From assembly GCF_017357525.1 (NCBI RefSeq), contig NZ_CP036172.1:2392561-2456560 (forward strand): 64,000 nt of DNA, in the 5' to 3' direction. Positions 1 through 64,000 of the stretch are shown one piece after another. Within the stretch, counting starts at the first letter, position 1. The number at the start of each line of letters is the position of its first letter. Made by a program: the position numbers and the translations under genes. A model generated the notes under the pieces. The model was not told where the DNA came from, did no database searches, and worked only from the letters and a program-made list of their open reading frames with translations. Source of the stretch: Methanofollis aquaemaris (GTDB taxonomy: Archaea; Halobacteriota; Methanomicrobia; Methanomicrobiales; Methanofollaceae).

Positions 1-247
1 CAAAGAGCATATCGACGCCGTCGAAGACCGCGCCCGAGGGGTCGGCGGGTTCGACGACGAGGGGGACACCGTAACCCTGCACCTGCTCGCGGAGTTCGGC
101 GAGGTTCTCGCGGGTCACGTTGAGGGTGCCCGAGAGGAGGATGGCGTCGGTCCCTGAGGTCGCCACCTCATCGACGATCGCCTGGTCGAGGTGTTTGTCC
201 GGATCGAGTTTGGTTACGTGTCTCCAGTTTTTCCAGTCCATCTGCAT
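1..247 (-). CDS. Geranylgeranylglyceryl-phosphate synthase family, N-terminal part (runs off the window)
   Basis: About 82 residues are visible, beginning MQMDWKNWRHVTKLDPDKHL and containing ATSGTDAILLSGTLNVT. This is the N-terminal strand and substrate-binding layout of the PcrB/GGGP-synthase TIM-barrel family. The family joins geranylgeranyl diphosphate to sn-glycerol-1-phosphate, the first committed step of archaeal ether-lipid synthesis, in the cytosol or at the membrane face. The C-terminal two thirds lie beyond position 1. The start could be 247 or the second ATG at 241; neither has a strong Shine-Dalgarno site. The gene follows topA by 12 nt on the same strand, so it is probably the last visible gene of the gatCAB-topA operon. 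The family call is fairly secure; the exact lipid substrate is inference. Confidence 0.8.
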   Translation of the reverse strand, partial: MQMDWKNWRHVTKLDPDKHLDQAIVDEVATSGTDAILLSGTLNVTRENLAELREQVQGYGVPLVVEPADPSGAVFDGVDMLF

Positions 248-259
248 GCCGTTCACGTC

Positions 260-3079
260 TTACTTCTTTGTTTTGCGTTCTGTCGATATAGATGCCACGT
301 AGGCCCGGATCTTCTCGACGGCGATCCCCGACTTTGCGGCGGCCTCTTTGGGGTCGGCGGCGGCGAGGGAGGCGGCGTCGGTGATCCCGGCGAGGTAGAG
401 TCTCTCGATCGTCGCCTCGCCGATGCCCGACACCTGGAGAAGTTCCTTCTTCCCGCTTTCGAGTTTCTTCTGGGTGATCTTCTCAGGGGGCTCACGGCCG
501 AGCGCTTCGCAGGCGGTCTGGGCGTGCTTCCAGACCGTCTCCACCCGCACCCCGCTGACCGCGCTGATGTAGGCCGGGTGGAGAGCGGCAAAGTCCTCGG
601 GGCCCGAGATCCCGGCGGCGACATACTTCTTGACGCTGACCGCCGGCAGACCGGCCTCTTTCAGCCGTTTTTCGCTGTTGACCTCCCGCGCCCTGGTCAG
701 GAGGTGTTCGGTCTCCTCGTCGGAGAGCCCGGCTTTTTTCAGGAGTCCGGGTTTCGCCCCGCCGAGGCTCTGGATGTCGTCGATGCCTGCTTCGATCAAC
801 TGCTTTGCGATCTTCGCATGGCTCCGTCGGCGGCGCGGCGGAACCTCGGCGCGGATGAACTTCTTCATCTCCGAACGTCGGCGGAGGAGGTCGAGGACGT
901 CGTTCGCCTCGGCGACCAGGGTTGCCGCTGTCTTTGTCCCGATCCCGAGCCGTCCGGCCAGGTCTTCGGGGGTCATCCTGGCGATCTCGGGCACGGTGTA
1001 GATGTGGCGGGCCTGGAGTTCGGCGAGGAGACCGGGGCTCATCGAGGGCATCATGCGCAACGTCTCCGCATTGGACTCGATATGCGAGCAGAGGGGACAG
1101 CCGATGTCCCAGGGGCGCGCCCCCTTCCTGATCAGCCTGACATGGCTGAGGCCATGCTCTTCGCAGACCTTCTCGACGCGGATGGCCTTGCCCCACATGA
1201 CGCCGGGGAGGCTGATGTTGAAGGTGCACTCAGGGTACCCCGAGCAACCGATGAACTGCGAGGCCCCGTGGGCCTGGCGGAGCTGGAGGTCTTTGCCGCA
1301 GACCGGACAGGGGCCGATGGTACGCTCCGCGACCGTCCGGTCGATGATGCCTTCCCCGATCTGATCCTCGTGTGCTTCGAGCCCTTCGAAGACCGAGTGG
1401 AGCATCCCTCTGGACTCGTTGACGACATCTTCCCCGCTCTTTTTGCGCTCCTTGATCAACTGCATGTGGGCTTCGAGCGTCCGGGTCATGTCAGGCCTGG
1501 TGATGGTGTCGGCATGGGCTTCCAGCGACTCGATCACCGCCCGGCCCACCAGGGTGGGGCGCAGGGGGCCGTCCTGCACGTACCGCCGGGAGATGAGTTT
1601 CTGGATCACCTCGTGGCGGGTGCTCTTCGTGCCGAGGCCGAGTTCTTCCATTGTCTGGATGAGCCGGCTCTGGGTGTAGCGCGGTGGGGGCTGGGTCTCC
1701 TTCTCTTCGAGGTCGACCGAGAGGATGGGGAGACGTTCGCCGACCGTGCAGACCGGAATGATCCGCTCGGCCGCCCTGCTGTATGGGTAGACCCGCCGCC
1801 ACCCCTCCTCTTTCAGCCGTCCGCCGGTGGCGGTGTACGGCTCGCCGCCGGCGTCGAAGTTCACCTTCATGGTGGCCCACTCGGCGTCGGGGGAGAGGGT
1901 GGCAAGGAACCTTCTTACCACGAGTTCGTAGAGTTTCCACCGGTCTTCGCCGAGTTGTTCCCTTGTCGCCGGGCCGGTCGGGTGGATTGGCGGGTGGTCG
2001 GTGCTCGACTTCTTGCCCCGCGTCGGTGTCGGCCGCCGGTGTTTCTCGACCCACCGCGTCTCGTTGGCGAAGGCCGTTTTCGTGAGCATCCCGAGCACCT
2101 CGTCAAGGTCGAGGGTGGCCGGGTAGACGGTGTTGTCGGTCCTCGGGTACGAGATGAACCCGTTCATGTACAGGTCTTCGGCGATCCGCATCGCGTTCGC
2201 CGCGGAGATCCCGACTCTTCCGGCGGCGACCAGGAGAGCGGTCGTATCGAAGGGCGTCGGGGCCCGGTCGTGTTTGACCCCCTCTTTCACCTCGGTGACG
2301 GTGAGCGGATCTTTTGTCCGCTCCTTTGCTCCGAATGCCTCGTCGCGGTCGGTGAACCGCCCGGCGGTGTGACGGAGTTCGAGGGGTGTGTGGTCCTTCT
2401 CGGTCTGGAGGGTGAGCATCCAGTACGGCTCGGGGACGAACCGCTCGATCTCTCTCTCCCGGTCGACGATCATCGCGAGCGTCGGGCTCTGGACCCGGCC
2501 GACCGAGAGGATATTTGCTCCCCCTCGTCTGGCGGCGATGGAGATGAACCTGGTGAGGGAGGCGCCCCAGACCAGGTCGATGATCTGGCGCGACTCGCCC
2601 GCGGCGGCCAGGGCAAAGTCGAGTTCGGTCGGTTCGGCAAAGGCCCGCCTGATCTCCTGCGGGGTGATGGCCGAGAACCTGGCCCTCAGGATCGGCACCC
2701 TCGGGTTGACCGCCTGCACCAGTTCCAGGGCCTCTTTGCCGATCAGTTCGCCCTCGGCATCGAAATCGGTGGCGATGATGACCTGGTCGGCTTTCTTCGC
2801 CATTTTCTGGAGGAGAGCGACGATCTTCTTCTCGGTCGGACGTTTGACGGTGCCGGCGTCGATGAGGCTCCGCGGCGGCCGTTCTGCAGAGCGCCAGTTG
2901 GTATAGCCAGGTTCGAAGTCGACCTCGACGACGTGCCCCTTCAGCCCCACGACAGTGGTGTCGCCAAAGGAGTAGGTGTCGACACCTCCCTCCTTCTTCG
3001 TGGCGACTCTCTGGTCTTCCGCCAGGATGGCGGCGACCCGCCGCGCCGAGATGTTCTTCTCTGCGACGATGAGGCGCAC
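260..3079 (-). CDS. topA: DNA topoisomerase I (type IA) with helix-hairpin-helix tail
   Basis: 939 residues from a GTG start. The N-terminus (LIVAEKN) and DFDAEGE near residue 105 form the Toprim metal site. GFISYPRTDN carries the active-site tyrosine of type IA enzymes, which relax negatively supercoiled DNA through a 5'-phosphotyrosine link. A four-cysteine zinc-finger-like block (CPVCGK...CSGYPEC) follows the core, and a further CPLC pair comes after it. The last roughly 280 residues are unusual: about four degenerate helix-hairpin-helix units (for example GRLGIGTKTAATLVAEA and VSGIGEATIERLYLAG), with a basic RRRR linker, that extend the protein well beyond the usual length. It starts 3 nt after the gatB stop and lies in the same operon. 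The family is certain; a DNA-binding role for the tail is inference. Confidence 0.95.
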   Translation of the reverse strand: MRLIVAEKNISARRVAAILAEDQRVATKKEGGVDTYSFGDTTVVGLKGHVVEVDFEPGYTNWRSAERPPRSLIDAGTVKRPTEKKIVALLQKMAKKADQVIIATDFDAEGELIGKEALELVQAVNPRVPILRARFSAITPQEIRRAFAEPTELDFALAAAGESRQIIDLVWGASLTRFISIAARRGGANILSVGRVQSPTLAMIVDREREIERFVPEPYWMLTLQTEKDHTPLELRHTAGRFTDRDEAFGAKERTKDPLTVTEVKEGVKHDRAPTPFDTTALLVAAGRVGISAANAMRIAEDLYMNGFISYPRTDNTVYPATLDLDEVLGMLTKTAFANETRWVEKHRRPTPTRGKKSSTDHPPIHPTGPATREQLGEDRWKLYELVVRRFLATLSPDAEWATMKVNFDAGGEPYTATGGRLKEEGWRRVYPYSRAAERIIPVCTVGERLPILSVDLEEKETQPPPRYTQSRLIQTMEELGLGTKSTRHEVIQKLISRRYVQDGPLRPTLVGRAVIESLEAHADTITRPDMTRTLEAHMQLIKERKKSGEDVVNESRGMLHSVFEGLEAHEDQIGEGIIDRTVAERTIGPCPVCGKDLQLRQAHGASQFIGCSGYPECTFNISLPGVMWGKAIRVEKVCEEHGLSHVRLIRKGARPWDIGCPLCSHIESNAETLRMMPSMSPGLLAELQARHIYTVPEIARMTPEDLAGRLGIGTKTAATLVAEANDVLDLLRRRSEMKKFIRAEVPPRRRRSHAKIAKQLIEAGIDDIQSLGGAKPGLLKKAGLSDEETEHLLTRAREVNSEKRLKEAGLPAVSVKKYVAAGISGPEDFAALHPAYISAVSGVRVETVWKHAQTACEALGREPPEKITQKKLESGKKELLQVSGIGEATIERLYLAGITDAASLAAADPKEAAAKSGIAVEKIRAYVASISTERKTKK

Positions 3080-3082
3080 GGT

Positions 3083-4525
3083 CTATGACCCCTCCTCAGT
3101 GGAGATACGGGCGGCGATCATAGGAGTGATCTCTCTGGGGTCGGCCTTGCCCCTGGTCTTTTTCATCACCTGTCCGAGCAGGAAGTTGAGGGCGGAGGCT
3201 TTCCCGGCTCTATAGTCGGCGACCGCCTGTTCGTTCTCGGCGATCACCTCGTCGACGACGGCGGCGAAGGCCGAGGCGTCGCCCTTGCCCAGGTTCTGCT
3301 CTTGAACGTACGCGGAGGGCATCGCCGGGCTCCGGCCTTCGAGGACGGCGTCGAGGAGTTTTCTGAGCACATCGACGGCGACGCGGTCGGTGACCTCGCC
3401 GGCGCCGGCGAGGTTGACCAGGTCGGCGAAGTGGTCGAGGGGCACCGTCGTGACCGGCATGTCCCGGTAGTTCAGTTCGCCCTGGAGCGTGTCCGCGGTC
3501 CAGGTGGCCGCGAGCACCGGCTCGGCCTTTGCGGCCAGGGCCTCGTAGAACTCGGCGAGACGGAGGTCGCCGGTGAGCGTCCTCGCGTGGTTGAGGGAGA
3601 GACCGTACTGGCTCATGAACCGGTCGCGCCGTGCGTCGGGGAGTTCGGGAAGGGCGATTTTGGCCACCCAGTCCTGCACCCGCAGGGGGCGGAGGTCGGG
3701 TTCGGGGAAGTAACGGTAGTCGGTCTCGGTCTCCTTGGACCTGGCCGAGGTGGTGATCCCGCGGCCTTCCTGGAAGTGGCGGGTCTCGCGTTCGACCTGG
3801 GCGCCGCGGCGGATGAGGCTCTTCTGTCTGGTGATCTCGAAAGTGAGCGCCTTCTCCACGCCCTTGTATGAGGTGATGTTCTTCACCTCGACCCGCTCGG
3901 AGCCTTTGATGGAGATGTTGGCGTCCACACGGAGGGCACCCTCGCGTTCGCCGTCGAAGATGCCGAGGTACTCCAGGGTGGCCCTGAGTTTGTTGAGGAA
4001 CCGCCGCGCCTCCTTTGGCGAGCGGAGATCGGGCTCGGTGACGATCTCGATGAGCGGGATCCCGCTCCGGTTGTAGTCGACCAGGGTGTACCTGGCCCTG
4101 CCGACCCCGCCCATGTGCACGAGTTTGCCGGGGTCTTCTTCGAGGTGGATCCTGGTGATCCTGATCTTCTTCTCCTTGCCCTCGTCGTCCTCGATCTCAA
4201 GGATGCCTCGCTCGGCAAGCGGCCGGTCGTACATCGTGATCTGGTAGCCCTTCGGGAGGTCGGGGTAGAAGTAGTTCTTCCTGGCAAACTCCGACTCTTC
4301 GAGGACTTCGAGGTTGAGGGCCTTGGCGACCCTGAGGGCGTACTCGACGGCCTTTTTGTTGACCATCGGCATCGCGCCCGGCAGACCGATGCAGACCGGG
4401 CAGACGTGGGTGTTCGGGCCGTCCTCTTTGTAGTCGGTCGAACATCCGCAGAAGAGTTTGGTCTGCGTGTTCAACTGACAGTGGATCTCGAGCCCGATGA
4501 TGACGTCGGTGTGCTGCGTGCTCAT
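3083..4525 (-). CDS. gatB: Asp/Glu-tRNA(Asn/Gln) amidotransferase subunit B
   Basis: 480 residues beginning [20 protein letters not shown], with the GatB signature region [14 protein letters not shown] and the cysteine cluster FCGCSTD...CPVCIGLPG that binds zinc. GatB holds the misacylated tRNA and activates its carboxylate with ATP, using ammonia delivered from GatA. The C-terminal helical YqeY/tail domain is present (about residues 330-480). The ATG overlaps the gatA stop codon (ATGA), showing translational coupling. An in-frame extension upstream of this start is only gatA read in another frame and was excluded. With GatA and GatC it forms the GatCAB complex that makes Asn-tRNA and/or Gln-tRNA by transamidation. 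Confidence 0.96.
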
Positions 4526-5820
4526 GCCCGCACCTCCTCGAAGGCGGCGGCGGCATCGATGATCCGCTCCTCCCCGAAGTGTGGGCCGATGAGTTGCAGT
4601 CCGACCGGGAGGTTGTCGACGGTGCCGCAGGGCACCGAGATCGCCGGCACGCCCGCGAGGTTGGCCGGGACGGTGAGGATGTCGGCGAGGTACATCGAGA
4701 GCGGGTCGCTCTTCTCGCCGAGTCTGAAGGCGGTCGTCGGCATCGTCGGGCCGGCGACGATGTCGACGTCGGCGAAGAGGCGGGCGAAATCTTCTCTCAC
4801 GTTCTTCCTGGCCGCCTGGGCCTTGCCGTAGTATTTGCCGTAGTACCCGGCGGAGAGGGCGAAGGCCCCGAGCATGATCCGCCGGCGGACCTCGGCGCCG
4901 AAGTGCTCTTTGCGGTGGTCCTGGTAGGCGTCGTGCCAGGAGCGGATGGTGTCCGCACCCGGCCCGTACCTGACGCCGTCGAAACGGGCCAGGTTCGAGG
5001 AGGCCTCGCAGGTGCAGGTGACGTAGTACGCGGCGAGGGCGTACTGCATGCTCGGCATCGTGCACTCGACAACCTCGGCGCCGAGTTCGGTGAACCTCTC
5101 GATGGCCGCCCGCACCTGTGCGGCGACGGCGGGGTCGACGCCCTTCCCGAAGAACTCGGCCGGGACGCCGATCCGCAGGCCCTTCACCTCGGGGGTGGGG
5201 GTGTGGTCGTACGGGCGGTCCAGGGAAGTGGCGTCGCGGGGGTCGTGCCCGGCGATGGCCGAGAAGAGTCGTGAGACGTCCCTGACGGTCCGCCCCATCG
5301 GCCCGACGCCTTCGAGCGAGTTGGCGTAGGCGATGAGCCCGTACCGGGAGGTCCGGCCGTAGGTGGGTTTGAGCCCGACGATCCCGCAGAAGGCGGCCGG
5401 GCACCGGATCGAGCCGCCGGTGTCGGTGCCGAGGGCCATGTCGACGAGACCGCCGGCGATGGCCGCGGCGCTCCCGCCCGACGAGCCGCCCGGCACTCTG
5501 CTCATGTCGACCGGGTTGGTGGTCGGGCCGTAGGCGCTCGACTCGGTGGTGGTCCCCATCCCGAACTCGTCCATGTTGGTCTTGCCGACGATGGCGGCCC
5601 CGGCCTCCCTGAGGAGGGTGACGACGTGGGCGTCGTATGGCGGGACATAGCCCTTGAGGATGGCGGAGCCGCAGGTGGTCTGGGTCCCGGCGGTGGAGAT
5701 GTTGTCCTTGACGGCGATCCTGACCCCGGCGAGGGGTCCGTCGTCCTGGTGTTCAACATTTCGGCAGACGGTGACGAAGGCGTTCCAGCGGTCTTCTGCG
5801 TCGAAGGTGACGATTCCCAT
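4522..5820 (-). CDS. gatA: Asp/Glu-tRNA amidotransferase subunit A (glutaminase)
   Basis: 432 residues of the amidase-signature family. The Lys-cisSer-Ser triad is visible: VKDNIST carries the lysine, [10 protein letters not shown] the glycine/serine-rich motif, and [11 protein letters not shown] the nucleophilic serine. GatA hydrolyses glutamine and channels ammonia to GatB. The length is slightly shorter than many bacterial GatA proteins, but no motif is missing. The ATG follows the gatC stop directly (TAGATG) and the stop overlaps the gatB start, so the three subunits should be made in balanced amounts from one message. Confidence 0.96.
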
Positions 5821-6093
5821 CTAGAGCACCACCCGCGGGGCCTTGATGTAACCGTCTTCCGACTCGCCGGCGATCTTCAGGATGTCGTCGAGGGGGAGGG
5901 AGGCGACGACTTCGTCGTCTCTGAAGACGTTGGTCGTCCCGGCCTCTGGTCTTTCACCGGCCTCCACCTGGTCGAGGAGGTCGAAATAGTCCAGGATTGC
6001 GTTGAACTGCCCGGTGAATTCGGCGAGTTCTTCGCTGGATATCCCGATATCTGCGAGTATTGCGATATGTGCTACCTCAGTTTCAGAAACCAT
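5821..6093 (-). CDS. gatC: Asp/Glu-tRNA amidotransferase subunit C
   Basis: 90 residues (MVSETEVAHIAILADIGISS...) with the GatC pattern of a short helix, ELAEFTGQFNAILDYFDLLDQV, and a C-terminal stretch ending in KAPRVVL. GatC is the small scaffold that stabilises GatA on GatB. A longer frame exists upstream, but it crosses the likely promoter and does not resemble GatC, so the ATG at 6093 was chosen. It is the first gene of the gatC-gatA-gatB-topA run. A TATA-like box lies about 42 nt upstream. Confidence 0.9.
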   Translation of the reverse strand: MVSETEVAHIAILADIGISSEELAEFTGQFNAILDYFDLLDQVEAGERPEAGTTNVFRDDEVVASLPLDDILKIAGESEDGYIKAPRVVL

Positions 6094-6134
6094 GCATGTC
6101 CCTACCCATGTCAGATAAGTACCCTTGTACCGAC

Positions 6135-6143
6135 TTTTTATAA
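6135..6143 (-). promoter_or_regulatory. TATA-like box for the gatC operon
   Basis: On the minus strand TTATAAAAA lies 42 nt before the gatC ATG. An archaeal transcript would begin about 25 nt downstream, leaving a short leader. The call rests on sequence and spacing only. Confidence 0.45.
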
Positions 6144-6873
6144 CCGTTATGATACGGCCAGCAGTCGGATTTATTTTTTGTACAGGGGAAAACAAATACG
6201 TTTCAGCCGATATTTCCCTTTTCCTCTGAAGGTTGAATCTCGCATGGTAATAAAAGTGCCCGATATGCGAAGGGCATTGACGGTGCTGCACGAACTGAAG
6301 AAACAGGTGGATTTGATGACTTTATGAGAATCTTTCAGACTGATCTCTCTGCAGTGGGCGGGTCGTCGCCAGGTTGCCCCCGCGCAAAAGAGGGGGCCTG
6401 TGAGATCGGCACCCGGCATCGTCGCTCCCGTTGTCATCATTGTGTTCTGTGGGAGGTCCGGGGATATCCCCGCGTGAGGGAACGAGCGACGGAGATCCTG
6501 ACGTGAAAATCTTGTGAAACAATAATTCAGTCAATTATTTCTCTCATGAGAGAAGAGTGGGGTGAGGTAGATGCCACACGCCGCCGCCCCGCTACATCTA
6601 TCGCAGCGGCCGAGATCGGTGCGCACCCGCGTGAAATCCCGGCAACGTCTCTTGCAGCAAACCCTTCCGTTTTGCAGTCGTTTGCGGCAGTTCGCGGGAG
6701 GCGACGTCACACAACGGGCGGCGCGGTGGAGGTTGATCCGATTTTTCTCTGCCAGACGTCGAGATCACCGGATCAGTTACAACATTTCGGGTTTCGCACA
6801 CACACCCACCCGCAGACCCATGAGTATCCGGGCTACCGGGTGGGTGTGGGTTTTGCCGTAATATAGTACTAAG

Positions 6874-6891
6874 AGAGAGACGCGTCTCTCT
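6874..6891. repeat. Perfect 18-bp palindrome flanked by AGTACT
   Basis: AGAGAGACGCGTCTCTCT is self-complementary over 18 bp, and AGTACT hexamers flank it at 6865-6870 and 6901-6906. It sits far from any gene start. It may be an operator, a cruciform or a relic of a mobile element; no function is assigned. Confidence 0.5.
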
Positions 6892-7184
6892 ATCTATACT
6901 AGTACTGTCAGTTTCAACGTCGTCCCTCGCCGTTTGATCCTCGCGGCAACCGCTGCAATCCTGTGGTAAACCTGCTGCAATGTTGCAAGAGTCGGCGGGG
7001 CCGGGACCGTCGTCCCGGTCCTGTCCCCCGGTGCGATAGATGGGGAAGGCCATCCCCATCGAAAAATGTGTCCTTGCCGTCTCGCGCCGGGGGGAGACTC
7101 CCGTACTCCCCACGTCGAGGATTGGCGGAGGACGGCAGACCCCTCTTCAGGTGCATCGATGGAGCCTTCCCGTCCTATCTTCTT

Positions 7185-7336
7185 CCCGGGGGTTCCGGGG
7201 GCAGCGCCCCCGGCACCGATGTTTTGGAAGGCATGATGATCAGGCGTGCCGCCCCAACCGCAGCATCTTCCCCGCCGTCTCGCACCGGGGGGAGACACCC
7301 CGGACCCCCGACGGATCGAAGATAGGGGGGGCGGCG
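7185..7336 (-). repeat. Dispersed repeat family F1, copy 1
   Basis: About 150 bp containing a GGGGGCAGCGCCCCC hairpin, the core GGCATGATGATCAGGCGTGC, and CCGTCTCGCACCGGGGGGAG. Read on the minus strand it aligns with 26230-26376 and 58905-58988. A more diverged relative lies directly before it at about 7010-7170. Confidence 0.7.
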
Positions 7337-7350
7337 ATTGCGTGAGGTGC

Positions 7351-7447
7351 CCATCGATTCTTCTGTCTTGAAAAGAAAGCGATCAAGCGGTGAGAAATTT
7401 TCATCCCGTATGCTTGAACCCGGGGTTCATGCCCGATTCTACAGAGC
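7351..7447 (-). repeat. Dispersed repeat family F3, copy 1
   Basis: On the minus strand this contains ATGAACCCCGGGTTCAAGCA followed by TACGGGATGAAAAT. It aligns with 26101-26156 and, over nearly 100 bp, with 62083-62181. It lies directly downstream of the asparagine-synthetase-like gene stop. Confidence 0.7.
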
Positions 7448-7463
7448 CGAAACTCCGTTCAAT

Positions 7464-8486
7464 TCAGCGTTCCTCTTCGCCCAGCATTTGCAGGTAGTCG
7501 GCAACACGGCGACAACCCTGGCGACGTGCGAGTTTCTGGATCGTCTTCCAGATCCCGCTGCCGTACTGCATCGCTTTCTTCTCCGCCGCGGCGAATTCGA
7601 GAGGAATGTGCCGTTCCGCGACCGTTCTCAGGGGTCGTTTGCGCACGCCCCCCTCGATGAGGGAGGCCGCGGGGATGGCGCGGGCCGCCGCCGCCACGCG
7701 CAGGTCGAGGTACGGGGGCGAGAATGCAGTACCATAAGAGGAGGCCACCGCCCGGTCCCTGGCCACCTGGCGGGGAAGGTCGAGACGGTCGCGTTCGAGT
7801 TCTGCGGCGAGATCAGGGCTTTTGAGGTACCGTGCATACCCGCCGAAGAGTTCGTCGGCGCCCTGGCCGGTGAGCATCCAGGGGTAGCCGCGGTCCCGCG
7901 CCCACCTTGCGACGAAGATCTCGGTCGCGGCGATGGAGGCGTCGACGGGGTTTGGGGTGCCGAGGAGAGCGACGGCCTCGCGGAGCGCTTCTTCGACCTC
8001 GGGCACGGTGACGGTCACGGCGTCGCACTCGATCCCGCAGGCCGCGGCGAGGGCGAGGGCCAGGCGGCGGTCGTGGGAGTCTTCGAGCCCGACGACGACG
8101 GCCGGCCTTTGCGCAAGGGCGGCGACGAGTGCGGAGTCCACCCCACCGGAGAGGGCGACGGCGGTGTCGTCGGTCGCCCTGAGTTCGACGGCGGTGAGGA
8201 TTGCGGCCTCCAGGTCGCCTGCCGGGTGGGCCGGGTCGACTTCGCCGACGACCTCGCCATAGCGGGTGAGCGTGCCGGCCGGCGAGGGGCCGTCCCTGAT
8301 CCCGAAGCGGTCCCGCGCCGTCCACTCGCCGTACCTCAGGAAAAACTCCCCGCCAAAGAGGGTGGGGGCGAGAGGGTCGGCGCCGAAGGCCGCCTGCACC
8401 TCCTCTTTAGAGAGGCGGCGGCCGTCCATCTCCACCCATCCGTCGAGGTAAAATTCGACCCTGCCGTCCGCTCCTGTGCTGCTCAT
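7464..8486 (-). CDS. Asparagine-synthetase-like PP-loop protein
   Basis: 340 residues from MSSTGADGRVEFYLDGWVEM. The PP-loop ATP-pyrophosphatase motif AVALSGGVDSALVAAL sits near residue 105, followed by the Asn-synthase C-domain motif LTGQGADELFGGYARY and later KKAMQYGSG. These bind ATP and activate a carboxylate by adenylation. The N-terminal part is short and lacks the Met-Cys glutaminase nucleophile of true AsnB, so the protein should not use glutamine by itself. It may be an archaeal ammonia-dependent or other-substrate member of the family. The start at 8486 was chosen over an upstream extension because the extra residues are low-complexity and resemble nothing in the family. Repeat F3 lies directly after the stop. 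Confidence 0.8.
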   Translation of the reverse strand: MSSTGADGRVEFYLDGWVEMDGRRLSKEEVQAAFGADPLAPTLFGGEFFLRYGEWTARDRFGIRDGPSPAGTLTRYGEVVGEVDPAHPAGDLEAAILTAVELRATDDTAVALSGGVDSALVAALAQRPAVVVGLEDSHDRRLALALAAACGIECDAVTVTVPEVEEALREAVALLGTPNPVDASIAATEIFVARWARDRGYPWMLTGQGADELFGGYARYLKSPDLAAELERDRLDLPRQVARDRAVASSYGTAFSPPYLDLRVAAAARAIPAASLIEGGVRKRPLRTVAERHIPLEFAAAEKKAMQYGSGIWKTIQKLARRQGCRRVADYLQMLGEEER

Positions 8487-8670
8487 TGTGGGTAGGTTTG
8501 GTGCCGACCGATATGATACTCCCGCATGGGGAACGCGAGTGGAAGTGGGGTATAAGTCGGACACACATCCGGATCCGCCGGCGGGAACGCCTGTGAGATC
8601 CTCGGACGAGTCTTTGAATCCCAATTTATCTATTGGAATCTATATGCTGTGGCCAAATCTGTTCGGAGTT

Positions 8671-8690
8671 TTATTAATCCACATTTTTGA
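8671..8690 (+). promoter_or_regulatory. Upstream element shared by the two surface-protein genes (copy 1)
   Basis: A 20-nt sequence, TTATTAATCCACATTTTTGA, that matches 15420-15439 at 19 of 20 positions. It lies about 88 nt before the proposed start at 8778, in an A+T-rich tract. It may be a promoter or a regulator site. Confidence 0.45.
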
Positions 8691-8777
8691 ATGCTGAATA
8701 AATCGACAATAGCATATATGATATCTTGATTATATCTACTCGATAACCTTTCCTACAGTTTTCAGGAGGGAAACGAC

Positions 8778-11700
8778 ACGAAAAACCGACAATTATTCAG
8801 ACAATTCTCAGAAAGCATAAATCGTACCACACTCGTCCATTTCCTGGGCATACTCCTGCTCGCCCTCGCGCTCGCCTCCCCGCCGGCGGCGGCGGTCGAG
8901 TGGACGGTCGGGAGCGAGGGCTGCAACTTCACCACCATCGGCACGGCGCTCTCGAACACCTCAGTGACGGCCGGCGACGTCATCCTCATACGCCCCGGTA
9001 CCTATGACGAGAGCGTGACGGTGAACAAACGCCTCACCCTCAAGGGCGAGGCGGGCGCGACGGTGAACGGCGGGATCACGATCATCGCCGACGGTGCAAC
9101 AATCGAGGGCCTCGCCGTGAACGGGGCTGCGGGTTCCAGGACCATCGATGTCAACTGGGTCGCCGACGCCGTGGTGCGGGGGTGCACGGTCTCCGGCAGC
9201 AGGACCGGGATCTATATCGAATCGGCGCCGAACTGCACCGTGGAGGGGTGCACACTGGACGACACTATTACATACATTGGCATCGACCTCTTCGGGTCAG
9301 GCCAGTGCCGGATCCTGGACAACCAGTTGAGCGGGAGCGGATCTATCGGGATCACACTCGTGGATTGCCCCGACTGCATCATCTCCGGGAACACCGTCCA
9401 GGACAGTGATTTTGCAGGCATTAAACTCCAGAGCGGGTGCCAGGGCTCTGTGATCGTCGCCAACACCCTCTCCAACACCCCCAGTGGTATCGAGGTCACG
9501 GGTTGCACCGGCCAGACCACCGTCCTGAGAGACAACACCATCGTAGGAGCCAGAGACGAGGGAGTCTTCCTGGTGGATACGGACTCTCTCATCGTCGAGA
9601 ATATCACGGTGAGGGGCGGGGGCTATGGGGTCCGCCTCTCCTCTGTCGATACTATCACGCTCGCCAACAGCACCATCACCGGAACTGGTACCGGACTTTA
9701 TGTCGAGAGTACCACAACAGACTCTCTCATCGCAAACAACCTCTTCAACAACACGGAAAACATCAAGGTCGAGGCCGAAATCACCATGACCGGCACCCGG
9801 TGGAACACGACGAAGACCGCCGGTGAAAACATCCGCGGCGGTTCTTTCCTCGGCGGCAACCTCTGGCTGACGCCTGAAGGCAAGGGATTCTCCCAGACCC
9901 GTGCCGACCTCGACCTCGACGGGATCTGCGACGAGGGGTATGCGATCACGGACACCGCTGGAGAAGTCGTCGGCACTGATTTCTTCCCACTCCAGAATGG
10001 CGGGCCGTCGGCGAACTTCACCGTCACTTCCCCGGTTTTCATGCCCGGCGTGCCGGTCTCCTTCAACGACACTTCCGTGGGCGACCCCACTTCGTGGTCG
10101 TGGACGTTCGGCGACGAGACGCTGACCGCCAGGAACGTCACCCGCACCTACGATACCGCGGGTACCTACCTGGCGAACCTCACCGTCTCCAACACCCTCG
10201 GCACGAACACCACGACCCGCACCTTCACCATCGAGCCCTTCAGCATCCAGGCGGCGGTCGACGCTGCCGCCCCTGGAGATATCGTCCTCGTCCCGGCCGG
10301 CACCTATGACGAGGACGTGACCGTGGACAAGAACATCACCCTCAGGGGGAGCGAGGGTGCTGTGGTGAACGGCAAAATCTCCCTCACGAATACCGCGACC
10401 GGTGCGACCGTCGAGCACCTCGCCGTGAATGGGGTCGCAGGTTTCTCGACCATCACGGTCAATGCCGACGATGCCGTCGTACGTGAATGCACTATCTCTG
10501 GGGGGCAAAAAGGGATAGATCTCTATTCTGCGGAGAACTGCACCGTGGAGGGGTGTAGCGTGGGTGGCGCCACCGACGGCATCTCTCTCTACTCCATGGG
10601 TCAGTCCAGGATCCTGGACAACCAGGTGACCGGGTGTGGATGTTTCGGGATTGTACTCATACGGGATTGCCCGGAGTGTATCATCTCAGGAAACTCTGTC
10701 CAGAATTGTAATAGTTCAGGCATTCAACTCCAGTCCGGGTGCCAGGGTTCTGTGGTTGAGTCCAACACCTGTTCTCACAATAACAATGGTATCACGGTCA
10801 CCGGGTGCGCCGGCACGACCACTGTCCTGAGAGACAACACCATCATTGAAGACCGAAACATTGCAGTCAACCTGCAGAGCGGAGACTCCGTCATCGTCGA
10901 GAATGTCACGGCGAAGGACGGGAACTACGGTGTCTCCCTCATCGATGTCGAGAATATCACCATCACCAACAGCGCCTTCACCGGGTTCACCAGATATGGG
11001 CTGTATGTCCCCATTGGCTCTTCCGCGCCGCACTCGCTCATCGCAAACAACCTCTTCAACAACAGCGAGAACTTCTATCTCTCGTCCAGCGCCGATCTCT
11101 CCACCATCCGCTGGAACACCACAAAGACCGAGGGCACAAACATCCGCGGCGGTTCTTTCCTCGGCGGCAACCTCTGGCTGACGCCTGCGGGCACCGGGTT
11201 CTCAGAGACCCATGCCGACTTCGACCTCGACGGGATCTGCGATGAAGGATATGCGATCACCGATGATAACGGGGACGTCGCCGGCACCGACTTCTTCCCG
11301 CTCCAGAACGGCGGGCCGTCGGCGAACTTCAGCGTCACGTCGTCGGGCATGATGGTCGGCATGCCGGTCTTCTTCAACGACACTTCTGTGGGCGCTCCCA
11401 CTTCGTGGTCATGGACGTTTGACGGGCAGACAGAGACCACCCAGAACGTCACCCGCACCTACGATGTCGTGGGCACCTACCAGGCGACCCTGACGGTGAA
11501 GAACGAGTTCGGGACGAACACCACGAGCCGCACGCTCGATGTCGTACCGTACACAATCCAGGGGGCGGTGAACGCCGCCTCCGAGGGCGACGTCGTCCTC
11601 GTCCCGTCCGGCACCTATGACGAGGACGTGACCGTGGACAAAACCCTCACCCTCATGGGGAGCGAGGGTGCGGTCCTCAACGGCAGCATCACGATCACCG

Positions 11701-13727
11701 CCGACGGTGCGACGGTCGAGAACCTCGCCGTGAATGGGGTCGTCGGTTCCACGGTCATCACGGTCAATGCCGCCGACGCCGTGGTGCGGGGGTGCACCAT
11801 ATGGGACGGCGGTGACGGGGTCCGTATCACCTCTGCACCGAACTGCACCGTGGAGGGGTGCACGCTGGGCGGCACTCTCACCGGCAACGGCATCTACCTA
11901 TATTCCGCAGGCCAGTCCCGGATCCTGGCCAACCAGATGACCGGATGTGGGGGTTTCGGGATTATTCTCTATTCAAGTTGCCCTGGTTGTTTCATCTCAG
12001 GGAACACTGTCCAGGACTGCAAGGAAAGAGGCATTCAACTTCAGTCCGGATGCCAGGGCTCTGTGGTCATCTCAAACACCTGTTCGGGCAATAATGGCGG
12101 TTTGAAAGTCTCTGGGTGCAAGGGGCAGACGACGATCCTGAGAGACAACACTCTTCTAGAGAATAACTACTATGGAGTCAGCCTGGAGAAGGCGGATTCC
12201 GTCATCGTCGAAAACGTCACGGTGAAGGACGGGACGTCCGGTATTTTCCTCACCAATGTCGAGAATATCACGCTCACCAACAGCACCTTCACCGGGCTCA
12301 CCAGTTGTGGACTGTCTGTTTACCCCCGTTATTCCGCGACGAACTCTCTCATCGCGAACAACCTCTTCAACAATACCTGGAATGTCTATATCCCGGATAC
12401 CTCAGACCTGACCGGCACCCGCTGGAACACCACAAAGACCTTCGGGAAAAATATCCGCGGCGGCCCCTTCCTTGGCGGCAACCTCTGGCTGACGCCTGAC
12501 GGCACCGGGTTCTCAGAGACCCACGAAGACCGCAACGGCGACGGGATCTGCGACGAGGGCTACGACCTCGGCAACGGCTGCATCGACTCCCTCCCGCTCC
12601 ACACCTGCCTCCCGACCGCGGACTTCATCTTCGCACCCACCGGGGGCAGCACCCCGCTCGAAGTGCAGTTCACCCAAACCTGCTCTGGGGTCAACCCCCG
12701 TCTCTATCACTGGGACTTCGGGGACAACACTCCCGCGGTCGAGTTTGTCCATCCCTCCCACACCTTCACGACCAACGGCACCCACCAGGTGAGCCTGACG
12801 GTCGAAAACGCCTTCGGAAGCAGCACGACGACAAAGACGGTCACCGCCCTCGAACCGCCGACGGCGAACTTCACCGTGACGCCAGCGGGTGGGAAGGCTC
12901 CTCTCACGGTGGTGTGTACCGATACATCGACTGGCTGCGTCTTCGCCCGCCTCTGGGACTTTGGTGACGGCACCACTTCGACCGAGCCCACCCCCACCCA
13001 TGTCTACGCAAAGGCCGGAACCTACACCGTATCCCTGAATGTCAGCAACCCGTACGCCTCTGACATGATGGTCCAGGAGAAGTGCATCACAGTGGAGGCG
13101 CCAGCCAGGAGCGGCGGTGGTGGGGGTGGGCGCTCGCCCGCGTCGGCCGGTGCGGCAAGTCATATCCCTGCCGGCGGCCACGCTTCCTTCGGGGTCCGCG
13201 ACGCGGCGATCCACGAAGTCGAGGTGACGACCGCTGAAGCGGTCTCGCATATTCTGGTCACCGTCGAACCGACCGCGAAGCCGAACCGCATCGAGGCCCC
13301 GGCAGGTGCAATCTTCGAGTACGACGAAGTGACGCTGTACCACACCACCGACGATGCCCTCGCCGGCGCCGAACTCAACTTCACGGTCACGAAGGCGTGG
13401 CTCGAGGAGCAGGGGGCCGGGCCCGATGACGTGGTGCTGTACCGGTACCACGACGGTGCCTGGCACGCCCTCCCGACCCGCATCGTCGGCGAGGACGAGC
13501 ATCGGTACTCCTTCACCGCCGAGAGCCCCGGCTTCTCCCTCTTCGCGATCGGGATCGATGCGTCCGGCCCCGCACCGACGGTGACCCCGACCGGTACCGT
13601 GACCGCACTCCCGGTCACGACCTCTACCACCGCGGCCACCACCACCCCGCAGCAGAGCCCGGTTCCGTTCGGGCTTGCGGCCCTCGCCGCGGGTGCCGCC
13701 CTCCTCCTCAGGGGAAGGCGAGGATAA
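8778..13727 (+). CDS. Large surface protein: three beta-helix/PKD units, PGF-pre-PGF-like domain, C-terminal anchor
   Basis: About 1649 residues. The only start that keeps the signal peptide (LVHFLGILLLALALASPPAA, then AVEWTVGSEG) is an ACG at 8778, placed 8 nt after a perfect GGAGG at 8765-8769. There is no ATG, GTG or TTG between the in-frame stop at 8727 and GTG 8964. Three long repeats follow, each a NosD-like right-handed beta-helix (PbH1 repeats, ending NIRGGSFLGGNLWLTP) and, in the first two, a PKD domain. They run at about nt 8900-10230, 10230-11540 and 11540-12600, with two more PKD domains to about 13110 (YHWDFGD, LWDFGDG). Then come a Gly-rich linker, a PGF-pre-PGF-like domain (HASFGVRDAAIHEVEV...YRYHDGAWHALP), a Thr-rich stalk and a final membrane segment with RGRR tail. 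It is probably exported, surface-anchored and glycosylated. The C-terminus is paralogous to that of the 15513 gene. Confidence 0.85.
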   Translation, partial: TKNRQLFRQFSESINRTTLVHFLGILLLALALASPPAAAVEWTVGSEGCNFTTIGTALSNTSVTAGDVILIRPGTYDESVTVNKRLTLKGEAGATVNGGITIIADGATIEGLAVNGAAGSRTIDVNWVADAVVRGCTVSGSRTGIYIESAPNCTVEGCTLDDTITYIGIDLFGSGQCRILDNQLSGSGSIGITLVDCPDCIISGNTVQDSDFAGIKLQSGCQGSVIVANTLSNTPSGIEVTGCTGQTTVLRDNTIVGARDEGVFLVDTDSLIVENITVRGGGYGVRLSSVDTITLANSTITGTGTGLYVESTTTDSLIANNLFNNTENIKVEAEITMTGTRWNTTKTAGENIRGGSFLGGNLWLTPEGKGFSQTRADLDLDGICDEGYAITDTAGEVVGTDFFPLQNGGPSANFTVTSPVFMPGVPVSFNDTSVGDPTSWSWTFGDETLTARNVTRTYDTAGTYLANLTVSNTLGTNTTTRTFTIEPFSIQAAVDAAAPGDIVLVPAGTYDEDVTVDKNITLRGSEGAVVNGKISLTNTATGATVEHLAVNGVAGFSTITVNADDAVVRECTISGGQKGIDLYSAENCTVEGCSVGGATDGISLYSMGQSRILDNQVTGCGCFGIVLIRDCPECIISGNSVQNCNSSGIQLQSGCQGSVVESNTCSHNNNGITVTGCAGTTTVLRDNTIIEDRNIAVNLQSGDSVIVENVTAKDGNYGVSLIDVENITITNSAFTGFTRYGLYVPIGSSAPHSLIANNLFNNSENFYLSSSADLSTIRWNTTKTEGTNIRGGSFLGGNLWLTPAGTGFSETHADFDLDGICDEGYAITDDNGDVAGTDFFPLQNGGPSANFSVTSSGMMVGMPVFFNDTSVGAPTSWSWTFDGQTETTQNVTRTYDVVGTYQATLTVKNEFGTNTTSRTLDVVPYTIQGAVNAASEGDVVLVPSGTYDEDVTVDKTLTLMGSEGAVLNGSITITADGATVENLAVNGVVGSTVITVNAADAVVRGCTIWDGGDGVRITSAPNCTVEGCTLGGTLTGNGIYLYSAGQSRILANQMTGCGGFGIILYSSCPGCFISGNTVQDCKERGIQLQSGCQGSVVISNTCSGNNGGLKVSGCKGQTTILRDNTLLENNYYGVSLEKADSVIVENVTVKDGTSGIFLTNVENITLTNSTFTGLTSCGLSVYPRYSATNSLIANNLFNNTWNVYIPDTSDLTGTRWNTTKTFGKNIRGGPFLGGNLWLTPDGTGFSETHEDRNGDGICDEGYDLGNGCIDSLPLHTCLPTADFIFAPTGGSTPLEVQFTQTCSGVNPRLYHWDFGDNTPAVEFVHPSHTFTTNGTHQVSLTVENAFGSSTTTKTVTALEPPTANFTVTPAGGKAPLTVVCTDTSTGCVFARLWDFGDGTTSTEPTPTHVYAKAGTYTVSLNVSNPYASDMMVQEKCITVEAPARSGGGGGGRSPASAGAASHIPAGGHASFGVRDAAIHEVEVTTAEAVSHILVTVEPTAKPNRIEAPAGAIFEYDEVTLYHTTDDALAGAELNFTVTKAWLEEQGAGPDDVVLYRYHDGAWHALPTRIVGEDEHRYSFTAESPGFSLFAIGIDASGPAPTVTPTGTVTALPVTTSTTAATTTPQQSPVPFGLAALAAGAALLLRGRRG

Positions 13728-14289
13728 AATCCTCTTTTTTCCAGCCCCAACGGCTCGTCCCATCCCACTGCGCCCTGGTCAGGTCGTAGCGTAACCTGAT
13801 GCCGCCCTCCTCATCCCCGGCAGGAGTGAAGCCGAGTCGTCTGAGGAGACGGATCGAGGGGGTCAGGTCGGCATAGGTTCTGGCAAAGACGCATGTCACA
13901 TCAGGATCGTCGAAGGCCCACCCGATGAGGGCCGCCGCCGCCTCGGTCGCATAGCCCCGGCCCCTGCACCCGGGCATGAGGGAGTACCCGATCTCGGCCC
14001 TCCCCTCGATGGAAGGGTGGCCGACAAAACCACACCCCCCGGCGAGCACCCGGCGCTCGCCCCCGGTGCGGATGAGGTACCAGAGGTTCCAGCCCTCGCT
14101 GAACGGGTCGGCCCTGAGCATTGAGAGGAAGGTCCGGCGTGCATCTCTGATCATCTCCGGCGGCCAGTCGGGCGGAACCTCGGCTTTCAGGAGTGCGGCG
14201 AGCGCTCTGTGGTCGGTGAGATCGAGGTCGAGGTGGCGCGGGGTGGCCGGAACCAGTTCGAGCCGTTCGGTCCTGAGGGCGGATGGCAT
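13708..14289 (-). CDS. GNAT-family N-acetyltransferase (RimJ/RimL-like)
   Basis: 193 residues from MPSALRTERLELVPATPRHL, which is the typical opening of RimJ/RimL-type acetyltransferases. The acetyl-CoA loop region is GYSLMPGCRGRGYATEAAAA (Q/RxxGxG/A), and the C-terminal strand is SIRLLRRLGFTPAG. It should transfer an acetyl group from acetyl-CoA to an amine or protein N-terminus; the substrate is unknown. An upstream in-frame extension was rejected because it lacks family similarity. Its last 20 bp overlap the end of the surface-protein gene on the other strand. A decayed copy of its 3' third lies at 19119-19242. Confidence 0.85.
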   Translation of the reverse strand: MPSALRTERLELVPATPRHLDLDLTDHRALAALLKAEVPPDWPPEMIRDARRTFLSMLRADPFSEGWNLWYLIRTGGERRVLAGGCGFVGHPSIEGRAEIGYSLMPGCRGRGYATEAAAALIGWAFDDPDVTCVFARTYADLTPSIRLLRRLGFTPAGDEEGGIRLRYDLTRAQWDGTSRWGWKKEDFILAFP

Positions 14290-14747
14290 GAAGTACGCCT
14301 CTTCCCGCTCGATGAAAAGGTTTTGGAAATGTGGTGACTGATGGTGTGAAACGGGGGGAATGCTGATCGGTCTTCTCCCGACAGCGAGCATGAGAATGTC
14401 GTCAGGCTTTCGAAGAGCCTCCGGCGAGAAGATGCGGGAAGGCGGGTGAGTTGCGCTCACACCCGGAAAAGTGGGGTTACCATGAGGTCATCCCAGAACG
14501 TTCCGGGCCGGATATGTGACCTGAAGATGTTTCTGAAGTACGGCGTCGTTCAAGAGATTGCTGCCGCCCCGCCTCAAGGCGGCCCGTCTGATCGACGTGC
14601 CTTCCCTTATCTTCACGCCGGGGGGGAGGGCACGATGCTCGATTTCTGTTCGTTTATCGGTCACAAGGAGGGAGATCATGGATTGATCCTTTTGCGCCTT
14701 GCACAGGATCAGGAAAGGCTAACTCCCATCTGTTCTATTCTGTATCG
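14290..14747. other. Intergenic region with partial F1-like repeat
   Basis: 458 bp with no gene that I can support. Around 14566-14640 there are pieces resembling family F1 (GGCGGCCCGTCTGATCGACG and GTGCCTTCCCTTATCTTCAC, compare the GGCGGCACGCCTGATCATCA core at 26314). The remainder shows nothing recognisable. Confidence 0.5.
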
Positions 14748-15152
14748 ATGGCTCTCAGTGCAAAGACGCGGGAAGCGGTGACGAAGACGATGTACGCCTA
14801 CGCCTCCGCGTACGGACGAAAGGACGCAGACGGCGTTGCGGCGCTGCTGGCGCCCGAGGTGATCGGGATCGGATCCGAGAAGGGGGAGTGGGTGGAGGGG
14901 CGCGACGAGTACGTCTCTGCCATCACCCGTGAATGTGCAGCTTTCGACGACATCTCGCTCGAATACGGCGACCTCAGGATCGCGGCGGACGGGATCATAG
15001 CCTGGGTGGCGACGCCCTTCGAGATGACGATTACTGCGGATGGCAGGGTGCGGCACCTGCACGGTCGCCTGACCGCCGTGCTGATGAACACCTGGGACGG
15101 GTGGCGCTTTGTCCAGACGCATTTTTCCGTGCCCGAGGGCGGGGAGGAGTGA
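14748..15152 (+). CDS. SnoaL/NTF2-like small protein
   Basis: 134 residues: MALSAKTREAVTKTMYAYAS, then GRKDADGVAALLAPEVIGIG, a cone-shaped alpha+beta layout, and a C-terminal TAVLMNTWDGWRFVQTHFS. This is the pattern of the SnoaL-3/DUF4440 branch of the NTF2-like superfamily, which binds small ligands or acts as an isomerase-like enzyme. No specific substrate can be named. The gene stands alone between the GNAT gene and the second surface protein and is followed by a hairpin-plus-T terminator at 15159. The fold call is good; the function is open. Confidence 0.75.
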   Translation: MALSAKTREAVTKTMYAYASAYGRKDADGVAALLAPEVIGIGSEKGEWVEGRDEYVSAITRECAAFDDISLEYGDLRIAADGIIAWVATPFEMTITADGRVRHLHGRLTAVLMNTWDGWRFVQTHFSVPEGGEE

Positions 15153-15158
15153 GTGGCG

Positions 15159-15188
15159 GCCCCTGATCGGGGCGTCGGGTTCTTTTTT
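15159..15188 (+). terminator. Hairpin plus T-tract after the NTF2-like gene
   Basis: GCCCCTGATCGGGGC can form a short stem, followed within 10 nt by CTTTTTT. It begins 7 nt after the stop codon. Confidence 0.5.
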
Positions 15189-15419
15189 CAGAGCGGCAGG
15201 GGGTGCCGTGCAGATCAGCTGGGGGCTGTTCTCTGCCTATTCTGGTGCCGTATGGCGGTGCACTCTCTGCGCGCCGCATTTGAGATTCTGATCCCTTATC
15301 CGGCCCTCATGGAACTCTAAGAGTACAGATTAACCCCATATGTGTTCCGCCGGCCATAATCCACCCGTATGGATTGTATATATTTGCGATTAGTAAATTC
15401 AGCATATACTATATTACTA

Positions 15420-15439
15420 TTATTAATCCAAATTTTTGA
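15420..15439 (+). promoter_or_regulatory. Upstream element shared by the two surface-protein genes (copy 2)
   Basis: TTATTAATCCAAATTTTTGA matches 8671-8690 at 19 of 20 positions. It lies about 74 nt before the ATG at 15513, a position comparable to copy 1. Confidence 0.45.
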
Positions 15440-15512
15440 TATACAGTCTCATCGCTATCTATAAGGATGCCATCACATCCCGCAAAAAAAGAACGGGACG
15501 ATATGGAGTATT

Positions 15513-18500
15513 ATGACTGAAGATCATATGTGCAACAGTAGGGCCAGAATAGCAATTTTGTGCCTGATTGCGGGGTGTCTCCTCCTCCCCGCGGCCGCTT
15601 CTGCGGCAACCGATCACCCTCACACCTGGAATGTCTCGAAGATCGAGGTGGGCGACAATTACACCAGTCTCCTGGGTATCCCTGAGATCGGTGACGGCGA
15701 CACGATCCGCATCTGGGGCGTGGAAGGCTACACCTACGAGGGCGGGATCACCATCAACGCGCCCAACGTGACGGTCACGCGCTGGGAAGGGTCGCCCGCA
15801 CAACCCCTCATCTCCGGCACTGCCCGGGCGTTCACCGTCAGCGCGGACAACGCCACCTTCCGCGGCCTCAACATCTCCGGGAACACGTTGAGCTTTGGTA
15901 GCGGCGCCGGCATCGACGCCTACGGGATTCAGGGCCTTACCATCGCCGAATGCACTTTTGCCGGGAACACGGGAGGCTCTGGCCTCGGCGGTGCGCTCCA
16001 TGCCCAGCGCGTCGACCACATCCTGGTCGAGAGGACGGTGTTCACCGGCAACACGGCAGACTCTGGCGGCGGTGCGTATTTCGACAGTTCTAACTATGTC
16101 GCCCTGACGGACACGACCTTTGCGAACAACACGGCAGAACAGAACGGCGGCGGTGCGTTCTTCACCGGTTCCACCGGTGCCACCCTGACGGGCGCGACCT
16201 TCACGAACAACACGGCAGTTTATGGCGGCGGCGGTGCGTTCTTTTTCAATTCCGCCGGTGCCGCCCTGACGGGCGCGACCTTCACGAACAATACGGCAAC
16301 AAACGACGGCGGCGGTGCGTACTTCGTCAATTCCGTCAATGCCGCCCTGATGGACACCACCTTCACAAACAACACGGCAACGAACTGCGGCGGCGGTGCG
16401 TACTTCCGCGGTTCCCCCGGTGCCAGACTGACGGGCACGACCTTTGCGGACAACATGGCAGAGAACAGCAACGGGGGCGGTGCGTACTTCGAGGCTTCCG
16501 CCGATGCCGCCCTGACGGGCACGGCCTTCACGAACAACACGGCAAAATCTGATGGCGGCGGTGCATATTTCGACTCTAGTTGTTCCAGAGCCAGACTGAC
16601 AGACGCGACCTTTGCGAACAACACGGCAACGAACGGCGGCGGTGCGTTTTTCTCCTGGCCCCTCGGTGCCACCCCGATGGACATCGCCCTGACTGACACC
16701 ACCTTCACGAACAACAATGCAACAGAGAACGGCGGCGGTGCGTACTTCGCTTCCACCGGTACCACCCTGACAAACACCGCCTTCACACACAACACGGCAA
16801 TGAACTGGGGTGGCGGTGCGTATTTCAAGGATTCCGCCGATGCCGTCCTGACGGACACGACCTTTGCGAACAACACGGCAACGAACAACGGTGGCGGTGC
16901 ATTCTTCCGCGGTTCCACCGGTGCCGCCCTGACACGCACGACCTTCACAAACAACACGGCAGACTTCGGCGGCGGTGCGGATTTCGAAAATTCCGCCGAT
17001 GCCGCCCTGACGGACACTATCTTTGCAAACAACACGGCAGATTATGGCAGCGGCGGCGCTTGGTTCGCCTATTCTCCCAATGCCAACCTGAAACGGACGA
17101 TATTTGCGAACAACATGGCAAAGTACCTCGGCGGCGGCGGTGCGTGCTTCGAAGGTTCCACTAATGCCACCCTGACGGACACGACCTTTGCGAACAACAC
17201 GGCAGCACAGAACGGCGGCGGTGCGTACTTCGTTTCCACCGGTACCACCCTGACACGCACGACCTTCACGAACAACACGGCAGCACAGAACGGCGGCGGT
17301 GCGTACTTCTTCAATTCCGCCGGTGCCGCCCTGACGTACACGACTTTTGTGAACAACACGGCAACCATGAATGGCGGCGGTGCGTTCTTCACTGATTCCA
17401 CCAATGCCACTCTGACGGACGCAACCTTCACAAACAATACGGCAGCAGAGAACGGCGGCGGTGCATTCTTCATCAAGTCCACCGGTGCCGTCCTGGAGGG
17501 CGCGACCTTTGCGAACAACACGGCAACGAACTTCGGCGGCGGTGCGTTCTTCATCAGTTCCGCCGGTGCTGCCCTGACAGACACGACCTTTGCGAACAAC
17601 ACGGCAGAACAGAACGGCGGCGGTGCATATTTCGACGGTTCCGACGATGCCGCGCTGACGGGTACGACCTTTGAGGACAACACGGCAGTTTATGGCGGCG
17701 GCGGTGCGTTCTTCGTCCGTTCCGAGGGTGCCAGACTGATGACGGGCACGACCTTTGCGAACAACACGGCAACGAACGGCGGCGGCGGTGCGTATTTCGC
17801 GGCGTCCCACAATGCCGCCCTGACAAACACCACCTTTGAGAACAACACGGCAGCACGGCTCGGCGGCGGTGCGTATTTCGAGTCTTCCACCGGTGCCGCC
17901 CTGACGGACACGACCTTCACGAACAACACGGCAACGATCTGCGGCGGTGGTGCGTTCTTCATCAGTTCCACCGGTGCCGTCATCACCAACTGCCGCTTCG
18001 AGAACCCCACCAACATCTTTGCAGAAAACTCCACCGGCGTCCTCAACGCCACCCGCACCGCCGGCACGAACATCGCGGGCGGGCCGTACCTGGGCGGCAA
18101 CCTCTGGCTGACTGACCCGACCCAGAACATCTCCGAGTGGTGTGCGGACGCAGACTTCGACGGCATCTGCGATCAGACGCTGGAGATCCCGAACCTCGGC
18201 ACCGACGCCCTCCCGCTGGTGTACGGCGGGACGGTGGCTGTCTCCTCGACGCCTGCCGGTGCGTCCGTCCATGTGGACGGCGTGAATACCACCCGCACAA
18301 CCGACACCTTCCTCTACCTCCCTGTCGGCGACCACACGATCACCGTCTCCCTTGCAGGGTACGTGACCCCCGCAAACAGGACGGTGACGGTTGTCTCTGG
18401 CACGAACACGCCCTTTTCCTTCTCCCTGCAACCGGTGCCGACGCCAACACCAACACCAACACCAACGCCGACGCCGACACAGACGCCCCATTCCCACAGT

Positions 18501-19118
18501 TCCGGCGGCGGTCACTCCGATGTCTCGGCCGGTACGGCGAGCAACATCCCTGCAGGCGGCCACGCCTCCTTCGCAGTGCAGGGCTCCGCGATCTCTGAAG
18601 TGGGCGTGACGGCCGGGGAGACAGTCCCTGAAGTCCTCCTCACTGTCGAGAGGGGAGGCCTGCCCTCGGGCGTCGATGCCCCGGCCGACGCGGTCTACGA
18701 ATACGACGAGGTGACCCTCTACCGCACCACGGACGCCGCCCTCGCGGGTGCGTCCCTGAATTTCACCATCCCGAAGGCATGGCTCGAAGAGCATGGCTTT
18801 GCGCCTGAGAACGTCGTGGTGTACAGGTATCACGACGGCGCCTGGCACGCCCTCCCGACCCATATCGTCGGCGAGGACGCGTATGGCTACTCTTTCACCG
18901 CGGAAAGCCCCGGTTTCTCCCTCTTCGCGATCGGGGCCGAGGGGTCCGGACCCGCGCCGACGGTGACCGCGACCGTGACGCCGACCGAAACCGCGACCGC
19001 ACTCCCGGTCACGACCCCCGCCCCCACGGCAACAACCCCGCAGCAGAGCCCCATCCCCTTCGGGCTTGCCGCCCTCGCCGCGGGCGCCGCCCTCCTCCTC
19101 AGGGGAAGACGGAGATAA
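15513..19118 (+). CDS. Repeat-rich surface protein (POMP-like repeats, PEGA, PGF-pre-PGF-like domain, anchor)
   Basis: 1201 residues with a signal peptide (AILCLIAGCLLLPAAASAAT). Residues of about 175-830 are some 24 tandem units of 26-27 residues with the pattern FANNTAxxxGGGAYF..STGAALTDTT, like the polymorphic membrane protein repeats that fold as a beta-helix. Then come a PEGA domain (GTVAVSSTPAGASVHVDGVN...), a Thr-Pro linker, and the same PGF-pre-PGF-like domain and C-terminal anchor (PFGLAALAAGAALLLRGRR) as the protein ending at 13727. Each unit carries N-glycosylation sequons (NNT). It is probably an S-layer-associated adhesin or matrix protein. ATG 15513 has GGAG about 7 nt upstream; ATG 15528 is an alternative. 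The DNA repeats leave very long open frames on the other strand, which are not genes. Confidence 0.88.
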   Translation: MTEDHMCNSRARIAILCLIAGCLLLPAAASAATDHPHTWNVSKIEVGDNYTSLLGIPEIGDGDTIRIWGVEGYTYEGGITINAPNVTVTRWEGSPAQPLISGTARAFTVSADNATFRGLNISGNTLSFGSGAGIDAYGIQGLTIAECTFAGNTGGSGLGGALHAQRVDHILVERTVFTGNTADSGGGAYFDSSNYVALTDTTFANNTAEQNGGGAFFTGSTGATLTGATFTNNTAVYGGGGAFFFNSAGAALTGATFTNNTATNDGGGAYFVNSVNAALMDTTFTNNTATNCGGGAYFRGSPGARLTGTTFADNMAENSNGGGAYFEASADAALTGTAFTNNTAKSDGGGAYFDSSCSRARLTDATFANNTATNGGGAFFSWPLGATPMDIALTDTTFTNNNATENGGGAYFASTGTTLTNTAFTHNTAMNWGGGAYFKDSADAVLTDTTFANNTATNNGGGAFFRGSTGAALTRTTFTNNTADFGGGADFENSADAALTDTIFANNTADYGSGGAWFAYSPNANLKRTIFANNMAKYLGGGGACFEGSTNATLTDTTFANNTAAQNGGGAYFVSTGTTLTRTTFTNNTAAQNGGGAYFFNSAGAALTYTTFVNNTATMNGGGAFFTDSTNATLTDATFTNNTAAENGGGAFFIKSTGAVLEGATFANNTATNFGGGAFFISSAGAALTDTTFANNTAEQNGGGAYFDGSDDAALTGTTFEDNTAVYGGGGAFFVRSEGARLMTGTTFANNTATNGGGGAYFAASHNAALTNTTFENNTAARLGGGAYFESSTGAALTDTTFTNNTATICGGGAFFISSTGAVITNCRFENPTNIFAENSTGVLNATRTAGTNIAGGPYLGGNLWLTDPTQNISEWCADADFDGICDQTLEIPNLGTDALPLVYGGTVAVSSTPAGASVHVDGVNTTRTTDTFLYLPVGDHTITVSLAGYVTPANRTVTVVSGTNTPFSFSLQPVPTPTPTPTPTPTPTQTPHSHSSGGGHSDVSAGTASNIPAGGHASFAVQGSAISEVGVTAGETVPEVLLTVERGGLPSGVDAPADAVYEYDEVTLYRTTDAALAGASLNFTIPKAWLEEHGFAPENVVVYRYHDGAWHALPTHIVGEDAYGYSFTAESPGFSLFAIGAEGSGPAPTVTATVTPTETATALPVTTPAPTATTPQQSPIPFGLAALAAGAALLLRGRRR
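16042..17995 (+). repeat. Tandem coding repeats (about 24 units of 78-81 bp)
   Basis: Each unit encodes F(A/T)NNTA...GGGA(Y/F)F...L(T)DTT. The nucleotide core AACAACACGGCA recurs in nearly every unit. Unit length varies slightly (25-31 codons), and the units are similar enough to allow expansion or contraction by recombination. Confidence 0.9.
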
Positions 19119-19242
19119 CTCCTCTTTTTTCCAGCCCCGGCGGCTCTTTCCTTCCCACTGCACCCAGGTCAGTCGTGGCGTAACCTGACGCTCCTTTCCT
19201 CCTCTCCTGCAGGAGTGAAGCCGAACCGTCTGAGGAGACGAA
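19119..19242 (-). pseudogene. Decayed copy of the GNAT acetyltransferase 3' end
   Basis: The DNA after the second surface-protein stop aligns with 13728-13853, the 3' part of the GNAT gene. Shared blocks include CTCTTTTTTCCAGCCCC, GCGTAACCTGA and AGGAGTGAAGCCGA...CGTCTGAGGAGACG, separated by small indels that break the frame. Similarity stops at about 19242. Together with the paralogous surface-protein C-termini it marks a segmental duplication of roughly 0.75 kb. Confidence 0.8.
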
Positions 19243-19659
19243 AGACCCTGGAAATGCACCGACTCACCAGAGGGGACGTGAGTGATCAGAAGAGCCCCCC
19301 TGGCAAAAGAATGAGGATTCAACAGAGCCGGCCCTCCTGAAATCAGCCATAATCCCGTCTCTTTTCTTGCTCTTATTGCAGGAGTACCGGACGGCCATGA
19401 TGCCGGGGCATTACTTGCAGTCATACGATGGCTCAGGGGGCCGGGAAAGACCCGGTTCCCTCGATGCGTTGCATGAAAAAACGTCTCTATGGTTTGATCG
19501 GAAAAAACGCCCAGACTGGTCCCTGATTTGGGACTTTGTTCTTGAAACAGGGGGCAATTTAGCCATATTCGAGGGTGGGTCGTACCTCATCGCCCGTGCT
19601 GACCGCCCCCGGCTAAGAGATCATTGGAGAATATGTTTCCAGACCCGAAAAAAGATTTT
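19243..19659. other. Intergenic region, nothing recognised
   Basis: About 420 bp between the GNAT remnant and purB. Open frames are short and resemble no family. No clear hairpin or repeat was seen. Confidence 0.4.
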
Positions 19660-21000
19660 TCAGGCCGAGAGGGGCCTGAGTTTTTCGACGACGCGCTCGA
19701 CCTGCTCGACCGCGGTGCCGATGTAGTTGTCAGGGTTGAGGAGGACGGCGATCTCTTCGGAGGAGAGGACGGCCGCGACCTTCGGGTTCTCTTCGAGGAC
19801 GCCGGCGATGCTCCGCTTCTCTGCAAGCGCCGTCATGCTTGCCACACGGACGGCCTCGTGTGCGTCCTGCCTGCCCAGACCGCGCCTGGTCAGTTCGATC
19901 ATCACCGACTCGGCGAGGTTCACGCCGTGGAGAAGGTTGAGGTTCTTCCTGATGTTCTCCTCCCTGATATTGAGGCGGTCGAGGACGCCGGTCATCACGT
20001 TGAGGATGTGGTCGGCGAGGACCGAGGCCTCGGGGAAGACCACCCTCTCGCAGGAGGAGTTGGTGAGGTCGCGCTCGTCCCAGAGGGTGTTGTTCTGGAG
20101 GGCGGGTTCGACCATTGAGCGGACGATGCGGGCGAGGCCGCAGACCTGCTCGCTCTTGATCGGGTTCCTCTTGTGGGGCATCGTCGAGGATCCGACCTGC
20201 TTCTTGCCGAAGGCTTCCTCGACCTCGGCGATCTCGGTCCGCTGGAGCGACCTGATCTCGACCCCGATCTTGTCCAGGGTGGTGGCCATGTTCGCCAGGA
20301 AGAGGACGTACTCCGCATAGCGGTCGCGGGAGATCACCTGGTTGGAGACGTCGACGGCGGAGAGTCCGAGGTACTCCATCATCGCGGGCTGCACCTCAAG
20401 CCCCTTTGTCCCCAGGGCCGCCTGCGTCCCGACGGCGCCGGTGAGCTGGCCGACGGCGACCCGCGGCCGCAACTCGCGGAGGCGCTCGATGTGCCGACCG
20501 ACCTCGCTCGCCCAGATCGCAAACCGCAGCCCGTACGTCGTCGGCACGCCGTGCTGACCATGGGTGCGTGCGACGCAGACGAGGTTTTTCGTCTCTTCGG
20601 CGCGGCGCAGGAGGACGGCGAGGAGTCTCTGGAGTTTCTCCTCGATCAGGTCCATCGCCGCCTTCATCTGGAGCCCGGTGGCCGTGTCCAGCATGTCGTT
20701 CGAGGTGGCGCCGAAGTGGATCCAGCGCCCGGCGTCGCCGCAGACCTCGGTGACAGCCTTGACGACGGCCATCATGTCGTGGTTGATCTCGGCCTCGATC
20801 TCGTTCGCCCGTGCGAGGCTGGCCTCTCCCGCGCACTTCTCTATCGTCGCCGCAGCGTCGGCCGGAATAACCCCGCACGCCGCCTCGGCCTGTGCGAGCG
20901 CGACCTCCGCCGCCACTATGCACCTGAACCGGTTCTCTTCGCCCCAGACGGCCTTCATCTCTGGAGTGCCGTACCGGTAGTCTATCGGGTGGATCGCCAT
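19660..21000 (-). CDS. purB: Adenylosuccinate lyase
   Basis: 446 residues beginning MAIHPIDYRYGTPEMKAVWG. The fumarase/aspartase superfamily signature SSTMPHKRNPIKSEQ lies near residue 270. ATSNDMLDT and RTHGQHGVPTTYG supply the other active-site segments, including the catalytic histidine. The enzyme removes fumarate from SAICAR and from adenylosuccinate in purine synthesis. The start at 21000 gives the family-typical N-terminus; a longer frame upstream does not look like PurB. The length is normal. It stands alone on the minus strand, divergent from the lipoprotein gene. Confidence 0.96.
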   Translation of the reverse strand: MAIHPIDYRYGTPEMKAVWGEENRFRCIVAAEVALAQAEAACGVIPADAAATIEKCAGEASLARANEIEAEINHDMMAVVKAVTEVCGDAGRWIHFGATSNDMLDTATGLQMKAAMDLIEEKLQRLLAVLLRRAEETKNLVCVARTHGQHGVPTTYGLRFAIWASEVGRHIERLRELRPRVAVGQLTGAVGTQAALGTKGLEVQPAMMEYLGLSAVDVSNQVISRDRYAEYVLFLANMATTLDKIGVEIRSLQRTEIAEVEEAFGKKQVGSSTMPHKRNPIKSEQVCGLARIVRSMVEPALQNNTLWDERDLTNSSCERVVFPEASVLADHILNVMTGVLDRLNIREENIRKNLNLLHGVNLAESVMIELTRRGLGRQDAHEAVRVASMTALAEKRSIAGVLEENPKVAAVLSSEEIAVLLNPDNYIGTAVEQVERVVEKLRPLSA

Positions 21001-21215
21001 GGGGAATAGTGTGGACGCCTGGCGATAAAAGGGGTGTGCGTGGAGGAAGGAGCGACCGGTCATGGAGGAGACGAAGAGGCGGCACCTCCCCCCGGCACAT
21101 CAGAGGCCACCCCTGTCATTGCAATTCGGTTCTAAAACCACCACCTGTGCGGATCGCACCGCTCCGAGGATTATGATCCCAAAAATATTATGTTTGGGGC
21201 CATAATATGTGATAT

Positions 21216-21980
21216 ATGCAATCCTCCCGTCTCCTGTATGTCTGCTCGGCCCTCGCTCTCGCCCTATGCCTCATCGCCGCCGGGTGCACCGGCCTTGCCG
21301 GGGCGCCGGAGAACGAGGCGACCGTCGTCCTCCAGCCCAACGCCTTCGGCCTCCCGCTCGGTGAGATATGGACTATCATCCTGGAGAAGACCGGTGCGAC
21401 AAACGAGACGGCCGTGCTCAACAGTGCCGACCTCGTGATCGGAGCGGACGGGGAACTGGAGAGGATGACCATCGAGTTCTGGGACGAAAAAGAGGGCGGC
21501 GCGAACCTGGTCCACGTCGACCTCTCCTTTTTTCCCGACCGGCCCGGGAAGATCTCCTGGTCACGAGCGGCATCTGAGACGGTGCCGGTGAGCCTCCACC
21601 CCCTCGATGTCCTCGGCGAACTGGAAGAGGTCGACTTTGCCGATCTCCACCTCGGGAAAGAGGGGCTCTGGATCATGGTCTCGGGATCGCGAGGTTCTAT
21701 CGGGTACGGCGGCGGGGACTACGACCTCGCTCTCCTCGAAAACGGCACTTTCACCCCGCTGGGGGAGGTGCATTTTGCCGGGGACGTGCAGGCGTGTCCG
21801 ATCAGTATCCTCGGTCGGGGCGGCCAGGGGGGGAACGTCACCATCACCGAGACCCGCGACTTCCTCTTCTGGCATGATGAGAGGACGTCCACCACCTACG
21901 AAGAACCCGACCCCGAGCGGGAGAACATCATCGCCTTCGTGCCTGAGAGTATTTCGATGGCTGACGAGGTCGTCTCCTGA
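21216..21980 (+). CDS. Predicted lipoprotein of unknown function
   Basis: 254 residues with an N-terminal signal (SRLLYVCSALALALCLIAAG) and a lipobox-like LIAAGC, so the mature protein should be tethered by Cys-25. The rest is acidic and beta-rich (VVLQPNAFGLPLGEIWTIIL, WIMVSGSRGSIGYGGGDYDL) with no family that I recognise. A TATA-like ATAATATGTGATATAT lies close before the ATG. It ends about 55 nt before the helicase gene on the same strand, but co-transcription is not evident. Confidence 0.75.
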   Translation: MQSSRLLYVCSALALALCLIAAGCTGLAGAPENEATVVLQPNAFGLPLGEIWTIILEKTGATNETAVLNSADLVIGADGELERMTIEFWDEKEGGANLVHVDLSFFPDRPGKISWSRAASETVPVSLHPLDVLGELEEVDFADLHLGKEGLWIMVSGSRGSIGYGGGDYDLALLENGTFTPLGEVHFAGDVQACPISILGRGGQGGNVTITETRDFLFWHDERTSTTYEEPDPERENIIAFVPESISMADEVVS

Positions 21981-22034
21981 CCTGGCGCGCGGGAACCCAA
22001 TACTACATCATGCCGGGCGACCAAGACGTAGTGA

Positions 22035-24053
22035 ATGGACCCGCTTGAAGACTGGTTCCCGTATCCGTCCTTCCGCCCGAACCAGAGGGAGATGCTGGAG
22101 TTCGCCGCAGAGACCGCGCGCGACGGCGGGATCGCGATGATCGACGCCCCCACCGGCAGCGGGAAGTCGAGCGTCGTCTCGGCCCTCCTCGCCGCCCGCG
22201 GCACAAAGAAGGTAATCGTCGCGGTGCGGACCATCTCGCAACTCGCCACCTTTATCAGAGAACTCGAACTGGTCCGGAAGGTGAAGCCCACCCTCACCTT
22301 CGCATACCTCGTCGGAAAGCGATCGATGTGTCCGCTCGGCGGGGAGGGTGATCCCTACCGGCGGTGCGAGGCGGTCAAGGCCTTCTCCTCATCGCTGATG
22401 CGCGAGCAGGCGCACAAGGGTTCCCTGGTCCCGACCGAGGACCGGGTGATCAAGGAGCAGCTCAGGAAGATGGACCCCGAGCACCCGCTCCTCTGCCCGT
22501 ACTTCATCAAGAGCCGGGTCTTTGTCAAGGACAGCGAGGAGGCGGGACTGCGGATGGGACCGTCGGGGGCGCTCCGCGACCGGGCCAACCGCGTCCGGCG
22601 CGAAGGGATCCCGCCCGAGAACCTCAACGCCTTCTGCCGCGGGCTCTGCCCGTACGAGACGATGATGCAGGCGGCCCGCGGCGCCGACGTCCTCATCTGC
22701 AACTTCCACCACCTCTTCAACGACGACGTCAGGGACCAGTTGTACGCCAACCTCGACATCAAACCCGAAGACGTCCTCCTCCTCATCGACGAGGCCCACA
22801 ACTGCGGGGACGTCGTCGAGGGGATCCAGAGCGTCGTCCTGGAGGCGAGAGTGCTCGAAGGGACGATGACCGAACTGGCCCACCTCTCGAAGAACATGAA
22901 GTCGGTGAACGCCGTCAGGCAGGTTCTCCCCAATGTCTCGCGCTTCATGGAGGATCTCAGGCGCTCGCCCAAGGATGAGGACTGGTTCGACCCGGCGATC
23001 TTCCACCGGATGGCGATCAAGGGTTCGCTGTACAAAGGGCTTGAAGAGGTCGTCGAAGACCTTTCAAAGATCGCCGAGAAGGTCTCTGAGAAGAACAAGA
23101 GCGCCGGGATCTACAAGGAGAGCGCGGTCGAGCAGTTCTCTGATTTCATGTACCGCGTCTACCGCGCCGGGGCCGACCCGACCTTCCTCACCCTGTATCG
23201 CTCCTCCGAGGGCGTGGTCGAACTTGAGGTGCGAAACATCGATCCGAGCGGGAAGATGTGTGAGATCTGCGAGGCCCATGCCGGTGCCGTCCTCATCTCG
23301 GGCACTCTCTCCCCCCTCGACGCCTACATGAAATATTTCTTCGGCGACCTTGTGGTCCGCGCCCGTTCCCTCCCCAACAGTTTCCCACGGGAGAACCGTC
23401 TGCTCGCCTGCGCAAACGATGTCACCACCGCCTTTCGGATGCGCCGCGATCCCCTGAACACCGAGCGGATCGTCGGCTACATCAGGGCTTTCGCCCAGGC
23501 GCCGGGCAACCTTGCCGTCTACTTCCCCTCGTACCAACTCCTCAACACCTATGCCGAGGCCTGCGGGAGTCGGGTCAACGGCAAGAAGATCTATGTGGAA
23601 CCAAGGGAATCGGGCGAGGCGACGACGGCGCTGCGCGAGTTCGTCGGCCTCCCCGAACAGGGGAAGGCCGGGATCCTCTTTGCGGTCTGCGGCGGCAAGT
23701 GGAGCGAGGGGCTCGACTACCGGGGCGAGATGTTGCGGGGGGCGATGGTCGTCGGCCTCCCGCTGGCACCGTACAACAATGTGCGCCGGATGGTCATCGA
23801 CTACTACAAGCACAAGTTCGGGCGGGAGGGTGAGTTCATCTCGTACACCCTCCCGGCGATCAACCGGGCCACCCAGGCGCTCGGCCGGGTGCTGCGGACG
23901 CCCGAGGACACCGGGGTGCTCGTCCTCGCGGAGCAGCGTTTCCTGGAGCAGGACGTGCGGGACGGCCTCCCGCCCTGGATGCAGGAGGAGATGGAACGGT
24001 GCGAACTCGAGGGGTTCAGGCGCCTGGTGCTCAAATGGAAGGACCGGCGGTGA
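22035..24053 (+). CDS. XPD/Rad3-like superfamily 2 DNA helicase
   Basis: 672 residues. Walker A is APTGSGKSS at residues 38-46; the DEAH box is LLIDEAHNC near residue 252; motif VI is QALGRVLRTPED toward the C-terminus. Cysteines at SMCPLGG (C99), ...RRCEA, LLCPYF and FCRGLCPY sit where the 4Fe-4S domain of XPD/DinG helicases lies. These are 5'-3' ATP-dependent helicases used in nucleotide excision repair or transcription-linked unwinding. ISGTLSPLDAYMKYF is the usual motif IV region. Its stop is 6 nt before the ogt start, so the two repair genes are probably co-transcribed. Confidence 0.92.
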   Translation: MDPLEDWFPYPSFRPNQREMLEFAAETARDGGIAMIDAPTGSGKSSVVSALLAARGTKKVIVAVRTISQLATFIRELELVRKVKPTLTFAYLVGKRSMCPLGGEGDPYRRCEAVKAFSSSLMREQAHKGSLVPTEDRVIKEQLRKMDPEHPLLCPYFIKSRVFVKDSEEAGLRMGPSGALRDRANRVRREGIPPENLNAFCRGLCPYETMMQAARGADVLICNFHHLFNDDVRDQLYANLDIKPEDVLLLIDEAHNCGDVVEGIQSVVLEARVLEGTMTELAHLSKNMKSVNAVRQVLPNVSRFMEDLRRSPKDEDWFDPAIFHRMAIKGSLYKGLEEVVEDLSKIAEKVSEKNKSAGIYKESAVEQFSDFMYRVYRAGADPTFLTLYRSSEGVVELEVRNIDPSGKMCEICEAHAGAVLISGTLSPLDAYMKYFFGDLVVRARSLPNSFPRENRLLACANDVTTAFRMRRDPLNTERIVGYIRAFAQAPGNLAVYFPSYQLLNTYAEACGSRVNGKKIYVEPRESGEATTALREFVGLPEQGKAGILFAVCGGKWSEGLDYRGEMLRGAMVVGLPLAPYNNVRRMVIDYYKHKFGREGEFISYTLPAINRATQALGRVLRTPEDTGVLVLAEQRFLEQDVRDGLPPWMQEEMERCELEGFRRLVLKWKDRR

Positions 24054-24059
24054 ACCGGG

Positions 24060-24494
24060 GTGCATGAGGGGAGTTGCTCCTTCGGGCTCTGGCACGTGCA
24101 TGTCGCCTGGGAGGACGACTTCGTCTCACAGGTCTGTTTTCTCAGGCACCCTGCCGCGGGCGGGGTGCCCGAGCAGTTCACCCGGTACCTCGCCGGCGAC
24201 CCGGCCGGGCTTGCTGACCTCCGTTCGGTCGCAACCGAGGGCGAGAGCGTCTTTGCCCGGATCTACCGCGCGGTGCAGGCGGTCCCGTACGGCGAGACGA
24301 CGACCTACGGCGAGGTCGCCGCCCGCGTCGGGACGGTGCCGCGGGTCGTCGGCACGGCGATGCGCCTCAACCCCACGCCGCTCGTCGTCCCCTGTCACCG
24401 TGTGGTGGCAAAGGACGGGCCCGGCGGTTTTTCTCCCTCTATCGAATTGAAGCAGGCGCTCCTCTCATTGGAGAGAGGAAAGCGGATATATTAA
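24060..24494 (+). CDS. ogt: Methylated-DNA--protein-cysteine methyltransferase
   Basis: 144 residues from GTG. The acceptor-cysteine motif VVPCHRVVAKDG is at about residue 110. VPYGETTTYGEVAARVG and RVVGTAMRLNPTPL supply the winged-helix DNA-recognition part, including the arginine finger. The N-terminal domain is short. It moves alkyl groups from O6-alkylguanine onto its own cysteine in a suicide reaction. It follows the XPD-like helicase by 6 nt, which suggests a small DNA-repair operon. Confidence 0.93.
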   Translation: MHEGSCSFGLWHVHVAWEDDFVSQVCFLRHPAAGGVPEQFTRYLAGDPAGLADLRSVATEGESVFARIYRAVQAVPYGETTTYGEVAARVGTVPRVVGTAMRLNPTPLVVPCHRVVAKDGPGGFSPSIELKQALLSLERGKRIY

Positions 24495-24529
24495 GAGCCG
24501 TGAGTGCCATAATTTATAACGATTCTTCC

Positions 24530-25447
24530 ATGAAAGTGCTGATACTCGGAGCCGGTGCAGTCGGGCTCTCCCTTGCCGCCCGACTCTCCGACCACTGCGA
24601 TGTCCATGCCGTCTGCAGGCAGCGGCATGCCGATGCGATCGCTGAGCGCGGGCTGGTGCTGACCGGGCTCTGGGGCGAAGGTACGCACCGCTTCTCGGCC
24701 TCCGAGGAGGTACCCGCCGGCGAGCGCTACGACTATATCTTCATCACTTCCAAGGCGCTTGCCACCCGTGCTATCTGCGAGCAGTTCGCCGATGTGATCC
24801 GGGACACCGAGACGGTCAGTCTCCAGAACGGGATCGGGAACGAGGAGATCGTCGCCGAATACACCGACCGGGTCATCGGCGCGACGATCATCACCGGGTT
24901 CGAGTGGCGAGGCGATGCCCGCGTCCATATCTCGGTGGTCGGTGGGCCGATGAAACTCGGGCGGTTCCCCGACGGCCCCGATCCGAAGGTGGACGCCCTC
25001 GTCGCCCTCGTCGAGAAGGCCGGGATCCCGGTCGAGGGGAGCGACCATATCAAGGGCGACCTCTGGGCGAAGACCCTGTACAACTCCTCGCTCAATCCCC
25101 TGGGCGCCCTGATGAATGTGCCGTACGGCAAACTCCTCCACCCGATGCCCTGGGGGATCATCGAGCATGTGGTGAGGGAGGCCTACGCGGTGATGGCCGA
25201 GGAGGGCGTCCGCGTCCCCTGGCCGACGGCCGACGACTACCTCGCCTACCTCCACGACGTCCAGGTGCCGAGCACCGCCGAGCACCATGCCTCCATGCTC
25301 CAGGACATCATGCACGGGCACCTGACCGAGATCGATTTCATGAACGGCGAGATCGCGGCCAGGGCACGGAAATACGAACTTGACGCCCCCTACAACGACT
25401 GCATCACCCGGCTGATGCACTTCCGCGAGTCGCTCCTGGAGCAGTGA
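24530..25447 (+). CDS. 2-dehydropantoate 2-reductase family
   Basis: 305 residues beginning MKVLILGAGAVGLSLAARLS, a Rossmann NADPH-binding motif. It is followed by ITSKALATRAICEQ, SLQNGIGNEE, and the catalytic-lysine region KGDLWAKTLYNSSLNPLGAL. Family members reduce ketopantoate to pantoate on the way to coenzyme A; related ketopantoate-reductase-like enzymes act on other keto acids, so the substrate is inferred. ATG 24530 was preferred to an in-frame GTG at 24500, because the motif begins right there. The stop overlaps the next ATG (TGATG). Confidence 0.85.
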   Translation: MKVLILGAGAVGLSLAARLSDHCDVHAVCRQRHADAIAERGLVLTGLWGEGTHRFSASEEVPAGERYDYIFITSKALATRAICEQFADVIRDTETVSLQNGIGNEEIVAEYTDRVIGATIITGFEWRGDARVHISVVGGPMKLGRFPDGPDPKVDALVALVEKAGIPVEGSDHIKGDLWAKTLYNSSLNPLGALMNVPYGKLLHPMPWGIIEHVVREAYAVMAEEGVRVPWPTADDYLAYLHDVQVPSTAEHHASMLQDIMHGHLTEIDFMNGEIAARARKYELDAPYNDCITRLMHFRESLLEQ

Positions 25448-26049
25448 TGAGAACCGGGATCGTGCTGGTGGGCGGCGAGGCGCGTCGGGCCGGGGGGGTG
25501 GAGAAATATTTCTTCGAGGTCTGCGGCCAGACGTTCATCGACCGCCTCCTCAAGACGCTCAGAGGAGTCGTCGATGAGATTGTCATCGTTGCCAGGAACA
25601 AAGAGCAGTGTGCGCGCTTTGCCCAATACCAGGACGTCCGGTGCATCGAAGACCTGCGAAAAAAGATGGGGCCCATCGGCGGGGTCCATGCCGGTGCTCT
25701 CGCGGCTCGCGGTGAGGAACTCTTCATCGTCGCCTGTGATATGCCCTGCATCAACGGGGAGGTGATCGAGGAACTCTTCAGGATGCTGGAGGACTACGAC
25801 GCCGTCATCCCCTGCTGGAACCGTGAGATGCTCGAACCCCTCCATGCAGTCTATCTCCGCTCCGCGCTTCTCGAATATCTCCGCGAGCACGAGTCCCGCT
25901 CCCTGCGGGCGATGGTCGAGGGCCTCCGTCCCCGCTATGTCTCTGCCGAGTCGTTCAGACCGCTCGACCCCGAACTCCTCACCTTCATCAACATCAACCA
26001 TCTCGGCGACCTCGAACGGTTCAAGGCAGAGATCGAGCATCGGTTGTGA
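25447..26049 (+). CDS. MobA-like NTP transferase (molybdenum cofactor guanylyltransferase type)
   Basis: 200 residues. The N-terminus GIVLVGGEARRAGGVEKYFF is a variant of the LAGGxSxRMGxxK nucleotide-binding loop. It is followed by DEIVIVARN, KKMGPIGGVHAGALA and ELFIVACDMPCINGEVIEEL, which carries the metal-binding CDMP motif of the MobA family. It should add GMP to molybdopterin, which methanogens need for formyl-methanofuran and formate dehydrogenases. The ATG overlaps the stop of the reductase gene. The loop lacks the usual serine, so another nucleotidyl transfer is possible. Confidence 0.82.
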   Translation: MRTGIVLVGGEARRAGGVEKYFFEVCGQTFIDRLLKTLRGVVDEIVIVARNKEQCARFAQYQDVRCIEDLRKKMGPIGGVHAGALAARGEELFIVACDMPCINGEVIEELFRMLEDYDAVIPCWNREMLEPLHAVYLRSALLEYLREHESRSLRAMVEGLRPRYVSAESFRPLDPELLTFININHLGDLERFKAEIEHRL

Positions 26050-26100
26050 GAGGGTGATATTTTTTCTTTGATTTTTTTCCATAGAACATTCAATCATTTT

Positions 26101-26156
26101 GGCTTTGTAGAATTGCTCATGAACCCTTGGTTCAAGCATACGGGATGAAAATTCTG
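26101..26156 (+). repeat. Dispersed repeat family F3, copy 2
   Basis: GAATTGCTCATGAACCCTTG then GTTCAAGCATACGGGATGAA. The inner ATGAACCC..GGTTCA is an inverted repeat. It lies about 50 nt after the mobA-like stop, similar to copy 1 after the asparagine-synthetase-like gene. Confidence 0.7.
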
Positions 26157-26229
26157 TGGGTCTCTGGAGTGGGCATAGATCCTTTCTCCCCCTTCGGAAC
26201 GGGGCACCAGATGGGACCACCACCCAATT

Positions 26230-26376
26230 GCCGCCCCCGCCTATCCTCGGTCCGTGGGGGTCCGGGGGTGGAAACCCCCGGCGCGAGATTCCAGGAAAGA
26301 TTCTACGATTGAAGGCGGCACGCCTGATCATCATGCCTTCCCATCCCTCCCGCCGGGGGCGTTGCCCCCGGACCTC
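26230..26376 (+). repeat. Dispersed repeat family F1, copy 2
   Basis: It contains CCTATCCTCGGTCCGTGGGG, the core GGCGGCACGCCTGATCATCA and the hairpin CCGGGGGCGTTGCCCCCGG. It aligns end to end with the reverse complement of 7185-7336. Confidence 0.7.
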
Positions 26377-26555
26377 TTGGATGAAGATGGGGGCAGGAAG
26401 GCAGAATGGTGAAGCCGAAGGGATGCTCTTCTTGCTCCTCCTGTTTGTCTTTCGCCCTCATCTGTGGCAAAGGGGGTTCAGGGTGCTCTCGCCCCCTGAA
26501 CCCCGCCCTGATGGCGATTGGTGGGGGACGGCAAGTAGTGATCAGGAGAGGTGGT

Positions 26556-26641
26556 GTTTCTTCTCTTCAACGATGTGCCGTCCCGCTCCTATCCTCATAA
26601 TACGGGGGTTCGGGGAACCCGAACCCCCGCGGTGACGATAG
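26556..26641 (+). repeat. Dispersed repeat family F2, copy 1
   Basis: TCCTATCCTCATAATACGGG leads into GGGGGTTCGGGGAACCCGAA, a perfect long hairpin. It aligns with 39085-39173 and, inverted, with 61889-61945 and 62004-62066. Confidence 0.7.
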
Positions 26642-26723
26642 AAGAGGAAACGAGAGAGCGAAGGCAACCGCTCCGCTCCCCTTCATCCCACGCTCAGATA
26701 AAAAAAAGAAAGGAAGTGTTTGC

Positions 26724-27518
26724 TCACTCTTCCGCTTTCTTCGCCCACGGGAAGACGACCTTGCTGCCGGTGGCGTCCCGTGCATAGCGCCCGAACTCAG
26801 ACTCCAGGAGGTCGGCGCCGGTGAAGACGGGGCCGTCCCGGCAGACCCGGAGGCCGTGGGGGTCGGTGGCGCACGAGCCGCAGACCCCGATCCCGCACTT
26901 CATGTACCGGTGGAGCGAGAACTGGCCGCGGTCGGCGACGCCTGCCTTCTGGAGGCGTTCGAGCACCTTGAGCATCATGATCTCGGGGCCGCAGACGCAG
27001 ATGTGGTCGTACGCCTCCAGGTCGATCTCGTCCATCAGGTCGGTGACCACCCCGTGGTGGCCGGCCGTGCCGTCGTCGGTGGCGATCTTCAGGTTGGACG
27101 AGGCGTTGATCACCGGGGCGAAGAGGAGTTCGTCGGCGGTCCGCGCCCCCAGGAGGAAGGTGCTCACCTGCCCCTCCACCGCGAGGTGGAGGAGCGGAGC
27201 AGCCCCGACCCCGCCGCCGATGGCCAGGGTCTTGCCGCTCACCGTGAAGCCGTTGCCGAGCGGGCCGCGGATCCCGAGGGAGTCGCCGGGCCTGAGCAGA
27301 AACATCGCCGTCGTGGCGTCGCCGACCTGCTGGACCGTGATCGAGGTCGCCGAGGAGAGGGCCATCGGCACCTCGTCGACGCCGGGCACCCAGACCATCA
27401 CGAACTGGCCGGGCGAGGAGGGGATCGCTGGCTCGAAGTAGAAGGTCCGCACCGACGGCGTCTCCTCGACGACCGCCTTGACCGTCACCCGCACCGGGAG
27501 CATCGGGAGGTCAGGCAT
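26724..27518 (-). CDS. pyrK: Dihydroorotate dehydrogenase electron-transfer subunit
   Basis: 264 residues of the ferredoxin-reductase-like family. The FAD-binding region includes GQFVMVWVPGVDEVPMALSS. The nucleotide-binding region is IGGGVGAAPLLHLA with CGPEIMMLKVLERL. A C-terminal 2Fe-2S site is CGIGVCGSCATDPHGLRVCR (C-x4-C-x2-C, then C). It passes electrons from the dihydroorotate dehydrogenase PyrD to its acceptor. The start overlaps the end of pyrD by 8 bp, so the two are coupled. The length is typical. Confidence 0.93.
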   Translation of the reverse strand: MPDLPMLPVRVTVKAVVEETPSVRTFYFEPAIPSSPGQFVMVWVPGVDEVPMALSSATSITVQQVGDATTAMFLLRPGDSLGIRGPLGNGFTVSGKTLAIGGGVGAAPLLHLAVEGQVSTFLLGARTADELLFAPVINASSNLKIATDDGTAGHHGVVTDLMDEIDLEAYDHICVCGPEIMMLKVLERLQKAGVADRGQFSLHRYMKCGIGVCGSCATDPHGLRVCRDGPVFTGADLLESEFGRYARDATGSKVVFPWAKKAEE

Positions 27519-28401
27519 GGTGCGCCACCCCCACGATCTCCTCGGCCGCCACCCCGTCGCCGGAGTACAGGCCGCGTGCGATCTGCTCGAAGACCCGCAC
27601 GTCGTCGACGACCGCGCTCCCGACCTCGACGGCCTGGGCGCCGGCCATCATCATCTCGACGACGTCGTTCGCCGTCGACACCCCGCCGCATCCGATGATC
27701 GGGATCGAGCAGGCCTCGTACAGGTCCCAGACGCACTTCACCGCGACCGGAAAGATCGCCTTGCCCGAGAGCCCGCCGCTCCGATACCCCAGGACCGGCC
27801 GGCGGAGTTCAGTGGAGATCCGCATCGCACGCACGGTATTGACCGCCACGATCGCGCTCGCCCCGCCCTTCTCGGCGGCCAGGCCGATGGTGGTGATGTC
27901 GGTGACATTCGGGGTGAGTTTCACCCAGACCGGCAGGCCGTGGGAGGCCACCGCCCGCGTGCACTCGAGCACCATCTCTGGGTCGGTCCCGATCGCCGCC
28001 CCGTACCCGGCGGCATGCGGGCAACTCACGTTCAGTTCAAAGCCGCGGGCCGTTTCGGCAAACCATCCGGCGACCTCCTTGAAGTCCTCCGGGTCTTTGC
28101 CATAGATGCTCACGACTACGGGATCGTCTTTGAGGGGCTCGATCTCACCCACAAACTCCTTCGAGGGATTGGGCAGGCCCATCGCGTTGAGCAGCCCGCC
28201 CTCGGTCCTGACCAGGCAGGGACCGTGGTGGCCGGGGTTGGGCTCGGGGCCGATGGACTTGGTGACCACGCCGCCCGCCCCGAGCCTGAGCATCCGCCCG
28301 AGGGACGCACCGGTCGTCCCGAGCACCCCGGCCGCGAGGAGGAGATGGTTGTGAAGAGCGACCCCGCCGACCGTTATTTCGCCAGGTTGGAGGGTAATCA
28401 T
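27511..28401 (-). CDS. pyrD: Dihydroorotate dehydrogenase, catalytic subunit (class 1B)
   Basis: 296 residues, MITLQPGEITVGGVALHNHL..., an FMN-binding TIM barrel. GFELNVSCPHAAGYG carries the Asn/Cys active-site segment of class 1B enzymes, and GCGGVSTANDVVEMMMAGAQ is the phosphate-binding end. It oxidises dihydroorotate to orotate in pyrimidine synthesis together with PyrK. The start at 28401 was chosen over longer frames because it begins the conserved LQPGEITVGG and sits about 20 nt from an A+T-rich promoter core, suggesting a leaderless message. Divergent from mdh. Confidence 0.95.
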   Translation of the reverse strand: MITLQPGEITVGGVALHNHLLLAAGVLGTTGASLGRMLRLGAGGVVTKSIGPEPNPGHHGPCLVRTEGGLLNAMGLPNPSKEFVGEIEPLKDDPVVVSIYGKDPEDFKEVAGWFAETARGFELNVSCPHAAGYGAAIGTDPEMVLECTRAVASHGLPVWVKLTPNVTDITTIGLAAEKGGASAIVAVNTVRAMRISTELRRPVLGYRSGGLSGKAIFPVAVKCVWDLYEACSIPIIGCGGVSTANDVVEMMMAGAQAVEVGSAVVDDVRVFEQIARGLYSGDGVAAEEIVGVAHHA

Positions 28402-28420
28402 CCAGAAGAGATTGCGGTTA

Positions 28421-28430
28421 TTTATTATTA
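28421..28430. promoter_or_regulatory. Shared A+T core of the divergent pyrD/mdh promoters
   Basis: TTTATTATTA lies about 20 nt from each start codon (pyrD 28401, mdh 28452) in a 50-bp gap. At archaeal TATA-to-start distances both messages would be leaderless or nearly so. Confidence 0.45.
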
Positions 28431-28451
28431 GCATACCCATAGAGAGATCAT

Positions 28452-29318
28452 ATGAGCAGCCTCGCAGTGATCGGAACCGGCCGGGTCGGGGGTGAAGTCG
28501 CATTTCTCGCCGCAGCATTGGGTCTTGCGGACGAACTCATACTCTGCGACGCCGTCAAGCCCCTTGAACGCGCGCAGGTCCTTGATATCAGTCATGCCGC
28601 CTATGATGTTACCATCGAGACCGATCCCGCCCTCCTGAGGGACGCGGACGTCTGTATCTTCACCGCGGGACGGCCGCGGACCCCTGACGTGAAGACCAGG
28701 GCCGACCTCCTCACCGTCAACCTCCCGGTCATCGACGACTGTTGCCGGGCATTGAGAGGGTTTGGGGGCGTCCTGATCACGGTCACCAACCCGATGGACG
28801 TGAACAACTTCCTCTTCTCCCGCTGCCTCGACCTCGAGCCCTCCCGGTGCGTCGGGTTCGGCGGCCAGCTCGACAGCGCCAGGTTCGCCCTCAGGCTCGC
28901 GAAGGAGGGGATCGCGGGCGGGCCGGCCTTTATCCTCGGCGAGCACGGGGAACACCAGGTTCCGGTCTTCTCCAGGCTCGGGACCGGGGTGCCGGTCGAG
29001 AAGCGCGAGGCGGTGCTCACCGCCCTCCGCGGCGCGAGCATGGAAGTGATCAAGGGCAAGGGCGGCACGGCCTTCGGTCCTGCGGCCCATATCACGAGGC
29101 TTGCCGAGACGGTCCTCAGCGACCGGCGGGACGAGGTCGTCCCGTGCTCGTGCATCGTCGACGGGGAGTATGGTCTCTCCGGTCTTTCCATCGGTCTCCC
29201 TGCCAGGGTCGGGCGCGATGGGGTTGAGGAGATCGTCGAGTGGGATCTCGACGAATGGGAGACGGCCAAACTGAACGAGGCCGCCGGCTTCATCAAGAAA
29301 CTCTGCAGGGACGCGTAA
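28452..29318 (+). CDS. mdh: Malate dehydrogenase (lactate/malate dehydrogenase family)
   Basis: 288 residues. The NAD(P) loop is LAVIGTGRVGGEVAF; AGRPRTPDVKTRADLL covers the mobile loop with arginines; TVTNPMDVNNFLF follows; and the catalytic histidine is in ILGEHGEHQVPVFS. The family interconverts malate and oxaloacetate. The loop arginine in GRPR(T) favours malate over lactate, but this is inference. The C-terminal helix SKxxEAAGFIKKL-type end is present (KLNEAAGFIKKLC). Its stop overlaps the polymerase start (TAATG), an unusual metabolic/replication pairing. Confidence 0.88.
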   Translation: MSSLAVIGTGRVGGEVAFLAAALGLADELILCDAVKPLERAQVLDISHAAYDVTIETDPALLRDADVCIFTAGRPRTPDVKTRADLLTVNLPVIDDCCRALRGFGGVLITVTNPMDVNNFLFSRCLDLEPSRCVGFGGQLDSARFALRLAKEGIAGGPAFILGEHGEHQVPVFSRLGTGVPVEKREAVLTALRGASMEVIKGKGGTAFGPAAHITRLAETVLSDRRDEVVPCSCIVDGEYGLSGLSIGLPARVGRDGVEEIVEWDLDEWETAKLNEAAGFIKKLCRDA

Positions 29319-31765
29319 TGACCGAGAAACAGGCGACGCTCTTTGGCCCGGAGGCCGGGGCGGGGGGGATCAGGTGTGCGATCAACCAGGTGGAATACGA
29401 CAACATCTCGGGCGTCGGCCCGGTCATCCACGTCTTCGGGCGGGAACCGGACGGTCGGGCGGTCCATATCCAGGTGACCGGGTTTCGGCCGTACTTCTAT
29501 GCTCCGGCCGATGAGGTAGCTGAAACCTCCCTCCCTCCCCAGGTGACCGGGCAGGACGAAGAGGTGTACCGCTCCATCAAGGGCGAGGCGCTGACCAGGC
29601 TGTACACCAACAGACCGACCGACGTCCGTGATCTTCGCGGCGAATTCACCCGCCACTATGAGGCCGACATCCCGTTTGCGACGCGGTACCTCATCGATAC
29701 CGGGCTGACCGGCGGTCTTGAGGCCCCGACCGAGGTCGTCGAACACACCGGGGTGGCGCCGGCCGAGGTCGACGCCCCGGCCCGTCTCTGTTTCATCGAT
29801 ATCGAGTGCGAGGACGAGCGCGGCTTTCCCGAGACCGAGCGGGATGCGATCACCTGCATCACCTGCTGGGACTCTTTCGAGCGGGACTACACCACCTTCC
29901 TCTATCTTGCGGACGGGACACCCGCCTCCTTCTCCGAGGCCTGGGAGAAGAAGAACGGCCACCTCTGGAAAGGGGACGCCCGGCATACCGTATGCCCATA
30001 CGAGACCGAGGAGGGGATGCTCCACGCCTTTGTCGCCTATATCAGGGACCGCGACCCCGACATCCTCTCTGGCTGGAACTTCACCGACTTCGACCTCCCC
30101 TACATCGTCCACCGGATGAGCGCCCTCGGGCTCAGGCCCAACGACCTCTCCAGGCTCCCGGGCGCGACCGAGCGGACCGCGGTGCGGGGCCGGGCGGTCT
30201 TCGACCTCCTCACCGCCTACCGGAAACTCCAGCCAGGTCAGAAGGAGTCGTACCGCCTCGACGCCGTCGCCGCCGACGAGGTCGGGGAGCGGAAGGTCCG
30301 CTACACCGGGACGGTCAGCGACCTCTGGCGGGACGACCCCGAGCGGCTCGTCGAGTACAACTGCACTGATGTCGAACTCTGCGTCAAGATCAACGAGAAA
30401 AACGACATCGTCGATTTCTACCGGATGATATCGAGGTACGTCGGCGTACCCCTCGACCGAACCCTCAACTCATCCAATGTCATCGACATCTACATCCTGC
30501 GCAAGGCCCACGGCCGTTTCGTCCTTCCCTCGAAGGGGCATGTCCTGGCCGACGAGTTCGAGGGCGCCACGGTCTTTGAACCGACGCTTGGCGTGAAGGA
30601 GAACGTGGTGGTCCTCGACCTCAAGTCCCTGTACCCGATGGCGATGATGACCATCAACGCCTCCCCCGAGACGAAGGATCCGGCCGGAGAACTGAAGGCC
30701 CCCAACGGCGTGCGGTTCAAGCGGAGCCCTGACGGGTTGACCAGGACGATCATCTCCGAACTGATGGCAGAGCGCGATTCGATCAAGGCGCGCCGCAACG
30801 AGCACCCGTACGGCTCGCCCGAGTACCGCCTCCTCGACCTCCAGCAGGGGGTCATCAAGGTGATCATGAACACCTACTACGGGGTCTCAGGCTACTCGCG
30901 CTTCAGGCTGTACGACCGGGAGATCGGGGCCGCGGTCACCTCGGTGGGCCGGGCGATCATCGGGCACACGCGCGACGTCATCACCGGAATGGGCTACGAG
31001 GTGCTGTACGGCGACACCGACTCGTGCATGGTCGAACTCCCGCAGGCCCCCCTGGAGGAGACGATCGCACGGGCCCGCGAGATCGAGGCGCGCCTCAACG
31101 AGAGTTACGAGGCGTTTGCGAAAGAAGCCCTCAACGCCGACCGGAACTACTTCTCCATCAAGTTCGAGAAGGTCTATGCCCGCTTCTTCCAGGCCGGCAA
31201 GAAGAAGCGGTACGCCGGTCACCTGGTCTGGAAGGAGGGGGTCGAGGCCGACACCGTCGACATCGTCGGGTTCGAGATGCGGCGCAGCGACTCGCCGCAG
31301 GTCACCCGCGAGGTGCAGGAGCAGGTGATCGCCATGATCCTCAGGGGCGCCCCGCTCTCCGAGGTGAAGACCTATCTCGGCGAGGTGATCAGGACGTACC
31401 GCCGGGGTGGGTACTCCATGGACGAGGCCGGGATCCCCGGCGGGATCGGGAAGGCGCTCGATGACTACGAGACGAAGGACGCCCATATCAGGGGTGCGAT
31501 CTACTCGAACACCTATCTGGGCACCGACTTCAAGCGCGGGAGCAAACCCAAACGGATCTATATCAAACAGGTGACCTGCAAATATCCCCAGACCGACGTG
31601 GTCGCCTTCGAGTACGCCGACCAGGTGCCCCCCGAGTTCGTCGTCGACTGGGAGACGATGCTTGAGAAGACGATCAAGCAACCGATCGCCAGGATCATCG
31701 AGCCCCTGGGATGGACCTGGACCGACGTCGATCCTTCGAGGACGACGCTCTTCGACTTTGCGTGA
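29318..31765 (+). CDS. polB: DNA polymerase family B
   Basis: 815 residues from ATG 29318. The exonuclease motif I FIDIECED is near residue 157, and SGWNFTDFDLPYIV is Exo II. Polymerase motif A is DLKSLYPMAMM near residue 435, and motif C is YGDTDSCMV near residue 565 with both catalytic aspartates. KxxxNTYYGVSGYSR is motif B. It is the replicative or repair polymerase with 3'-5' proofreading. A frame reaching further upstream is only mdh in another phase. No intein is visible in motifs A-C. DUF1294 follows after 9 nt. Confidence 0.96.
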   Translation: MTEKQATLFGPEAGAGGIRCAINQVEYDNISGVGPVIHVFGREPDGRAVHIQVTGFRPYFYAPADEVAETSLPPQVTGQDEEVYRSIKGEALTRLYTNRPTDVRDLRGEFTRHYEADIPFATRYLIDTGLTGGLEAPTEVVEHTGVAPAEVDAPARLCFIDIECEDERGFPETERDAITCITCWDSFERDYTTFLYLADGTPASFSEAWEKKNGHLWKGDARHTVCPYETEEGMLHAFVAYIRDRDPDILSGWNFTDFDLPYIVHRMSALGLRPNDLSRLPGATERTAVRGRAVFDLLTAYRKLQPGQKESYRLDAVAADEVGERKVRYTGTVSDLWRDDPERLVEYNCTDVELCVKINEKNDIVDFYRMISRYVGVPLDRTLNSSNVIDIYILRKAHGRFVLPSKGHVLADEFEGATVFEPTLGVKENVVVLDLKSLYPMAMMTINASPETKDPAGELKAPNGVRFKRSPDGLTRTIISELMAERDSIKARRNEHPYGSPEYRLLDLQQGVIKVIMNTYYGVSGYSRFRLYDREIGAAVTSVGRAIIGHTRDVITGMGYEVLYGDTDSCMVELPQAPLEETIARAREIEARLNESYEAFAKEALNADRNYFSIKFEKVYARFFQAGKKKRYAGHLVWKEGVEADTVDIVGFEMRRSDSPQVTREVQEQVIAMILRGAPLSEVKTYLGEVIRTYRRGGYSMDEAGIPGGIGKALDDYETKDAHIRGAIYSNTYLGTDFKRGSKPKRIYIKQVTCKYPQTDVVAFEYADQVPPEFVVDWETMLEKTIKQPIARIIEPLGWTWTDVDPSRTTLFDFA

Positions 31766-31774
31766 GGAGAGAGG

Positions 31775-32056
31775 ATGGAAGGTACCGTTCCGCTCCTCGC
31801 GCTCTACCTGCTCCTGAACCTCGGCGCCGCGTCCGTCTTCTGGAATGACAAGAGAAAGGCGCGGGCCGGCCGGTGGCGGACCTCCGAGAATCTGCTCCTC
31901 GTTGTCGCCTTCCTGGGGCCGTTCGGGGCCTGGTGGGCGATGCGGCGGTTCAGGCACAAGACGCAGAAACCGAAGTTCAAACTGGTGCCGGCCTTCCTGT
32001 TCGTTCATCTGGCGGCGGCCGTCGGGCTCCTGTACCTTGTGCTGAGCGGGATCTGA
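31775..32056 (+). CDS. DUF1294 small membrane protein
   Basis: 93 residues with three hydrophobic stretches (LLALYLLLNLGAASVFW, LLLVVAFLGPFGAWWAM, AFLFVHLAAAVGLLYLVL) and the DUF1294 signature RHKTQKPKF. The gene starts 9 nt after polB behind a GGAGAGAGG-like ribosome site, so it is probably translated from the same message. The biochemical role of DUF1294 is unknown. Confidence 0.85.
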   Translation: MEGTVPLLALYLLLNLGAASVFWNDKRKARAGRWRTSENLLLVVAFLGPFGAWWAMRRFRHKTQKPKFKLVPAFLFVHLAAAVGLLYLVLSGI

Positions 32057-32288
32057 TCCTGCGGCATGTCGGGCCTGGCGGTCCTCACTCACGCCTCCAT
32101 CTGCCCGGAGGTGCGCCCGCCGGTGCGCGCTTGCCCCGTTTCCCGACTTTCTGCACACTCGTCATCGTCGTGGTTTTCCGGCGCTACGGCTCCTTTTCCT
32201 TGGTTGGGTGGTGGAGATCTCTTTTTTGCCCCTGCGTCTCCATCCGATATTCTCAAAAAACCTCGGGGAAAATAGTACTGGTCGCCTG

Positions 32289-33905
32289 ATGAGCATAGAA
32301 GTCCTGATTATCCTGCTGTACCTCGCCCTGATGCTTGCTATTGGCTTTTTTGTCCAGCGCCGGGGCGCGGTCGAGACCTCGAAGGGATACCTGGTTGCAA
32401 ACCGGAATATCGGTCCTGTTCTGATTGGGGGAACACTCTTCGCCACCTTCTGGGGAGGGGGCACCCTTCTCGGCGGGGCGGGGGCGGCGTACGACGGCCA
32501 TCTCCTTGCCACCATCGCCGATCCCTGGGCCTCGGGTATAACGCTTCTCCTGATGGCGGTGTTCTTCGTCACCATCCTGCGGAAGATGAAGATCGCCTCG
32601 CTGGGGGAGATGTACTATCTCCGGTACGGGATGAAAGGCTCGCTGGTTGCGTCCTTCCTCTCCCTGCCCACTCTTATCTTCTGGACCTCGGTCCAGATCC
32701 TGGCCATCGGCAAGATCCTCAACGTCCTCATCGGCCTCCCTGCCGTGGAGAGCGCGGTCTTTGCCGGGCTGATCGTGATCATCTACACCTATCTGGGCGG
32801 GATGCTCGCGGTGATCATCACCGACAACATCCAGATGGTCCTGATCCTCCTCGGCCTCGCCGTCCTGATACCGACCGGCATCTCCTATGCCGGCGGCATC
32901 GAGGCCATCGCGGCCAACACCCCGGCTGACTTCTGGTCGATCCTCCCCGACGACGCCTCGCCGAGCGGGATCGGGTGGACTTTCACCGGGATCATGGCCT
33001 GGTTTGCGGCCTGGTGCGGGATGGGCCTGGGGAGCCTGGCCTCCCTGGACATCTCGCAGCGGGTCTTCTGCGCACGGGACGATAAAGCGGCCAGGCAGGG
33101 TCTCCTCTTCGGGACCGGGCTGTACTGGGTCGCGGGCCTCGGCCCCATCGTCCTCGGTCTGGTCGGGATCGTGATGGTGAACAACGGGCTCATCGACGGG
33201 GCGGTGCTGGCTCAGGACCCCGAACTGATCGTCCCCTATCTCGCCAAGACCCTCCTCTCCCCCTGGATGATGGCCCTCTTCGTCGGGTCGCTGGTGGCGG
33301 CGATCATGTCCACCGCGAGTTCGGCGATCTTCGCGGCCGCGGCGGTCATCTCGACCAACTTCATCCATGGCTCGGTCTCGGACCATGTGCACCATGAGAA
33401 GAGGGTGCTGCGGATCACCAGGGCCCTGGTCGTCGCCATCGGTCTGCTCTGCATCGGGATCAGTTTCACCGCCACGGGAGTCTACGACCTGATGATCTTC
33501 GGGTTCACCCTCCTCTTTGCCTGCCTCTTCTGGACGGTGGTCTGCGGGCTCTTCTGGAAGCGGGCGAACGCCCCCGGAGCGATCGCCTCGATGCTCTCCG
33601 GGTTCTTCACCACCCTCGCCGGGATCGCCGCCCTTTCTCTTCAGGAGGGGGCGTTCACGCTCGTCCCGCCCGACAACGAGTGGACGGTCTTCTTCACCTT
33701 CGTCCCGACGGTGGTGGCCGGGGCGGCGATGTTCGTCGTCTCGCACCTGACGCAGACCTCCCACCCGCCGGTGCCGCTCAGGGATACCGACGGGCAGGTG
33801 CTGAAATGGCCCGAACTTGCCGAGCAGCCGGTGATCGTCAGGCGGGAGCCCGACGGCGTACCGGTGGCGGCGGCGGCCGCGCAACCGGTTCCTGAGGAGG
33901 AGTGA
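32289..33905 (+). CDS. Sodium:solute symporter family protein
   Basis: 538 residues with about 12-13 membrane segments. TLFATFWGGGTLLGGAGAAY and LASLDISQRVFCARDDKAAR match the SSS (sodium/pantothenate/proline symporter) family. MSTASSAIFAAAAVISTNF corresponds to the Na2-site helix. It should drive uptake of an organic solute with sodium. The substrate cannot be told from sequence; proline, pantothenate and acetate-type carriers share this layout. ATG 32289 was chosen because the first helix begins right after it. The cytoplasmic tail is Ala/Pro-rich. A T-tract follows the stop at 33916. Confidence 0.88.
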   Translation: MSIEVLIILLYLALMLAIGFFVQRRGAVETSKGYLVANRNIGPVLIGGTLFATFWGGGTLLGGAGAAYDGHLLATIADPWASGITLLLMAVFFVTILRKMKIASLGEMYYLRYGMKGSLVASFLSLPTLIFWTSVQILAIGKILNVLIGLPAVESAVFAGLIVIIYTYLGGMLAVIITDNIQMVLILLGLAVLIPTGISYAGGIEAIAANTPADFWSILPDDASPSGIGWTFTGIMAWFAAWCGMGLGSLASLDISQRVFCARDDKAARQGLLFGTGLYWVAGLGPIVLGLVGIVMVNNGLIDGAVLAQDPELIVPYLAKTLLSPWMMALFVGSLVAAIMSTASSAIFAAAAVISTNFIHGSVSDHVHHEKRVLRITRALVVAIGLLCIGISFTATGVYDLMIFGFTLLFACLFWTVVCGLFWKRANAPGAIASMLSGFFTTLAGIAALSLQEGAFTLVPPDNEWTVFFTFVPTVVAGAAMFVVSHLTQTSHPPVPLRDTDGQVLKWPELAEQPVIVRREPDGVPVAAAAAQPVPEEE

Positions 33906-33933
33906 CCCCTCTCCCTTTTTTTACCCGACCGCG

Positions 33934-35667
33934 TCAGCAGAGGATGAGGCTCCCCGTGCCGACGGCGTTTTCGTCGCCCTTGCTGCAGGAGATATTCCAG
34001 CGGTACGTGCCCGGTCCCTCAGGTTCCAGCCAGAACATGATCTCTCGTGTCTGCGAGTCATCGAGGACCGGTATGTCGTAGAAGCGATACCCCGTATCCC
34101 GGCCGTCGGGGCCGTCCACCCGGAACGCTGCCGTCTGCAGGAGGGCATCCGTGGTATCCGTATACGTGCACCCCACCACGATGTGATAGCGCTCGCCAGG
34201 ATTGTAATTATAGGTGTACGTGCGGGCCGCCGCAGAACAGGCGACCCCTCCGGTCTCGTCGACCTGTAAGAGTCCTCCGTCGAGGTCCACCAAACTGAAC
34301 CTCTCCAGGGTGAATGCGGCCCGCTCGGTCCCGATGACCGCCTCGTCGGTTCTATATGCCACGACCGTGAAGGTGTGCGGCCCCGGGACCGGAACCACAG
34401 CGTGATCGTTGTCGAGGTTCCGGATCAGGATCCCGTCGAGGTAACCGTCGACCCGGGCAACCTCTTCTGGTCGTTCGATGCTGTAGGCGAGCGGGATGGC
34501 GGTAAAGGTGAAGCGGACGACGTCTCTCGGACCGTCCGCCCATGGGATGGCGACGGCGCTGCCCGAAATGGCCGGCGGCTCGACCTCCCATCCCTCCCCG
34601 GTGGCCGTCGCAACGGCCCTGGTCCCCTCGCGCCCGTGGGTAACCGCCTGCACCGTGTGAGGGCCTTCCGGGAGGGTGACCGAGCCCGAGGGGAGCACCC
34701 CGAGGCTGGTGCCGTCCACGATCACCTCGACCGGCGCATCGCCCGGTCCGGTGAAGACGATCGTCCCGTTCTCGATCCTGAGATCGATCTCGGGCGACGG
34801 ATCGCCGGTGGCCGCGTCGGTCCCCGCGATCGTCCCTGCGACGATCCGTGCGCACTCCGCGGCAAGCGTGTAGTTGAGGCGTTCGGGCCGGTCGTCCGGA
34901 GTGTGCATGATCTGGCGACTGTCCTCCTCATAGATCAGGACTGCCGGTATCCTGGCGGCACGGAAGGTATGGTCGTCCCCGCGTGCGAGGTTCAGGAGGG
35001 GCATCGTCGTCTCCTCCAGGCACGCCGACGGCGGGAACGTCCCGAGGATCCACCGGTGCTGGGGGAGCGCCGTGACCTGCAGACGATCCCCGGAGGCCAC
35101 GCAATCGAGGTTTATCGCGAGGACGATCCGGTCGTGGAGGTCAGGGTTGTCGGCCAGCCACCGCCTGCTCCCTTCAAGCCCGGTCTCCTCCCCGCCGAAG
35201 GCGATGAAGTATACGGACCGGTTCAGGGAAATGTCTTCGAGGATTCTGGAGACCTCGATCATCGTGGCCACGCCCGCGGCGTTGTCGTCGGCGCCGGGCA
35301 TCTCCGGACCGGTGGTATCGTAGTGGGCGCATATGACGACGATCTCGTCGGTCGCCCCCTCTCTGACGCCGATGATGCTCGATGAGAGGCTGAGTTGGGG
35401 ATCAAAATAACAACCGGCATACGCAAACCTCCCGGTGCCGACCGATAACCCGCGCTCCTTCATCGCCCCGGCGATGTAGGTCGCCGCCGCGACCCGCTCT
35501 TCAGATCCTGAAGCCCGCTCGAAGGTGCAGAGGTCGTAGGTCATCTGCTCGATCTTCTTGGGGTCTGGTGCCGGGATATCAAGAGCGGCCGCCGGGCATG
35601 CCAGGGCAATCCCGACAAGCATGATCAGAATGACGGTAACGGCCCCCTGTCTCGATAGGTGTTGCAT
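33934..35667 (-). CDS. Exported M28-family zinc peptidase
   Basis: 577 residues with a signal peptide (VTVILIMLVGIALACPAAA). The M28 zinc ligands are all visible: VICAHYDTTG (H115), GADDNAAG (D127), FGGEETGLEGS (catalytic/ligand E159-E160), AINLDCVASGD (D187) and RQIMHTPDDRPE. These are aminopeptidase- or carboxypeptidase-like enzymes that work outside the cell. The C-terminal 300 residues are beta-rich, PEGA-like modules (VEVIVDGTSLGVLPSGSVTL, ARVDGYLDGILIRNLDNDHA) that may bind the envelope. Stand-alone gene. Confidence 0.88.
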   Translation of the reverse strand: MQHLSRQGAVTVILIMLVGIALACPAAALDIPAPDPKKIEQMTYDLCTFERASGSEERVAAATYIAGAMKERGLSVGTGRFAYAGCYFDPQLSLSSSIIGVREGATDEIVVICAHYDTTGPEMPGADDNAAGVATMIEVSRILEDISLNRSVYFIAFGGEETGLEGSRRWLADNPDLHDRIVLAINLDCVASGDRLQVTALPQHRWILGTFPPSACLEETTMPLLNLARGDDHTFRAARIPAVLIYEEDSRQIMHTPDDRPERLNYTLAAECARIVAGTIAGTDAATGDPSPEIDLRIENGTIVFTGPGDAPVEVIVDGTSLGVLPSGSVTLPEGPHTVQAVTHGREGTRAVATATGEGWEVEPPAISGSAVAIPWADGPRDVVRFTFTAIPLAYSIERPEEVARVDGYLDGILIRNLDNDHAVVPVPGPHTFTVVAYRTDEAVIGTERAAFTLERFSLVDLDGGLLQVDETGGVACSAAARTYTYNYNPGERYHIVVGCTYTDTTDALLQTAAFRVDGPDGRDTGYRFYDIPVLDDSQTREIMFWLEPEGPGTYRWNISCSKGDENAVGTGSLILC

Positions 35668-36012
35668 GACTCATCTCCTCGTCTGCGGGCAGCATCGGCA
35701 CGGCCGTTGCCATGACAGGGAGTTTGTCTCCGGGGTATATGTGATCTCTGAGGCTGGAGGCTAGATGTCGGTCAGAAGAGCGCCTGCACGCCGTGGTTGG
35801 GAGATGCAGGGGCCGAAAGAATTGACCATGCTCCTCGCGGCATGGCGGCGGGGAGATCATGAAGAGGATGATGGCGTTCCCGACATTCTCTTCACGCAAG
35901 GAGAGGGAACTCTCGTTCAACTGCATCGCGTTGGCGACATTTTGTCCTTGACGTGCCACTAGAGGGGATTTGATGAGGTCGAATCCCCATTTAAATCTAT
36001 AGAGCCGTTTTT
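35668..36012. other. Intergenic region, nothing recognised
   Basis: 345 bp between the TolB-like stop and the M28 peptidase start. No coding frame of merit, repeat or RNA was seen. The promoter of the peptidase must lie here. Confidence 0.4.
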
Positions 36013-36993
36013 TCAGGAACTCCTCTTCTCCGAAAGATCGTAGAGATAGATATCGCGGTTCCCGTTCCGTTCGTCGGTCCATACCACAGAATCCCCGCTG
36101 ACCGCCGGTTCGTACTGGTCGGCCCGGTCGTTGGTGATCCGCGTCTCGTTCCCACTTCCGAGGTCATGGAGATAGATGTCGCGGTTCCCGTTTCTCGTAT
36201 CGGTCCAGACGATCCGGTCGCCGTCGATCGCCGGTTCATACTGGTCGGCGGTGTCGTTGGTGACCTGCCGCTCCTCGCCGCTTTCGAGGTCGTAGAGATA
36301 GATGTCCTGGTTCCCGTTCCTGGTGTCGGTCCAGACGATCCGCGTCCCGTCGAACGCTGGTTCATACTGGTCCCCCGCGTCGGTGGTGAGCCGCGTCTCC
36401 TCGCCGGTCGTGAGATTGCCCAGATAGATGTCGGCACTCCAGTACCTGGTGTCGGTCCAGACGACCAGGTCGCCGGAGAGGGCGGGATAGCCCTGGAAGG
36501 GGATGCCATCGGTGACCGGCGACTCGTTGCCCGCGGCGAGGTCGAAGAGATGGACATTGACGTTGAGGGTCCGCAGGTCGGCCCAGACGACCCGGTCACC
36601 GTCGATCGCGGGGTCGCCCTGGACCCCCGGGTCGTCGGTGATCCGCGTCTCGTTCCCGCTTCCGAGGTCGTGGAGATAGATGTCCTCGTTCCCGTGGCGG
36701 GTGTCGGCCCAGACGACCCGCTCGCCGAAGAGCGCGGGACGGTACTGTTCCCCGTCGTCGTCGGTGAGGCGGGTCAGGTTCCCGCTCGTGAGGTTATAGA
36801 GATAGATGTCCTCGTTCCCGTTGCGCGTATCGGTCCAGACAACACGCTCCCCGTCGATCGCCGGCATATACTGGTCGGCCGGGTCGTCGGTGACCTGCCG
36901 CTCCGCAGCCCCGAGGCCCGCCGCCTGCATGGCGAGCGCCGCCGCAGTGAGCAGCACGAGCACTGCTATGATCGCGTTTCGTCTCCTCATCAT
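36013..36993 (-). CDS. Exported TolB-like beta-propeller protein
   Basis: 326 residues: a signal peptide (AIIAVLVLLTAAALAMQAAG) followed by seven repeats of about 43 residues, each with the pattern (R/Q)(V/I/L)T(D/N)D..DQY.PA(I)DG(D/E)RVVWTDTRNGN.DIYLYDL.SG. Seven such units predict a seven-bladed propeller like the TolB/PD40 domains. It is likely a secreted or surface binding protein; no catalytic residues are evident. The repeats are very similar at the DNA level (GGTCCAGACGA recurs). ATG 36990 directly follows ATG 36993, so the exact start is uncertain by one residue. Confidence 0.85.
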   Translation of the reverse strand: MMRRRNAIIAVLVLLTAAALAMQAAGLGAAERQVTDDPADQYMPAIDGERVVWTDTRNGNEDIYLYNLTSGNLTRLTDDDGEQYRPALFGERVVWADTRHGNEDIYLHDLGSGNETRITDDPGVQGDPAIDGDRVVWADLRTLNVNVHLFDLAAGNESPVTDGIPFQGYPALSGDLVVWTDTRYWSADIYLGNLTTGEETRLTTDAGDQYEPAFDGTRIVWTDTRNGNQDIYLYDLESGEERQVTNDTADQYEPAIDGDRIVWTDTRNGNRDIYLHDLGSGNETRITNDRADQYEPAVSGDSVVWTDERNGNRDIYLYDLSEKRSS

Positions 36994-37098
36994 CGTCCCC
37001 CCCTACATCAAAAGAGCGTGCGGTCCCGCGTCCCGGTCCGGCCTCTCTCTCGATCCGCACTGGGCGATGCCGCAAAATAAAGGTTGTGTCGGTTTGGC

Positions 37099-37617
37099 CT
37101 ACTTCTCGACGTCGAGGGTGAAGAGAACCGACGGGAGGGCCCTGGCCCAGTTCCTGACCGCCGTCCAGTCCCTGGCGTCTCCGGGGGCCGCCCCGGCCAT
37201 CTTCATGATCTGAAGATCGGTCGTGCTCATCCCGACGGGGTCGAACTTCCCGGCAAAGAGTCCCTCGGCCTGGGCGTGGACGTACATCCGCAACTCGTTC
37301 ATCGAGGCCCTCGCCGATTTTCTGATCATGTCGTCTTCCTCTTTCATCGAGTATCCGACCGCAAAGACCGCGAGCGGGCGCTCGTTCAGTCCGATCCTGA
37401 ACCGTTTGGCCAGGTCGACCGCCTCGGGGAGCCATTTGCCCATGTAGATCGGGCTGCCGGCGACGACGGCGGCGTAGGGCGCGACCTCTTCGACTTCCAT
37501 CACGTTCATGCAGTCGACTTCATAGCCCAGGGCCGCAATCTCGTCGGCGATCACCCGGGCGATCTCCTCTGTCGAGCCGTACCTGCTCGCGTATGCCACC
37601 AATATCCTCTCAGTCAT
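37099..37617 (-). CDS. Flavodoxin-domain protein
   Basis: 172 residues, MTERILVAYASRYGSTEEIA..., with the FMN phosphate loop SRYGSTEE and VVAGSPIYMGKWLPEAVDLA, as in the HemG/flavodoxin-5 type. It likely carries one or two electrons on FMN. SD-like GGAG lies 6 nt before the ATG. It is the last gene of the GNAT-DUF2156-flavodoxin run, 22 nt after DUF2156. A role related to protoporphyrinogen oxidase HemG is possible by fold only. Confidence 0.85.
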   Translation of the reverse strand: MTERILVAYASRYGSTEEIARVIADEIAALGYEVDCMNVMEVEEVAPYAAVVAGSPIYMGKWLPEAVDLAKRFRIGLNERPLAVFAVGYSMKEEDDMIRKSARASMNELRMYVHAQAEGLFAGKFDPVGMSTTDLQIMKMAGAAPGDARDWTAVRNWARALPSVLFTLDVEK

Positions 37618-37639
37618 GCTCCACTCCATATCGACGCAT

Positions 37640-38557
37640 TCATAGATGTCTTTTTTCCAGGTCGGCCCGTCGGGCGGTATGCACCTCTGCCATGTGATGG
37701 GGGTGATAGCGGAGTTTTGCCTCTCGCAGGCCGGGGAGGCCGAGGTCTGACTCGCGGTTGAGGAAGGTGGAGCGTCCAGCCAACCGGGCGGCCGTCTCCT
37801 GGTTGACGGCCCTGTAAATCCCTTCGCAGTCGGGGAGTCCTTTCTCGAAGTGGACCACCGCAGTCTCCTCGTTGAGGCGGTCGTACAGGGCGCACCCGGC
37901 GATCGCCCCCTCGACCCGCACCGCGATCCCTTCGAGCCCGAGGTCGTCGAAGTGGGCGATCGCGTATCGCAGGGCCGTCTTCTCCTCGGCAAGCACCGGC
38001 GACTCGTCGCAGTGGCGCCACTCGCACCACCGTTCCAGGAACCCGACCACCTCGCCGAGGAGGTTGGGGGTGATCGCCTCGACCGTAGGGCCGCACTCTC
38101 GCCTGAAGCGGTTGAGATGTTTTCTGATGGTGAGGTAATCCCTGCCCGGCAGGGTGGCGAGATCTTCTGTCCGGTACACATAGTCGGCGAAGTCCCGGTC
38201 AGGCCTGAGGGGGAGTGTGGGGTACTGAGAACGCACCAGATCCAGCGTGGCGTCGTCGAAGATGTAGTACGCCACCTCCCCGCCCTCCCGCACGGCGATG
38301 TCGAGGGCCGCTTCGAGGGCCTCGGGATCCGGGGGGCCGATGGGCCCGCGGAAAGAGCGTTCGCCCTGGATGGTGCTCATGATCACGACGCCCTCGCCGA
38401 CGCGGGCGTACTCGTAGTGGGCGTAGTGGTTCCAGCAAAGCATGGTGGTGAGGCTCATGTCGGAGTGTACCGGCGGGTGGCGGCGGTACAGGTCGGCGAA
38501 GAACTCCCGGTCATCCGGGGTGACCGGTATGAACGCGTCAATAGAGAGCATCTTCAT
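37640..38557 (-). CDS. DUF2156 family protein
   Basis: 305 residues, MKMLSIDAFIPVTPDDREFF..., with WNHYAHYEYARVGEGVVIMS and YVYRTEDLATLPGRDYLTIRKHLNRF in the middle. This is the DUF2156 layout, two GNAT-like halves as in the lysyl-phosphatidylglycerol synthase C-domain. It may move an aminoacyl or acyl group, but its substrate is unknown. The start overlaps the end of the upstream GNAT gene by 20 bp, so the two are coupled. Confidence 0.85.
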   Translation of the reverse strand: MKMLSIDAFIPVTPDDREFFADLYRRHPPVHSDMSLTTMLCWNHYAHYEYARVGEGVVIMSTIQGERSFRGPIGPPDPEALEAALDIAVREGGEVAYYIFDDATLDLVRSQYPTLPLRPDRDFADYVYRTEDLATLPGRDYLTIRKHLNRFRRECGPTVEAITPNLLGEVVGFLERWCEWRHCDESPVLAEEKTALRYAIAHFDDLGLEGIAVRVEGAIAGCALYDRLNEETAVVHFEKGLPDCEGIYRAVNQETAARLAGRSTFLNRESDLGLPGLREAKLRYHPHHMAEVHTARRADLEKRHL

Positions 38558-38963
38558 CCCTCAGAAGCATCGGCACATGCCCGGGCATCCTGGCAAAGCC
38601 GTGCCGTCGGTAAAATTCAACGGTGCCGGGCTGGGCGATGAGCCCGATCCAGGCGAGGTCGCGGGCGGTGCAGAAATTGACGAGCGCCTCCACGATGGCG
38701 TCTCCGATCCCGTGCCCCCGGTACTCGGGGAGGACGACGATGTCCTGGAGGTAGGCGTCCGAACACCCGTCCGAGATCGCCCGGCCCATTCCGACGGCCC
38801 TTGTCCCGTCGACGGCGACGACAAAACAGAAACTTCCTTCGATGAGTGCCGTGATCCCGTCGGCCGTCCACTCTTCCTTCCACCACTCGCCGGCGCGGTA
38901 GAGTCCGACGATCTCCTCGGCGTCCCAGGCCCCTACGGTCCTGACGGTGATCCCGGAGAGCAT
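38538..38963 (-). CDS. GNAT-family N-acetyltransferase
   Basis: 141 residues from MLSGITVRTVGAWDAEEIVG. The acetyl-CoA motif VLPEYRGHGIGDAIVEALVN (RGxGIG) is clear, and YRRHGFARMPG closes the fold. Substrate unknown. First gene of a three-gene minus-strand operon with DUF2156 and a flavodoxin. A longer frame starting further upstream lacks family similarity. Confidence 0.88.
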   Translation of the reverse strand: MLSGITVRTVGAWDAEEIVGLYRAGEWWKEEWTADGITALIEGSFCFVVAVDGTRAVGMGRAISDGCSDAYLQDIVVLPEYRGHGIGDAIVEALVNFCTARDLAWIGLIAQPGTVEFYRRHGFARMPGHVPMLLRDEDALY

Positions 38964-39299
38964 GCACCCCCCTCGCTCCCATCCTATATAGAGACAACGG
39001 AAGATGAGGAATTGTCCAGTGTGCAAGTGGGTTTTGCGGGATTACGGGCATTCTGCGGGGGCGACCGGGAGGCTGAGAGGGGGGGCTCTCTTTCTTCAAC
39101 GGTTTGCCGCCCGCTCCAATCTTCATAATTCGGGGGTTCGGGGTTTCCTCGAACCCCCTCTGGTGGGGATAGGTGTGGGGCGGCAGAGCGGAGGATCCGG
39201 TGCGGGCGCTCTCTAATCTTCATCATTTCAAAGAGAGAAGAAAAGTGTGGGGGGTTCATTTCCCGGTATTTTCTCAGGAGAAATTTTACCCGGCCGGTT
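38964..39299. other. Intergenic region with an F2 repeat
   Basis: 336 bp between a divergent GNAT start and the 3' end of the membrane protein gene. It carries an F2 copy (39085-39173) and nothing else that I can name. Confidence 0.5.
39085..39173 (+). repeat. Dispersed repeat family F2, copy 2
   Basis: TTCTTCAACGGTTTGCCGCC leads to CATAATTCGGGGGTTCGGGG, then the partner arm CTCGAACCCCC. It aligns with 26556-26641. Confidence 0.65.
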
Positions 39300-39761
39300 T
39301 CACTCCTCTTTTTTCCAGGAGAACATCGGGAACATCGGTTTGAGGGGGTCGGTCTCATCGAGAGACGAGAGCCGCCAGGTCTGTTTGTACGTCTGGCCGC
39401 TGCTGTTTGCGTACGTTGCGGCCACTTTCAGTTCGGTGGCCATGGAGGCGAGGGTGTGGGCGTACTTCTCGTCGACGCCGAGTTCGGGGATGTCGAACTC
39501 GATGTCCATCGGGACCAGGGCGACGTGGATATTCTTTGCCGGGGCGTTCCCCCCGTTCGCGACGATCACCGACTTCGCATCGTCGGAGAGGCGGCACGAT
39601 ACTTCGGGAAGATCTCTGGTCTCGCCCATGATCTGGAGGCACATCGCCACCGTCCCCAGGATGATGAGGACCGAGGCCCCCATGAAGACGTTCTGGGTGA
39701 CGGCGAAGAAGACGCCGAAGACCACGCCTGCACCGAGTATGACTGCAGGGACACGTTCCAT
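39300..39761 (-). CDS. Two-helix membrane protein of unknown function
   Basis: 153 residues, MERVPAVILGAGVVFGVFFA..., with two closely spaced membrane segments (residues about 5-25 and 30-50). A soluble beta-rich domain follows (LSDDAKSVIVANGGNAPAKNIHVALVPM...). The Ig-like strand pattern suggests that the domain faces outward. A TATA-like TATTATAT lies about 22-28 nt before this ATG on the minus strand, so the message may be leaderless; this argues for the start at 39761 over an upstream frame. No family recognised with confidence. Confidence 0.7.
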   Translation of the reverse strand: MERVPAVILGAGVVFGVFFAVTQNVFMGASVLIILGTVAMCLQIMGETRDLPEVSCRLSDDAKSVIVANGGNAPAKNIHVALVPMDIEFDIPELGVDEKYAHTLASMATELKVAATYANSSGQTYKQTWRLSSLDETDPLKPMFPMFSWKKEE

Positions 39762-39964
39762 ATCATGGAATTGGTTTGAGGAGATATAATAGGATAGGAG
39801 TTGAGTTCTGATCGGGATTGTCGGGGTCGGCCATGGGTGATGCCGGGGTTCTCTCTCTCCCCCGCCCATTACCGGGCAACCCTCAAGACCTATTGCATCC
39901 AAACTGATCAGGACAGGAAAGAATCAATTTATGAATTGAGCGCACCAGAGGGAGAGAGAAGACA

Positions 39965-41242
39965 ATGCTTGAGTTGAAGTTCATCAGAGACCATCCCGAG
40001 GTCGTGAGGGCCGACCTTACGAAGAGGGGAGACGAGGAAAAACTGGCATGGCTCGACGACCTGCTGGAGAAGGACCGGCGGAGCCGGGAGATCCAGACCG
40101 AGGTCAACCGGATGCGGAGCCGGCGCAACAAGATCGGCCGCGAGATCAACGCGGCCAGGAAGGCAGGGGAAGACACCGCGCCCCTCCTCGAAGAGGCGGC
40201 GTCCCTCCCGAAGGTGATCAAGGAGGCCGAGACCGAACTCGACGCGATCGACGAGCGGGTCCACTACTACCTGATGCGGATCCCCAATATCCTCCACGAG
40301 AGCGTCCCGGTCGGCAAAGACGACACCGAGAATGTCGAGGTGAAGCGGTGGGGAGAGCCAAAAGTTCCGGCGTTCGAGTTGCAGAACCACGGCGCCCTCG
40401 CCGTCGAACACGACTGGGCCGACTTCGAGCGGGCGACCAAGATCTCGGGGGCCGGGTTCTACTTCCTCAAGGGCAACCTCGTCCTCCTCGACCTCGCGCT
40501 GCAGCGCTACGCCCTCGACCTGCTGATGGAACGCGGCTACACTCCCATCTCGCCCCCGTACATGATGAACCGGGCGGCGTACGAGGGGGTCACCGACCTC
40601 GCCGATTTCGAGAACGTGATGTACAAGATCGACGGCGAGGACGAGTTCATGATCGCGACGAGCGAGCACCCGATGGCGGCGATGTACAAGGACGAGATCT
40701 TCGAGGAGAAGGATATCCCCCTGAAGTACGCCGGGATCAGCCCGTGTTTCAGGCGCGAGATCGGCGCCCACGGTCTCGACACCAAGGGGCTCTTCCGCGT
40801 CCACCAGTTCACGAAGGTGGAGCAGTTCGTCTTCTGCAAGCCCGAGGATTCGTGGAAGTATCACGAAGAACTCCTGGACAATGCCGAGGCGTACTTCCAG
40901 GGCCTCGGCCTCCCGTATCATGTGGTCAACATCTGCACCGGCGATATCGGGACGGTGGCGGCGAAGAAGTACGACATCGAGGTCTGGATGCCCCGCGAGG
41001 AGCAGTACCGCGAGGTGGTCTCGTGCTCGAACTGCACCGCATACCAGGCGGTGGGGCTGAACATCAGGGTGCGGGACGCCTCCGACTTCGCCTCCAAGCA
41101 GCCGGTCCACACCCTCAACAGCACGGCGGTGGCGACTTCCCGGACGATCCGGGCGATCCTCGAGAACTACCAGCGCGAGGACGGCTCGGTCGAGGTGCCC
41201 GAGGTGCTCAGGAAGTACATGGGCGGCATCGAGACGCTGTAA
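39965..41242 (+). CDS. serS: Seryl-tRNA synthetase (bacterial type)
   Basis: 425 residues: an N-terminal tRNA-binding coiled coil (residues about 30-110, KDRRSREIQTEVNRMRSRRN) and a class II core. Motif 2 is CFRREIGAHGLDTKGLFRVH, and motif 3 lies around the C-terminal TLNSTAVATSRTIRAILENY. VVSCSNCTAYQA sits between them. It charges tRNA-Ser (and tRNA-Sec where present). It is the common SerRS form, not the aberrant zinc-dependent SerRS of Methanosarcina/Methanocaldococcus type. A TATA-like AATTTATGA precedes it by about 30 nt, and a T8 tract follows. Confidence 0.97.
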   Translation: MLELKFIRDHPEVVRADLTKRGDEEKLAWLDDLLEKDRRSREIQTEVNRMRSRRNKIGREINAARKAGEDTAPLLEEAASLPKVIKEAETELDAIDERVHYYLMRIPNILHESVPVGKDDTENVEVKRWGEPKVPAFELQNHGALAVEHDWADFERATKISGAGFYFLKGNLVLLDLALQRYALDLLMERGYTPISPPYMMNRAAYEGVTDLADFENVMYKIDGEDEFMIATSEHPMAAMYKDEIFEEKDIPLKYAGISPCFRREIGAHGLDTKGLFRVHQFTKVEQFVFCKPEDSWKYHEELLDNAEAYFQGLGLPYHVVNICTGDIGTVAAKKYDIEVWMPREEQYREVVSCSNCTAYQAVGLNIRVRDASDFASKQPVHTLNSTAVATSRTIRAILENYQREDGSVEVPEVLRKYMGGIETL

Positions 41243-41257
41243 GAAGAAACTCCCCTC

Positions 41258-41265
41258 TTTTTTTT
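41258..41265 (+). terminator. T8 tract after serS
   Basis: CTCCCCTC followed by eight T residues, about 16 nt after the stop codon. Runs of T are the usual intrinsic archaeal terminator; no strong hairpin is needed or seen. Confidence 0.45.
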
Positions 41266-41335
41266 CGACCTGTTTCACCGACGACCCAAACGATTTTCAT
41301 CCATGCTTCCCATCCTCCCGCCGAGGAGGTGAGGG

Positions 41336-42004
41336 ATGGGCCGCCGCGATGAGGGGGAGAAGAGACCGGGCCGGAGCATCCTGACCGACGTGCTCCCCGC
41401 CGACCGGCTGAACGCCTTTGCCGACGGGGTGTTTGCGATCGTCATCACGCTCCTCGTCCTCGAACTCCCGGTGCCGGAGGGCGGCGAAGCCCTGGTCCCG
41501 GCACTCCTGAACGCATGGCCCGATTTTCTCGCCTATATCATCAGTTTCGTATTCATCGGCGGGTTCTGGATGACGCATGCGTCCATCACCCGCCTGACCG
41601 AAGAGGAGGACGAGGTCACGTTCCGCCTGACCCTGATGACGCTCTTCCTCGTCTCCCTCATCCCGTTCACCACGAGCCTGATGGCCGGGCACCTCGTCGG
41701 GGTGGGTTCGCATCTCTCGGTCCTCGTCTACGGTCTGGATCTCCTCCTCGCCTCGGTCATGCTGAGCGCGATCATGCGTTACCTCGCGTGGCGCCCTGAA
41801 CTGCTCGTCGACGGGCTTGCCGAGGAGGATTTCCGCGTCATGGAGAGACGGCGGCGGTCGGGTATTATCTTCAACGGCATCGGGGTGCTGCTCGCCCTCT
41901 TCCTGCCGCCGGCGGCGATCGTGGTGTACATCTCGGTGGCGTTCTTCTTCTTTCTCCAGCCGTTCTTCTACAAGCGGATCCTCAGAGGTTTTAAGAAAGT
42001 GTGA
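41336..42004 (+). CDS. TMEM175/DUF1211 family membrane protein (putative K+ channel)
   Basis: 222 residues with six membrane segments. RLNAFADGVFAIVITLLVLEL is the family signature (RxxxFSDGVFAIAITLL) of prokaryotic TMEM175, whose members conduct potassium as tetramers. FADG for FSDG is a conservative change. IISFVFIGGFWMTHASITRL follows as in the family. It starts about 90 nt after serS. Function is inferred from family only. Confidence 0.85.
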   Translation: MGRRDEGEKRPGRSILTDVLPADRLNAFADGVFAIVITLLVLELPVPEGGEALVPALLNAWPDFLAYIISFVFIGGFWMTHASITRLTEEEDEVTFRLTLMTLFLVSLIPFTTSLMAGHLVGVGSHLSVLVYGLDLLLASVMLSAIMRYLAWRPELLVDGLAEEDFRVMERRRRSGIIFNGIGVLLALFLPPAAIVVYISVAFFFFLQPFFYKRILRGFKKV

Positions 42005-42133
42005 ACGGAGAGGTCCCTCTTCTGTCCGTCTTCATCGTTCGGCGAGAGGGATGCCGGGAGAGGGTCGACACCATGCCACCTCTCCGGGTATCAGTCGCCA
42101 TGGGCTGTGGATTCCTATTTTCAGTCGGATCCA

Positions 42134-42487
42134 TCACTTCGTCAGCGATCCTCCGATAAGCCCGCCCACATACCCGAAGAGGCCGAAAAGCGGGAAGAGG
42201 GCGACGATGATGAAGAGCGTCGAGCCGAGGAACCCGAGATAACTGATGTCGCTCGGGGCGGTCTCGATGCCGTACACGAAGATGGCGGCTCCCAGCACCA
42301 CGGCGTTCAGGAGGCCGAGATAGACACCCGCCTTCCCCCCGTTCTTGGCGCCGCCCCGCGCGATCCAGCCTGCCATGATCCCTCCGATGAAGGCGCCGCC
42401 GATGGTGATGAGGTAATTGACGATGAGCGCCACCACCAGTCCCGCGATCACGCCGGTCCAGAACTGCCGCGAATTTGATCCGTTCAT
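42134..42487 (-). CDS. DUF5518-like membrane protein
   Basis: 117 residues, MNGSNSRQFWTGVIAGLVVA..., with four hydrophobic segments and glycine-rich turns (IGGAFIGGIMAGWIARGGAK, GYVGGLIGGS). This is the pattern of small archaeal DUF5518 membrane proteins. AGGAGG lies 9 nt before the ATG at 42487, which decides the start. Function unknown. Convergent with the TMEM175-like gene and divergent from the LURP-like gene. Confidence 0.75.
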   Translation of the reverse strand: MNGSNSRQFWTGVIAGLVVALIVNYLITIGGAFIGGIMAGWIARGGAKNGGKAGVYLGLLNAVVLGAAIFVYGIETAPSDISYLGFLGSTLFIIVALFPLFGLFGYVGGLIGGSLTK

Positions 42488-42763
42488 GGAATTCGTCCTC
42501 CTGGCCATGGGCACCCGGGAGGGTCCGGCGGGAAACCGTGCCGCACGCGCCTGCAGGGCAACCGCGTTCCCGGATGCGTGGCAGGCAGGAGATATTCCTG
42601 GCCCTATATAAATGTGGGTGGGGGCCGCCGCAAAGGACGCGGTGCCGGGCGGATGCCCGGTTTCCGGGAAAATTATAATGCCGATCTCGGGGTACTGCCC
42701 GCGGTCGCGGATCGGCATCAGGCGCGGGGTGGTGACGGTCCGGAGGAGAGCGAGGTGAGGGAT

Positions 42764-43294
42764 ATGCTGCGAAGAAGAGGAGGAGCCGCCCTGAGGGGCA
42801 GAGAGGAAGGGGCACACCGGTACAGGATGCGAGAGAAGATCGTCTCGATCGGGGACGACTACTGGATCGAGGACGAGGCCGGAGAGAAGGCCTTCAAGGT
42901 GGACGGGAAGATGCTCCGCGTCCGCAATACGCTGGTCATCCAGAGCAGCGGGGGGCAGGATCTCTACAAAATCCAGGAGCGGATGCTCCGCATCAAGGAC
43001 ACCATGGAGATCGAGCGGGGCGACGGCGGCACGGCGGCGACGATCAAGAAGGCGCTGATCTCCCCGCTCCGTGACCGGTGGACGGTGAAGATCCCCGAGG
43101 GTGAAGACTGGAGCATTCAGGGAAACATCCTGGACCACGAGTACAGGATCGATGCCGGGCGGGAGCGGGTCGCGGAGGTCTCGAAGAAGTGGTTCAGGAT
43201 CCGGGACACCTATGGCGTGGAGATCGCACCCGGCCACGACGACGCCCTCGTCCTGGCGGTCACGGCGGCGATCGACCAGATGGCGCACGACTGA
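42764..43294 (+). CDS. LURP-one-related (Tubby-like fold) protein
   Basis: 176 residues from ATG 42764, 4-5 nt after a GAGGTGAGG ribosome site. DYWIEDEAGEKAFKVDGKML, YKIQERMLRIKDTMEIER and DRWTVKIPEGEDWSIQGNIL repeat the LURP-one-related pattern of paired beta strands. The fold resembles Tubby C-terminal/phospholipid scramblase barrels. Biochemical role unknown. A much longer frame upstream is not supported. Its stop is 13 bp from the stop of the convergent 97-residue gene. Confidence 0.75.
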   Translation: MLRRRGGAALRGREEGAHRYRMREKIVSIGDDYWIEDEAGEKAFKVDGKMLRVRNTLVIQSSGGQDLYKIQERMLRIKDTMEIERGDGGTAATIKKALISPLRDRWTVKIPEGEDWSIQGNILDHEYRIDAGRERVAEVSKKWFRIRDTYGVEIAPGHDDALVLAVTAAIDQMAHD

Positions 43295-43307
43295 TCGGAG
43301 GCGCCCT

Positions 43308-43601
43308 CTACCAATATTTCCAGAGGGCGACGAGGGCGAGCGCGAGGGCGGTGGCGAGGAAAAGAGCGGCAGAGATCCACTGTGCGGTGAGGATGCAGTA
43401 GATGGCGATGAGGGTGGCGAGGGCGGTGGCGGGGACGAGGAATTTTTTCAGCATGGGTCTGACGCTCCATCGCCAGAGGGCAACGAGGACGACGCCGAAG
43501 GCGATGAAGAAGACGGCGATCATCCACTGTCCGGTGATCGCGCTGTACAGGGCGAGCAGCGTGACGAGGACGGTGACGGGGATGAGGAGTTTTTTCAGCA
43601 T
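43308..43601 (-). CDS. Small membrane protein made of two duplicated halves
   Basis: 97 residues formed by two copies of a roughly 48-residue unit: MLKKLLIPVTVLVTLLALYS... and, from residue 50, MLKKFLVPATALATLIAIYC.... Each has two membrane helices and ends in VALW(R/K). The DNA shows the same direct repeat, including TTTTTCAGCATGGGTCTG beginning near 43445 and near 43589. It looks like a recent in-frame tandem duplication and fusion. Function unknown. An internal ATG at the second half could still be used as a separate start. Confidence 0.7.
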   Translation of the reverse strand: MLKKLLIPVTVLVTLLALYSAITGQWMIAVFFIAFGVVLVALWRWSVRPMLKKFLVPATALATLIAIYCILTAQWISAALFLATALALALVALWKYW

Positions 43602-43778
43602 GGGTCTGGCGCTCCGTTGGATGGGGGATCGGTTTTAGATCAGGGGGAGATCTTGGTATCGGGTGGGATATATCTATTGGAATGAATGCTGGATCAGATA
43701 ATCATCATCTGAGATGTCAGATGCCTGGGGTCGATCTCACTCTATGATTTGATCAATAATCCGATTTTTTTAGAATGA

Positions 43779-43786
43779 TTTATATT
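43779..43786 (+). promoter_or_regulatory. TATA-like box for cas1-cas2
   Basis: TTTATATT lies 36 nt before the cas1 ATG, with a T-rich stretch just upstream. The expected start of transcription would leave a leader of about 10 nt. Confidence 0.4.
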
Positions 43787-43821
43787 CGGACAGATGAATC
43801 CCTATTCGGGACCATTTGCTC

Positions 43822-44853
43822 ATGAGAAAGTTGCTCAATACCTTATATGTGACCACTCCCGAATCCTATCTGATCAGAGATGGTGAAAATGTCATCGTTA
43901 AGGTCAATGGTGAAGAGAGGTTCCGCATTCCCATACACAATATCGAGGGGATCGTGTGCTTTGGATATATGGGTGCCAGTCCGCAGTTGATGCGGTTGTG
44001 TACCGACAATAATGTCGGCCTCTCTTTTTTGACACCGTCGGGAAAATTTCTGGCACGGGTGCATGGACGGGTGCGAGGAAATGTCCTCCTGCGACGGACA
44101 CAGTATCGTACGGCGGACAACCCTGAAACCTCACTGGATATTGCCCGGGGTTTTATCATCGGGAAGGTGGTGAACTGTCGAACGGTCCTCGGAAGGGGTA
44201 TTCGCGATCATGGGGAGGTCGTCAGGTGTGACCGGATCCGGTCGGCAGATGCCATGCTGATCGAGAACCTGCCGGGGATCGATGACTGCGCCAACGCAGA
44301 TTCTCTCCGGGGCATCGAGGGGAACTGTGCGAAGTTCTATTTCGATGTCTTCGATGAATTGATCCTCAAGCAGAAGGATGATTTTTTCTTATCTGAACGG
44401 AACCGGCGGCCTCCTCTCGACAACATGAATGCGTTGCTATCGTTTCTGTATACTTTGCTTGCCCATGACGTCGAGTCCGCGCTGGAGACGGTGGGCCTTG
44501 ATCCCTATGTCGGGTTCTTCCATACCGATCGGCCCGGGAGACCGAGTCTGGCACTGGATCTGATGGAAGAACTCCGTCCCTTTCTGGGGGATCGTCTGGC
44601 CCTGAACCTAGTGAATTTGAAGCAGGTGACCGGGAGTGATTTTCTCAAGAAGGAGAATGGTGCGGTGATCATGACGGAGAATGGAAGGAAAAAGGTTCTG
44701 GCAGCCTGGCAGAAGAGGAAAGTGGATCTTATCACTCATCCTTACCTGAACGAGAAGATACCGGTCGGCCTGGTCCCCTATGTGCAGGCGATGGTGCTTG
44801 CCCGTTTCTTGCGGGGAGATATCGACGGGTATCCACCTTTCTTCATGAATTGA
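43822..44853 (+). CDS. cas1: CRISPR-associated endonuclease Cas1 (type I-C)
   Basis: 343 residues, MRKLLNTLYVTTPESYLIRD..., the opening of I-C Cas1. The N-terminal beta domain runs to about residue 85; the helical metal-dependent domain follows. SLRGIEGNCAKFYF carries the catalytic glutamate, GFFHTDRPGRPSLALDLMEE the histidine and acidic ligand. With Cas2 it inserts new spacers next to the leader. ATG 43822 was chosen over an in-frame TTG 6 nt earlier. It is followed by cas2 after 10 nt and lies on the leader side of the array. In the usual I-C order it follows cas4, which here sits 13 kb away. Confidence 0.96.
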   Translation: MRKLLNTLYVTTPESYLIRDGENVIVKVNGEERFRIPIHNIEGIVCFGYMGASPQLMRLCTDNNVGLSFLTPSGKFLARVHGRVRGNVLLRRTQYRTADNPETSLDIARGFIIGKVVNCRTVLGRGIRDHGEVVRCDRIRSADAMLIENLPGIDDCANADSLRGIEGNCAKFYFDVFDELILKQKDDFFLSERNRRPPLDNMNALLSFLYTLLAHDVESALETVGLDPYVGFFHTDRPGRPSLALDLMEELRPFLGDRLALNLVNLKQVTGSDFLKKENGAVIMTENGRKKVLAAWQKRKVDLITHPYLNEKIPVGLVPYVQAMVLARFLRGDIDGYPPFFMN

Positions 44854-44863
44854 GGTGTTTTGC

Positions 44864-45154
44864 ATGATGGTATTGGTCACCTATGATGTGAGTACGGAAT
44901 CGAACGAGGGAAAGAAGAGACTGCGAAGGGTGGCAAAGGAGTGCGTTAACTATGGACAGAGGGTTCAGAATTCCGTGTTTGAGTGTCTTGTGGATCCCGC
45001 CCAGTTTGCACAACTGAAACACTCTTTGTGTGGGATCATCGACGAGGAGAAGGACAGTCTCAGGTTTTATTATCTGGGAAAGAACTGGAAACGTCGGGTT
45101 GAGCATTTCGGTGCAAAGGAGGGGTACGATCCGGAAGGGTTATTAATCACCTGA
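44864..45154 (+). CDS. cas2: CRISPR-associated protein Cas2
   Basis: 96 residues, MMVLVTYDVSTESNEGKKRL..., a ferredoxin-like fold with the conserved Asp in TYDVS and the C-terminal YYLGKNWKRRVEHFGAKEGY typical of I-C Cas2. It bridges two Cas1 dimers in the spacer-integration complex. GAGGTG at 44852 serves as ribosome site; ATG 44864 and 44867 are both possible. The array leader begins directly after its stop. Confidence 0.95.
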   Translation: MMVLVTYDVSTESNEGKKRLRRVAKECVNYGQRVQNSVFECLVDPAQFAQLKHSLCGIIDEEKDSLRFYYLGKNWKRRVEHFGAKEGYDPEGLLIT

Positions 45155-45451
45155 TCGCTGCGAACCGGGAGCGGCCACCGTTTTCCCGGGAACTTCGCAG
45201 GGAAAATTGAAATCTTCGATATAGTTTTTGTGGTGGTGAGGAGGTTGTGTCATTTCTGGGAGTTCTGTCCTCCCTGGGGGTGTGGCTCTGTGGTTCACCT
45301 GGGTCGATTTATATTTGATTTGTGGAATATCTTGATTGGGCGCTTTTTGTGACGAAAACAATATTGCTCGTCGGGTTAACAAAATGGTGTTTAACTGGAT
45401 CTTTGTCTTATCTTTTGAGAAATGATGAGGGAAGGATCCGGGTAATCTGCA
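45155..45451 (+). promoter_or_regulatory. CRISPR leader
   Basis: 297 bp between the cas2 stop and the first repeat, with no gene. It is A+T-rich compared with its surroundings (for example TTTATATTTGATTTGTGGAA near 45308). It has the expected place and composition of the leader that carries the pre-crRNA promoter and the integration signals. Polarity is supported by intact repeats on this side and decayed repeats at the far end. Confidence 0.75.
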
Positions 45452-48400
45452 GTCACACCCTTCACGGGTGTGTGGATTGAAATTGTTTCATCCTCTCGGC
45501 GTCTGCCTTTGCGATCGTCACACCCTTCACGGGTGTGTGGATTGAAATTGATCTGTCTACAGCAGATTGAAATCGATCTGCGACGTCACACCCTTCACGG
45601 GTGTGTGGATTGAAATAATGGGGTGACTGGTGTTATTACAACCTTCGAGTCACACCCTTCACGGGTGTGTGGATTGAAATCGATTGCTCCGGGCACGTTG
45701 CTCACATTTAATCGTCACACCCTTCACGGGTGTGTGGATTGAAATAAGGTCGTCCCGGCCGACCTGTCCAGGCGAAGTGTCACACCCTTCACGGGTGTGT
45801 GGATTGAAATCTGAAGCCCCTGGAAGACGCTTATCACGGTGGTCACACCCTTCACGGGTGTGTGGATTGAAATAAAATCACCATCCAACCGCACACAAAT
45901 CGCCCCTAGTCACACCCTTCACGGGTGTGTGGATTGAAATTCCAGCCGCTTGTCAAAAATACGGGCTATTGCCAGTCACACCCTTCACGGGTGTGTGGAT
46001 TGAAATAGCCTGCCAAGTACTGTGGGTAAGAACATCCCAGTCACACCCTTCACGGGTGTGTGGATTGAAATTGAGTTCATCCTCACTGATGAGCCGCCGC
46101 TGGAGTCACACCCTTCACGGGTGTGTGGATTGAAATATAGAGCACGTCCCACAACTCAGGCAATGTTGTCACACCCTTCACGGGTGTGTGGATTGAAATC
46201 GACTGTTTACTGTACTACGAGCGGCGGATGTGCGTCACACCCTTCACGGGTGTGTGGATTGAAATACCTTTATCAAGGATATCGAGGTTGCCGGTCTCCG
46301 TCACACCCTTCACGGGTGTGTGGATTGAAATAATGCGGCGATCAAGCATCTCCTCGACGCCGCCGTCACACCCTTCACGGGTGTGTGGATTGAAATCTTT
46401 TCTCTGATCTCCAATCTCCCTCTCACTGAGTCACACCCTTCACGGGTGTGTGGATTGAAATCCTGGAAACTCGTCATGAAGGAGATGATTTGATGTCACA
46501 CCCTTCACGGGTGTGTGGATTGAAATTCGTGTCGTAGTGTTTAAACCATTTGAACATCCAGTCACACCCTTCACGGGTGTGTGGATTGAAATCGCTTAAG
46601 TGCGCGATTTGCCGGATGGCCTACGCCAGTCACACCCTTCACGGGTGTGTGGATTGAAATTGGAGATGGCTGGAACGGATGTTGATTGCGGTCTGTCACA
46701 CCCTTCACGGGTGTGTGGATTGAAATCGCTCAACAACTGCGAAGAATCCATGACTACTACCGTCACACCCTTCACGGGTGTGTGGATTGAAATCGGCAAT
46801 ACTTAGGGAGGTTTGGATACGACACAGAGTCACACCCTTCACGGGTGTGTGGATTGAAATCAGACCTTCAGGTTTATCAGTGGATGTTCAAATGTCACAC
46901 CCTTCACGGGTGTGTGGATTGAAATCGGTGGGTGTATTCTGATACCGACAGCGTTGCAGTCACACCCTTCACGGGTGTGTGGATTGAAATAAACGGTTAA
47001 TGCCGGCTGCGAGCAGGTGCTCCTGTCACACCCTTCACGGGTGTGTGGATTGAAATTAAAATATGTTGACACTACCCCAAAGTAAGCAAACTGTCACACC
47101 CTTCACGGGTGTGTGGATTGAAATGCTACCAAAGGCGCTTTTTACGACGACGACACCGTGTCACACCCTTCACGGGTGTGTGGATTGAAATGAGATGAAT
47201 GCTAAGGCGCTTGTAGGTACCGGGTGGTCACACCCTTCACGGGTGTGTGGATTGAAATTCTCGTTTAACAGAGGCTCAAGATAGGTGGGAGCCGTCGTCA
47301 CACCCTTCACGGGTGTGTGGATTGAAATCTCCGGGCCGGCTCGACGGTGGCGAACGCGACCGATGTCACACCCTTCACGGGTGTGTGGATTGAAATTGAA
47401 CATGAACCCGATAGACAATCGGGAGAACTTGCCGTCACACCCTTCACGGGTGTGTGGATTGAAATTCAACATCAAGAAAATAAATCCACAAACAATGCGT
47501 CACACCCTTCACGGGTGTGTGGATTGAAATGCCCACCGGTGATCGTCCCCCCTCTCGCGCATCGTCACACCCTTCACGGGTGTGTGGATTGAAATCCACA
47601 GGTCTGGGCCGCTTTGGCACCTAAACAGGGTCACACCCTTCACGGGTGTGTGGATTGAAATCGTATTGGGGATTTGTGCAGTCGTGGAAGCGCCGTCACA
47701 CCCTTCACGGGTGTGTGGATTGAAATCCGAGAGCACGAGCCGGAATAACGTATGTGTCGACGTCACACCCTTCACGGGTGTGTGGATTGAAATTCCGTCG
47801 CGGGCAAACGACTCGGCACAAAAGACGTCACACCCTTCACGGGTGTGTGGATTGAAATAACGTCGAATGAGTGAAGATCAAGAGGTATACCGAGTCACAC
47901 CCTTCACGGGTGTGTGGATTGAAATCAGATGCCGGTAAGCACCCGTGTTTGTCCACATGTCACACCCTTCACGGGTGTGTGGATTGAAATTTCACAACTA
48001 CGGGACTGTCCCCTGCAGAATTTGGTCACACCCTTCACGGGTGTGTGGATTGAAATTTTGGCGCCTTTATCGGGCTAAGCGGGCTGAAAGAGGTCACACC
48101 CTTCACGGGTGTGTGGATTGAAATTAAACACCTATCCGATAAATCAGAAGATATCAAACAGTCACACCCTTCACGGGTGTGTGGATTGAAATCACACTGC
48201 CGGCGTAGGTCGGTATCCCGCTTCCCGCGTCACACCCTTCACGGGTGTGTGGATTGAAATCCCCGCTCTCGATTTAGGGACGGTCAGGAGCGTTGTCACA
48301 CCCTTCACGGGTGTGTGGATTGAAATTCTTTGCTCCGCTCCCGGCCGGTTTTGCCTTCTGTCACACCCTTCACGGGTGTGTGGATTGAAATAGCCCGGCG

Positions 48401-51318
48401 AGCGACAACCGCACGCCACAGAAACCGTCACACCCTTCACGGGTGTGTGGATTGAAATGCTGAGGGGGGGCTGCGCCCCCCCCGCCGCCCCGTCGTCACA
48501 CCCTTCACGGGTGTGTGGATTGAAATCCTGTTCGCTCCATGCCCAAAATGATATATTAACGTCACACCCTTCACGGGTGTGTGGATTGAAATCTTTGACT
48601 CCCGGTGAAGGGCTGAGGTCTCTGGTGTCACACCCTTCACGGGTGTGTGGATTGAAATCTTCACGGGCGCACGCAGAGGGTGCCCTGGAAACTCGTCACA
48701 CCCTTCACGGGTGTGTGGATTGAAATCCGTTGTTTTACCTCAATCAGGGTAAGGAGCGGCAAGGTCACACCCTTCACGGGTGTGTGGATTGAAATTGAGG
48801 GCGGCGGATTGGGCTCCTGGGTGGATAGAGTCACACCCTTCACGGGTGTGTGGATTGAAATGCCACCAAAGGCCCTTTTTACGACGACGACACCGGTCAC
48901 ACCCTTCACGGGTGTGTGGATTGAAATAGAGGAAACGGCTGAACGTATCGCTGAGGCTTCGAAGTCACACCCTTCACGGGTGTGTGGATTGAAATTTTCG
49001 TTTAACAGAGGCTCAAGATAGGTGGGAGCCGTCACACCCTTCACGGGTGTGTGGATTGAAATCCGCCTCAGGTGGAGTTTTTCTCTATCACGGCGGACGT
49101 CACACCCTTCACGGGTGTGTGGATTGAAATCCGATAGCGCCGGGAACATTGCTCACATTTAACGTCACACCCTTCACGGGTGTGTGGATTGAAATTGCGC
49201 AGAGATGGACGACTACGACTCTGATGAGCGTCACACCCTTCACGGGTGTGTGGATTGAAATACCAGGGAAGCGGGCGTGTTGACTCTGGACCACTGTCAC
49301 ACCCTTCACGGGTGTGTGGATTGAAATTCCAATCGCTCCTGGCACGTTGCTCACATTCAACGTCACACCCTTCACGGGTGTGTGGATTGAAATTCTACTA
49401 TCCTAAGTGGAGACCACCCCACACAATGTCACACCCTTCACGGGTGTGTGGATTGAAATTCTACTATCCTAAGTGGAGACCACCCCACACAATCGTCACA
49501 CCCTTCACGGGTGTGTGGATTGAAATCTGAAGATATCGTGGGATTTGCCGAGAAAGCGGGGTCACACCCTTCACGGGTGTGTGGATTGAAATCGTGAGCT
49601 GCTCGATGATCCTTGTAACCGTCTCCGTCACACCCTTCACGGGTGTGTGGATTGAAATTTCAGATGCGGCCGGGAATGACTTGGTGTAAATGTCACACCC
49701 TTCACGGGTGTGTGGATTGAAATTACCCTCCTGACGTCCTGAGGGCAAACGCTGCCGTCACACCCTTCACGGGTGTGTGGATTGAAATTCCGAATAAAGG
49801 CTCGAATGCCACCGGAAAAACAGTCACACCCTTCACGGGTGTGTGGATTGAAATACCACCAGCACCACCAGCCAGATCCCCAGGTGGACGTCACACCCTT
49901 CACGGGTGTGTGGATTGAAATTGGAGAGAGGTGGATGGTCTGCCAGTAGGAGGTACGTCACACCCTTCACGGGTGTGTGGATTGAAATTGAGACTCCAGG
50001 ACGTCGAAACCCTCCGGGATCGTCACACCCTTCACGGGTGTGTGGATTGAAATCAGACCGGCGCCCTCACGGAGGAATCGGCGTCGGTGTCACACCCTTC
50101 ACGGGTGTGTGGATTGAAATTCTCCCCGCCTCCCCTTTGTGGCCCTGCTGATCGTCGTCACACCCTTCACGGGTGTGTGGATTGAAATCTACTTGGATTC
50201 AGGAGTGTGAATTCTCGTTCTCCAGTCACACCCTTCACGGGTGTGTGGATTGAAATCTCGATGGATCGGGCAAAGGGGAAGAGACCCGTGTCACACCCTT
50301 CACGGGTGTGTGGATTGAAATTTCCAGGCAATCATTGACCGGCTCGCGTCTGACGTCACACCCTTCACGGGTGTGTGGATTGAAATCCCTGCACCGGAGA
50401 AGACGCCGATCTGATCGCCGTCACACCCTTCACGGGTGTGTGGATTGAAATAGGCAGTTCGTGGATCGACGGCGACGCGTATACGGTCACACCCTTCACG
50501 GGTGTGTGGATTGAAATACAAACAGCGCAAGCCGCTTGGTATCGGCGCCCGTCGTCACACCCTTCACGGGTGTGTGGATTGAAATTTAACTTGGACCGTT
50601 ACGGGGACATCAGGATTGTTGTCACACCCTTCACGGGTGTGTGGATTGAAATGTCAGACTGATCACCTGCCGGTTGCGTGGGTGATGGTCACACCCTTCA
50701 CGGGTGTGTGGATTGAAATTCTTGGAGCCATCCAGTAGGGCCAGTCATATATGTCACACCCTTCACGGGTGTGTGGATTGAAATATCGATGCACACCGAG
50801 AACCGCGCCCCGGTCTTGGTCACACCCTTCACGGGTGTGTGGATTGAAATAGGAAATGGGGGATTACGACAAGACGCCCCTTGACAGTCACACCCTTCAC
50901 GGGTGTGTGGATTGAAATTCTCTCAAGGCTGCACGGGCCGCATCCGCAACGGGGGGTCACACCCTTCACGGGTGTGTGGATTGAAATTCGCTGGAGGTCA
51001 ACCCGACCATCTCAGATGATGTGTCACACCCTTCACGGGTGTGTGGGTTGAAATAGCCACAACAAGAGTAGGGTGCCGCCCAGGATCAGGTCACACCCTT
51101 TCACAGGTGCGTGTATTGAATCCCCCACAGGCAATTCAGGTATGGAGTCCATGGTCGCCCCCTTGAAGAGTGCGTGGATTGAAATGTTGTGCTTGTAATA
51201 CACTAAAACTGAAACGAATGTCATACTCTTCATGGGTATGTGGATTGAAATATTGTTGATTACATGAATAACCTTCAAACCAAACGGTCGTACTCTTTAT
51301 AGGTGCGTGGATTGGAAT
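45452..51318 (+). CRISPR. Type I-C CRISPR array, 89 repeats and 88 spacers
   Basis: The repeat is 32 nt, begins GTCACACCCTTCACGGGTGT and ends GTGGATTGAAAT, with a 7-bp stem CACACCC/GGGTGTG. The ATTGAAAT end would give the crRNA 5' tag made by Cas5. By hand count 84 repeats appear identical, the 85th (51023) has one change, and four decayed repeats follow at 51090, 51154, 51220 and 51287. Spacers are 31-38 nt, mostly 33-36. Several spacers are variants of each other: spacers 4/56/59, 26/52, 28/54, and 60/61 nearly identical. Transcription should run on the plus strand from the leader. A hairpin terminator follows the last repeat. Confidence 0.98.
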
Positions 51319-51350
51319 CTCCCCCGCATTGGCCGGGGAGGCGCTTTTTT
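51319..51350 (+). terminator. Terminator directly after the CRISPR array
   Basis: CTCCCC...GGGGAG hairpin (arms 51319-51324 and 51335-51340) followed by TTTTTT at 51345-51350. It begins at the last base pair of the final decayed repeat and would keep the pre-crRNA from running into cas3. Confidence 0.65.
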
Positions 51351-51395
51351 CCGGGTCTCTGACTTGAACATATGCTTATCCACTCCGCATTTGAG

Positions 51396-51402
51396 ATATA
51401 AT
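51396..51402 (+). promoter_or_regulatory. TATA-like box for the cas3 operon
   Basis: ATATAAT lies about 40 nt before the cas3 ATG in an A+T-rich stretch between the array terminator and the gene. It suggests that the effector genes have their own promoter. Confidence 0.4.
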
Positions 51403-51440
51403 GAATAATATTATCGTGTAGTATATTCGAAGTAATATCA

Positions 51441-53636
51441 ATGCCTCGTATGGCGTATTATGCTCACACGACAAATAATCCGGATAAATCCGACTGGCAA
51501 CCCCTCAGAGACCATCTGATACACGTTGCAGACCTCGCATCGACCTTCGCAGAGGACTTCAGTGCCGGCGAGTTTGCGTATGCCGGCGGTCTGCTGCACG
51601 ACCTCGGAAAATATTCTCCAGAATTTCAGAGACGCTTGGAAGGCACCCCCATCGGCGTCGACCATTCCACCGCCGGTGCACGGGAGGCACGGTCCCGCTA
51701 CCATCCGGCCCACAGTCGGATCCTGGAATATATCATCACCGGTCATCACGGAGGGCTTCTCAATTATGGGAACAGCGAGAGCGGACTCGAAGAGCGCCTT
51801 TTGAAATCATATCTGCCGGACTACTCGGCCTACCGCGATGAAGTTTCAGTCCCTGACCTGAATGGGGCTCGCGTCGCCGCGCAACCCCTTCAGAACACCA
51901 TCGGGTTCACGTTCTCGTTCTACACTCGCATGCTCTACTCGTGCCTGGTCGATGCAGACTCTCTGGATACCGAAGCATTCACCAGCCCTGAAAAGTCCGG
52001 TCTCAGAGGCCGGTACGATCCGTTCGAACTCCTCTCCAAAAAATTCGAGGACCACATGAACACCGTGCAGGCACGTGCCGAGGAGAGCGCGATCAACCGG
52101 TATCGACGGTCGATCCTGGAGCAATGCAGAAAAAAAGCGACCTTCCCACCTGGGATGTTTACCCTGACCGTCCCCACCGGGGGAGGGAAGACCCTCTCGT
52201 CCATGGCATTTGCCCTGGACCACCTGAAACAGAACGACCTGAAAAGGATCTTCTACGTCATCCCCTATACCAGCATCATCGAGCAGAACGCCAGGGTTTT
52301 CAGGAATATCTTCGGTGGTCAAAACGTGCTGGAACATCACAGCAACTTTGACCCGGCGAAGGTCCTGCCTGAAGAGGACGCTTCGACAGAGGAGACACTC
52401 AGACTCTCATCCGAGAACTGGGACATGCCCATCGTCGTCACCACCAACGTCCAGTTCTTCGAGTCGCTCTTCTCCAGCAAACGGTCCAGGTGCAGAAAAC
52501 TGCACAACCTGGCAAAGAGCGTGATCATCCTTGACGAGGCCCAGATGCTCCCGACCGAGTATCTGAGACCCTGCCTCGCGGCACTCTCCGAACTTGTCGG
52601 GAACTATGGTTCGACGGTCGTCATCTGCACGGCAACGCAGCCGAAACTCGGCGAACTGCTGGACGAACGACTCAACCCGGTTGAGATCACCGATTCGCCG
52701 GAAGAACTCTACGAGGCCTTCAGGCGCGTGCAGGTGCGCAACCTCGGTGACCTGGACGACGTCGCCCTCTCCGACCGATTGAGGGCGCACCGGCAGGTGC
52801 TCTGCATCGTCAACACCCGGAACCACGCGAAGAAACTCTACGACGCCCTCAAGGATTCGGGGGCATGCTATCATCTCAGCGCCAGGATGTGCCCGGCGCA
52901 CCGGAGTGCGGTTCTGGATGAGATCAAAAAGCAGTTGAAAGCAGGTGTCGAGTGCCGCGTCATCTCGACCCAGCTCATCGAGGCCGGGGTGGACATCGAC
53001 TTTCCGGTGGTGTATCGGGCAATGAGCGGCGTCGATTCCATCGCTCAGGCGTCGGGCCGTTGCAACCGCGAGGGAAATCTGGAGTTCGGGGAGGTCTATC
53101 TCTTCAGGTCCACCGAACCCCACGGCCGGGCGACCAGCTGGCAACGACGGGTCGCCGAGATCGGTGAGATGACCCTCGAAACTACCGATGATCCCCTCTC
53201 TCTCCCGGCGGTGGCGGATTACTTCCGGAAACTCTACTTCTATGAAGGGGACGACGGGCTTGACAGGAAGAAGATCCTCTTGTCCCTTGAGGATGAGGGA
53301 AATCTTAGATTTCCGTTTGAGGACGTCGACGCGGCGTTCAGGATCATCGAGGCAGGAACCAAAGAGGTCATCGTCCCCTATGACAAAAATGCCGAATCGG
53401 TCATACAGGAACTCAAGGGTACCTCCTGTCCATGGAAAGTCGCACGAAAACTCCAGCCCTATACGGTCAGCGTCTATGCCCAGGAGTTTAGAGCACTGGA
53501 AGAAGCGGGTGCCCTGGAGTCTATTGGCGGCCAGTATTATGTACTGAAAGATAAAGAGCGTTATTCTGAGAAAACAGGGCTTGAAAACTCATATCAGAAA
53601 ATATATACGTATGACGGTTCATTGTCGATTACATGA
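51441..53636 (+). CDS. cas3: CRISPR-associated helicase-nuclease Cas3 (type I-C)
   Basis: 731 residues. The N-terminal HD nuclease shows LIHVADLAST, GGLLHDLGKYSPEFQ and ITGHHGG (residues about 28-105). The SF2 helicase follows: Walker A LTVPTGGGKTLSS near residue 242, the Walker B box as ILDEAQMLP, and motif VI IAQASGRCNREG. Cas3 is recruited by Cascade and degrades the target DNA. Length and order are normal for I-C. It is the first gene of the cas3-cas5-cas8c-cas7-cas4 operon, with cas5 a few nt downstream. All key residues are intact. Confidence 0.96.
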   Translation: MPRMAYYAHTTNNPDKSDWQPLRDHLIHVADLASTFAEDFSAGEFAYAGGLLHDLGKYSPEFQRRLEGTPIGVDHSTAGAREARSRYHPAHSRILEYIITGHHGGLLNYGNSESGLEERLLKSYLPDYSAYRDEVSVPDLNGARVAAQPLQNTIGFTFSFYTRMLYSCLVDADSLDTEAFTSPEKSGLRGRYDPFELLSKKFEDHMNTVQARAEESAINRYRRSILEQCRKKATFPPGMFTLTVPTGGGKTLSSMAFALDHLKQNDLKRIFYVIPYTSIIEQNARVFRNIFGGQNVLEHHSNFDPAKVLPEEDASTEETLRLSSENWDMPIVVTTNVQFFESLFSSKRSRCRKLHNLAKSVIILDEAQMLPTEYLRPCLAALSELVGNYGSTVVICTATQPKLGELLDERLNPVEITDSPEELYEAFRRVQVRNLGDLDDVALSDRLRAHRQVLCIVNTRNHAKKLYDALKDSGACYHLSARMCPAHRSAVLDEIKKQLKAGVECRVISTQLIEAGVDIDFPVVYRAMSGVDSIAQASGRCNREGNLEFGEVYLFRSTEPHGRATSWQRRVAEIGEMTLETTDDPLSLPAVADYFRKLYFYEGDDGLDRKKILLSLEDEGNLRFPFEDVDAAFRIIEAGTKEVIVPYDKNAESVIQELKGTSCPWKVARKLQPYTVSVYAQEFRALEEAGALESIGGQYYVLKDKERYSEKTGLENSYQKIYTYDGSLSIT

Positions 53637-53651
53637 AAGGAGGTGATTGCT

Positions 53652-54311
53652 ATAGGTTTTGGAATTTGTTTAAAAGTCTGGGGAGACTACGCCTGCTTCA
53701 CGCGTCCTGAAATGAAGGTCGAACGGGTGAGTTATGACGTAATGACTCCCTCGGCGGCACGGGGCATTCTCGAAGCGATCTACTGGAAGCCCGCGATCTG
53801 CTGGAAGATCGACAGGATCCATGTCATGAACCGGATCGCGTACGACAATATCCGCAGGAATGAAGTTCTCGGAAAAATTCCTGCAGCAAAAGTGAAGTCC
53901 GCCCTCAAGGGCAAGGACGTCCAGCTCTATCAGGACTCGAATGAAGCCCGCGTCCAGCGTGCCTCTCTTCTGCTCCGTGATGTCTGTTACTGCATCGAGG
54001 CGCACTTCGAACTGACCGAGAAGGCGGGACCGGACGACACGCCTGAGAAGCACTACAATATTGCGCTCCGGAGGATGAGACGAGGACAGTGTTTCCATCA
54101 TCCCTATCTCGGGTGTCGCGAGTTTCCCGCTCGGTTCGAACTCATCGAAGGGACGGTCCCGCCCTCATGCCACACCGGGGAGAGGGATCTCGGGTTTATG
54201 CTCTATGACATCGATTTTGCCGACGATATGAGACCTGTCTTCTTCAGGGCCAGGATGGTCGACGGCGTCATCGATGTTAGAGAGTGTCTGGGCGCCGGAG
54301 GTGTCTCGTGA
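53652..54311 (+). CDS. cas5: CRISPR-associated protein Cas5 (I-C, crRNA-processing)
   Basis: About 219 residues, xGFGICLKVWGDYACFTRPE MKVERVSYDVMTPSAARG... (Cas5d/I-C signature). In I-C it cuts the repeat RNA and caps the 5' handle. Start: a perfect GGAGG at 53639-53643 is followed after 8 nt by ATA at 53652, exactly where ATG is expected. The only standard start nearby, GTG 53643, overlaps the ribosome site and so should not be served by it. Either ATA is used, or an ATG was changed. YYLxxxxFD-type C-terminal strands (FMLYDIDFADDMRPVFFRAR) are present. The stop overlaps the cas8c GTG. Confidence 0.9.
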   Translation: MGFGICLKVWGDYACFTRPEMKVERVSYDVMTPSAARGILEAIYWKPAICWKIDRIHVMNRIAYDNIRRNEVLGKIPAAKVKSALKGKDVQLYQDSNEARVQRASLLLRDVCYCIEAHFELTEKAGPDDTPEKHYNIALRRMRRGQCFHHPYLGCREFPARFELIEGTVPPSCHTGERDLGFMLYDIDFADDMRPVFFRARMVDGVIDVRECLGAGGVS

Positions 54312-56227
54312 TCATTCAGGCTCTCTGCCGGTATTACGATATTTTAGAGCGCGACGAGAGCGTGAAGATTGCCAGGCCTGGGTACAGCCGGGCACCGGTC
54401 TCGTTCGCCCTTGTCCTCTCCGATGACGGCGAGATGACGCACATCGTCGACCTCAGGAGTGATGATAAGAAGCCGAGGCCGCAGGAGATGGATGTGCCCC
54501 TCCAGCCTTCTCGCGCCAACAGTATTGCCCCGTATTTCGCGTGTGACAATGCGAAGTACGTCTTCGGCGTTGAAAAACTGAAGATCAAAGAGTTTGAGAA
54601 GAAGTTTGCGAAAAATGCTGCCAATGGGGATTCGCAGGACGCTCTGGTCCTGGAGAAGGATGACAAAGAAGTTGTCCTGATCTCTCAGCGTTCCAGAGAT
54701 TGCTTTGAGGCCTTCAAGGCCCTCCACCATGAGGTGCTCGACGGTCTGGACGACGCCGGTGTCAGAAGTTTTCTGAAGTTCCTGGATGGGTGGGACCCTG
54801 CATCGTTCCTCGGCCATCCGAAGGTTCTCCGGTACAAGGACGAGATCCTCAATGGCGGGAGCTTCGTCTTCGAGTGCGGAGGGGGCTACCTGCACAGGAA
54901 CGGTGCAATCCGACGTGCCTGGGAGGGGCACTTCTCCAATGAAAACGACGGTGACGGTTCTGCTGCTCAGTGCCTGGTAAGCGGGGATGTGGAGCCGATC
55001 GCCAGGTTGCATCAGAAGATTAAGGGGGTGGTCGGCGCTCAGACTGCAGGGGCGTCGCTGGTCAGTTTCAATGACAGAGCCTTCGAGTCATATGGGAAAG
55101 ACCAGAGTTACAATGCGCCGGTCGGCGAGACCTCGATGTTCAAGTACACGACGGCGCTGAACCATCTTCTTGCGCATCAGGAGAACCGGATGGGTATCGC
55201 CGATACGACGACGGTCTTCTGGGCTGAGACACAGGACCGGACCTGTGAAGACCTGGCACGTTTCCTGATGAACCCTCGTGAGGAGGAGGCCGTCCCCGAA
55301 AACGATGAACCCGCCGACGGTGCGAGGGTCAGGGATAAAAAAACACGCAAACTGGTCGGAGACATTCTCAAGAAAGTGAGGTCTGGCCAGAAGATCAATC
55401 AGGCAGATATCCACACCGACCCGGAGACAAACTTCTACATCCTTGGTCTCTCTCCCAACAATGCGAGACTTGCGGTGCGGTTCTGGTATATGGACAGTTT
55501 TGGAAATTTTGTTGACCGGGTCGGCCGTCACCACCTGGATATGGAGATCATCAAAGGTGATTTCAGCCCGAAATATGTCTCGATATCCCGATTGTTGAAA
55601 GCGACCCTGCCGAAGGGGTCGAAGGACCAGAAATCCCAGCCAAAGACTGTTCAAAAAGTGTCGCCGCTTCTTGGCGGCCTGGTTATGAATGCGATCCTGA
55701 AAAACCAGCCCTATCCGGTCCAGATGTACGGTGCGGTCCTGAACCGCGTGAAGGTGGGGCGGTCGATCGATGCCGTGCAGGCCGGGTTTATCAAAGCATA
55801 TCTGCTGAGAATGTGCCGGGCCGGTGGAACGAAATTACAGGAGGATTTGATTACTGTGAGTCTGAATGAAGAGAGTCCAGATGTGCCGTACCGTCTTGGA
55901 AGGCTGTTTGCCGTCCTTGAAAAGGCACAGAACGACACGAACGGAGAGATGAAGAGCACCATCAACAGCAAGTATTTCAGCAGTGCGTCGTCGACGCCGG
56001 CCGTGGTATTCCCGGTTCTGCTCAAACTTGCCCAGCACCACATCGCCAAGTCCGAGTGGGGGTTCAAGTCGAACAAGTCCATCGAAGAGATCCTGTCGGG
56101 AGTTGACGGGTTCCCTGCATATCTGAACCTTGAAGAGCAGGGCATGTTCATGCTGGGTTATTATCATCAGCGCAAGGCATTTTTCCAGAAGAAAGAGGAG
56201 ACTCCGGTTGAGGAGGCTAAATCATGA
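54308..56227 (+). CDS. cas8c: CRISPR-associated protein Cas8c (Csd1)
   Basis: 639 residues from GTG 54308 (MIIQALCRYYDILERDESVK...), the typical opening of Csd1. Later signatures are YNAPVGETSMFKYTTALNHL, VFWAETQD, LSPNNARLAVRFWYMDSFGN and PYRLGRLFAVLEKAQNDTNG. It is the large subunit of I-C Cascade and recognises the PAM; its C-terminal part may double as the small subunit (Cas11c) from an internal start. The start overlaps the cas5 stop, and the stop overlaps the cas7 start (ATGA). Confidence 0.95.
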   Translation: MIIQALCRYYDILERDESVKIARPGYSRAPVSFALVLSDDGEMTHIVDLRSDDKKPRPQEMDVPLQPSRANSIAPYFACDNAKYVFGVEKLKIKEFEKKFAKNAANGDSQDALVLEKDDKEVVLISQRSRDCFEAFKALHHEVLDGLDDAGVRSFLKFLDGWDPASFLGHPKVLRYKDEILNGGSFVFECGGGYLHRNGAIRRAWEGHFSNENDGDGSAAQCLVSGDVEPIARLHQKIKGVVGAQTAGASLVSFNDRAFESYGKDQSYNAPVGETSMFKYTTALNHLLAHQENRMGIADTTTVFWAETQDRTCEDLARFLMNPREEEAVPENDEPADGARVRDKKTRKLVGDILKKVRSGQKINQADIHTDPETNFYILGLSPNNARLAVRFWYMDSFGNFVDRVGRHHLDMEIIKGDFSPKYVSISRLLKATLPKGSKDQKSQPKTVQKVSPLLGGLVMNAILKNQPYPVQMYGAVLNRVKVGRSIDAVQAGFIKAYLLRMCRAGGTKLQEDLITVSLNEESPDVPYRLGRLFAVLEKAQNDTNGEMKSTINSKYFSSASSTPAVVFPVLLKLAQHHIAKSEWGFKSNKSIEEILSGVDGFPAYLNLEEQGMFMLGYYHQRKAFFQKKEETPVEEAKS

Positions 56228-57075
56228 GTGAGATTATCAAAAATCGGTATGAGTTTGTATTGCTGTTCGATGTCGAGAACGGGAACCCGAACGGCGATCC
56301 CGACATGGGCAATATGCCCCGGATCGACCCGCAGACTGGCAACGGCATCGTGACCGACGTATGTCTCAAGAGGAAGATCAGAGACTACGTGGACCTTGTC
56401 AGGGACGGAGTTCCGGGGTATGATATCTATGTCAAGACGGGCGCCGTCCTCAATGATCAGCACAGGAAGGCCTATGACTATCTCGGGATCGAGCCCTCCA
56501 AGAATAAACCGGGTGATTCCAGACTGACTGAGTTCATGTGTGAGAATTTCTTTGACATCCGCACGTTCGGTGCCGTGATGACGACGGAAGTGAACTGCGG
56601 GCAGGTCAGGGGGCCGGTGCAGATCAACTTTGCCCGGAGCATGGACCCGGTCTTCCAGCAGGAGGTCACCGTCACCCGGTGTGCGGTCACCAATGAGAAA
56701 GACGCTGAAAAGGGTCAGACAATGGGCAAAAAGCAGATGGTGCCCTATGCCCTGTACCGTGCAGAAGGATACATCTCCGCTCACCTGGCCCAGAAGACGA
56801 CCGGATTCAATGAGGACGACCTGGAACTGCTCTGGGACAGTCTGGTCAATATGTTCGAGCACGACCACTCGGCGGCGCGGGGGAAGATGTCTGCACGCAA
56901 ACTGATCGTCTTCAAGCACAGGAACGAACTCGGGTGCTGTCAGTCCCACGTCCTCTTTGACGGAGTGAAGGTGGAGCGTCTCTCCGGTGATCTCCCGCCG
57001 CGTTCGTTCGGCGATTACCGTGTCACCGTCTCCGACGACGTCCCTGACGGCGTTGAGTTGATCGAAAAATTATGA
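56224..57075 (+). CDS. cas7: CRISPR-associated protein Cas7 (I-C, Csd2)
   Basis: 283 residues, MSEIIKNRYEFVLLFDVENG NPNGDPD..., the Cas7/Csd2 signature. ITVTRCAVTNEKDAEK-like EVTVTRCAVTNEKDAEKGQT and MGKKQMVPYALYRAEGYISA are also typical. Several copies form the backbone of Cascade along the crRNA spacer. Its start overlaps the cas8c stop and its stop overlaps the cas4 start, so dosage probably depends on local translation strength. Length is normal. Confidence 0.96.
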   Translation: MSEIIKNRYEFVLLFDVENGNPNGDPDMGNMPRIDPQTGNGIVTDVCLKRKIRDYVDLVRDGVPGYDIYVKTGAVLNDQHRKAYDYLGIEPSKNKPGDSRLTEFMCENFFDIRTFGAVMTTEVNCGQVRGPVQINFARSMDPVFQQEVTVTRCAVTNEKDAEKGQTMGKKQMVPYALYRAEGYISAHLAQKTTGFNEDDLELLWDSLVNMFEHDHSAARGKMSARKLIVFKHRNELGCCQSHVLFDGVKVERLSGDLPPRSFGDYRVTVSDDVPDGVELIEKL

Positions 57076-57758
57076 TCCGGAAAAGATATACCGACGACGA
57101 GTTGCTCTCGTTGTCAGGTATACAGCATTTCTCTTTTTGTAAGCGGCAATGGGCCTTGATCCATATCGAACGCCAGTGGGAAGATAATCTTCGGACGACA
57201 GAGGGTCACTTCTTGCATGAACGGGTGGACGACCCCTATTTTACGGAGAGTCGGGGAGATGTCGTGATCTCACGGGCATTCCCCCTGGTGTCGTATGCGC
57301 TCGGGTTCTATGGGGTGGCCGATGTGATCGAGTACACGCGGTCGAAGGAGGGGATCTCTCTGCCCGGCCACGAGGGCCTCTGGACGATGCGGCCGGTCGA
57401 ATACAAAAGAGGAAAGCCAAAGGTCGATGAACGCGATGAGGTCCAACTCTGTGCCCAGGCGATGTGCCTCGAAGAGATGTTCGGCGTCGAGATCGGGTCA
57501 ACTGATTTCTATTACCATGAAATTCGGAGAAGGGTGCATCTCGACCTCGCCGATGCGTTACGGGATCGTGTCTGCTCGCTCTCCGACGAGATGCACGACC
57601 TTTTCAGGAGAGGGAAAACCCCTGCCGCCGAAAAATCGAGGGCCTGTAGACTCTGTTCTCTTGTCGAGGTCTGTGTCCCGAAGTTGACGACGAAACGTCG
57701 CTCTGTCGGGAGATATGTCAGGAACCATGTGAGAGATGCGTGTGAGGGTGATTTCTGA
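57072..57758 (+). CDS. cas4: CRISPR-associated exonuclease Cas4
   Basis: 228 residues. The four iron-sulfur cysteines are visible: FSFCKRQWAL near the N-terminus and CRLCSLVEVC near residue 195. PD-(D/E)xK nuclease residues lie in GVADVIEY and RPVEYKRGKPK, with QLCAQAMCLEEMF as the RecB-like motif. Cas4 trims spacer precursors and selects the PAM together with Cas1-Cas2. Here it is the last gene of the effector operon and is separated from cas1-cas2 by the array, unlike the usual cas4-cas1-cas2 order. Confidence 0.95.
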   Translation: MIRKRYTDDELLSLSGIQHFSFCKRQWALIHIERQWEDNLRTTEGHFLHERVDDPYFTESRGDVVISRAFPLVSYALGFYGVADVIEYTRSKEGISLPGHEGLWTMRPVEYKRGKPKVDERDEVQLCAQAMCLEEMFGVEIGSTDFYYHEIRRRVHLDLADALRDRVCSLSDEMHDLFRRGKTPAAEKSRACRLCSLVEVCVPKLTTKRRSVGRYVRNHVRDACEGDF

Positions 57759-58131
57759 TAGGGGCTGTCGGGGGCTGGATTTCGGGAGGAAATCTGGTAG
57801 AAACCCTCCAGATCTCCTTCTCAAATCGGGGCGATATCCTCGCGTCTCTTCCGCCCCTCTCGTGGCCGTGCCGGGCGGGCCGGATGTTTGATATTACTTC
57901 CGGTCATGTGGGTCATCTGAGGGCAGGGTGAAGCGCGGTTTCCTCGCTGCGCTGGATGAACAACGGCCTCTATGGGCGGATCGGGACCGGGGGCCGGTAC
58001 GGTCCCGGATCAGGGGTGGGGTTCGTGAAATGGGGGGCGATCTGGGGGTATTTGGGGGTGGATCCCGGTCATGTTCCGGGCTGTAAGATAATTTGGATAC
58101 CCATAAATCCTCATGAACAGATTCCCCTCCC
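57759..58131. other. Intergenic region after cas4
   Basis: 373 bp with no supported gene and no obvious terminator. G-rich runs occur around 58000-58075. TATA-like AAGATAATTT near 58084 may serve the small gene that follows. Confidence 0.4.
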
Positions 58132-58548
58132 ATGCAAATTCCGGATGAGTGGGTGGGGGGGTTGGTGGTCGGACTCATCTTGCTCGTATTGGGGCAGTTG
58201 GTGTTGTCATGGCGGGCATATTATCAATACAAAGATGAAGTTCGGGATCAGATAGACGAAAAAATCAGGAACATCGCCACCTCTCTAGAAACTCAGAACG
58301 CCAAAATTGAAAACTGCAACATCCGGATCGAGACCATATACGCGCGCTTGGAGTCCTTTGAAAACAAATACGACCAGGCCGACAAAGAACTCTGGAATAG
58401 GACGGATCAGATCGAGAGAAGACTCCAGGATAAGAACTCACAACTGAGGGAAGAATTATTAGCATTGCAGACCACTTCTGACTTGTTGATGAAGGCTGGT
58501 CTCCTTGGTTCGGAGGAGATATACAAAAAACGAAGAGGGGATGACTGA
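58132..58548 (+). CDS. Small membrane-anchored coiled-coil protein
   Basis: 138 residues. An N-terminal membrane helix (WVGGLVVGLILLVLGQLVLS) is followed by a long charged coiled coil (residues about 35-120, EKIRNIATSLETQNAKIENC ... RRLQDKNSQLREELLALQTT) and a short end EEIYKKRRGDD. The coil should lie in the cytoplasm. No family recognised. The stop overlaps the next ATG (TGATG), so it forms a coupled pair with the 71-residue gene. It sits about 370 bp after cas4 on the same strand. Composition is more A-rich than that of the housekeeping genes. Confidence 0.7.
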   Translation: MQIPDEWVGGLVVGLILLVLGQLVLSWRAYYQYKDEVRDQIDEKIRNIATSLETQNAKIENCNIRIETIYARLESFENKYDQADKELWNRTDQIERRLQDKNSQLREELLALQTTSDLLMKAGLLGSEEIYKKRRGDD

Positions 58549-58763
58549 TGCCGTTGACGCCTGCACAATTTGAAAGGATGGAGTACCTCTTAGGCAAAGT
58601 TCAACACACGTCGCTGACCCCATATGAGCAAGATGAATTACGGCGGTATGTTGTCGTTGAGCAACCTGGAGCAGATGACGTTACGTTCGAAACTGTCGTA
58701 ACGCTGGGACTGATCATCGTCGGTGCATATCTTCTGTACAAATATGTGGAATCAGCGGCCTGA
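58548..58763 (+). CDS. Small protein with C-terminal membrane helix
   Basis: 71 residues, MPLTPAQFERMEYLLGKVQH..., a helical acidic N-terminal part (TPYEQDELRRYV) and one C-terminal membrane segment (VVTLGLIIVGAYLLYKYV). Small proteins of this general build occur in archaeal genomes and mobile elements, but I cannot name a family. Translationally coupled to the preceding coiled-coil gene, so the two products may act together at the membrane. Confidence 0.65.
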   Translation: MPLTPAQFERMEYLLGKVQHTSLTPYEQDELRRYVVVEQPGADDVTFETVVTLGLIIVGAYLLYKYVESAA

Positions 58764-58904
58764 AAATGTCGCGCTGATTCACAGAACCTTTTTCATGCGG
58801 CATGACCGGGACGTGCTTCTGGTCCAGTGCCACTTCCCATTTTTCACACGCCTCTGCACGGCCATAACGATTGCCCGGAAGCGATCATGGAGGGTGGGGT
58901 GCCG

Positions 58905-58988
58905 CCCCATGCCTATCTTCGTCGTGGGGTTCCGGGGGCAGCGCCCCCGGCGCGAGACGGCGGTGAAATTCCTTCGGTTGGGGCGGCC
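58905..58988 (+). repeat. Dispersed repeat family F1, copy 3 (short)
   Basis: GCCTATCTTCGTCGTGGGGT, the hairpin CCGGGGGCAGCGCCCCCGG, then CGCGAGACGGCGG and CGGTTGGGGCGGCC. It aligns with the first half of the minus-strand copy at 7185-7336. Confidence 0.65.
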
Positions 58989-59135
58989 TTTCTGGTCTCA
59001 TGTCTTTTCTGTCAGGATTTCAGAACGTCGCCCCTCCCCTTAACCGCACCGGGACGCTCTACCCTCGAACTCCGGGATTGCGGATTGGGCCGGAGAATTC
59101 TATCATCCAATTTCATTCAGATGAAGGGGGCATCC

Positions 59136-59177
59136 CGACGACCAACCGCCCGATTATCAGCCGGGTGTACCACCGAA
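59136..59177 (-). pseudogene. Partial copy of the tRNA-Ile gene
   Basis: On the minus strand TCGGTGGTACACCCGGCTGA then TAATCGGG repeats the D-loop to anticodon-stem part of the tRNA-Ile gene 60-100 bp away, with two substitutions. Acceptor and T arms are missing. It may be an old attachment-site scar or a local duplication. Confidence 0.65.
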
Positions 59178-59236
59178 AATAACATCCCGGAAAATACTCA
59201 CAATCATCAGAAAACAACAAAAACAAAGAGAAGCAA

Positions 59237-59309
59237 TGGGCCCGGTGCGACTCGAACGCACGACCTCCCGGTTATCAGCCGGGTGCACCACCGACTATGC
59301 TACGGGCCC
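59237..59309 (-). tRNA. tRNA-Ile (anticodon GAU)
   Basis: 73 nt forming a full cloverleaf. The acceptor stem is GGGCCCG/CGGGCCC with discriminator A; the anticodon stem-loop CCCGG-CTGATAA-CCGGG carries GAT; the T arm is GTGCG-TTCGAAT-CGCAC. No CCA is encoded and no intron is seen. A partial copy of its middle lies just downstream on the same strand. Confidence 0.95.
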
Positions 59310-59444
59310 TCTTCGGTGCCTGTTAGTGCCTGTAAATGTTGTACGAACACAGATTTAAAGGTTGCGCCGTTTCCTGCCCCACGACCCCCCATCGTGAGGG
59401 ATCATTAAAAAGGAGTCAGGCGTACATACCATGGGACGCAGAAT

Positions 59445-61220
59445 ATGGTGAAACGATACCTCCTTGGGAACGAAGCCATCGCCCATGCCTGCATCGAGGC
59501 GGGCATCGACTTCGCGAGCGGCTATCCCGGAACACCGTCGTCCGAGGTGGTCGACACACTCAGGGCGCAGAAGGAGCGGGAGTTCTACATCGAATGGTCG
59601 GTGAACGAGAAAGTGGCCTTCGAGAACGCCCTCGCCGCATCCTGGTGCGGGCTCCGCTCGATGGTGACCATGAAGCACGTGGGCCTCAACGTCGCCGCCG
59701 ACCCCCTGATGACCAGCGCCTACACCGGGGCGAAGGGTGGGTTCGTCGTCCTCTCGGCCGACGATCCTTATGCCCACTCCTCGCAGAACGAGCAGGACAC
59801 CCGGCGCTACGCTCACTTCGCAAAGATCCCCTGCATGGTCCCCGCGAGCGTGCAGGAGGCGCACGACATGATGAAGGACGCCTTCGCCCTCTCCGAAGCG
59901 GTGGGCCTGCCGGTGCTGTACCGGCCGACGACCAGGATCTGCCACTCCAAGGGCGACGTCGACCTGGCCGAGGCGAGCGAGGAGCACCGCACCGGCGCCT
60001 TCGAGAAGGACCCGACGCAGTACGTCGTGGTCCCGGCGCACACCCGCGTGCTCCACAAGAAACTCAACGAGAAGCAGCCCGCGGTCAGGAAGGCCGTCCA
60101 CGCCCTCGGGTACAACACCGCCGAGGTCCGCGGCAAGACCGCGGTCGTCGCCTGCGGGATCGCCGCCTCCTATGTCCGCGAGGTGCTCCCGGCCGACGTC
60201 TCCTTCATGAAGATCGGGTGCTTCCCGGTCGACCCGGCCTGGATGGAGGAGTTCGTCCGGGCGCACGAGACCGTGCTGATCGTCGAGGAGGGCGCACCGA
60301 TCGTCGAAGAGCGGCTGCGCCAGCTCTCCTGCGGCGTGAAGGTCTTCGGGCAGATGGACGGCACCGTCCCCAAAGAGGGCGAGTTCTCCCCTGCCCTCGT
60401 CGCCGAGATGATGGTGAAGGCCGGGATCCTCGCGGCCTCGCCCTTCCAGGCTCCCGCCGCCGCGGCCCCCGGCCTCCCGCCGCGGCCCCCGGTCCTCTGT
60501 GCCGGATGCCCCCACCGCTCGGTCTTCTACGCGATCAAACGGGCCTTCCCTGACGGCATCTACCCCTCTGACATCGGGTGCTACACCCTCGGCCTCCAGC
60601 TCGGCACCGTGGACACCACCATCTGCATGGGCGCCTCGGTCACCGTCGGGAGCGGGATCGCCCACTCTGGTGAAGAACGGCCGGTCGTCGCCACCATCGG
60701 CGACTCGACCTTCCTCCACACCGGTATCCAGGGCCTCATCAACGCGGTGTACAACAACGCCGAGATGACCCTCGTCATCCTGGACAACCGGATCACCGCG
60801 ATGACCGGCCACCAACCCAACCCCTGCACCGGGGAGACGGCGATGGGCGCGTCGAGCGTCCCGGTCTCCCTCGAAGCCCTCTGCCGGGCCTGCGGGGTGC
60901 AGTTCGTCGAGACCGTCGACCCCTACGACTTCACCGCCTCCCTCCAGGTGCTCAAGGAGGCAAAGGCGCGGCCCGGCGTCAAGGTGGTCATCGCCAAACA
61001 GGCCTGCGTCATCACCGCGAAGCGGGCGAAGGTCAGGCGGGGTCGGTACGTCGTCGACCCCGAGGTCTGCACCGCGTGCGGCGCCTGCCTCAGGTTCGGG
61101 TGCCCGGCCATCGGGCGCGACGAGAACGATAAGGCCGTGATCAATGAACTCTGCAACGGCTGCGGGGTCTGCGCCGACCTCTGCCCCACTGGCGCCATCG
61201 GAAAGGAGGGACGGAGATGA
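59445..61220 (+). CDS. iorA: Indolepyruvate:ferredoxin oxidoreductase, alpha subunit
   Basis: 591 residues. The N-terminal pyruvate-ferredoxin-oxidoreductase domain includes GIDFASGYPGTPSSEVVDTL. A thiamine-diphosphate domain follows in the middle (SDIGCYTLGLQLGT, ATIGDSTFLHTGIQG). Two 4Fe-4S sites stand at the C-terminus (CTACGACLRFGCPAI, CNGCGVCADLCPTGAI). It oxidises aryl pyruvates from aromatic amino acids to aryl acetyl-CoA while reducing ferredoxin, or runs in reverse for aromatic amino-acid synthesis from aryl acids. The stop overlaps the iorB start. Confidence 0.96.
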   Translation: MVKRYLLGNEAIAHACIEAGIDFASGYPGTPSSEVVDTLRAQKEREFYIEWSVNEKVAFENALAASWCGLRSMVTMKHVGLNVAADPLMTSAYTGAKGGFVVLSADDPYAHSSQNEQDTRRYAHFAKIPCMVPASVQEAHDMMKDAFALSEAVGLPVLYRPTTRICHSKGDVDLAEASEEHRTGAFEKDPTQYVVVPAHTRVLHKKLNEKQPAVRKAVHALGYNTAEVRGKTAVVACGIAASYVREVLPADVSFMKIGCFPVDPAWMEEFVRAHETVLIVEEGAPIVEERLRQLSCGVKVFGQMDGTVPKEGEFSPALVAEMMVKAGILAASPFQAPAAAAPGLPPRPPVLCAGCPHRSVFYAIKRAFPDGIYPSDIGCYTLGLQLGTVDTTICMGASVTVGSGIAHSGEERPVVATIGDSTFLHTGIQGLINAVYNNAEMTLVILDNRITAMTGHQPNPCTGETAMGASSVPVSLEALCRACGVQFVETVDPYDFTASLQVLKEAKARPGVKVVIAKQACVITAKRAKVRRGRYVVDPEVCTACGACLRFGCPAIGRDENDKAVINELCNGCGVCADLCPTGAIGKEGRR

Positions 61221-61804
61221 GCAGCAGTTTTGACGTACTGATCGTGGGTATCGGCGGGCAGGGCACCATCCTTGCCTCGAACATCATCGGCGAGGCCTGC
61301 CTCATCGAGGAGACCCCGATCAAGGGCGTGGAGACCCACGGCATGGCCCAGCGCGGCGGGTCGGTGGAGAGCCACGTCAGGATCGGCGGGGAGTTCGGCC
61401 CCCTCATCGTGCCGGGCGGCGCCGACCTGATGATCGCCCTCGACCTCCTGGAGGCGGTGCGCTACCGCCACTATCTCAAGAAGGGAGCGCGGATAATCGC
61501 CAACGACCACACCGTCGTCCCCACCTCGGTCCACATGCAGAGCCTCGATATGCCGGGCCGCGACGCCCTCGTCGCCGACCTCGCCGACTTCGACCTCACC
61601 CTGGTCGACGCCGCCGACCTGGCGGCCGAAGCAGGCAACCTCATCGTGCAGAACGTCGTGATGCTCGGCGCCGCGGCGCCCTCCTTCCCGCTCAAACCCG
61701 AGAGCCTGGAAGAGGCGGTGCGGCGCTCGGTCCCGCCAAAGACCCTCGACCTCAACCTCAGGGCCTTTGCCCTGGGGCGTGAGGCCGGGCTGAAGAAGGA
61801 ATAA
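61217..61804 (+). CDS. iorB: Indolepyruvate:ferredoxin oxidoreductase, beta subunit
   Basis: 195 residues, MSSSFDVLIVGIGGQGTILA..., the gamma-type domain of 2-oxoacid:ferredoxin oxidoreductases (GIGGQG, then THGMAQRGGSVESHVRIG). It completes the IorAB enzyme and helps bind coenzyme A and the oxoacid. GGAGG lies 9-10 nt before ATG 61217, which overlaps the iorA stop (ATGA). A strong hairpin terminator begins right after its stop. Confidence 0.95.
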   Translation: MSSSFDVLIVGIGGQGTILASNIIGEACLIEETPIKGVETHGMAQRGGSVESHVRIGGEFGPLIVPGGADLMIALDLLEAVRYRHYLKKGARIIANDHTVVPTSVHMQSLDMPGRDALVADLADFDLTLVDAADLAAEAGNLIVQNVVMLGAAAPSFPLKPESLEEAVRRSVPPKTLDLNLRAFALGREAGLKKE

Positions 61805-61831
61805 GAGGGGACTTTTCCCCTCGGTTTTTTT
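61805..61831 (+). terminator. Hairpin terminator after iorB
   Basis: GAGGGGACTTTTCCCCTC forms a 7-bp stem with a 4-nt loop, followed by a run of seven T residues. Confidence 0.75.
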
Positions 61832-61888
61832 GAGCGGATGAACGCGGGAGCGGAGCGGCCGTCTTCGATCTCTTGTTTTCTCTTTCAG

Positions 61889-61945
61889 GTGTCGCTGCGG
61901 GGGTTCGGGTTCCCTGTAGTATGAGGATAGGGGCGGACGGCACAC
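61889..61945 (-). repeat. Dispersed repeat family F2, copy 3
   Basis: GGGGGTTCGGGTTCCCTGTA then GTATGAGGATAGGGGCGG. Inverted relative to 26556-26641; the hairpin arm is incomplete. Confidence 0.6.
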
Positions 61946-62003
61946 CCCCAGAGAGATGGGAGAGGGCTCACCGGATCCGCCTCATCGCCGCCCCCGCCTA
62001 TCG

Positions 62004-62066
62004 CCACCGTCGAGGGTTCGGGTTCCCCGAACCCTCGTATTATGAGGATAGGGGTGGCGGCATATC
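62004..62066 (-). repeat. Dispersed repeat family F2, copy 4
   Basis: GAGGGTTCGGGTTCCCCGAA then CCCTCGTATTATGAGGATAG, with a full hairpin. It lies about 60 bp from copy 3 in the same orientation. Confidence 0.65.
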
Positions 62067-62082
62067 GTAGAAAATATGGGCT

Positions 62083-62181
62083 CTGGAGAATTGCTCATGA
62101 GGCGAACGCATGCCTCAAGCATATGTGATGAAAATGTTTCGTCGTTCGATCGCTCTTTTTCAAGACTGAAGAACCGATGGG
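62083..62181 (+). repeat. Dispersed repeat family F3, copy 3
   Basis: GAATTGCTCATGAGGCGAAC, then CAAGCATATGTGATGAAAAT, then CGTTCGATCGCTCTTTTTCA and AGACTGAAGAACCGATGGGG. It matches the minus strand of 7351-7447 over nearly its whole length. Confidence 0.65.
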
Positions 62182-62247
62182 GATCGTGTTCCATCGCCAC
62201 CCCCCCGCCAAAAAGTACCATGGGGCCCCATCACCTCCGCAAAAAAA

Positions 62248-62784
62248 TTATTTCGATTTCGCTTCTTCCTTCAAGAACGCGACGGTCTTGCCCAGCGCCT
62301 CGACCGTCTCCTCCTCGCCGGTGAGATACTCCTTAAGGGCGCGGTAGAGCATGAGCATCAGGTCGTAGCCGTAGATCTCCACCGCCTCCGCCGGGGTGAG
62401 GGGGCAGAAATACGAGTCGACCATCTGACCGTCGGCACTGTACATCAGTTCGGCGAACTCCCCCTTCTCGGTGAGGACGCAGTACTGGTCGGCCACCTTC
62501 TTGCTCGCATCGTCGGGACGGTACGGCATCGGGTCGGTCTTGCCCAGCACGATCATCTTCTCCCGGTAGTACAGGGGCTTGAAGATCTGCCCCTGTGCGT
62601 CCTGCCGCCCGGCCTCGAGGAGGCTGACCCCGACCTCACCGATGAGGGGCGCCGCCATCTCGCCCATCCGCACGAGCAGGTCGGCCTCCTGTCCGGCAAG
62701 GTCGCCGGCGAGATGTTCCTTCTCCTCTTTCGCCGCTTTGATCCGGTTGATAAGGGCCGCAAGCCCCGCTTCGATCTCGTCCAT
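62248..62784 (-). CDS. Unrecognised cytoplasmic protein, 178 residues
   Basis: MDEIEAGLAALINRIKAAKE..., an N-terminal amphipathic helical stretch with two heptad-like blocks. A mixed alpha/beta domain follows (QIFKPLYYREKMIVLGKTDP, VADQYCVLTEKGEFAELMYS) and a helical C-terminus rich in Glu/Lys. There is no signal peptide and no membrane segment. I do not recognise the family. It starts 2 nt after the stop of the tRNA methylthiotransferase gene and is probably co-transcribed with it, which might hint at an RNA-related role, but that is only context. Confidence 0.7.
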   Translation of the reverse strand: MDEIEAGLAALINRIKAAKEEKEHLAGDLAGQEADLLVRMGEMAAPLIGEVGVSLLEAGRQDAQGQIFKPLYYREKMIVLGKTDPMPYRPDDASKKVADQYCVLTEKGEFAELMYSADGQMVDSYFCPLTPAEAVEIYGYDLMLMLYRALKEYLTGEEETVEALGKTVAFLKEEAKSK

Positions 62785-62786
62785 GC

Positions 62787-64000
62787 CTAGTGCTCCGTTG
62801 ATACTGAGTTAGGTTTCTCACTATATGTAGATCCTTCTTTCAGCCTTCCGGTCATGTACACCGTCCGGTTCCCGGTGACCTCCACCTCGATCCACGTCCC
62901 CGGCCTCAGGTCTCCCTGGACCACGATCTCGCGGTAGGCCTGGTCGCGGGCCACCACCGAGCCCGGCCGCTTCTGCCCGACCACCACCGCCCGCACGACC
63001 CGGCCCAGCACCGCCTCGTTCTTCTCGGAAAAGATCCGTTTGACCGTTGCGTCGAGAAGCCGTGAACGCGCCTTCACCACCCGTCCGGGCACCTGCTTCA
63101 TCTCGGCCGCCGGCGTGCCCGGCCGCACCGAGTAGCGCGTGATGTTCACCTTGTCGGGCCTGACCCGCTCGACCATTGCGAGGGTCTCGGCAAAGTCCTC
63201 CTCGGTCTCGGTCGGGTAGCCGACGATGATGTCGGTGCAGATCCGCACCCCCGGCACCCCGGCCCTGAAGGTCGCGACGATCCGCTCGAACTCCTCGACT
63301 GTGTTGCCCCGCCGCATCGCCGCGAGCACCCGGTCACACCCCGACTGGACCGGGAGATGAATGAACGAGAAGACCTTCTCGTCCCGGCACGCCTCTACCA
63401 GGGAGTCGAGCGAGTCCAGTACCGTCGCCGGGTTCATCATCCCGAGGCGCAGCCTGAACTCGCCCGGCACCGCCGTCATCGCCCGCACCAGGTCGGGCAG
63501 ACGCCCGTCCCCGTCCAGGTCCATCCCCCAGGCGCTCACGTCCTGCGCCGTCACCTGCACCTCCGCGACGCCGTCCTCCGCCAGGGCCGCGAGATCTCCA
63601 CAAATCCTATCAACCGGCCTGCTCTTCAGCCTCCCCCGCGCCGCACGGGTGATGCAGTAGGCGCACCGGCCCATACACCCGGAGGAGACCTGGAGGATCC
63701 CGACCGCGCCCCCGGTCTTCGCACACCCTGCCGGCCAGCGCCGGTCGATCTCGGCCGGGAGGACGAGGTGCGCATGCGGCGCCGCGGCCAGGATCGCATC
63801 GCCCATGACCACCGGCATGCACCCGGTGACCACCAGGTCGCGGTCCGCGCACGCTCCGATCCGCCTGAGCATCTCCCGCTCGGTCCGGCCGATGACGATA
63901 CAGGTGTTGATGACGACCAGATCGGCCGCCTCCGGATCGTCGACGACGGTGCACCCCTGCCCCTCCAGGATGCCGGCCAACCGGTGAGAATCGGCCTGGT
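62787..64000 (-). CDS. tRNA methylthiotransferase, CDKAL1/MtaB type (runs off the window)
   Basis: About 404 residues are visible. The N-terminal UPF0004 domain shows QADSHRLAG and VVINTCIV with its cysteine. The radical-SAM cluster motif is SSGCMGRCAYC (CxxxCxxC) near the middle. Then come HLPVQSGCDRVLAAMRRGNT, a region typical of MiaB-like enzymes, and a C-terminal TRAM domain (VLGRVVRAVVVGQKRPGSVV). Archaeal members convert t6A37 to ms2t6A37 in tRNAs. The frame is open to 64000 with family residues upstream of the first internal TTG, so the true start lies outside the window. The next gene follows its stop by 2 nt. Confidence 0.93.
   Translation of the reverse strand, partial: QADSHRLAGILEGQGCTVVDDPEAADLVVINTCIVIGRTEREMLRRIGACADRDLVVTGCMPVVMGDAILAAAPHAHLVLPAEIDRRWPAGCAKTGGAVGILQVSSGCMGRCAYCITRAARGRLKSRPVDRICGDLAALAEDGVAEVQVTAQDVSAWGMDLDGDGRLPDLVRAMTAVPGEFRLRLGMMNPATVLDSLDSLVEACRDEKVFSFIHLPVQSGCDRVLAAMRRGNTVEEFERIVATFRAGVPGVRICTDIIVGYPTETEEDFAETLAMVERVRPDKVNITRYSVRPGTPAAEMKQVPGRVVKARSRLLDATVKRIFSEKNEAVLGRVVRAVVVGQKRPGSVVARDQAYREIVVQGDLRPGTWIEVEVTGNRTVYMTGRLKEGSTYSEKPNSVSTEH

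What the first reader, a model, noticed from the sequence alone, without database searches (positions are those of the whole stretch)
45681..49361. Three CRISPR spacers encode the same peptide and differ only at third codon positions
Spacer 4 (45681-45713), spacer 56 (49131-49163) and spacer 59 (49328-49361) share the core GCTCACATT. On the minus strand all three read LNVSNVPGAI(G). Over ten aligned codons, 4 vs 56 differ at four sites, 4 vs 59 at four, and 56 vs 59 at seven, and every difference is at a third codon position and synonymous. This is what is expected if the cell repeatedly acquired the same protospacer from diverging relatives of one mobile element in which this peptide is under purifying selection. 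The spacers span much of the array, from near the leader to the far half, so the contact was recurrent. The peptide is a ready probe for the hunted element.
Basis: partly seen in the sequence, partly recalled or inferred. Interest (0 to 1): 0.75.

Follow-up and report, generated by a model that had tools for sequence, protein, structure and literature searches.

The report
CRISPR spacers repeatedly sampling one target
An archaeon's CRISPR memory holds three slightly different copies of the same coding stretch of some invader, which means it met diverged relatives of one still unknown virus or plasmid more than once; this is a clean example of a known behaviour rather than a new one.

Summary
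Spacers 4, 56 and 59 of an 84-spacer type I-C array are homologous. All 8 variable columns fall in one codon phase (P about 4e-5), all 22 other columns are identical, and shuffled spacers never give such pairs. Independent acquisition of one coding protospacer from diverged relatives of one mobile element is by far the best explanation.

First, the peptide is not settled. Third positions face third positions on the two strands, so the + strand reading (P)IAPGTLLTFN is synonymous throughout as well, just like LNVSNVPGAI(G) on the minus strand. A codon model favours the minus strand only 3-5 fold, and codon usage gives mixed answers. Second, the triple is not unique: 26/52, 28/54 and 60/61 also re-sample single sites. 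Random sampling of an element family of roughly 10-50 kb would explain this without any hotspot.

The hunted element was not found in phage, plasmid, viral-contig or genome collections with either reading. Look-alikes in apgM and trpF were tested and rejected. The same behaviour is published for Legionella type I-C. Ordinary but sound.

The parts
43816..44853 (+). cas1 (type I-C Cas1c)
   Evidence: TIGR03640 E 7.9e-147; PF01867
44867..45154 (+). cas2
   Evidence: TIGR01573 E 1.3e-20
45155..45451 (+). presumed leader, between cas2 and the first repeat
   Evidence: next to cas1-cas2; degenerate repeats lie at the other end of the array
45452..51318 (+). CRISPR array: 32-nt repeat GTCACACCCTTCACGGGTGTGTGGATTGAAAT, 84 regular spacers, degenerate repeats at the distal end (51023-51318)
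   Evidence: the only place in the genome that matched a repeat-bearing query
45681..45713 (+). spacer 4, member of the re-sampled triple (most recent)
49131..49163 (+). spacer 56, member of the triple
49328..49361 (+). spacer 59, member of the triple (oldest)
47125..47159 (+). spacer 26, same protospacer site as spacer 52 (2 differences, not both at third positions)
48862..48895 (+). spacer 52, same site as spacer 26
47259..47296 (+). spacer 28, same site as spacer 54 (1 difference; 38 vs 35 nt)
48996..49030 (+). spacer 54, same site as spacer 28
49394..49427 (+). spacer 60, identical to spacer 61 but 1 nt shorter
49460..49494 (+). spacer 61, neighbour of spacer 60; duplication or second acquisition
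51441..53636 (+). cas3
   Evidence: TIGR01587 and TIGR01596
53643..54311 (+). cas5c
   Evidence: TIGR01876 E 5.1e-55
54284..56227 (+). cas8c/csd1
   Evidence: TIGR01863 E 9.9e-133
56224..57075 (+). cas7/csd2
   Evidence: TIGR02589 E 7.7e-104
57072..57758 (+). cas4
   Evidence: TIGR00372 E 1e-29

Best explanation
[quoted passage not shown] Shown: homology, codon-phased synonymous differences, different spacer boundaries, complete I-C machinery. Inferred: that the donor is a mobile element. Also inferred: that older spacers failed against the newer relatives through PAM-proximal mismatches and a PAM shifted by one base, so that a re-infection or a primed response yielded a fresh spacer at the same site. 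The coding strand stays open, with the minus strand (LNVSNVPGAIG) mildly preferred over the plus strand (PIAPGTLLTFN).
For: Array and spacers; I-C genes. Similarity far above shuffles. Eight variable columns in one codon phase, P 3.6e-5, and 22 of 22 other columns identical. Start registers -1, 0 and +1 and different lengths argue against copying of one spacer. Three more same-site groups in the array. 84 random draws from about 600 sites would give four or more groups 81% of the time. Published I-C precedent: older mismatched and newer matching spacers on overlapping regions of Legionella LME-1, and two independent acquisitions of one protospacer in the laboratory (PMC5071653).
Against: No protospacer was found anywhere, so the mobile-element origin, the PAM and the gene are unproven. 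If all three donors carry a strict TTC PAM, a codon next to the shared block differs between donors in both readings, so conservation is limited to about 11 codons. 60/61 may be a plain duplication. 26/52 has at least one difference outside third positions in any frame.
Confidence: 0.87

Rival explanations
1. The donors are chromosomal genes of other archaea (for example a trpF-like or apgM-like gene), taken up by cell-cell DNA exchange, not a virus or plasmid.
For: In the minus reading, LNVSNVPGAI fits the TrpF motif GGLNxxNVxxAI (G111: GGLNMSNVPAAI), and the codon before L in spacer 4 is xGA, compatible with Gly. It also resembles apgM (LNVVNVPGATG in G236).
Against: Two unrelated housekeeping genes match equally well, which points to chance; control patterns gave as many hits. 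The trpF genes inspected in the order differ from the spacers at 12 or more of 30 bases, own trpF at 16-18. Own apgM encodes MEVVQVPGATG.
Confidence: 0.05
2. The three spacers descend from one acquisition by array duplication and later mutation inside the array.
For: Spacers 60 and 61 are adjacent and nearly identical, so duplication occurs or can be imitated.
Against: Array mutation would not respect codon phase (P 3.6e-5). The repeats around them are unmutated, the neighbouring spacers are unrelated, and the boundaries differ by one base each.
Confidence: 0.02
3. One acquisition hotspot (strong PAM or free DNA end) in the element, rather than random re-sampling, explains the triple.
For: A triple is only 6% likely with 1200 equal sites.
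Against: With about 600 or fewer sites a triple is 21% likely or more. No donor sequence is available to show a PAM cluster or end.
Confidence: 0.25
4. The conserved gene lies on the plus strand and encodes (P)IAPGTLLTFN, so the first reader's peptide is the antisense of the real one.
For: All differences are synonymous on the plus strand too. Codon usage of virus Blf4 and of the provirus prefers plus.
Against: Substitution pattern prefers minus 2.9-5.4 fold; host codon usage prefers minus. With a TTC PAM the minus reading gains one more synonymous Gly codon while plus breaks (inference).
Confidence: 0.38

Closest known systems
Legionella pneumophila type I-C spacers against LME-1 (PMC5071653)
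   Same: Same CRISPR subtype; pairs of spacers of different age hit overlapping regions of one element, the older carrying PAM or seed mismatches; independent acquisition of one protospacer was seen in the laboratory.
   Different: There the element is known. Here it is unknown, three rather than two acquisitions hit one site, and the differences are codon-phased and synonymous.
Methanoculleus bourgensis spacers against virus Blf4 (PMC8540584)
   Same: Methanogen arrays holding several imperfect spacers (0-5 mismatches) against one tailed virus lineage.
   Different: CRISPR type I-U, not I-C. No spacer of this array matches Blf4 or 31 related contigs above background.
Type I-C CRISPR-Cas
   Same: All seven cas genes and the typical repeat ending in ATTGAAAT.
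   Different: Gene order here is cas1-cas2-array-cas3-cas5-cas8c-cas7-cas4, with the array lying inside the locus.

Membership tests
Type I-C CRISPR-Cas | cas8c/csd1 signature gene | tested here: met
   TIGR01863, 443.7 bits over cut-off 218.65
Type I-C CRISPR-Cas | cas5c, cas7/csd2, cas3, cas4, I-C cas1, cas2 | tested here: met
   all above their NCBIfam cut-offs
Type I-C CRISPR-Cas | 5'-TTC PAM | not testable with these tools
   no intact protospacer found; the one partial match (spacer 78 in the own provirus) has GACC upstream
Independent re-acquisition of one protospacer from diverged donors | spacers homologous beyond chance | tested here: met
Independent re-acquisition of one protospacer from diverged donors | differences show coding constraint in the donor | tested here: met
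   8 of 8 variable columns in one phase, synonymous
Independent re-acquisition of one protospacer from diverged donors | spacer boundaries differ, so not copies of one another | tested here: met
   start registers -1, 0, +1; ends differ by one base
Independent re-acquisition of one protospacer from diverged donors | donor elements identified | tested here: inconclusive
   no donor in the collections searched, which are incomplete for viruses of this group

The most novel reading that the evidence does not exclude
The re-sampled sites belong to one compact, not yet sequenced virus or plasmid family of this methanogen, whose co-circulating lineages (about 20% apart at this site between spacers acquired close together, 56 and 59) are recorded in the array, so that a single genome gives both a size estimate and a divergence record of an unseen element.
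Probability: 0.3. Interest if true: 0.45.

Novelty: new member of a known kind. Interest (0 to 1): 0.3.

Why it matters
It shows that a single array can preserve homologous, codon-constrained fragments of an invader that is absent from the collections searched. Such groups give the conserved positions of an invader gene, a rough effective target size (about 580 sites, or 19 kb at one TTC per 32 bp; wide interval) and evidence that diverged lineages co-existed. It also warns that third-position matching on opposite strands can make the antisense peptide look equally conserved.

Tried and rejected
Back-translated patterns for both peptides in viral contigs and genome contigs: none. Plus pattern with 2 mismatches in 232 genomes of the order: only the array itself. 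Union of both readings in 394 genomes of the phylum: four outside hits, three of them in apgM, rejected; the fourth was not examined. Minus pattern with 3 mismatches: one outside hit, in trpF, rejected after comparing trpF genes of the order. Nearly all spacers by blastn against phages and a subset, including all re-sampled sites, against plasmids: none. Patterns for 26/52, 28/54 and 60/61 in viral contigs: none. 28/54 in the order with 3 mismatches: one weak hit, antisense to a kinase-like gene. Translated spacers against Blf4 and 31 related contigs: at the level of reversed controls; a hit to a capsid-like gene (L079) has 10 mismatches, as controls do. Spacer 81 against guaA-like host genes: 9 mismatches, chance. 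Overlaps 16/49 (11 nt) and 17/22 (13 nt): of a size also seen in shuffles, dropped.

Full report
WHAT IS THERE. The window holds a complete type I-C CRISPR-Cas locus on the + strand: cas1 43816-44853, cas2 44867-45154, the array 45452-51318, cas3 51441-53636, cas5c 53643-54311, cas8c 54284-56227, cas7 56224-57075, cas4 57072-57758. The array has a perfect 32-nt repeat and 84 regular spacers. The repeats decay at the 51 kb end, so the leader lies beside cas2 and low spacer numbers are the recent ones. It is the only place in the 2.75 Mb genome that matched a repeat-spacer-repeat query.

THE OBSERVATION. Spacers 4, 56 and 59 lie exactly where stated. Aligned on 33 columns they vary at columns 2, 5, 8, 11, 14, 17, 29 and 32, all in the same codon phase (P 3.6e-5), while all 22 non-wobble columns are identical. 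Their pairwise scores (19-23) lie beyond anything in 40 shuffled spacer sets (maximum 16). The counts of 4, 4 and 7 differences are correct.

THE STRAND IS NOT SETTLED. The variable positions are third positions on the minus strand, giving LNVSNVPGAI(G), but they are also third positions of a plus-strand frame, giving (P)IAPGTLLTFN, and every difference is synonymous there too. A likelihood comparison that lets wobble bases evolve only within their amino-acid class prefers minus by 2.9-5.4 fold (an earlier version, overstated this because it did not charge for split codon boxes). Codon usage disagrees among references: window genes prefer minus; Blf4 genes and the genome's own provirus prefer plus. 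If each donor carried TTC directly upstream (the I-C motif; reported as GAA downstream for Legionella), column -1 would be T, C and T, which adds a synonymous Gly codon on minus and breaks the plus reading. That is inference and weak. I put minus at about 0.6.

NOT ALONE. The same array re-samples other sites: 26/52, 28/54 and 60/61. A wobble-masked comparison of all pairs finds exactly these four groups well above shuffles, with 28/43 (13 against a shuffle maximum of 11) a marginal extra. If 84 spacers are drawn at random from about 600 sites, four or more groups are expected 81% of the time and a triple 21% of the time; with 1200 sites these fall to 31% and 6%. Six coincident pairs correspond to about 580 sites, or about 19 kb at one TTC per 32 bp, with a Poisson interval of 9-51 kb, wider if only four groups are counted. 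This assumes that all spacers sample one element family evenly, which is certainly a simplification. A hotspot is therefore possible but not needed. The pairs 26/52 and 28/54 recur in the same order with the same offset of 26 positions (chance about 0.016); I cannot explain this.

ORDER AND DIVERGENCE. The two older spacers, 56 and 59, lie three places apart but are the most different (7 of 10 wobble sites), and the recent spacer 4 is closer to each of them. So the donors were probably co-existing lineages rather than one lineage drifting with time (inference). A newer donor would carry mismatches in the PAM-proximal part against an older spacer, and its PAM would be shifted by one base. Escape followed by naive or primed re-acquisition is the natural mechanism (inference).

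THE TARGET. It was not found. Patterns for both readings gave nothing in viral and genome contigs, nor did blastn against phages and plasmids. Patterns with 2-3 mismatches in the order returned only the array and one trpF gene; the phylum search returned mainly apgM genes. Both are host enzymes with short look-alike motifs. Own apgM reads MEVVQVPGATG, own trpF differs at 16-18 of 30 bases, and the trpF genes inspected in the order differ at 12 or more. Blf4, the one Methanoculleus virus examined, and 31 contigs with a related terminase show nothing above reversed controls.

COMPARISON. Legionella type I-C arrays show the same behaviour against the element LME-1: pairs of spacers on overlapping regions with the older one mismatched in PAM or seed, read by the authors as escape followed by primed acquisition; in the laboratory two independent spacers hit one protospacer (PMC5071653). 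The present case works like that and belongs to the same kind, with a neat codon-phase signature but without a known donor.

VERDICT. A real and well-read observation with an ordinary explanation. The peptide should be offered only as one of two candidates.

Noticed in passing
window 47125-47296 and 48862-49030: Spacers 26 and 28 re-sample the sites of 52 and 54 in the same order with the same offset of 26 positions and one unrelated spacer between them (chance about 0.016). Unexplained.
   Followed up: partly
window 43816-57758: Gene order is cas1-cas2-array-cas3-cas5-cas8c-cas7-cas4: the array sits inside the locus, between the adaptation genes and the effector genes.
   Followed up: no
L044 (own genome 505000-521000), about 2869-11446: A likely integrated element with a rolling-circle-type Rep (PF23343), a large probable surface protein and membrane proteins. 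Spacer 78 matches it with 4 mismatches in 35 and no TTC upstream, so a relative of the resident element was probably the donor.
   Followed up: partly
L045 8050-8720 (genome G006, same genus): A different CRISPR array (I-E-like repeat, 61-nt period) holds a spacer sharing 28 of 28 bases with spacer 81 of this array: two species with different CRISPR types seem to remember the same target.
   Followed up: partly
window 45549-45584: Spacer 2 contains GATTGAAAT, the 3' end of the repeat, inside the spacer.
   Followed up: no
window 45339-45360: The leader region carries GGCGCTTTTTGTGACGAAAACA, 82% like part of spacer 26; probably chance.
   Followed up: no
window 48459-48494: Spacer 46 is an almost pure G/C hairpin (GGGGGGGCTGCGCCCCCCC), an odd target for a spacer.
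   Followed up: no
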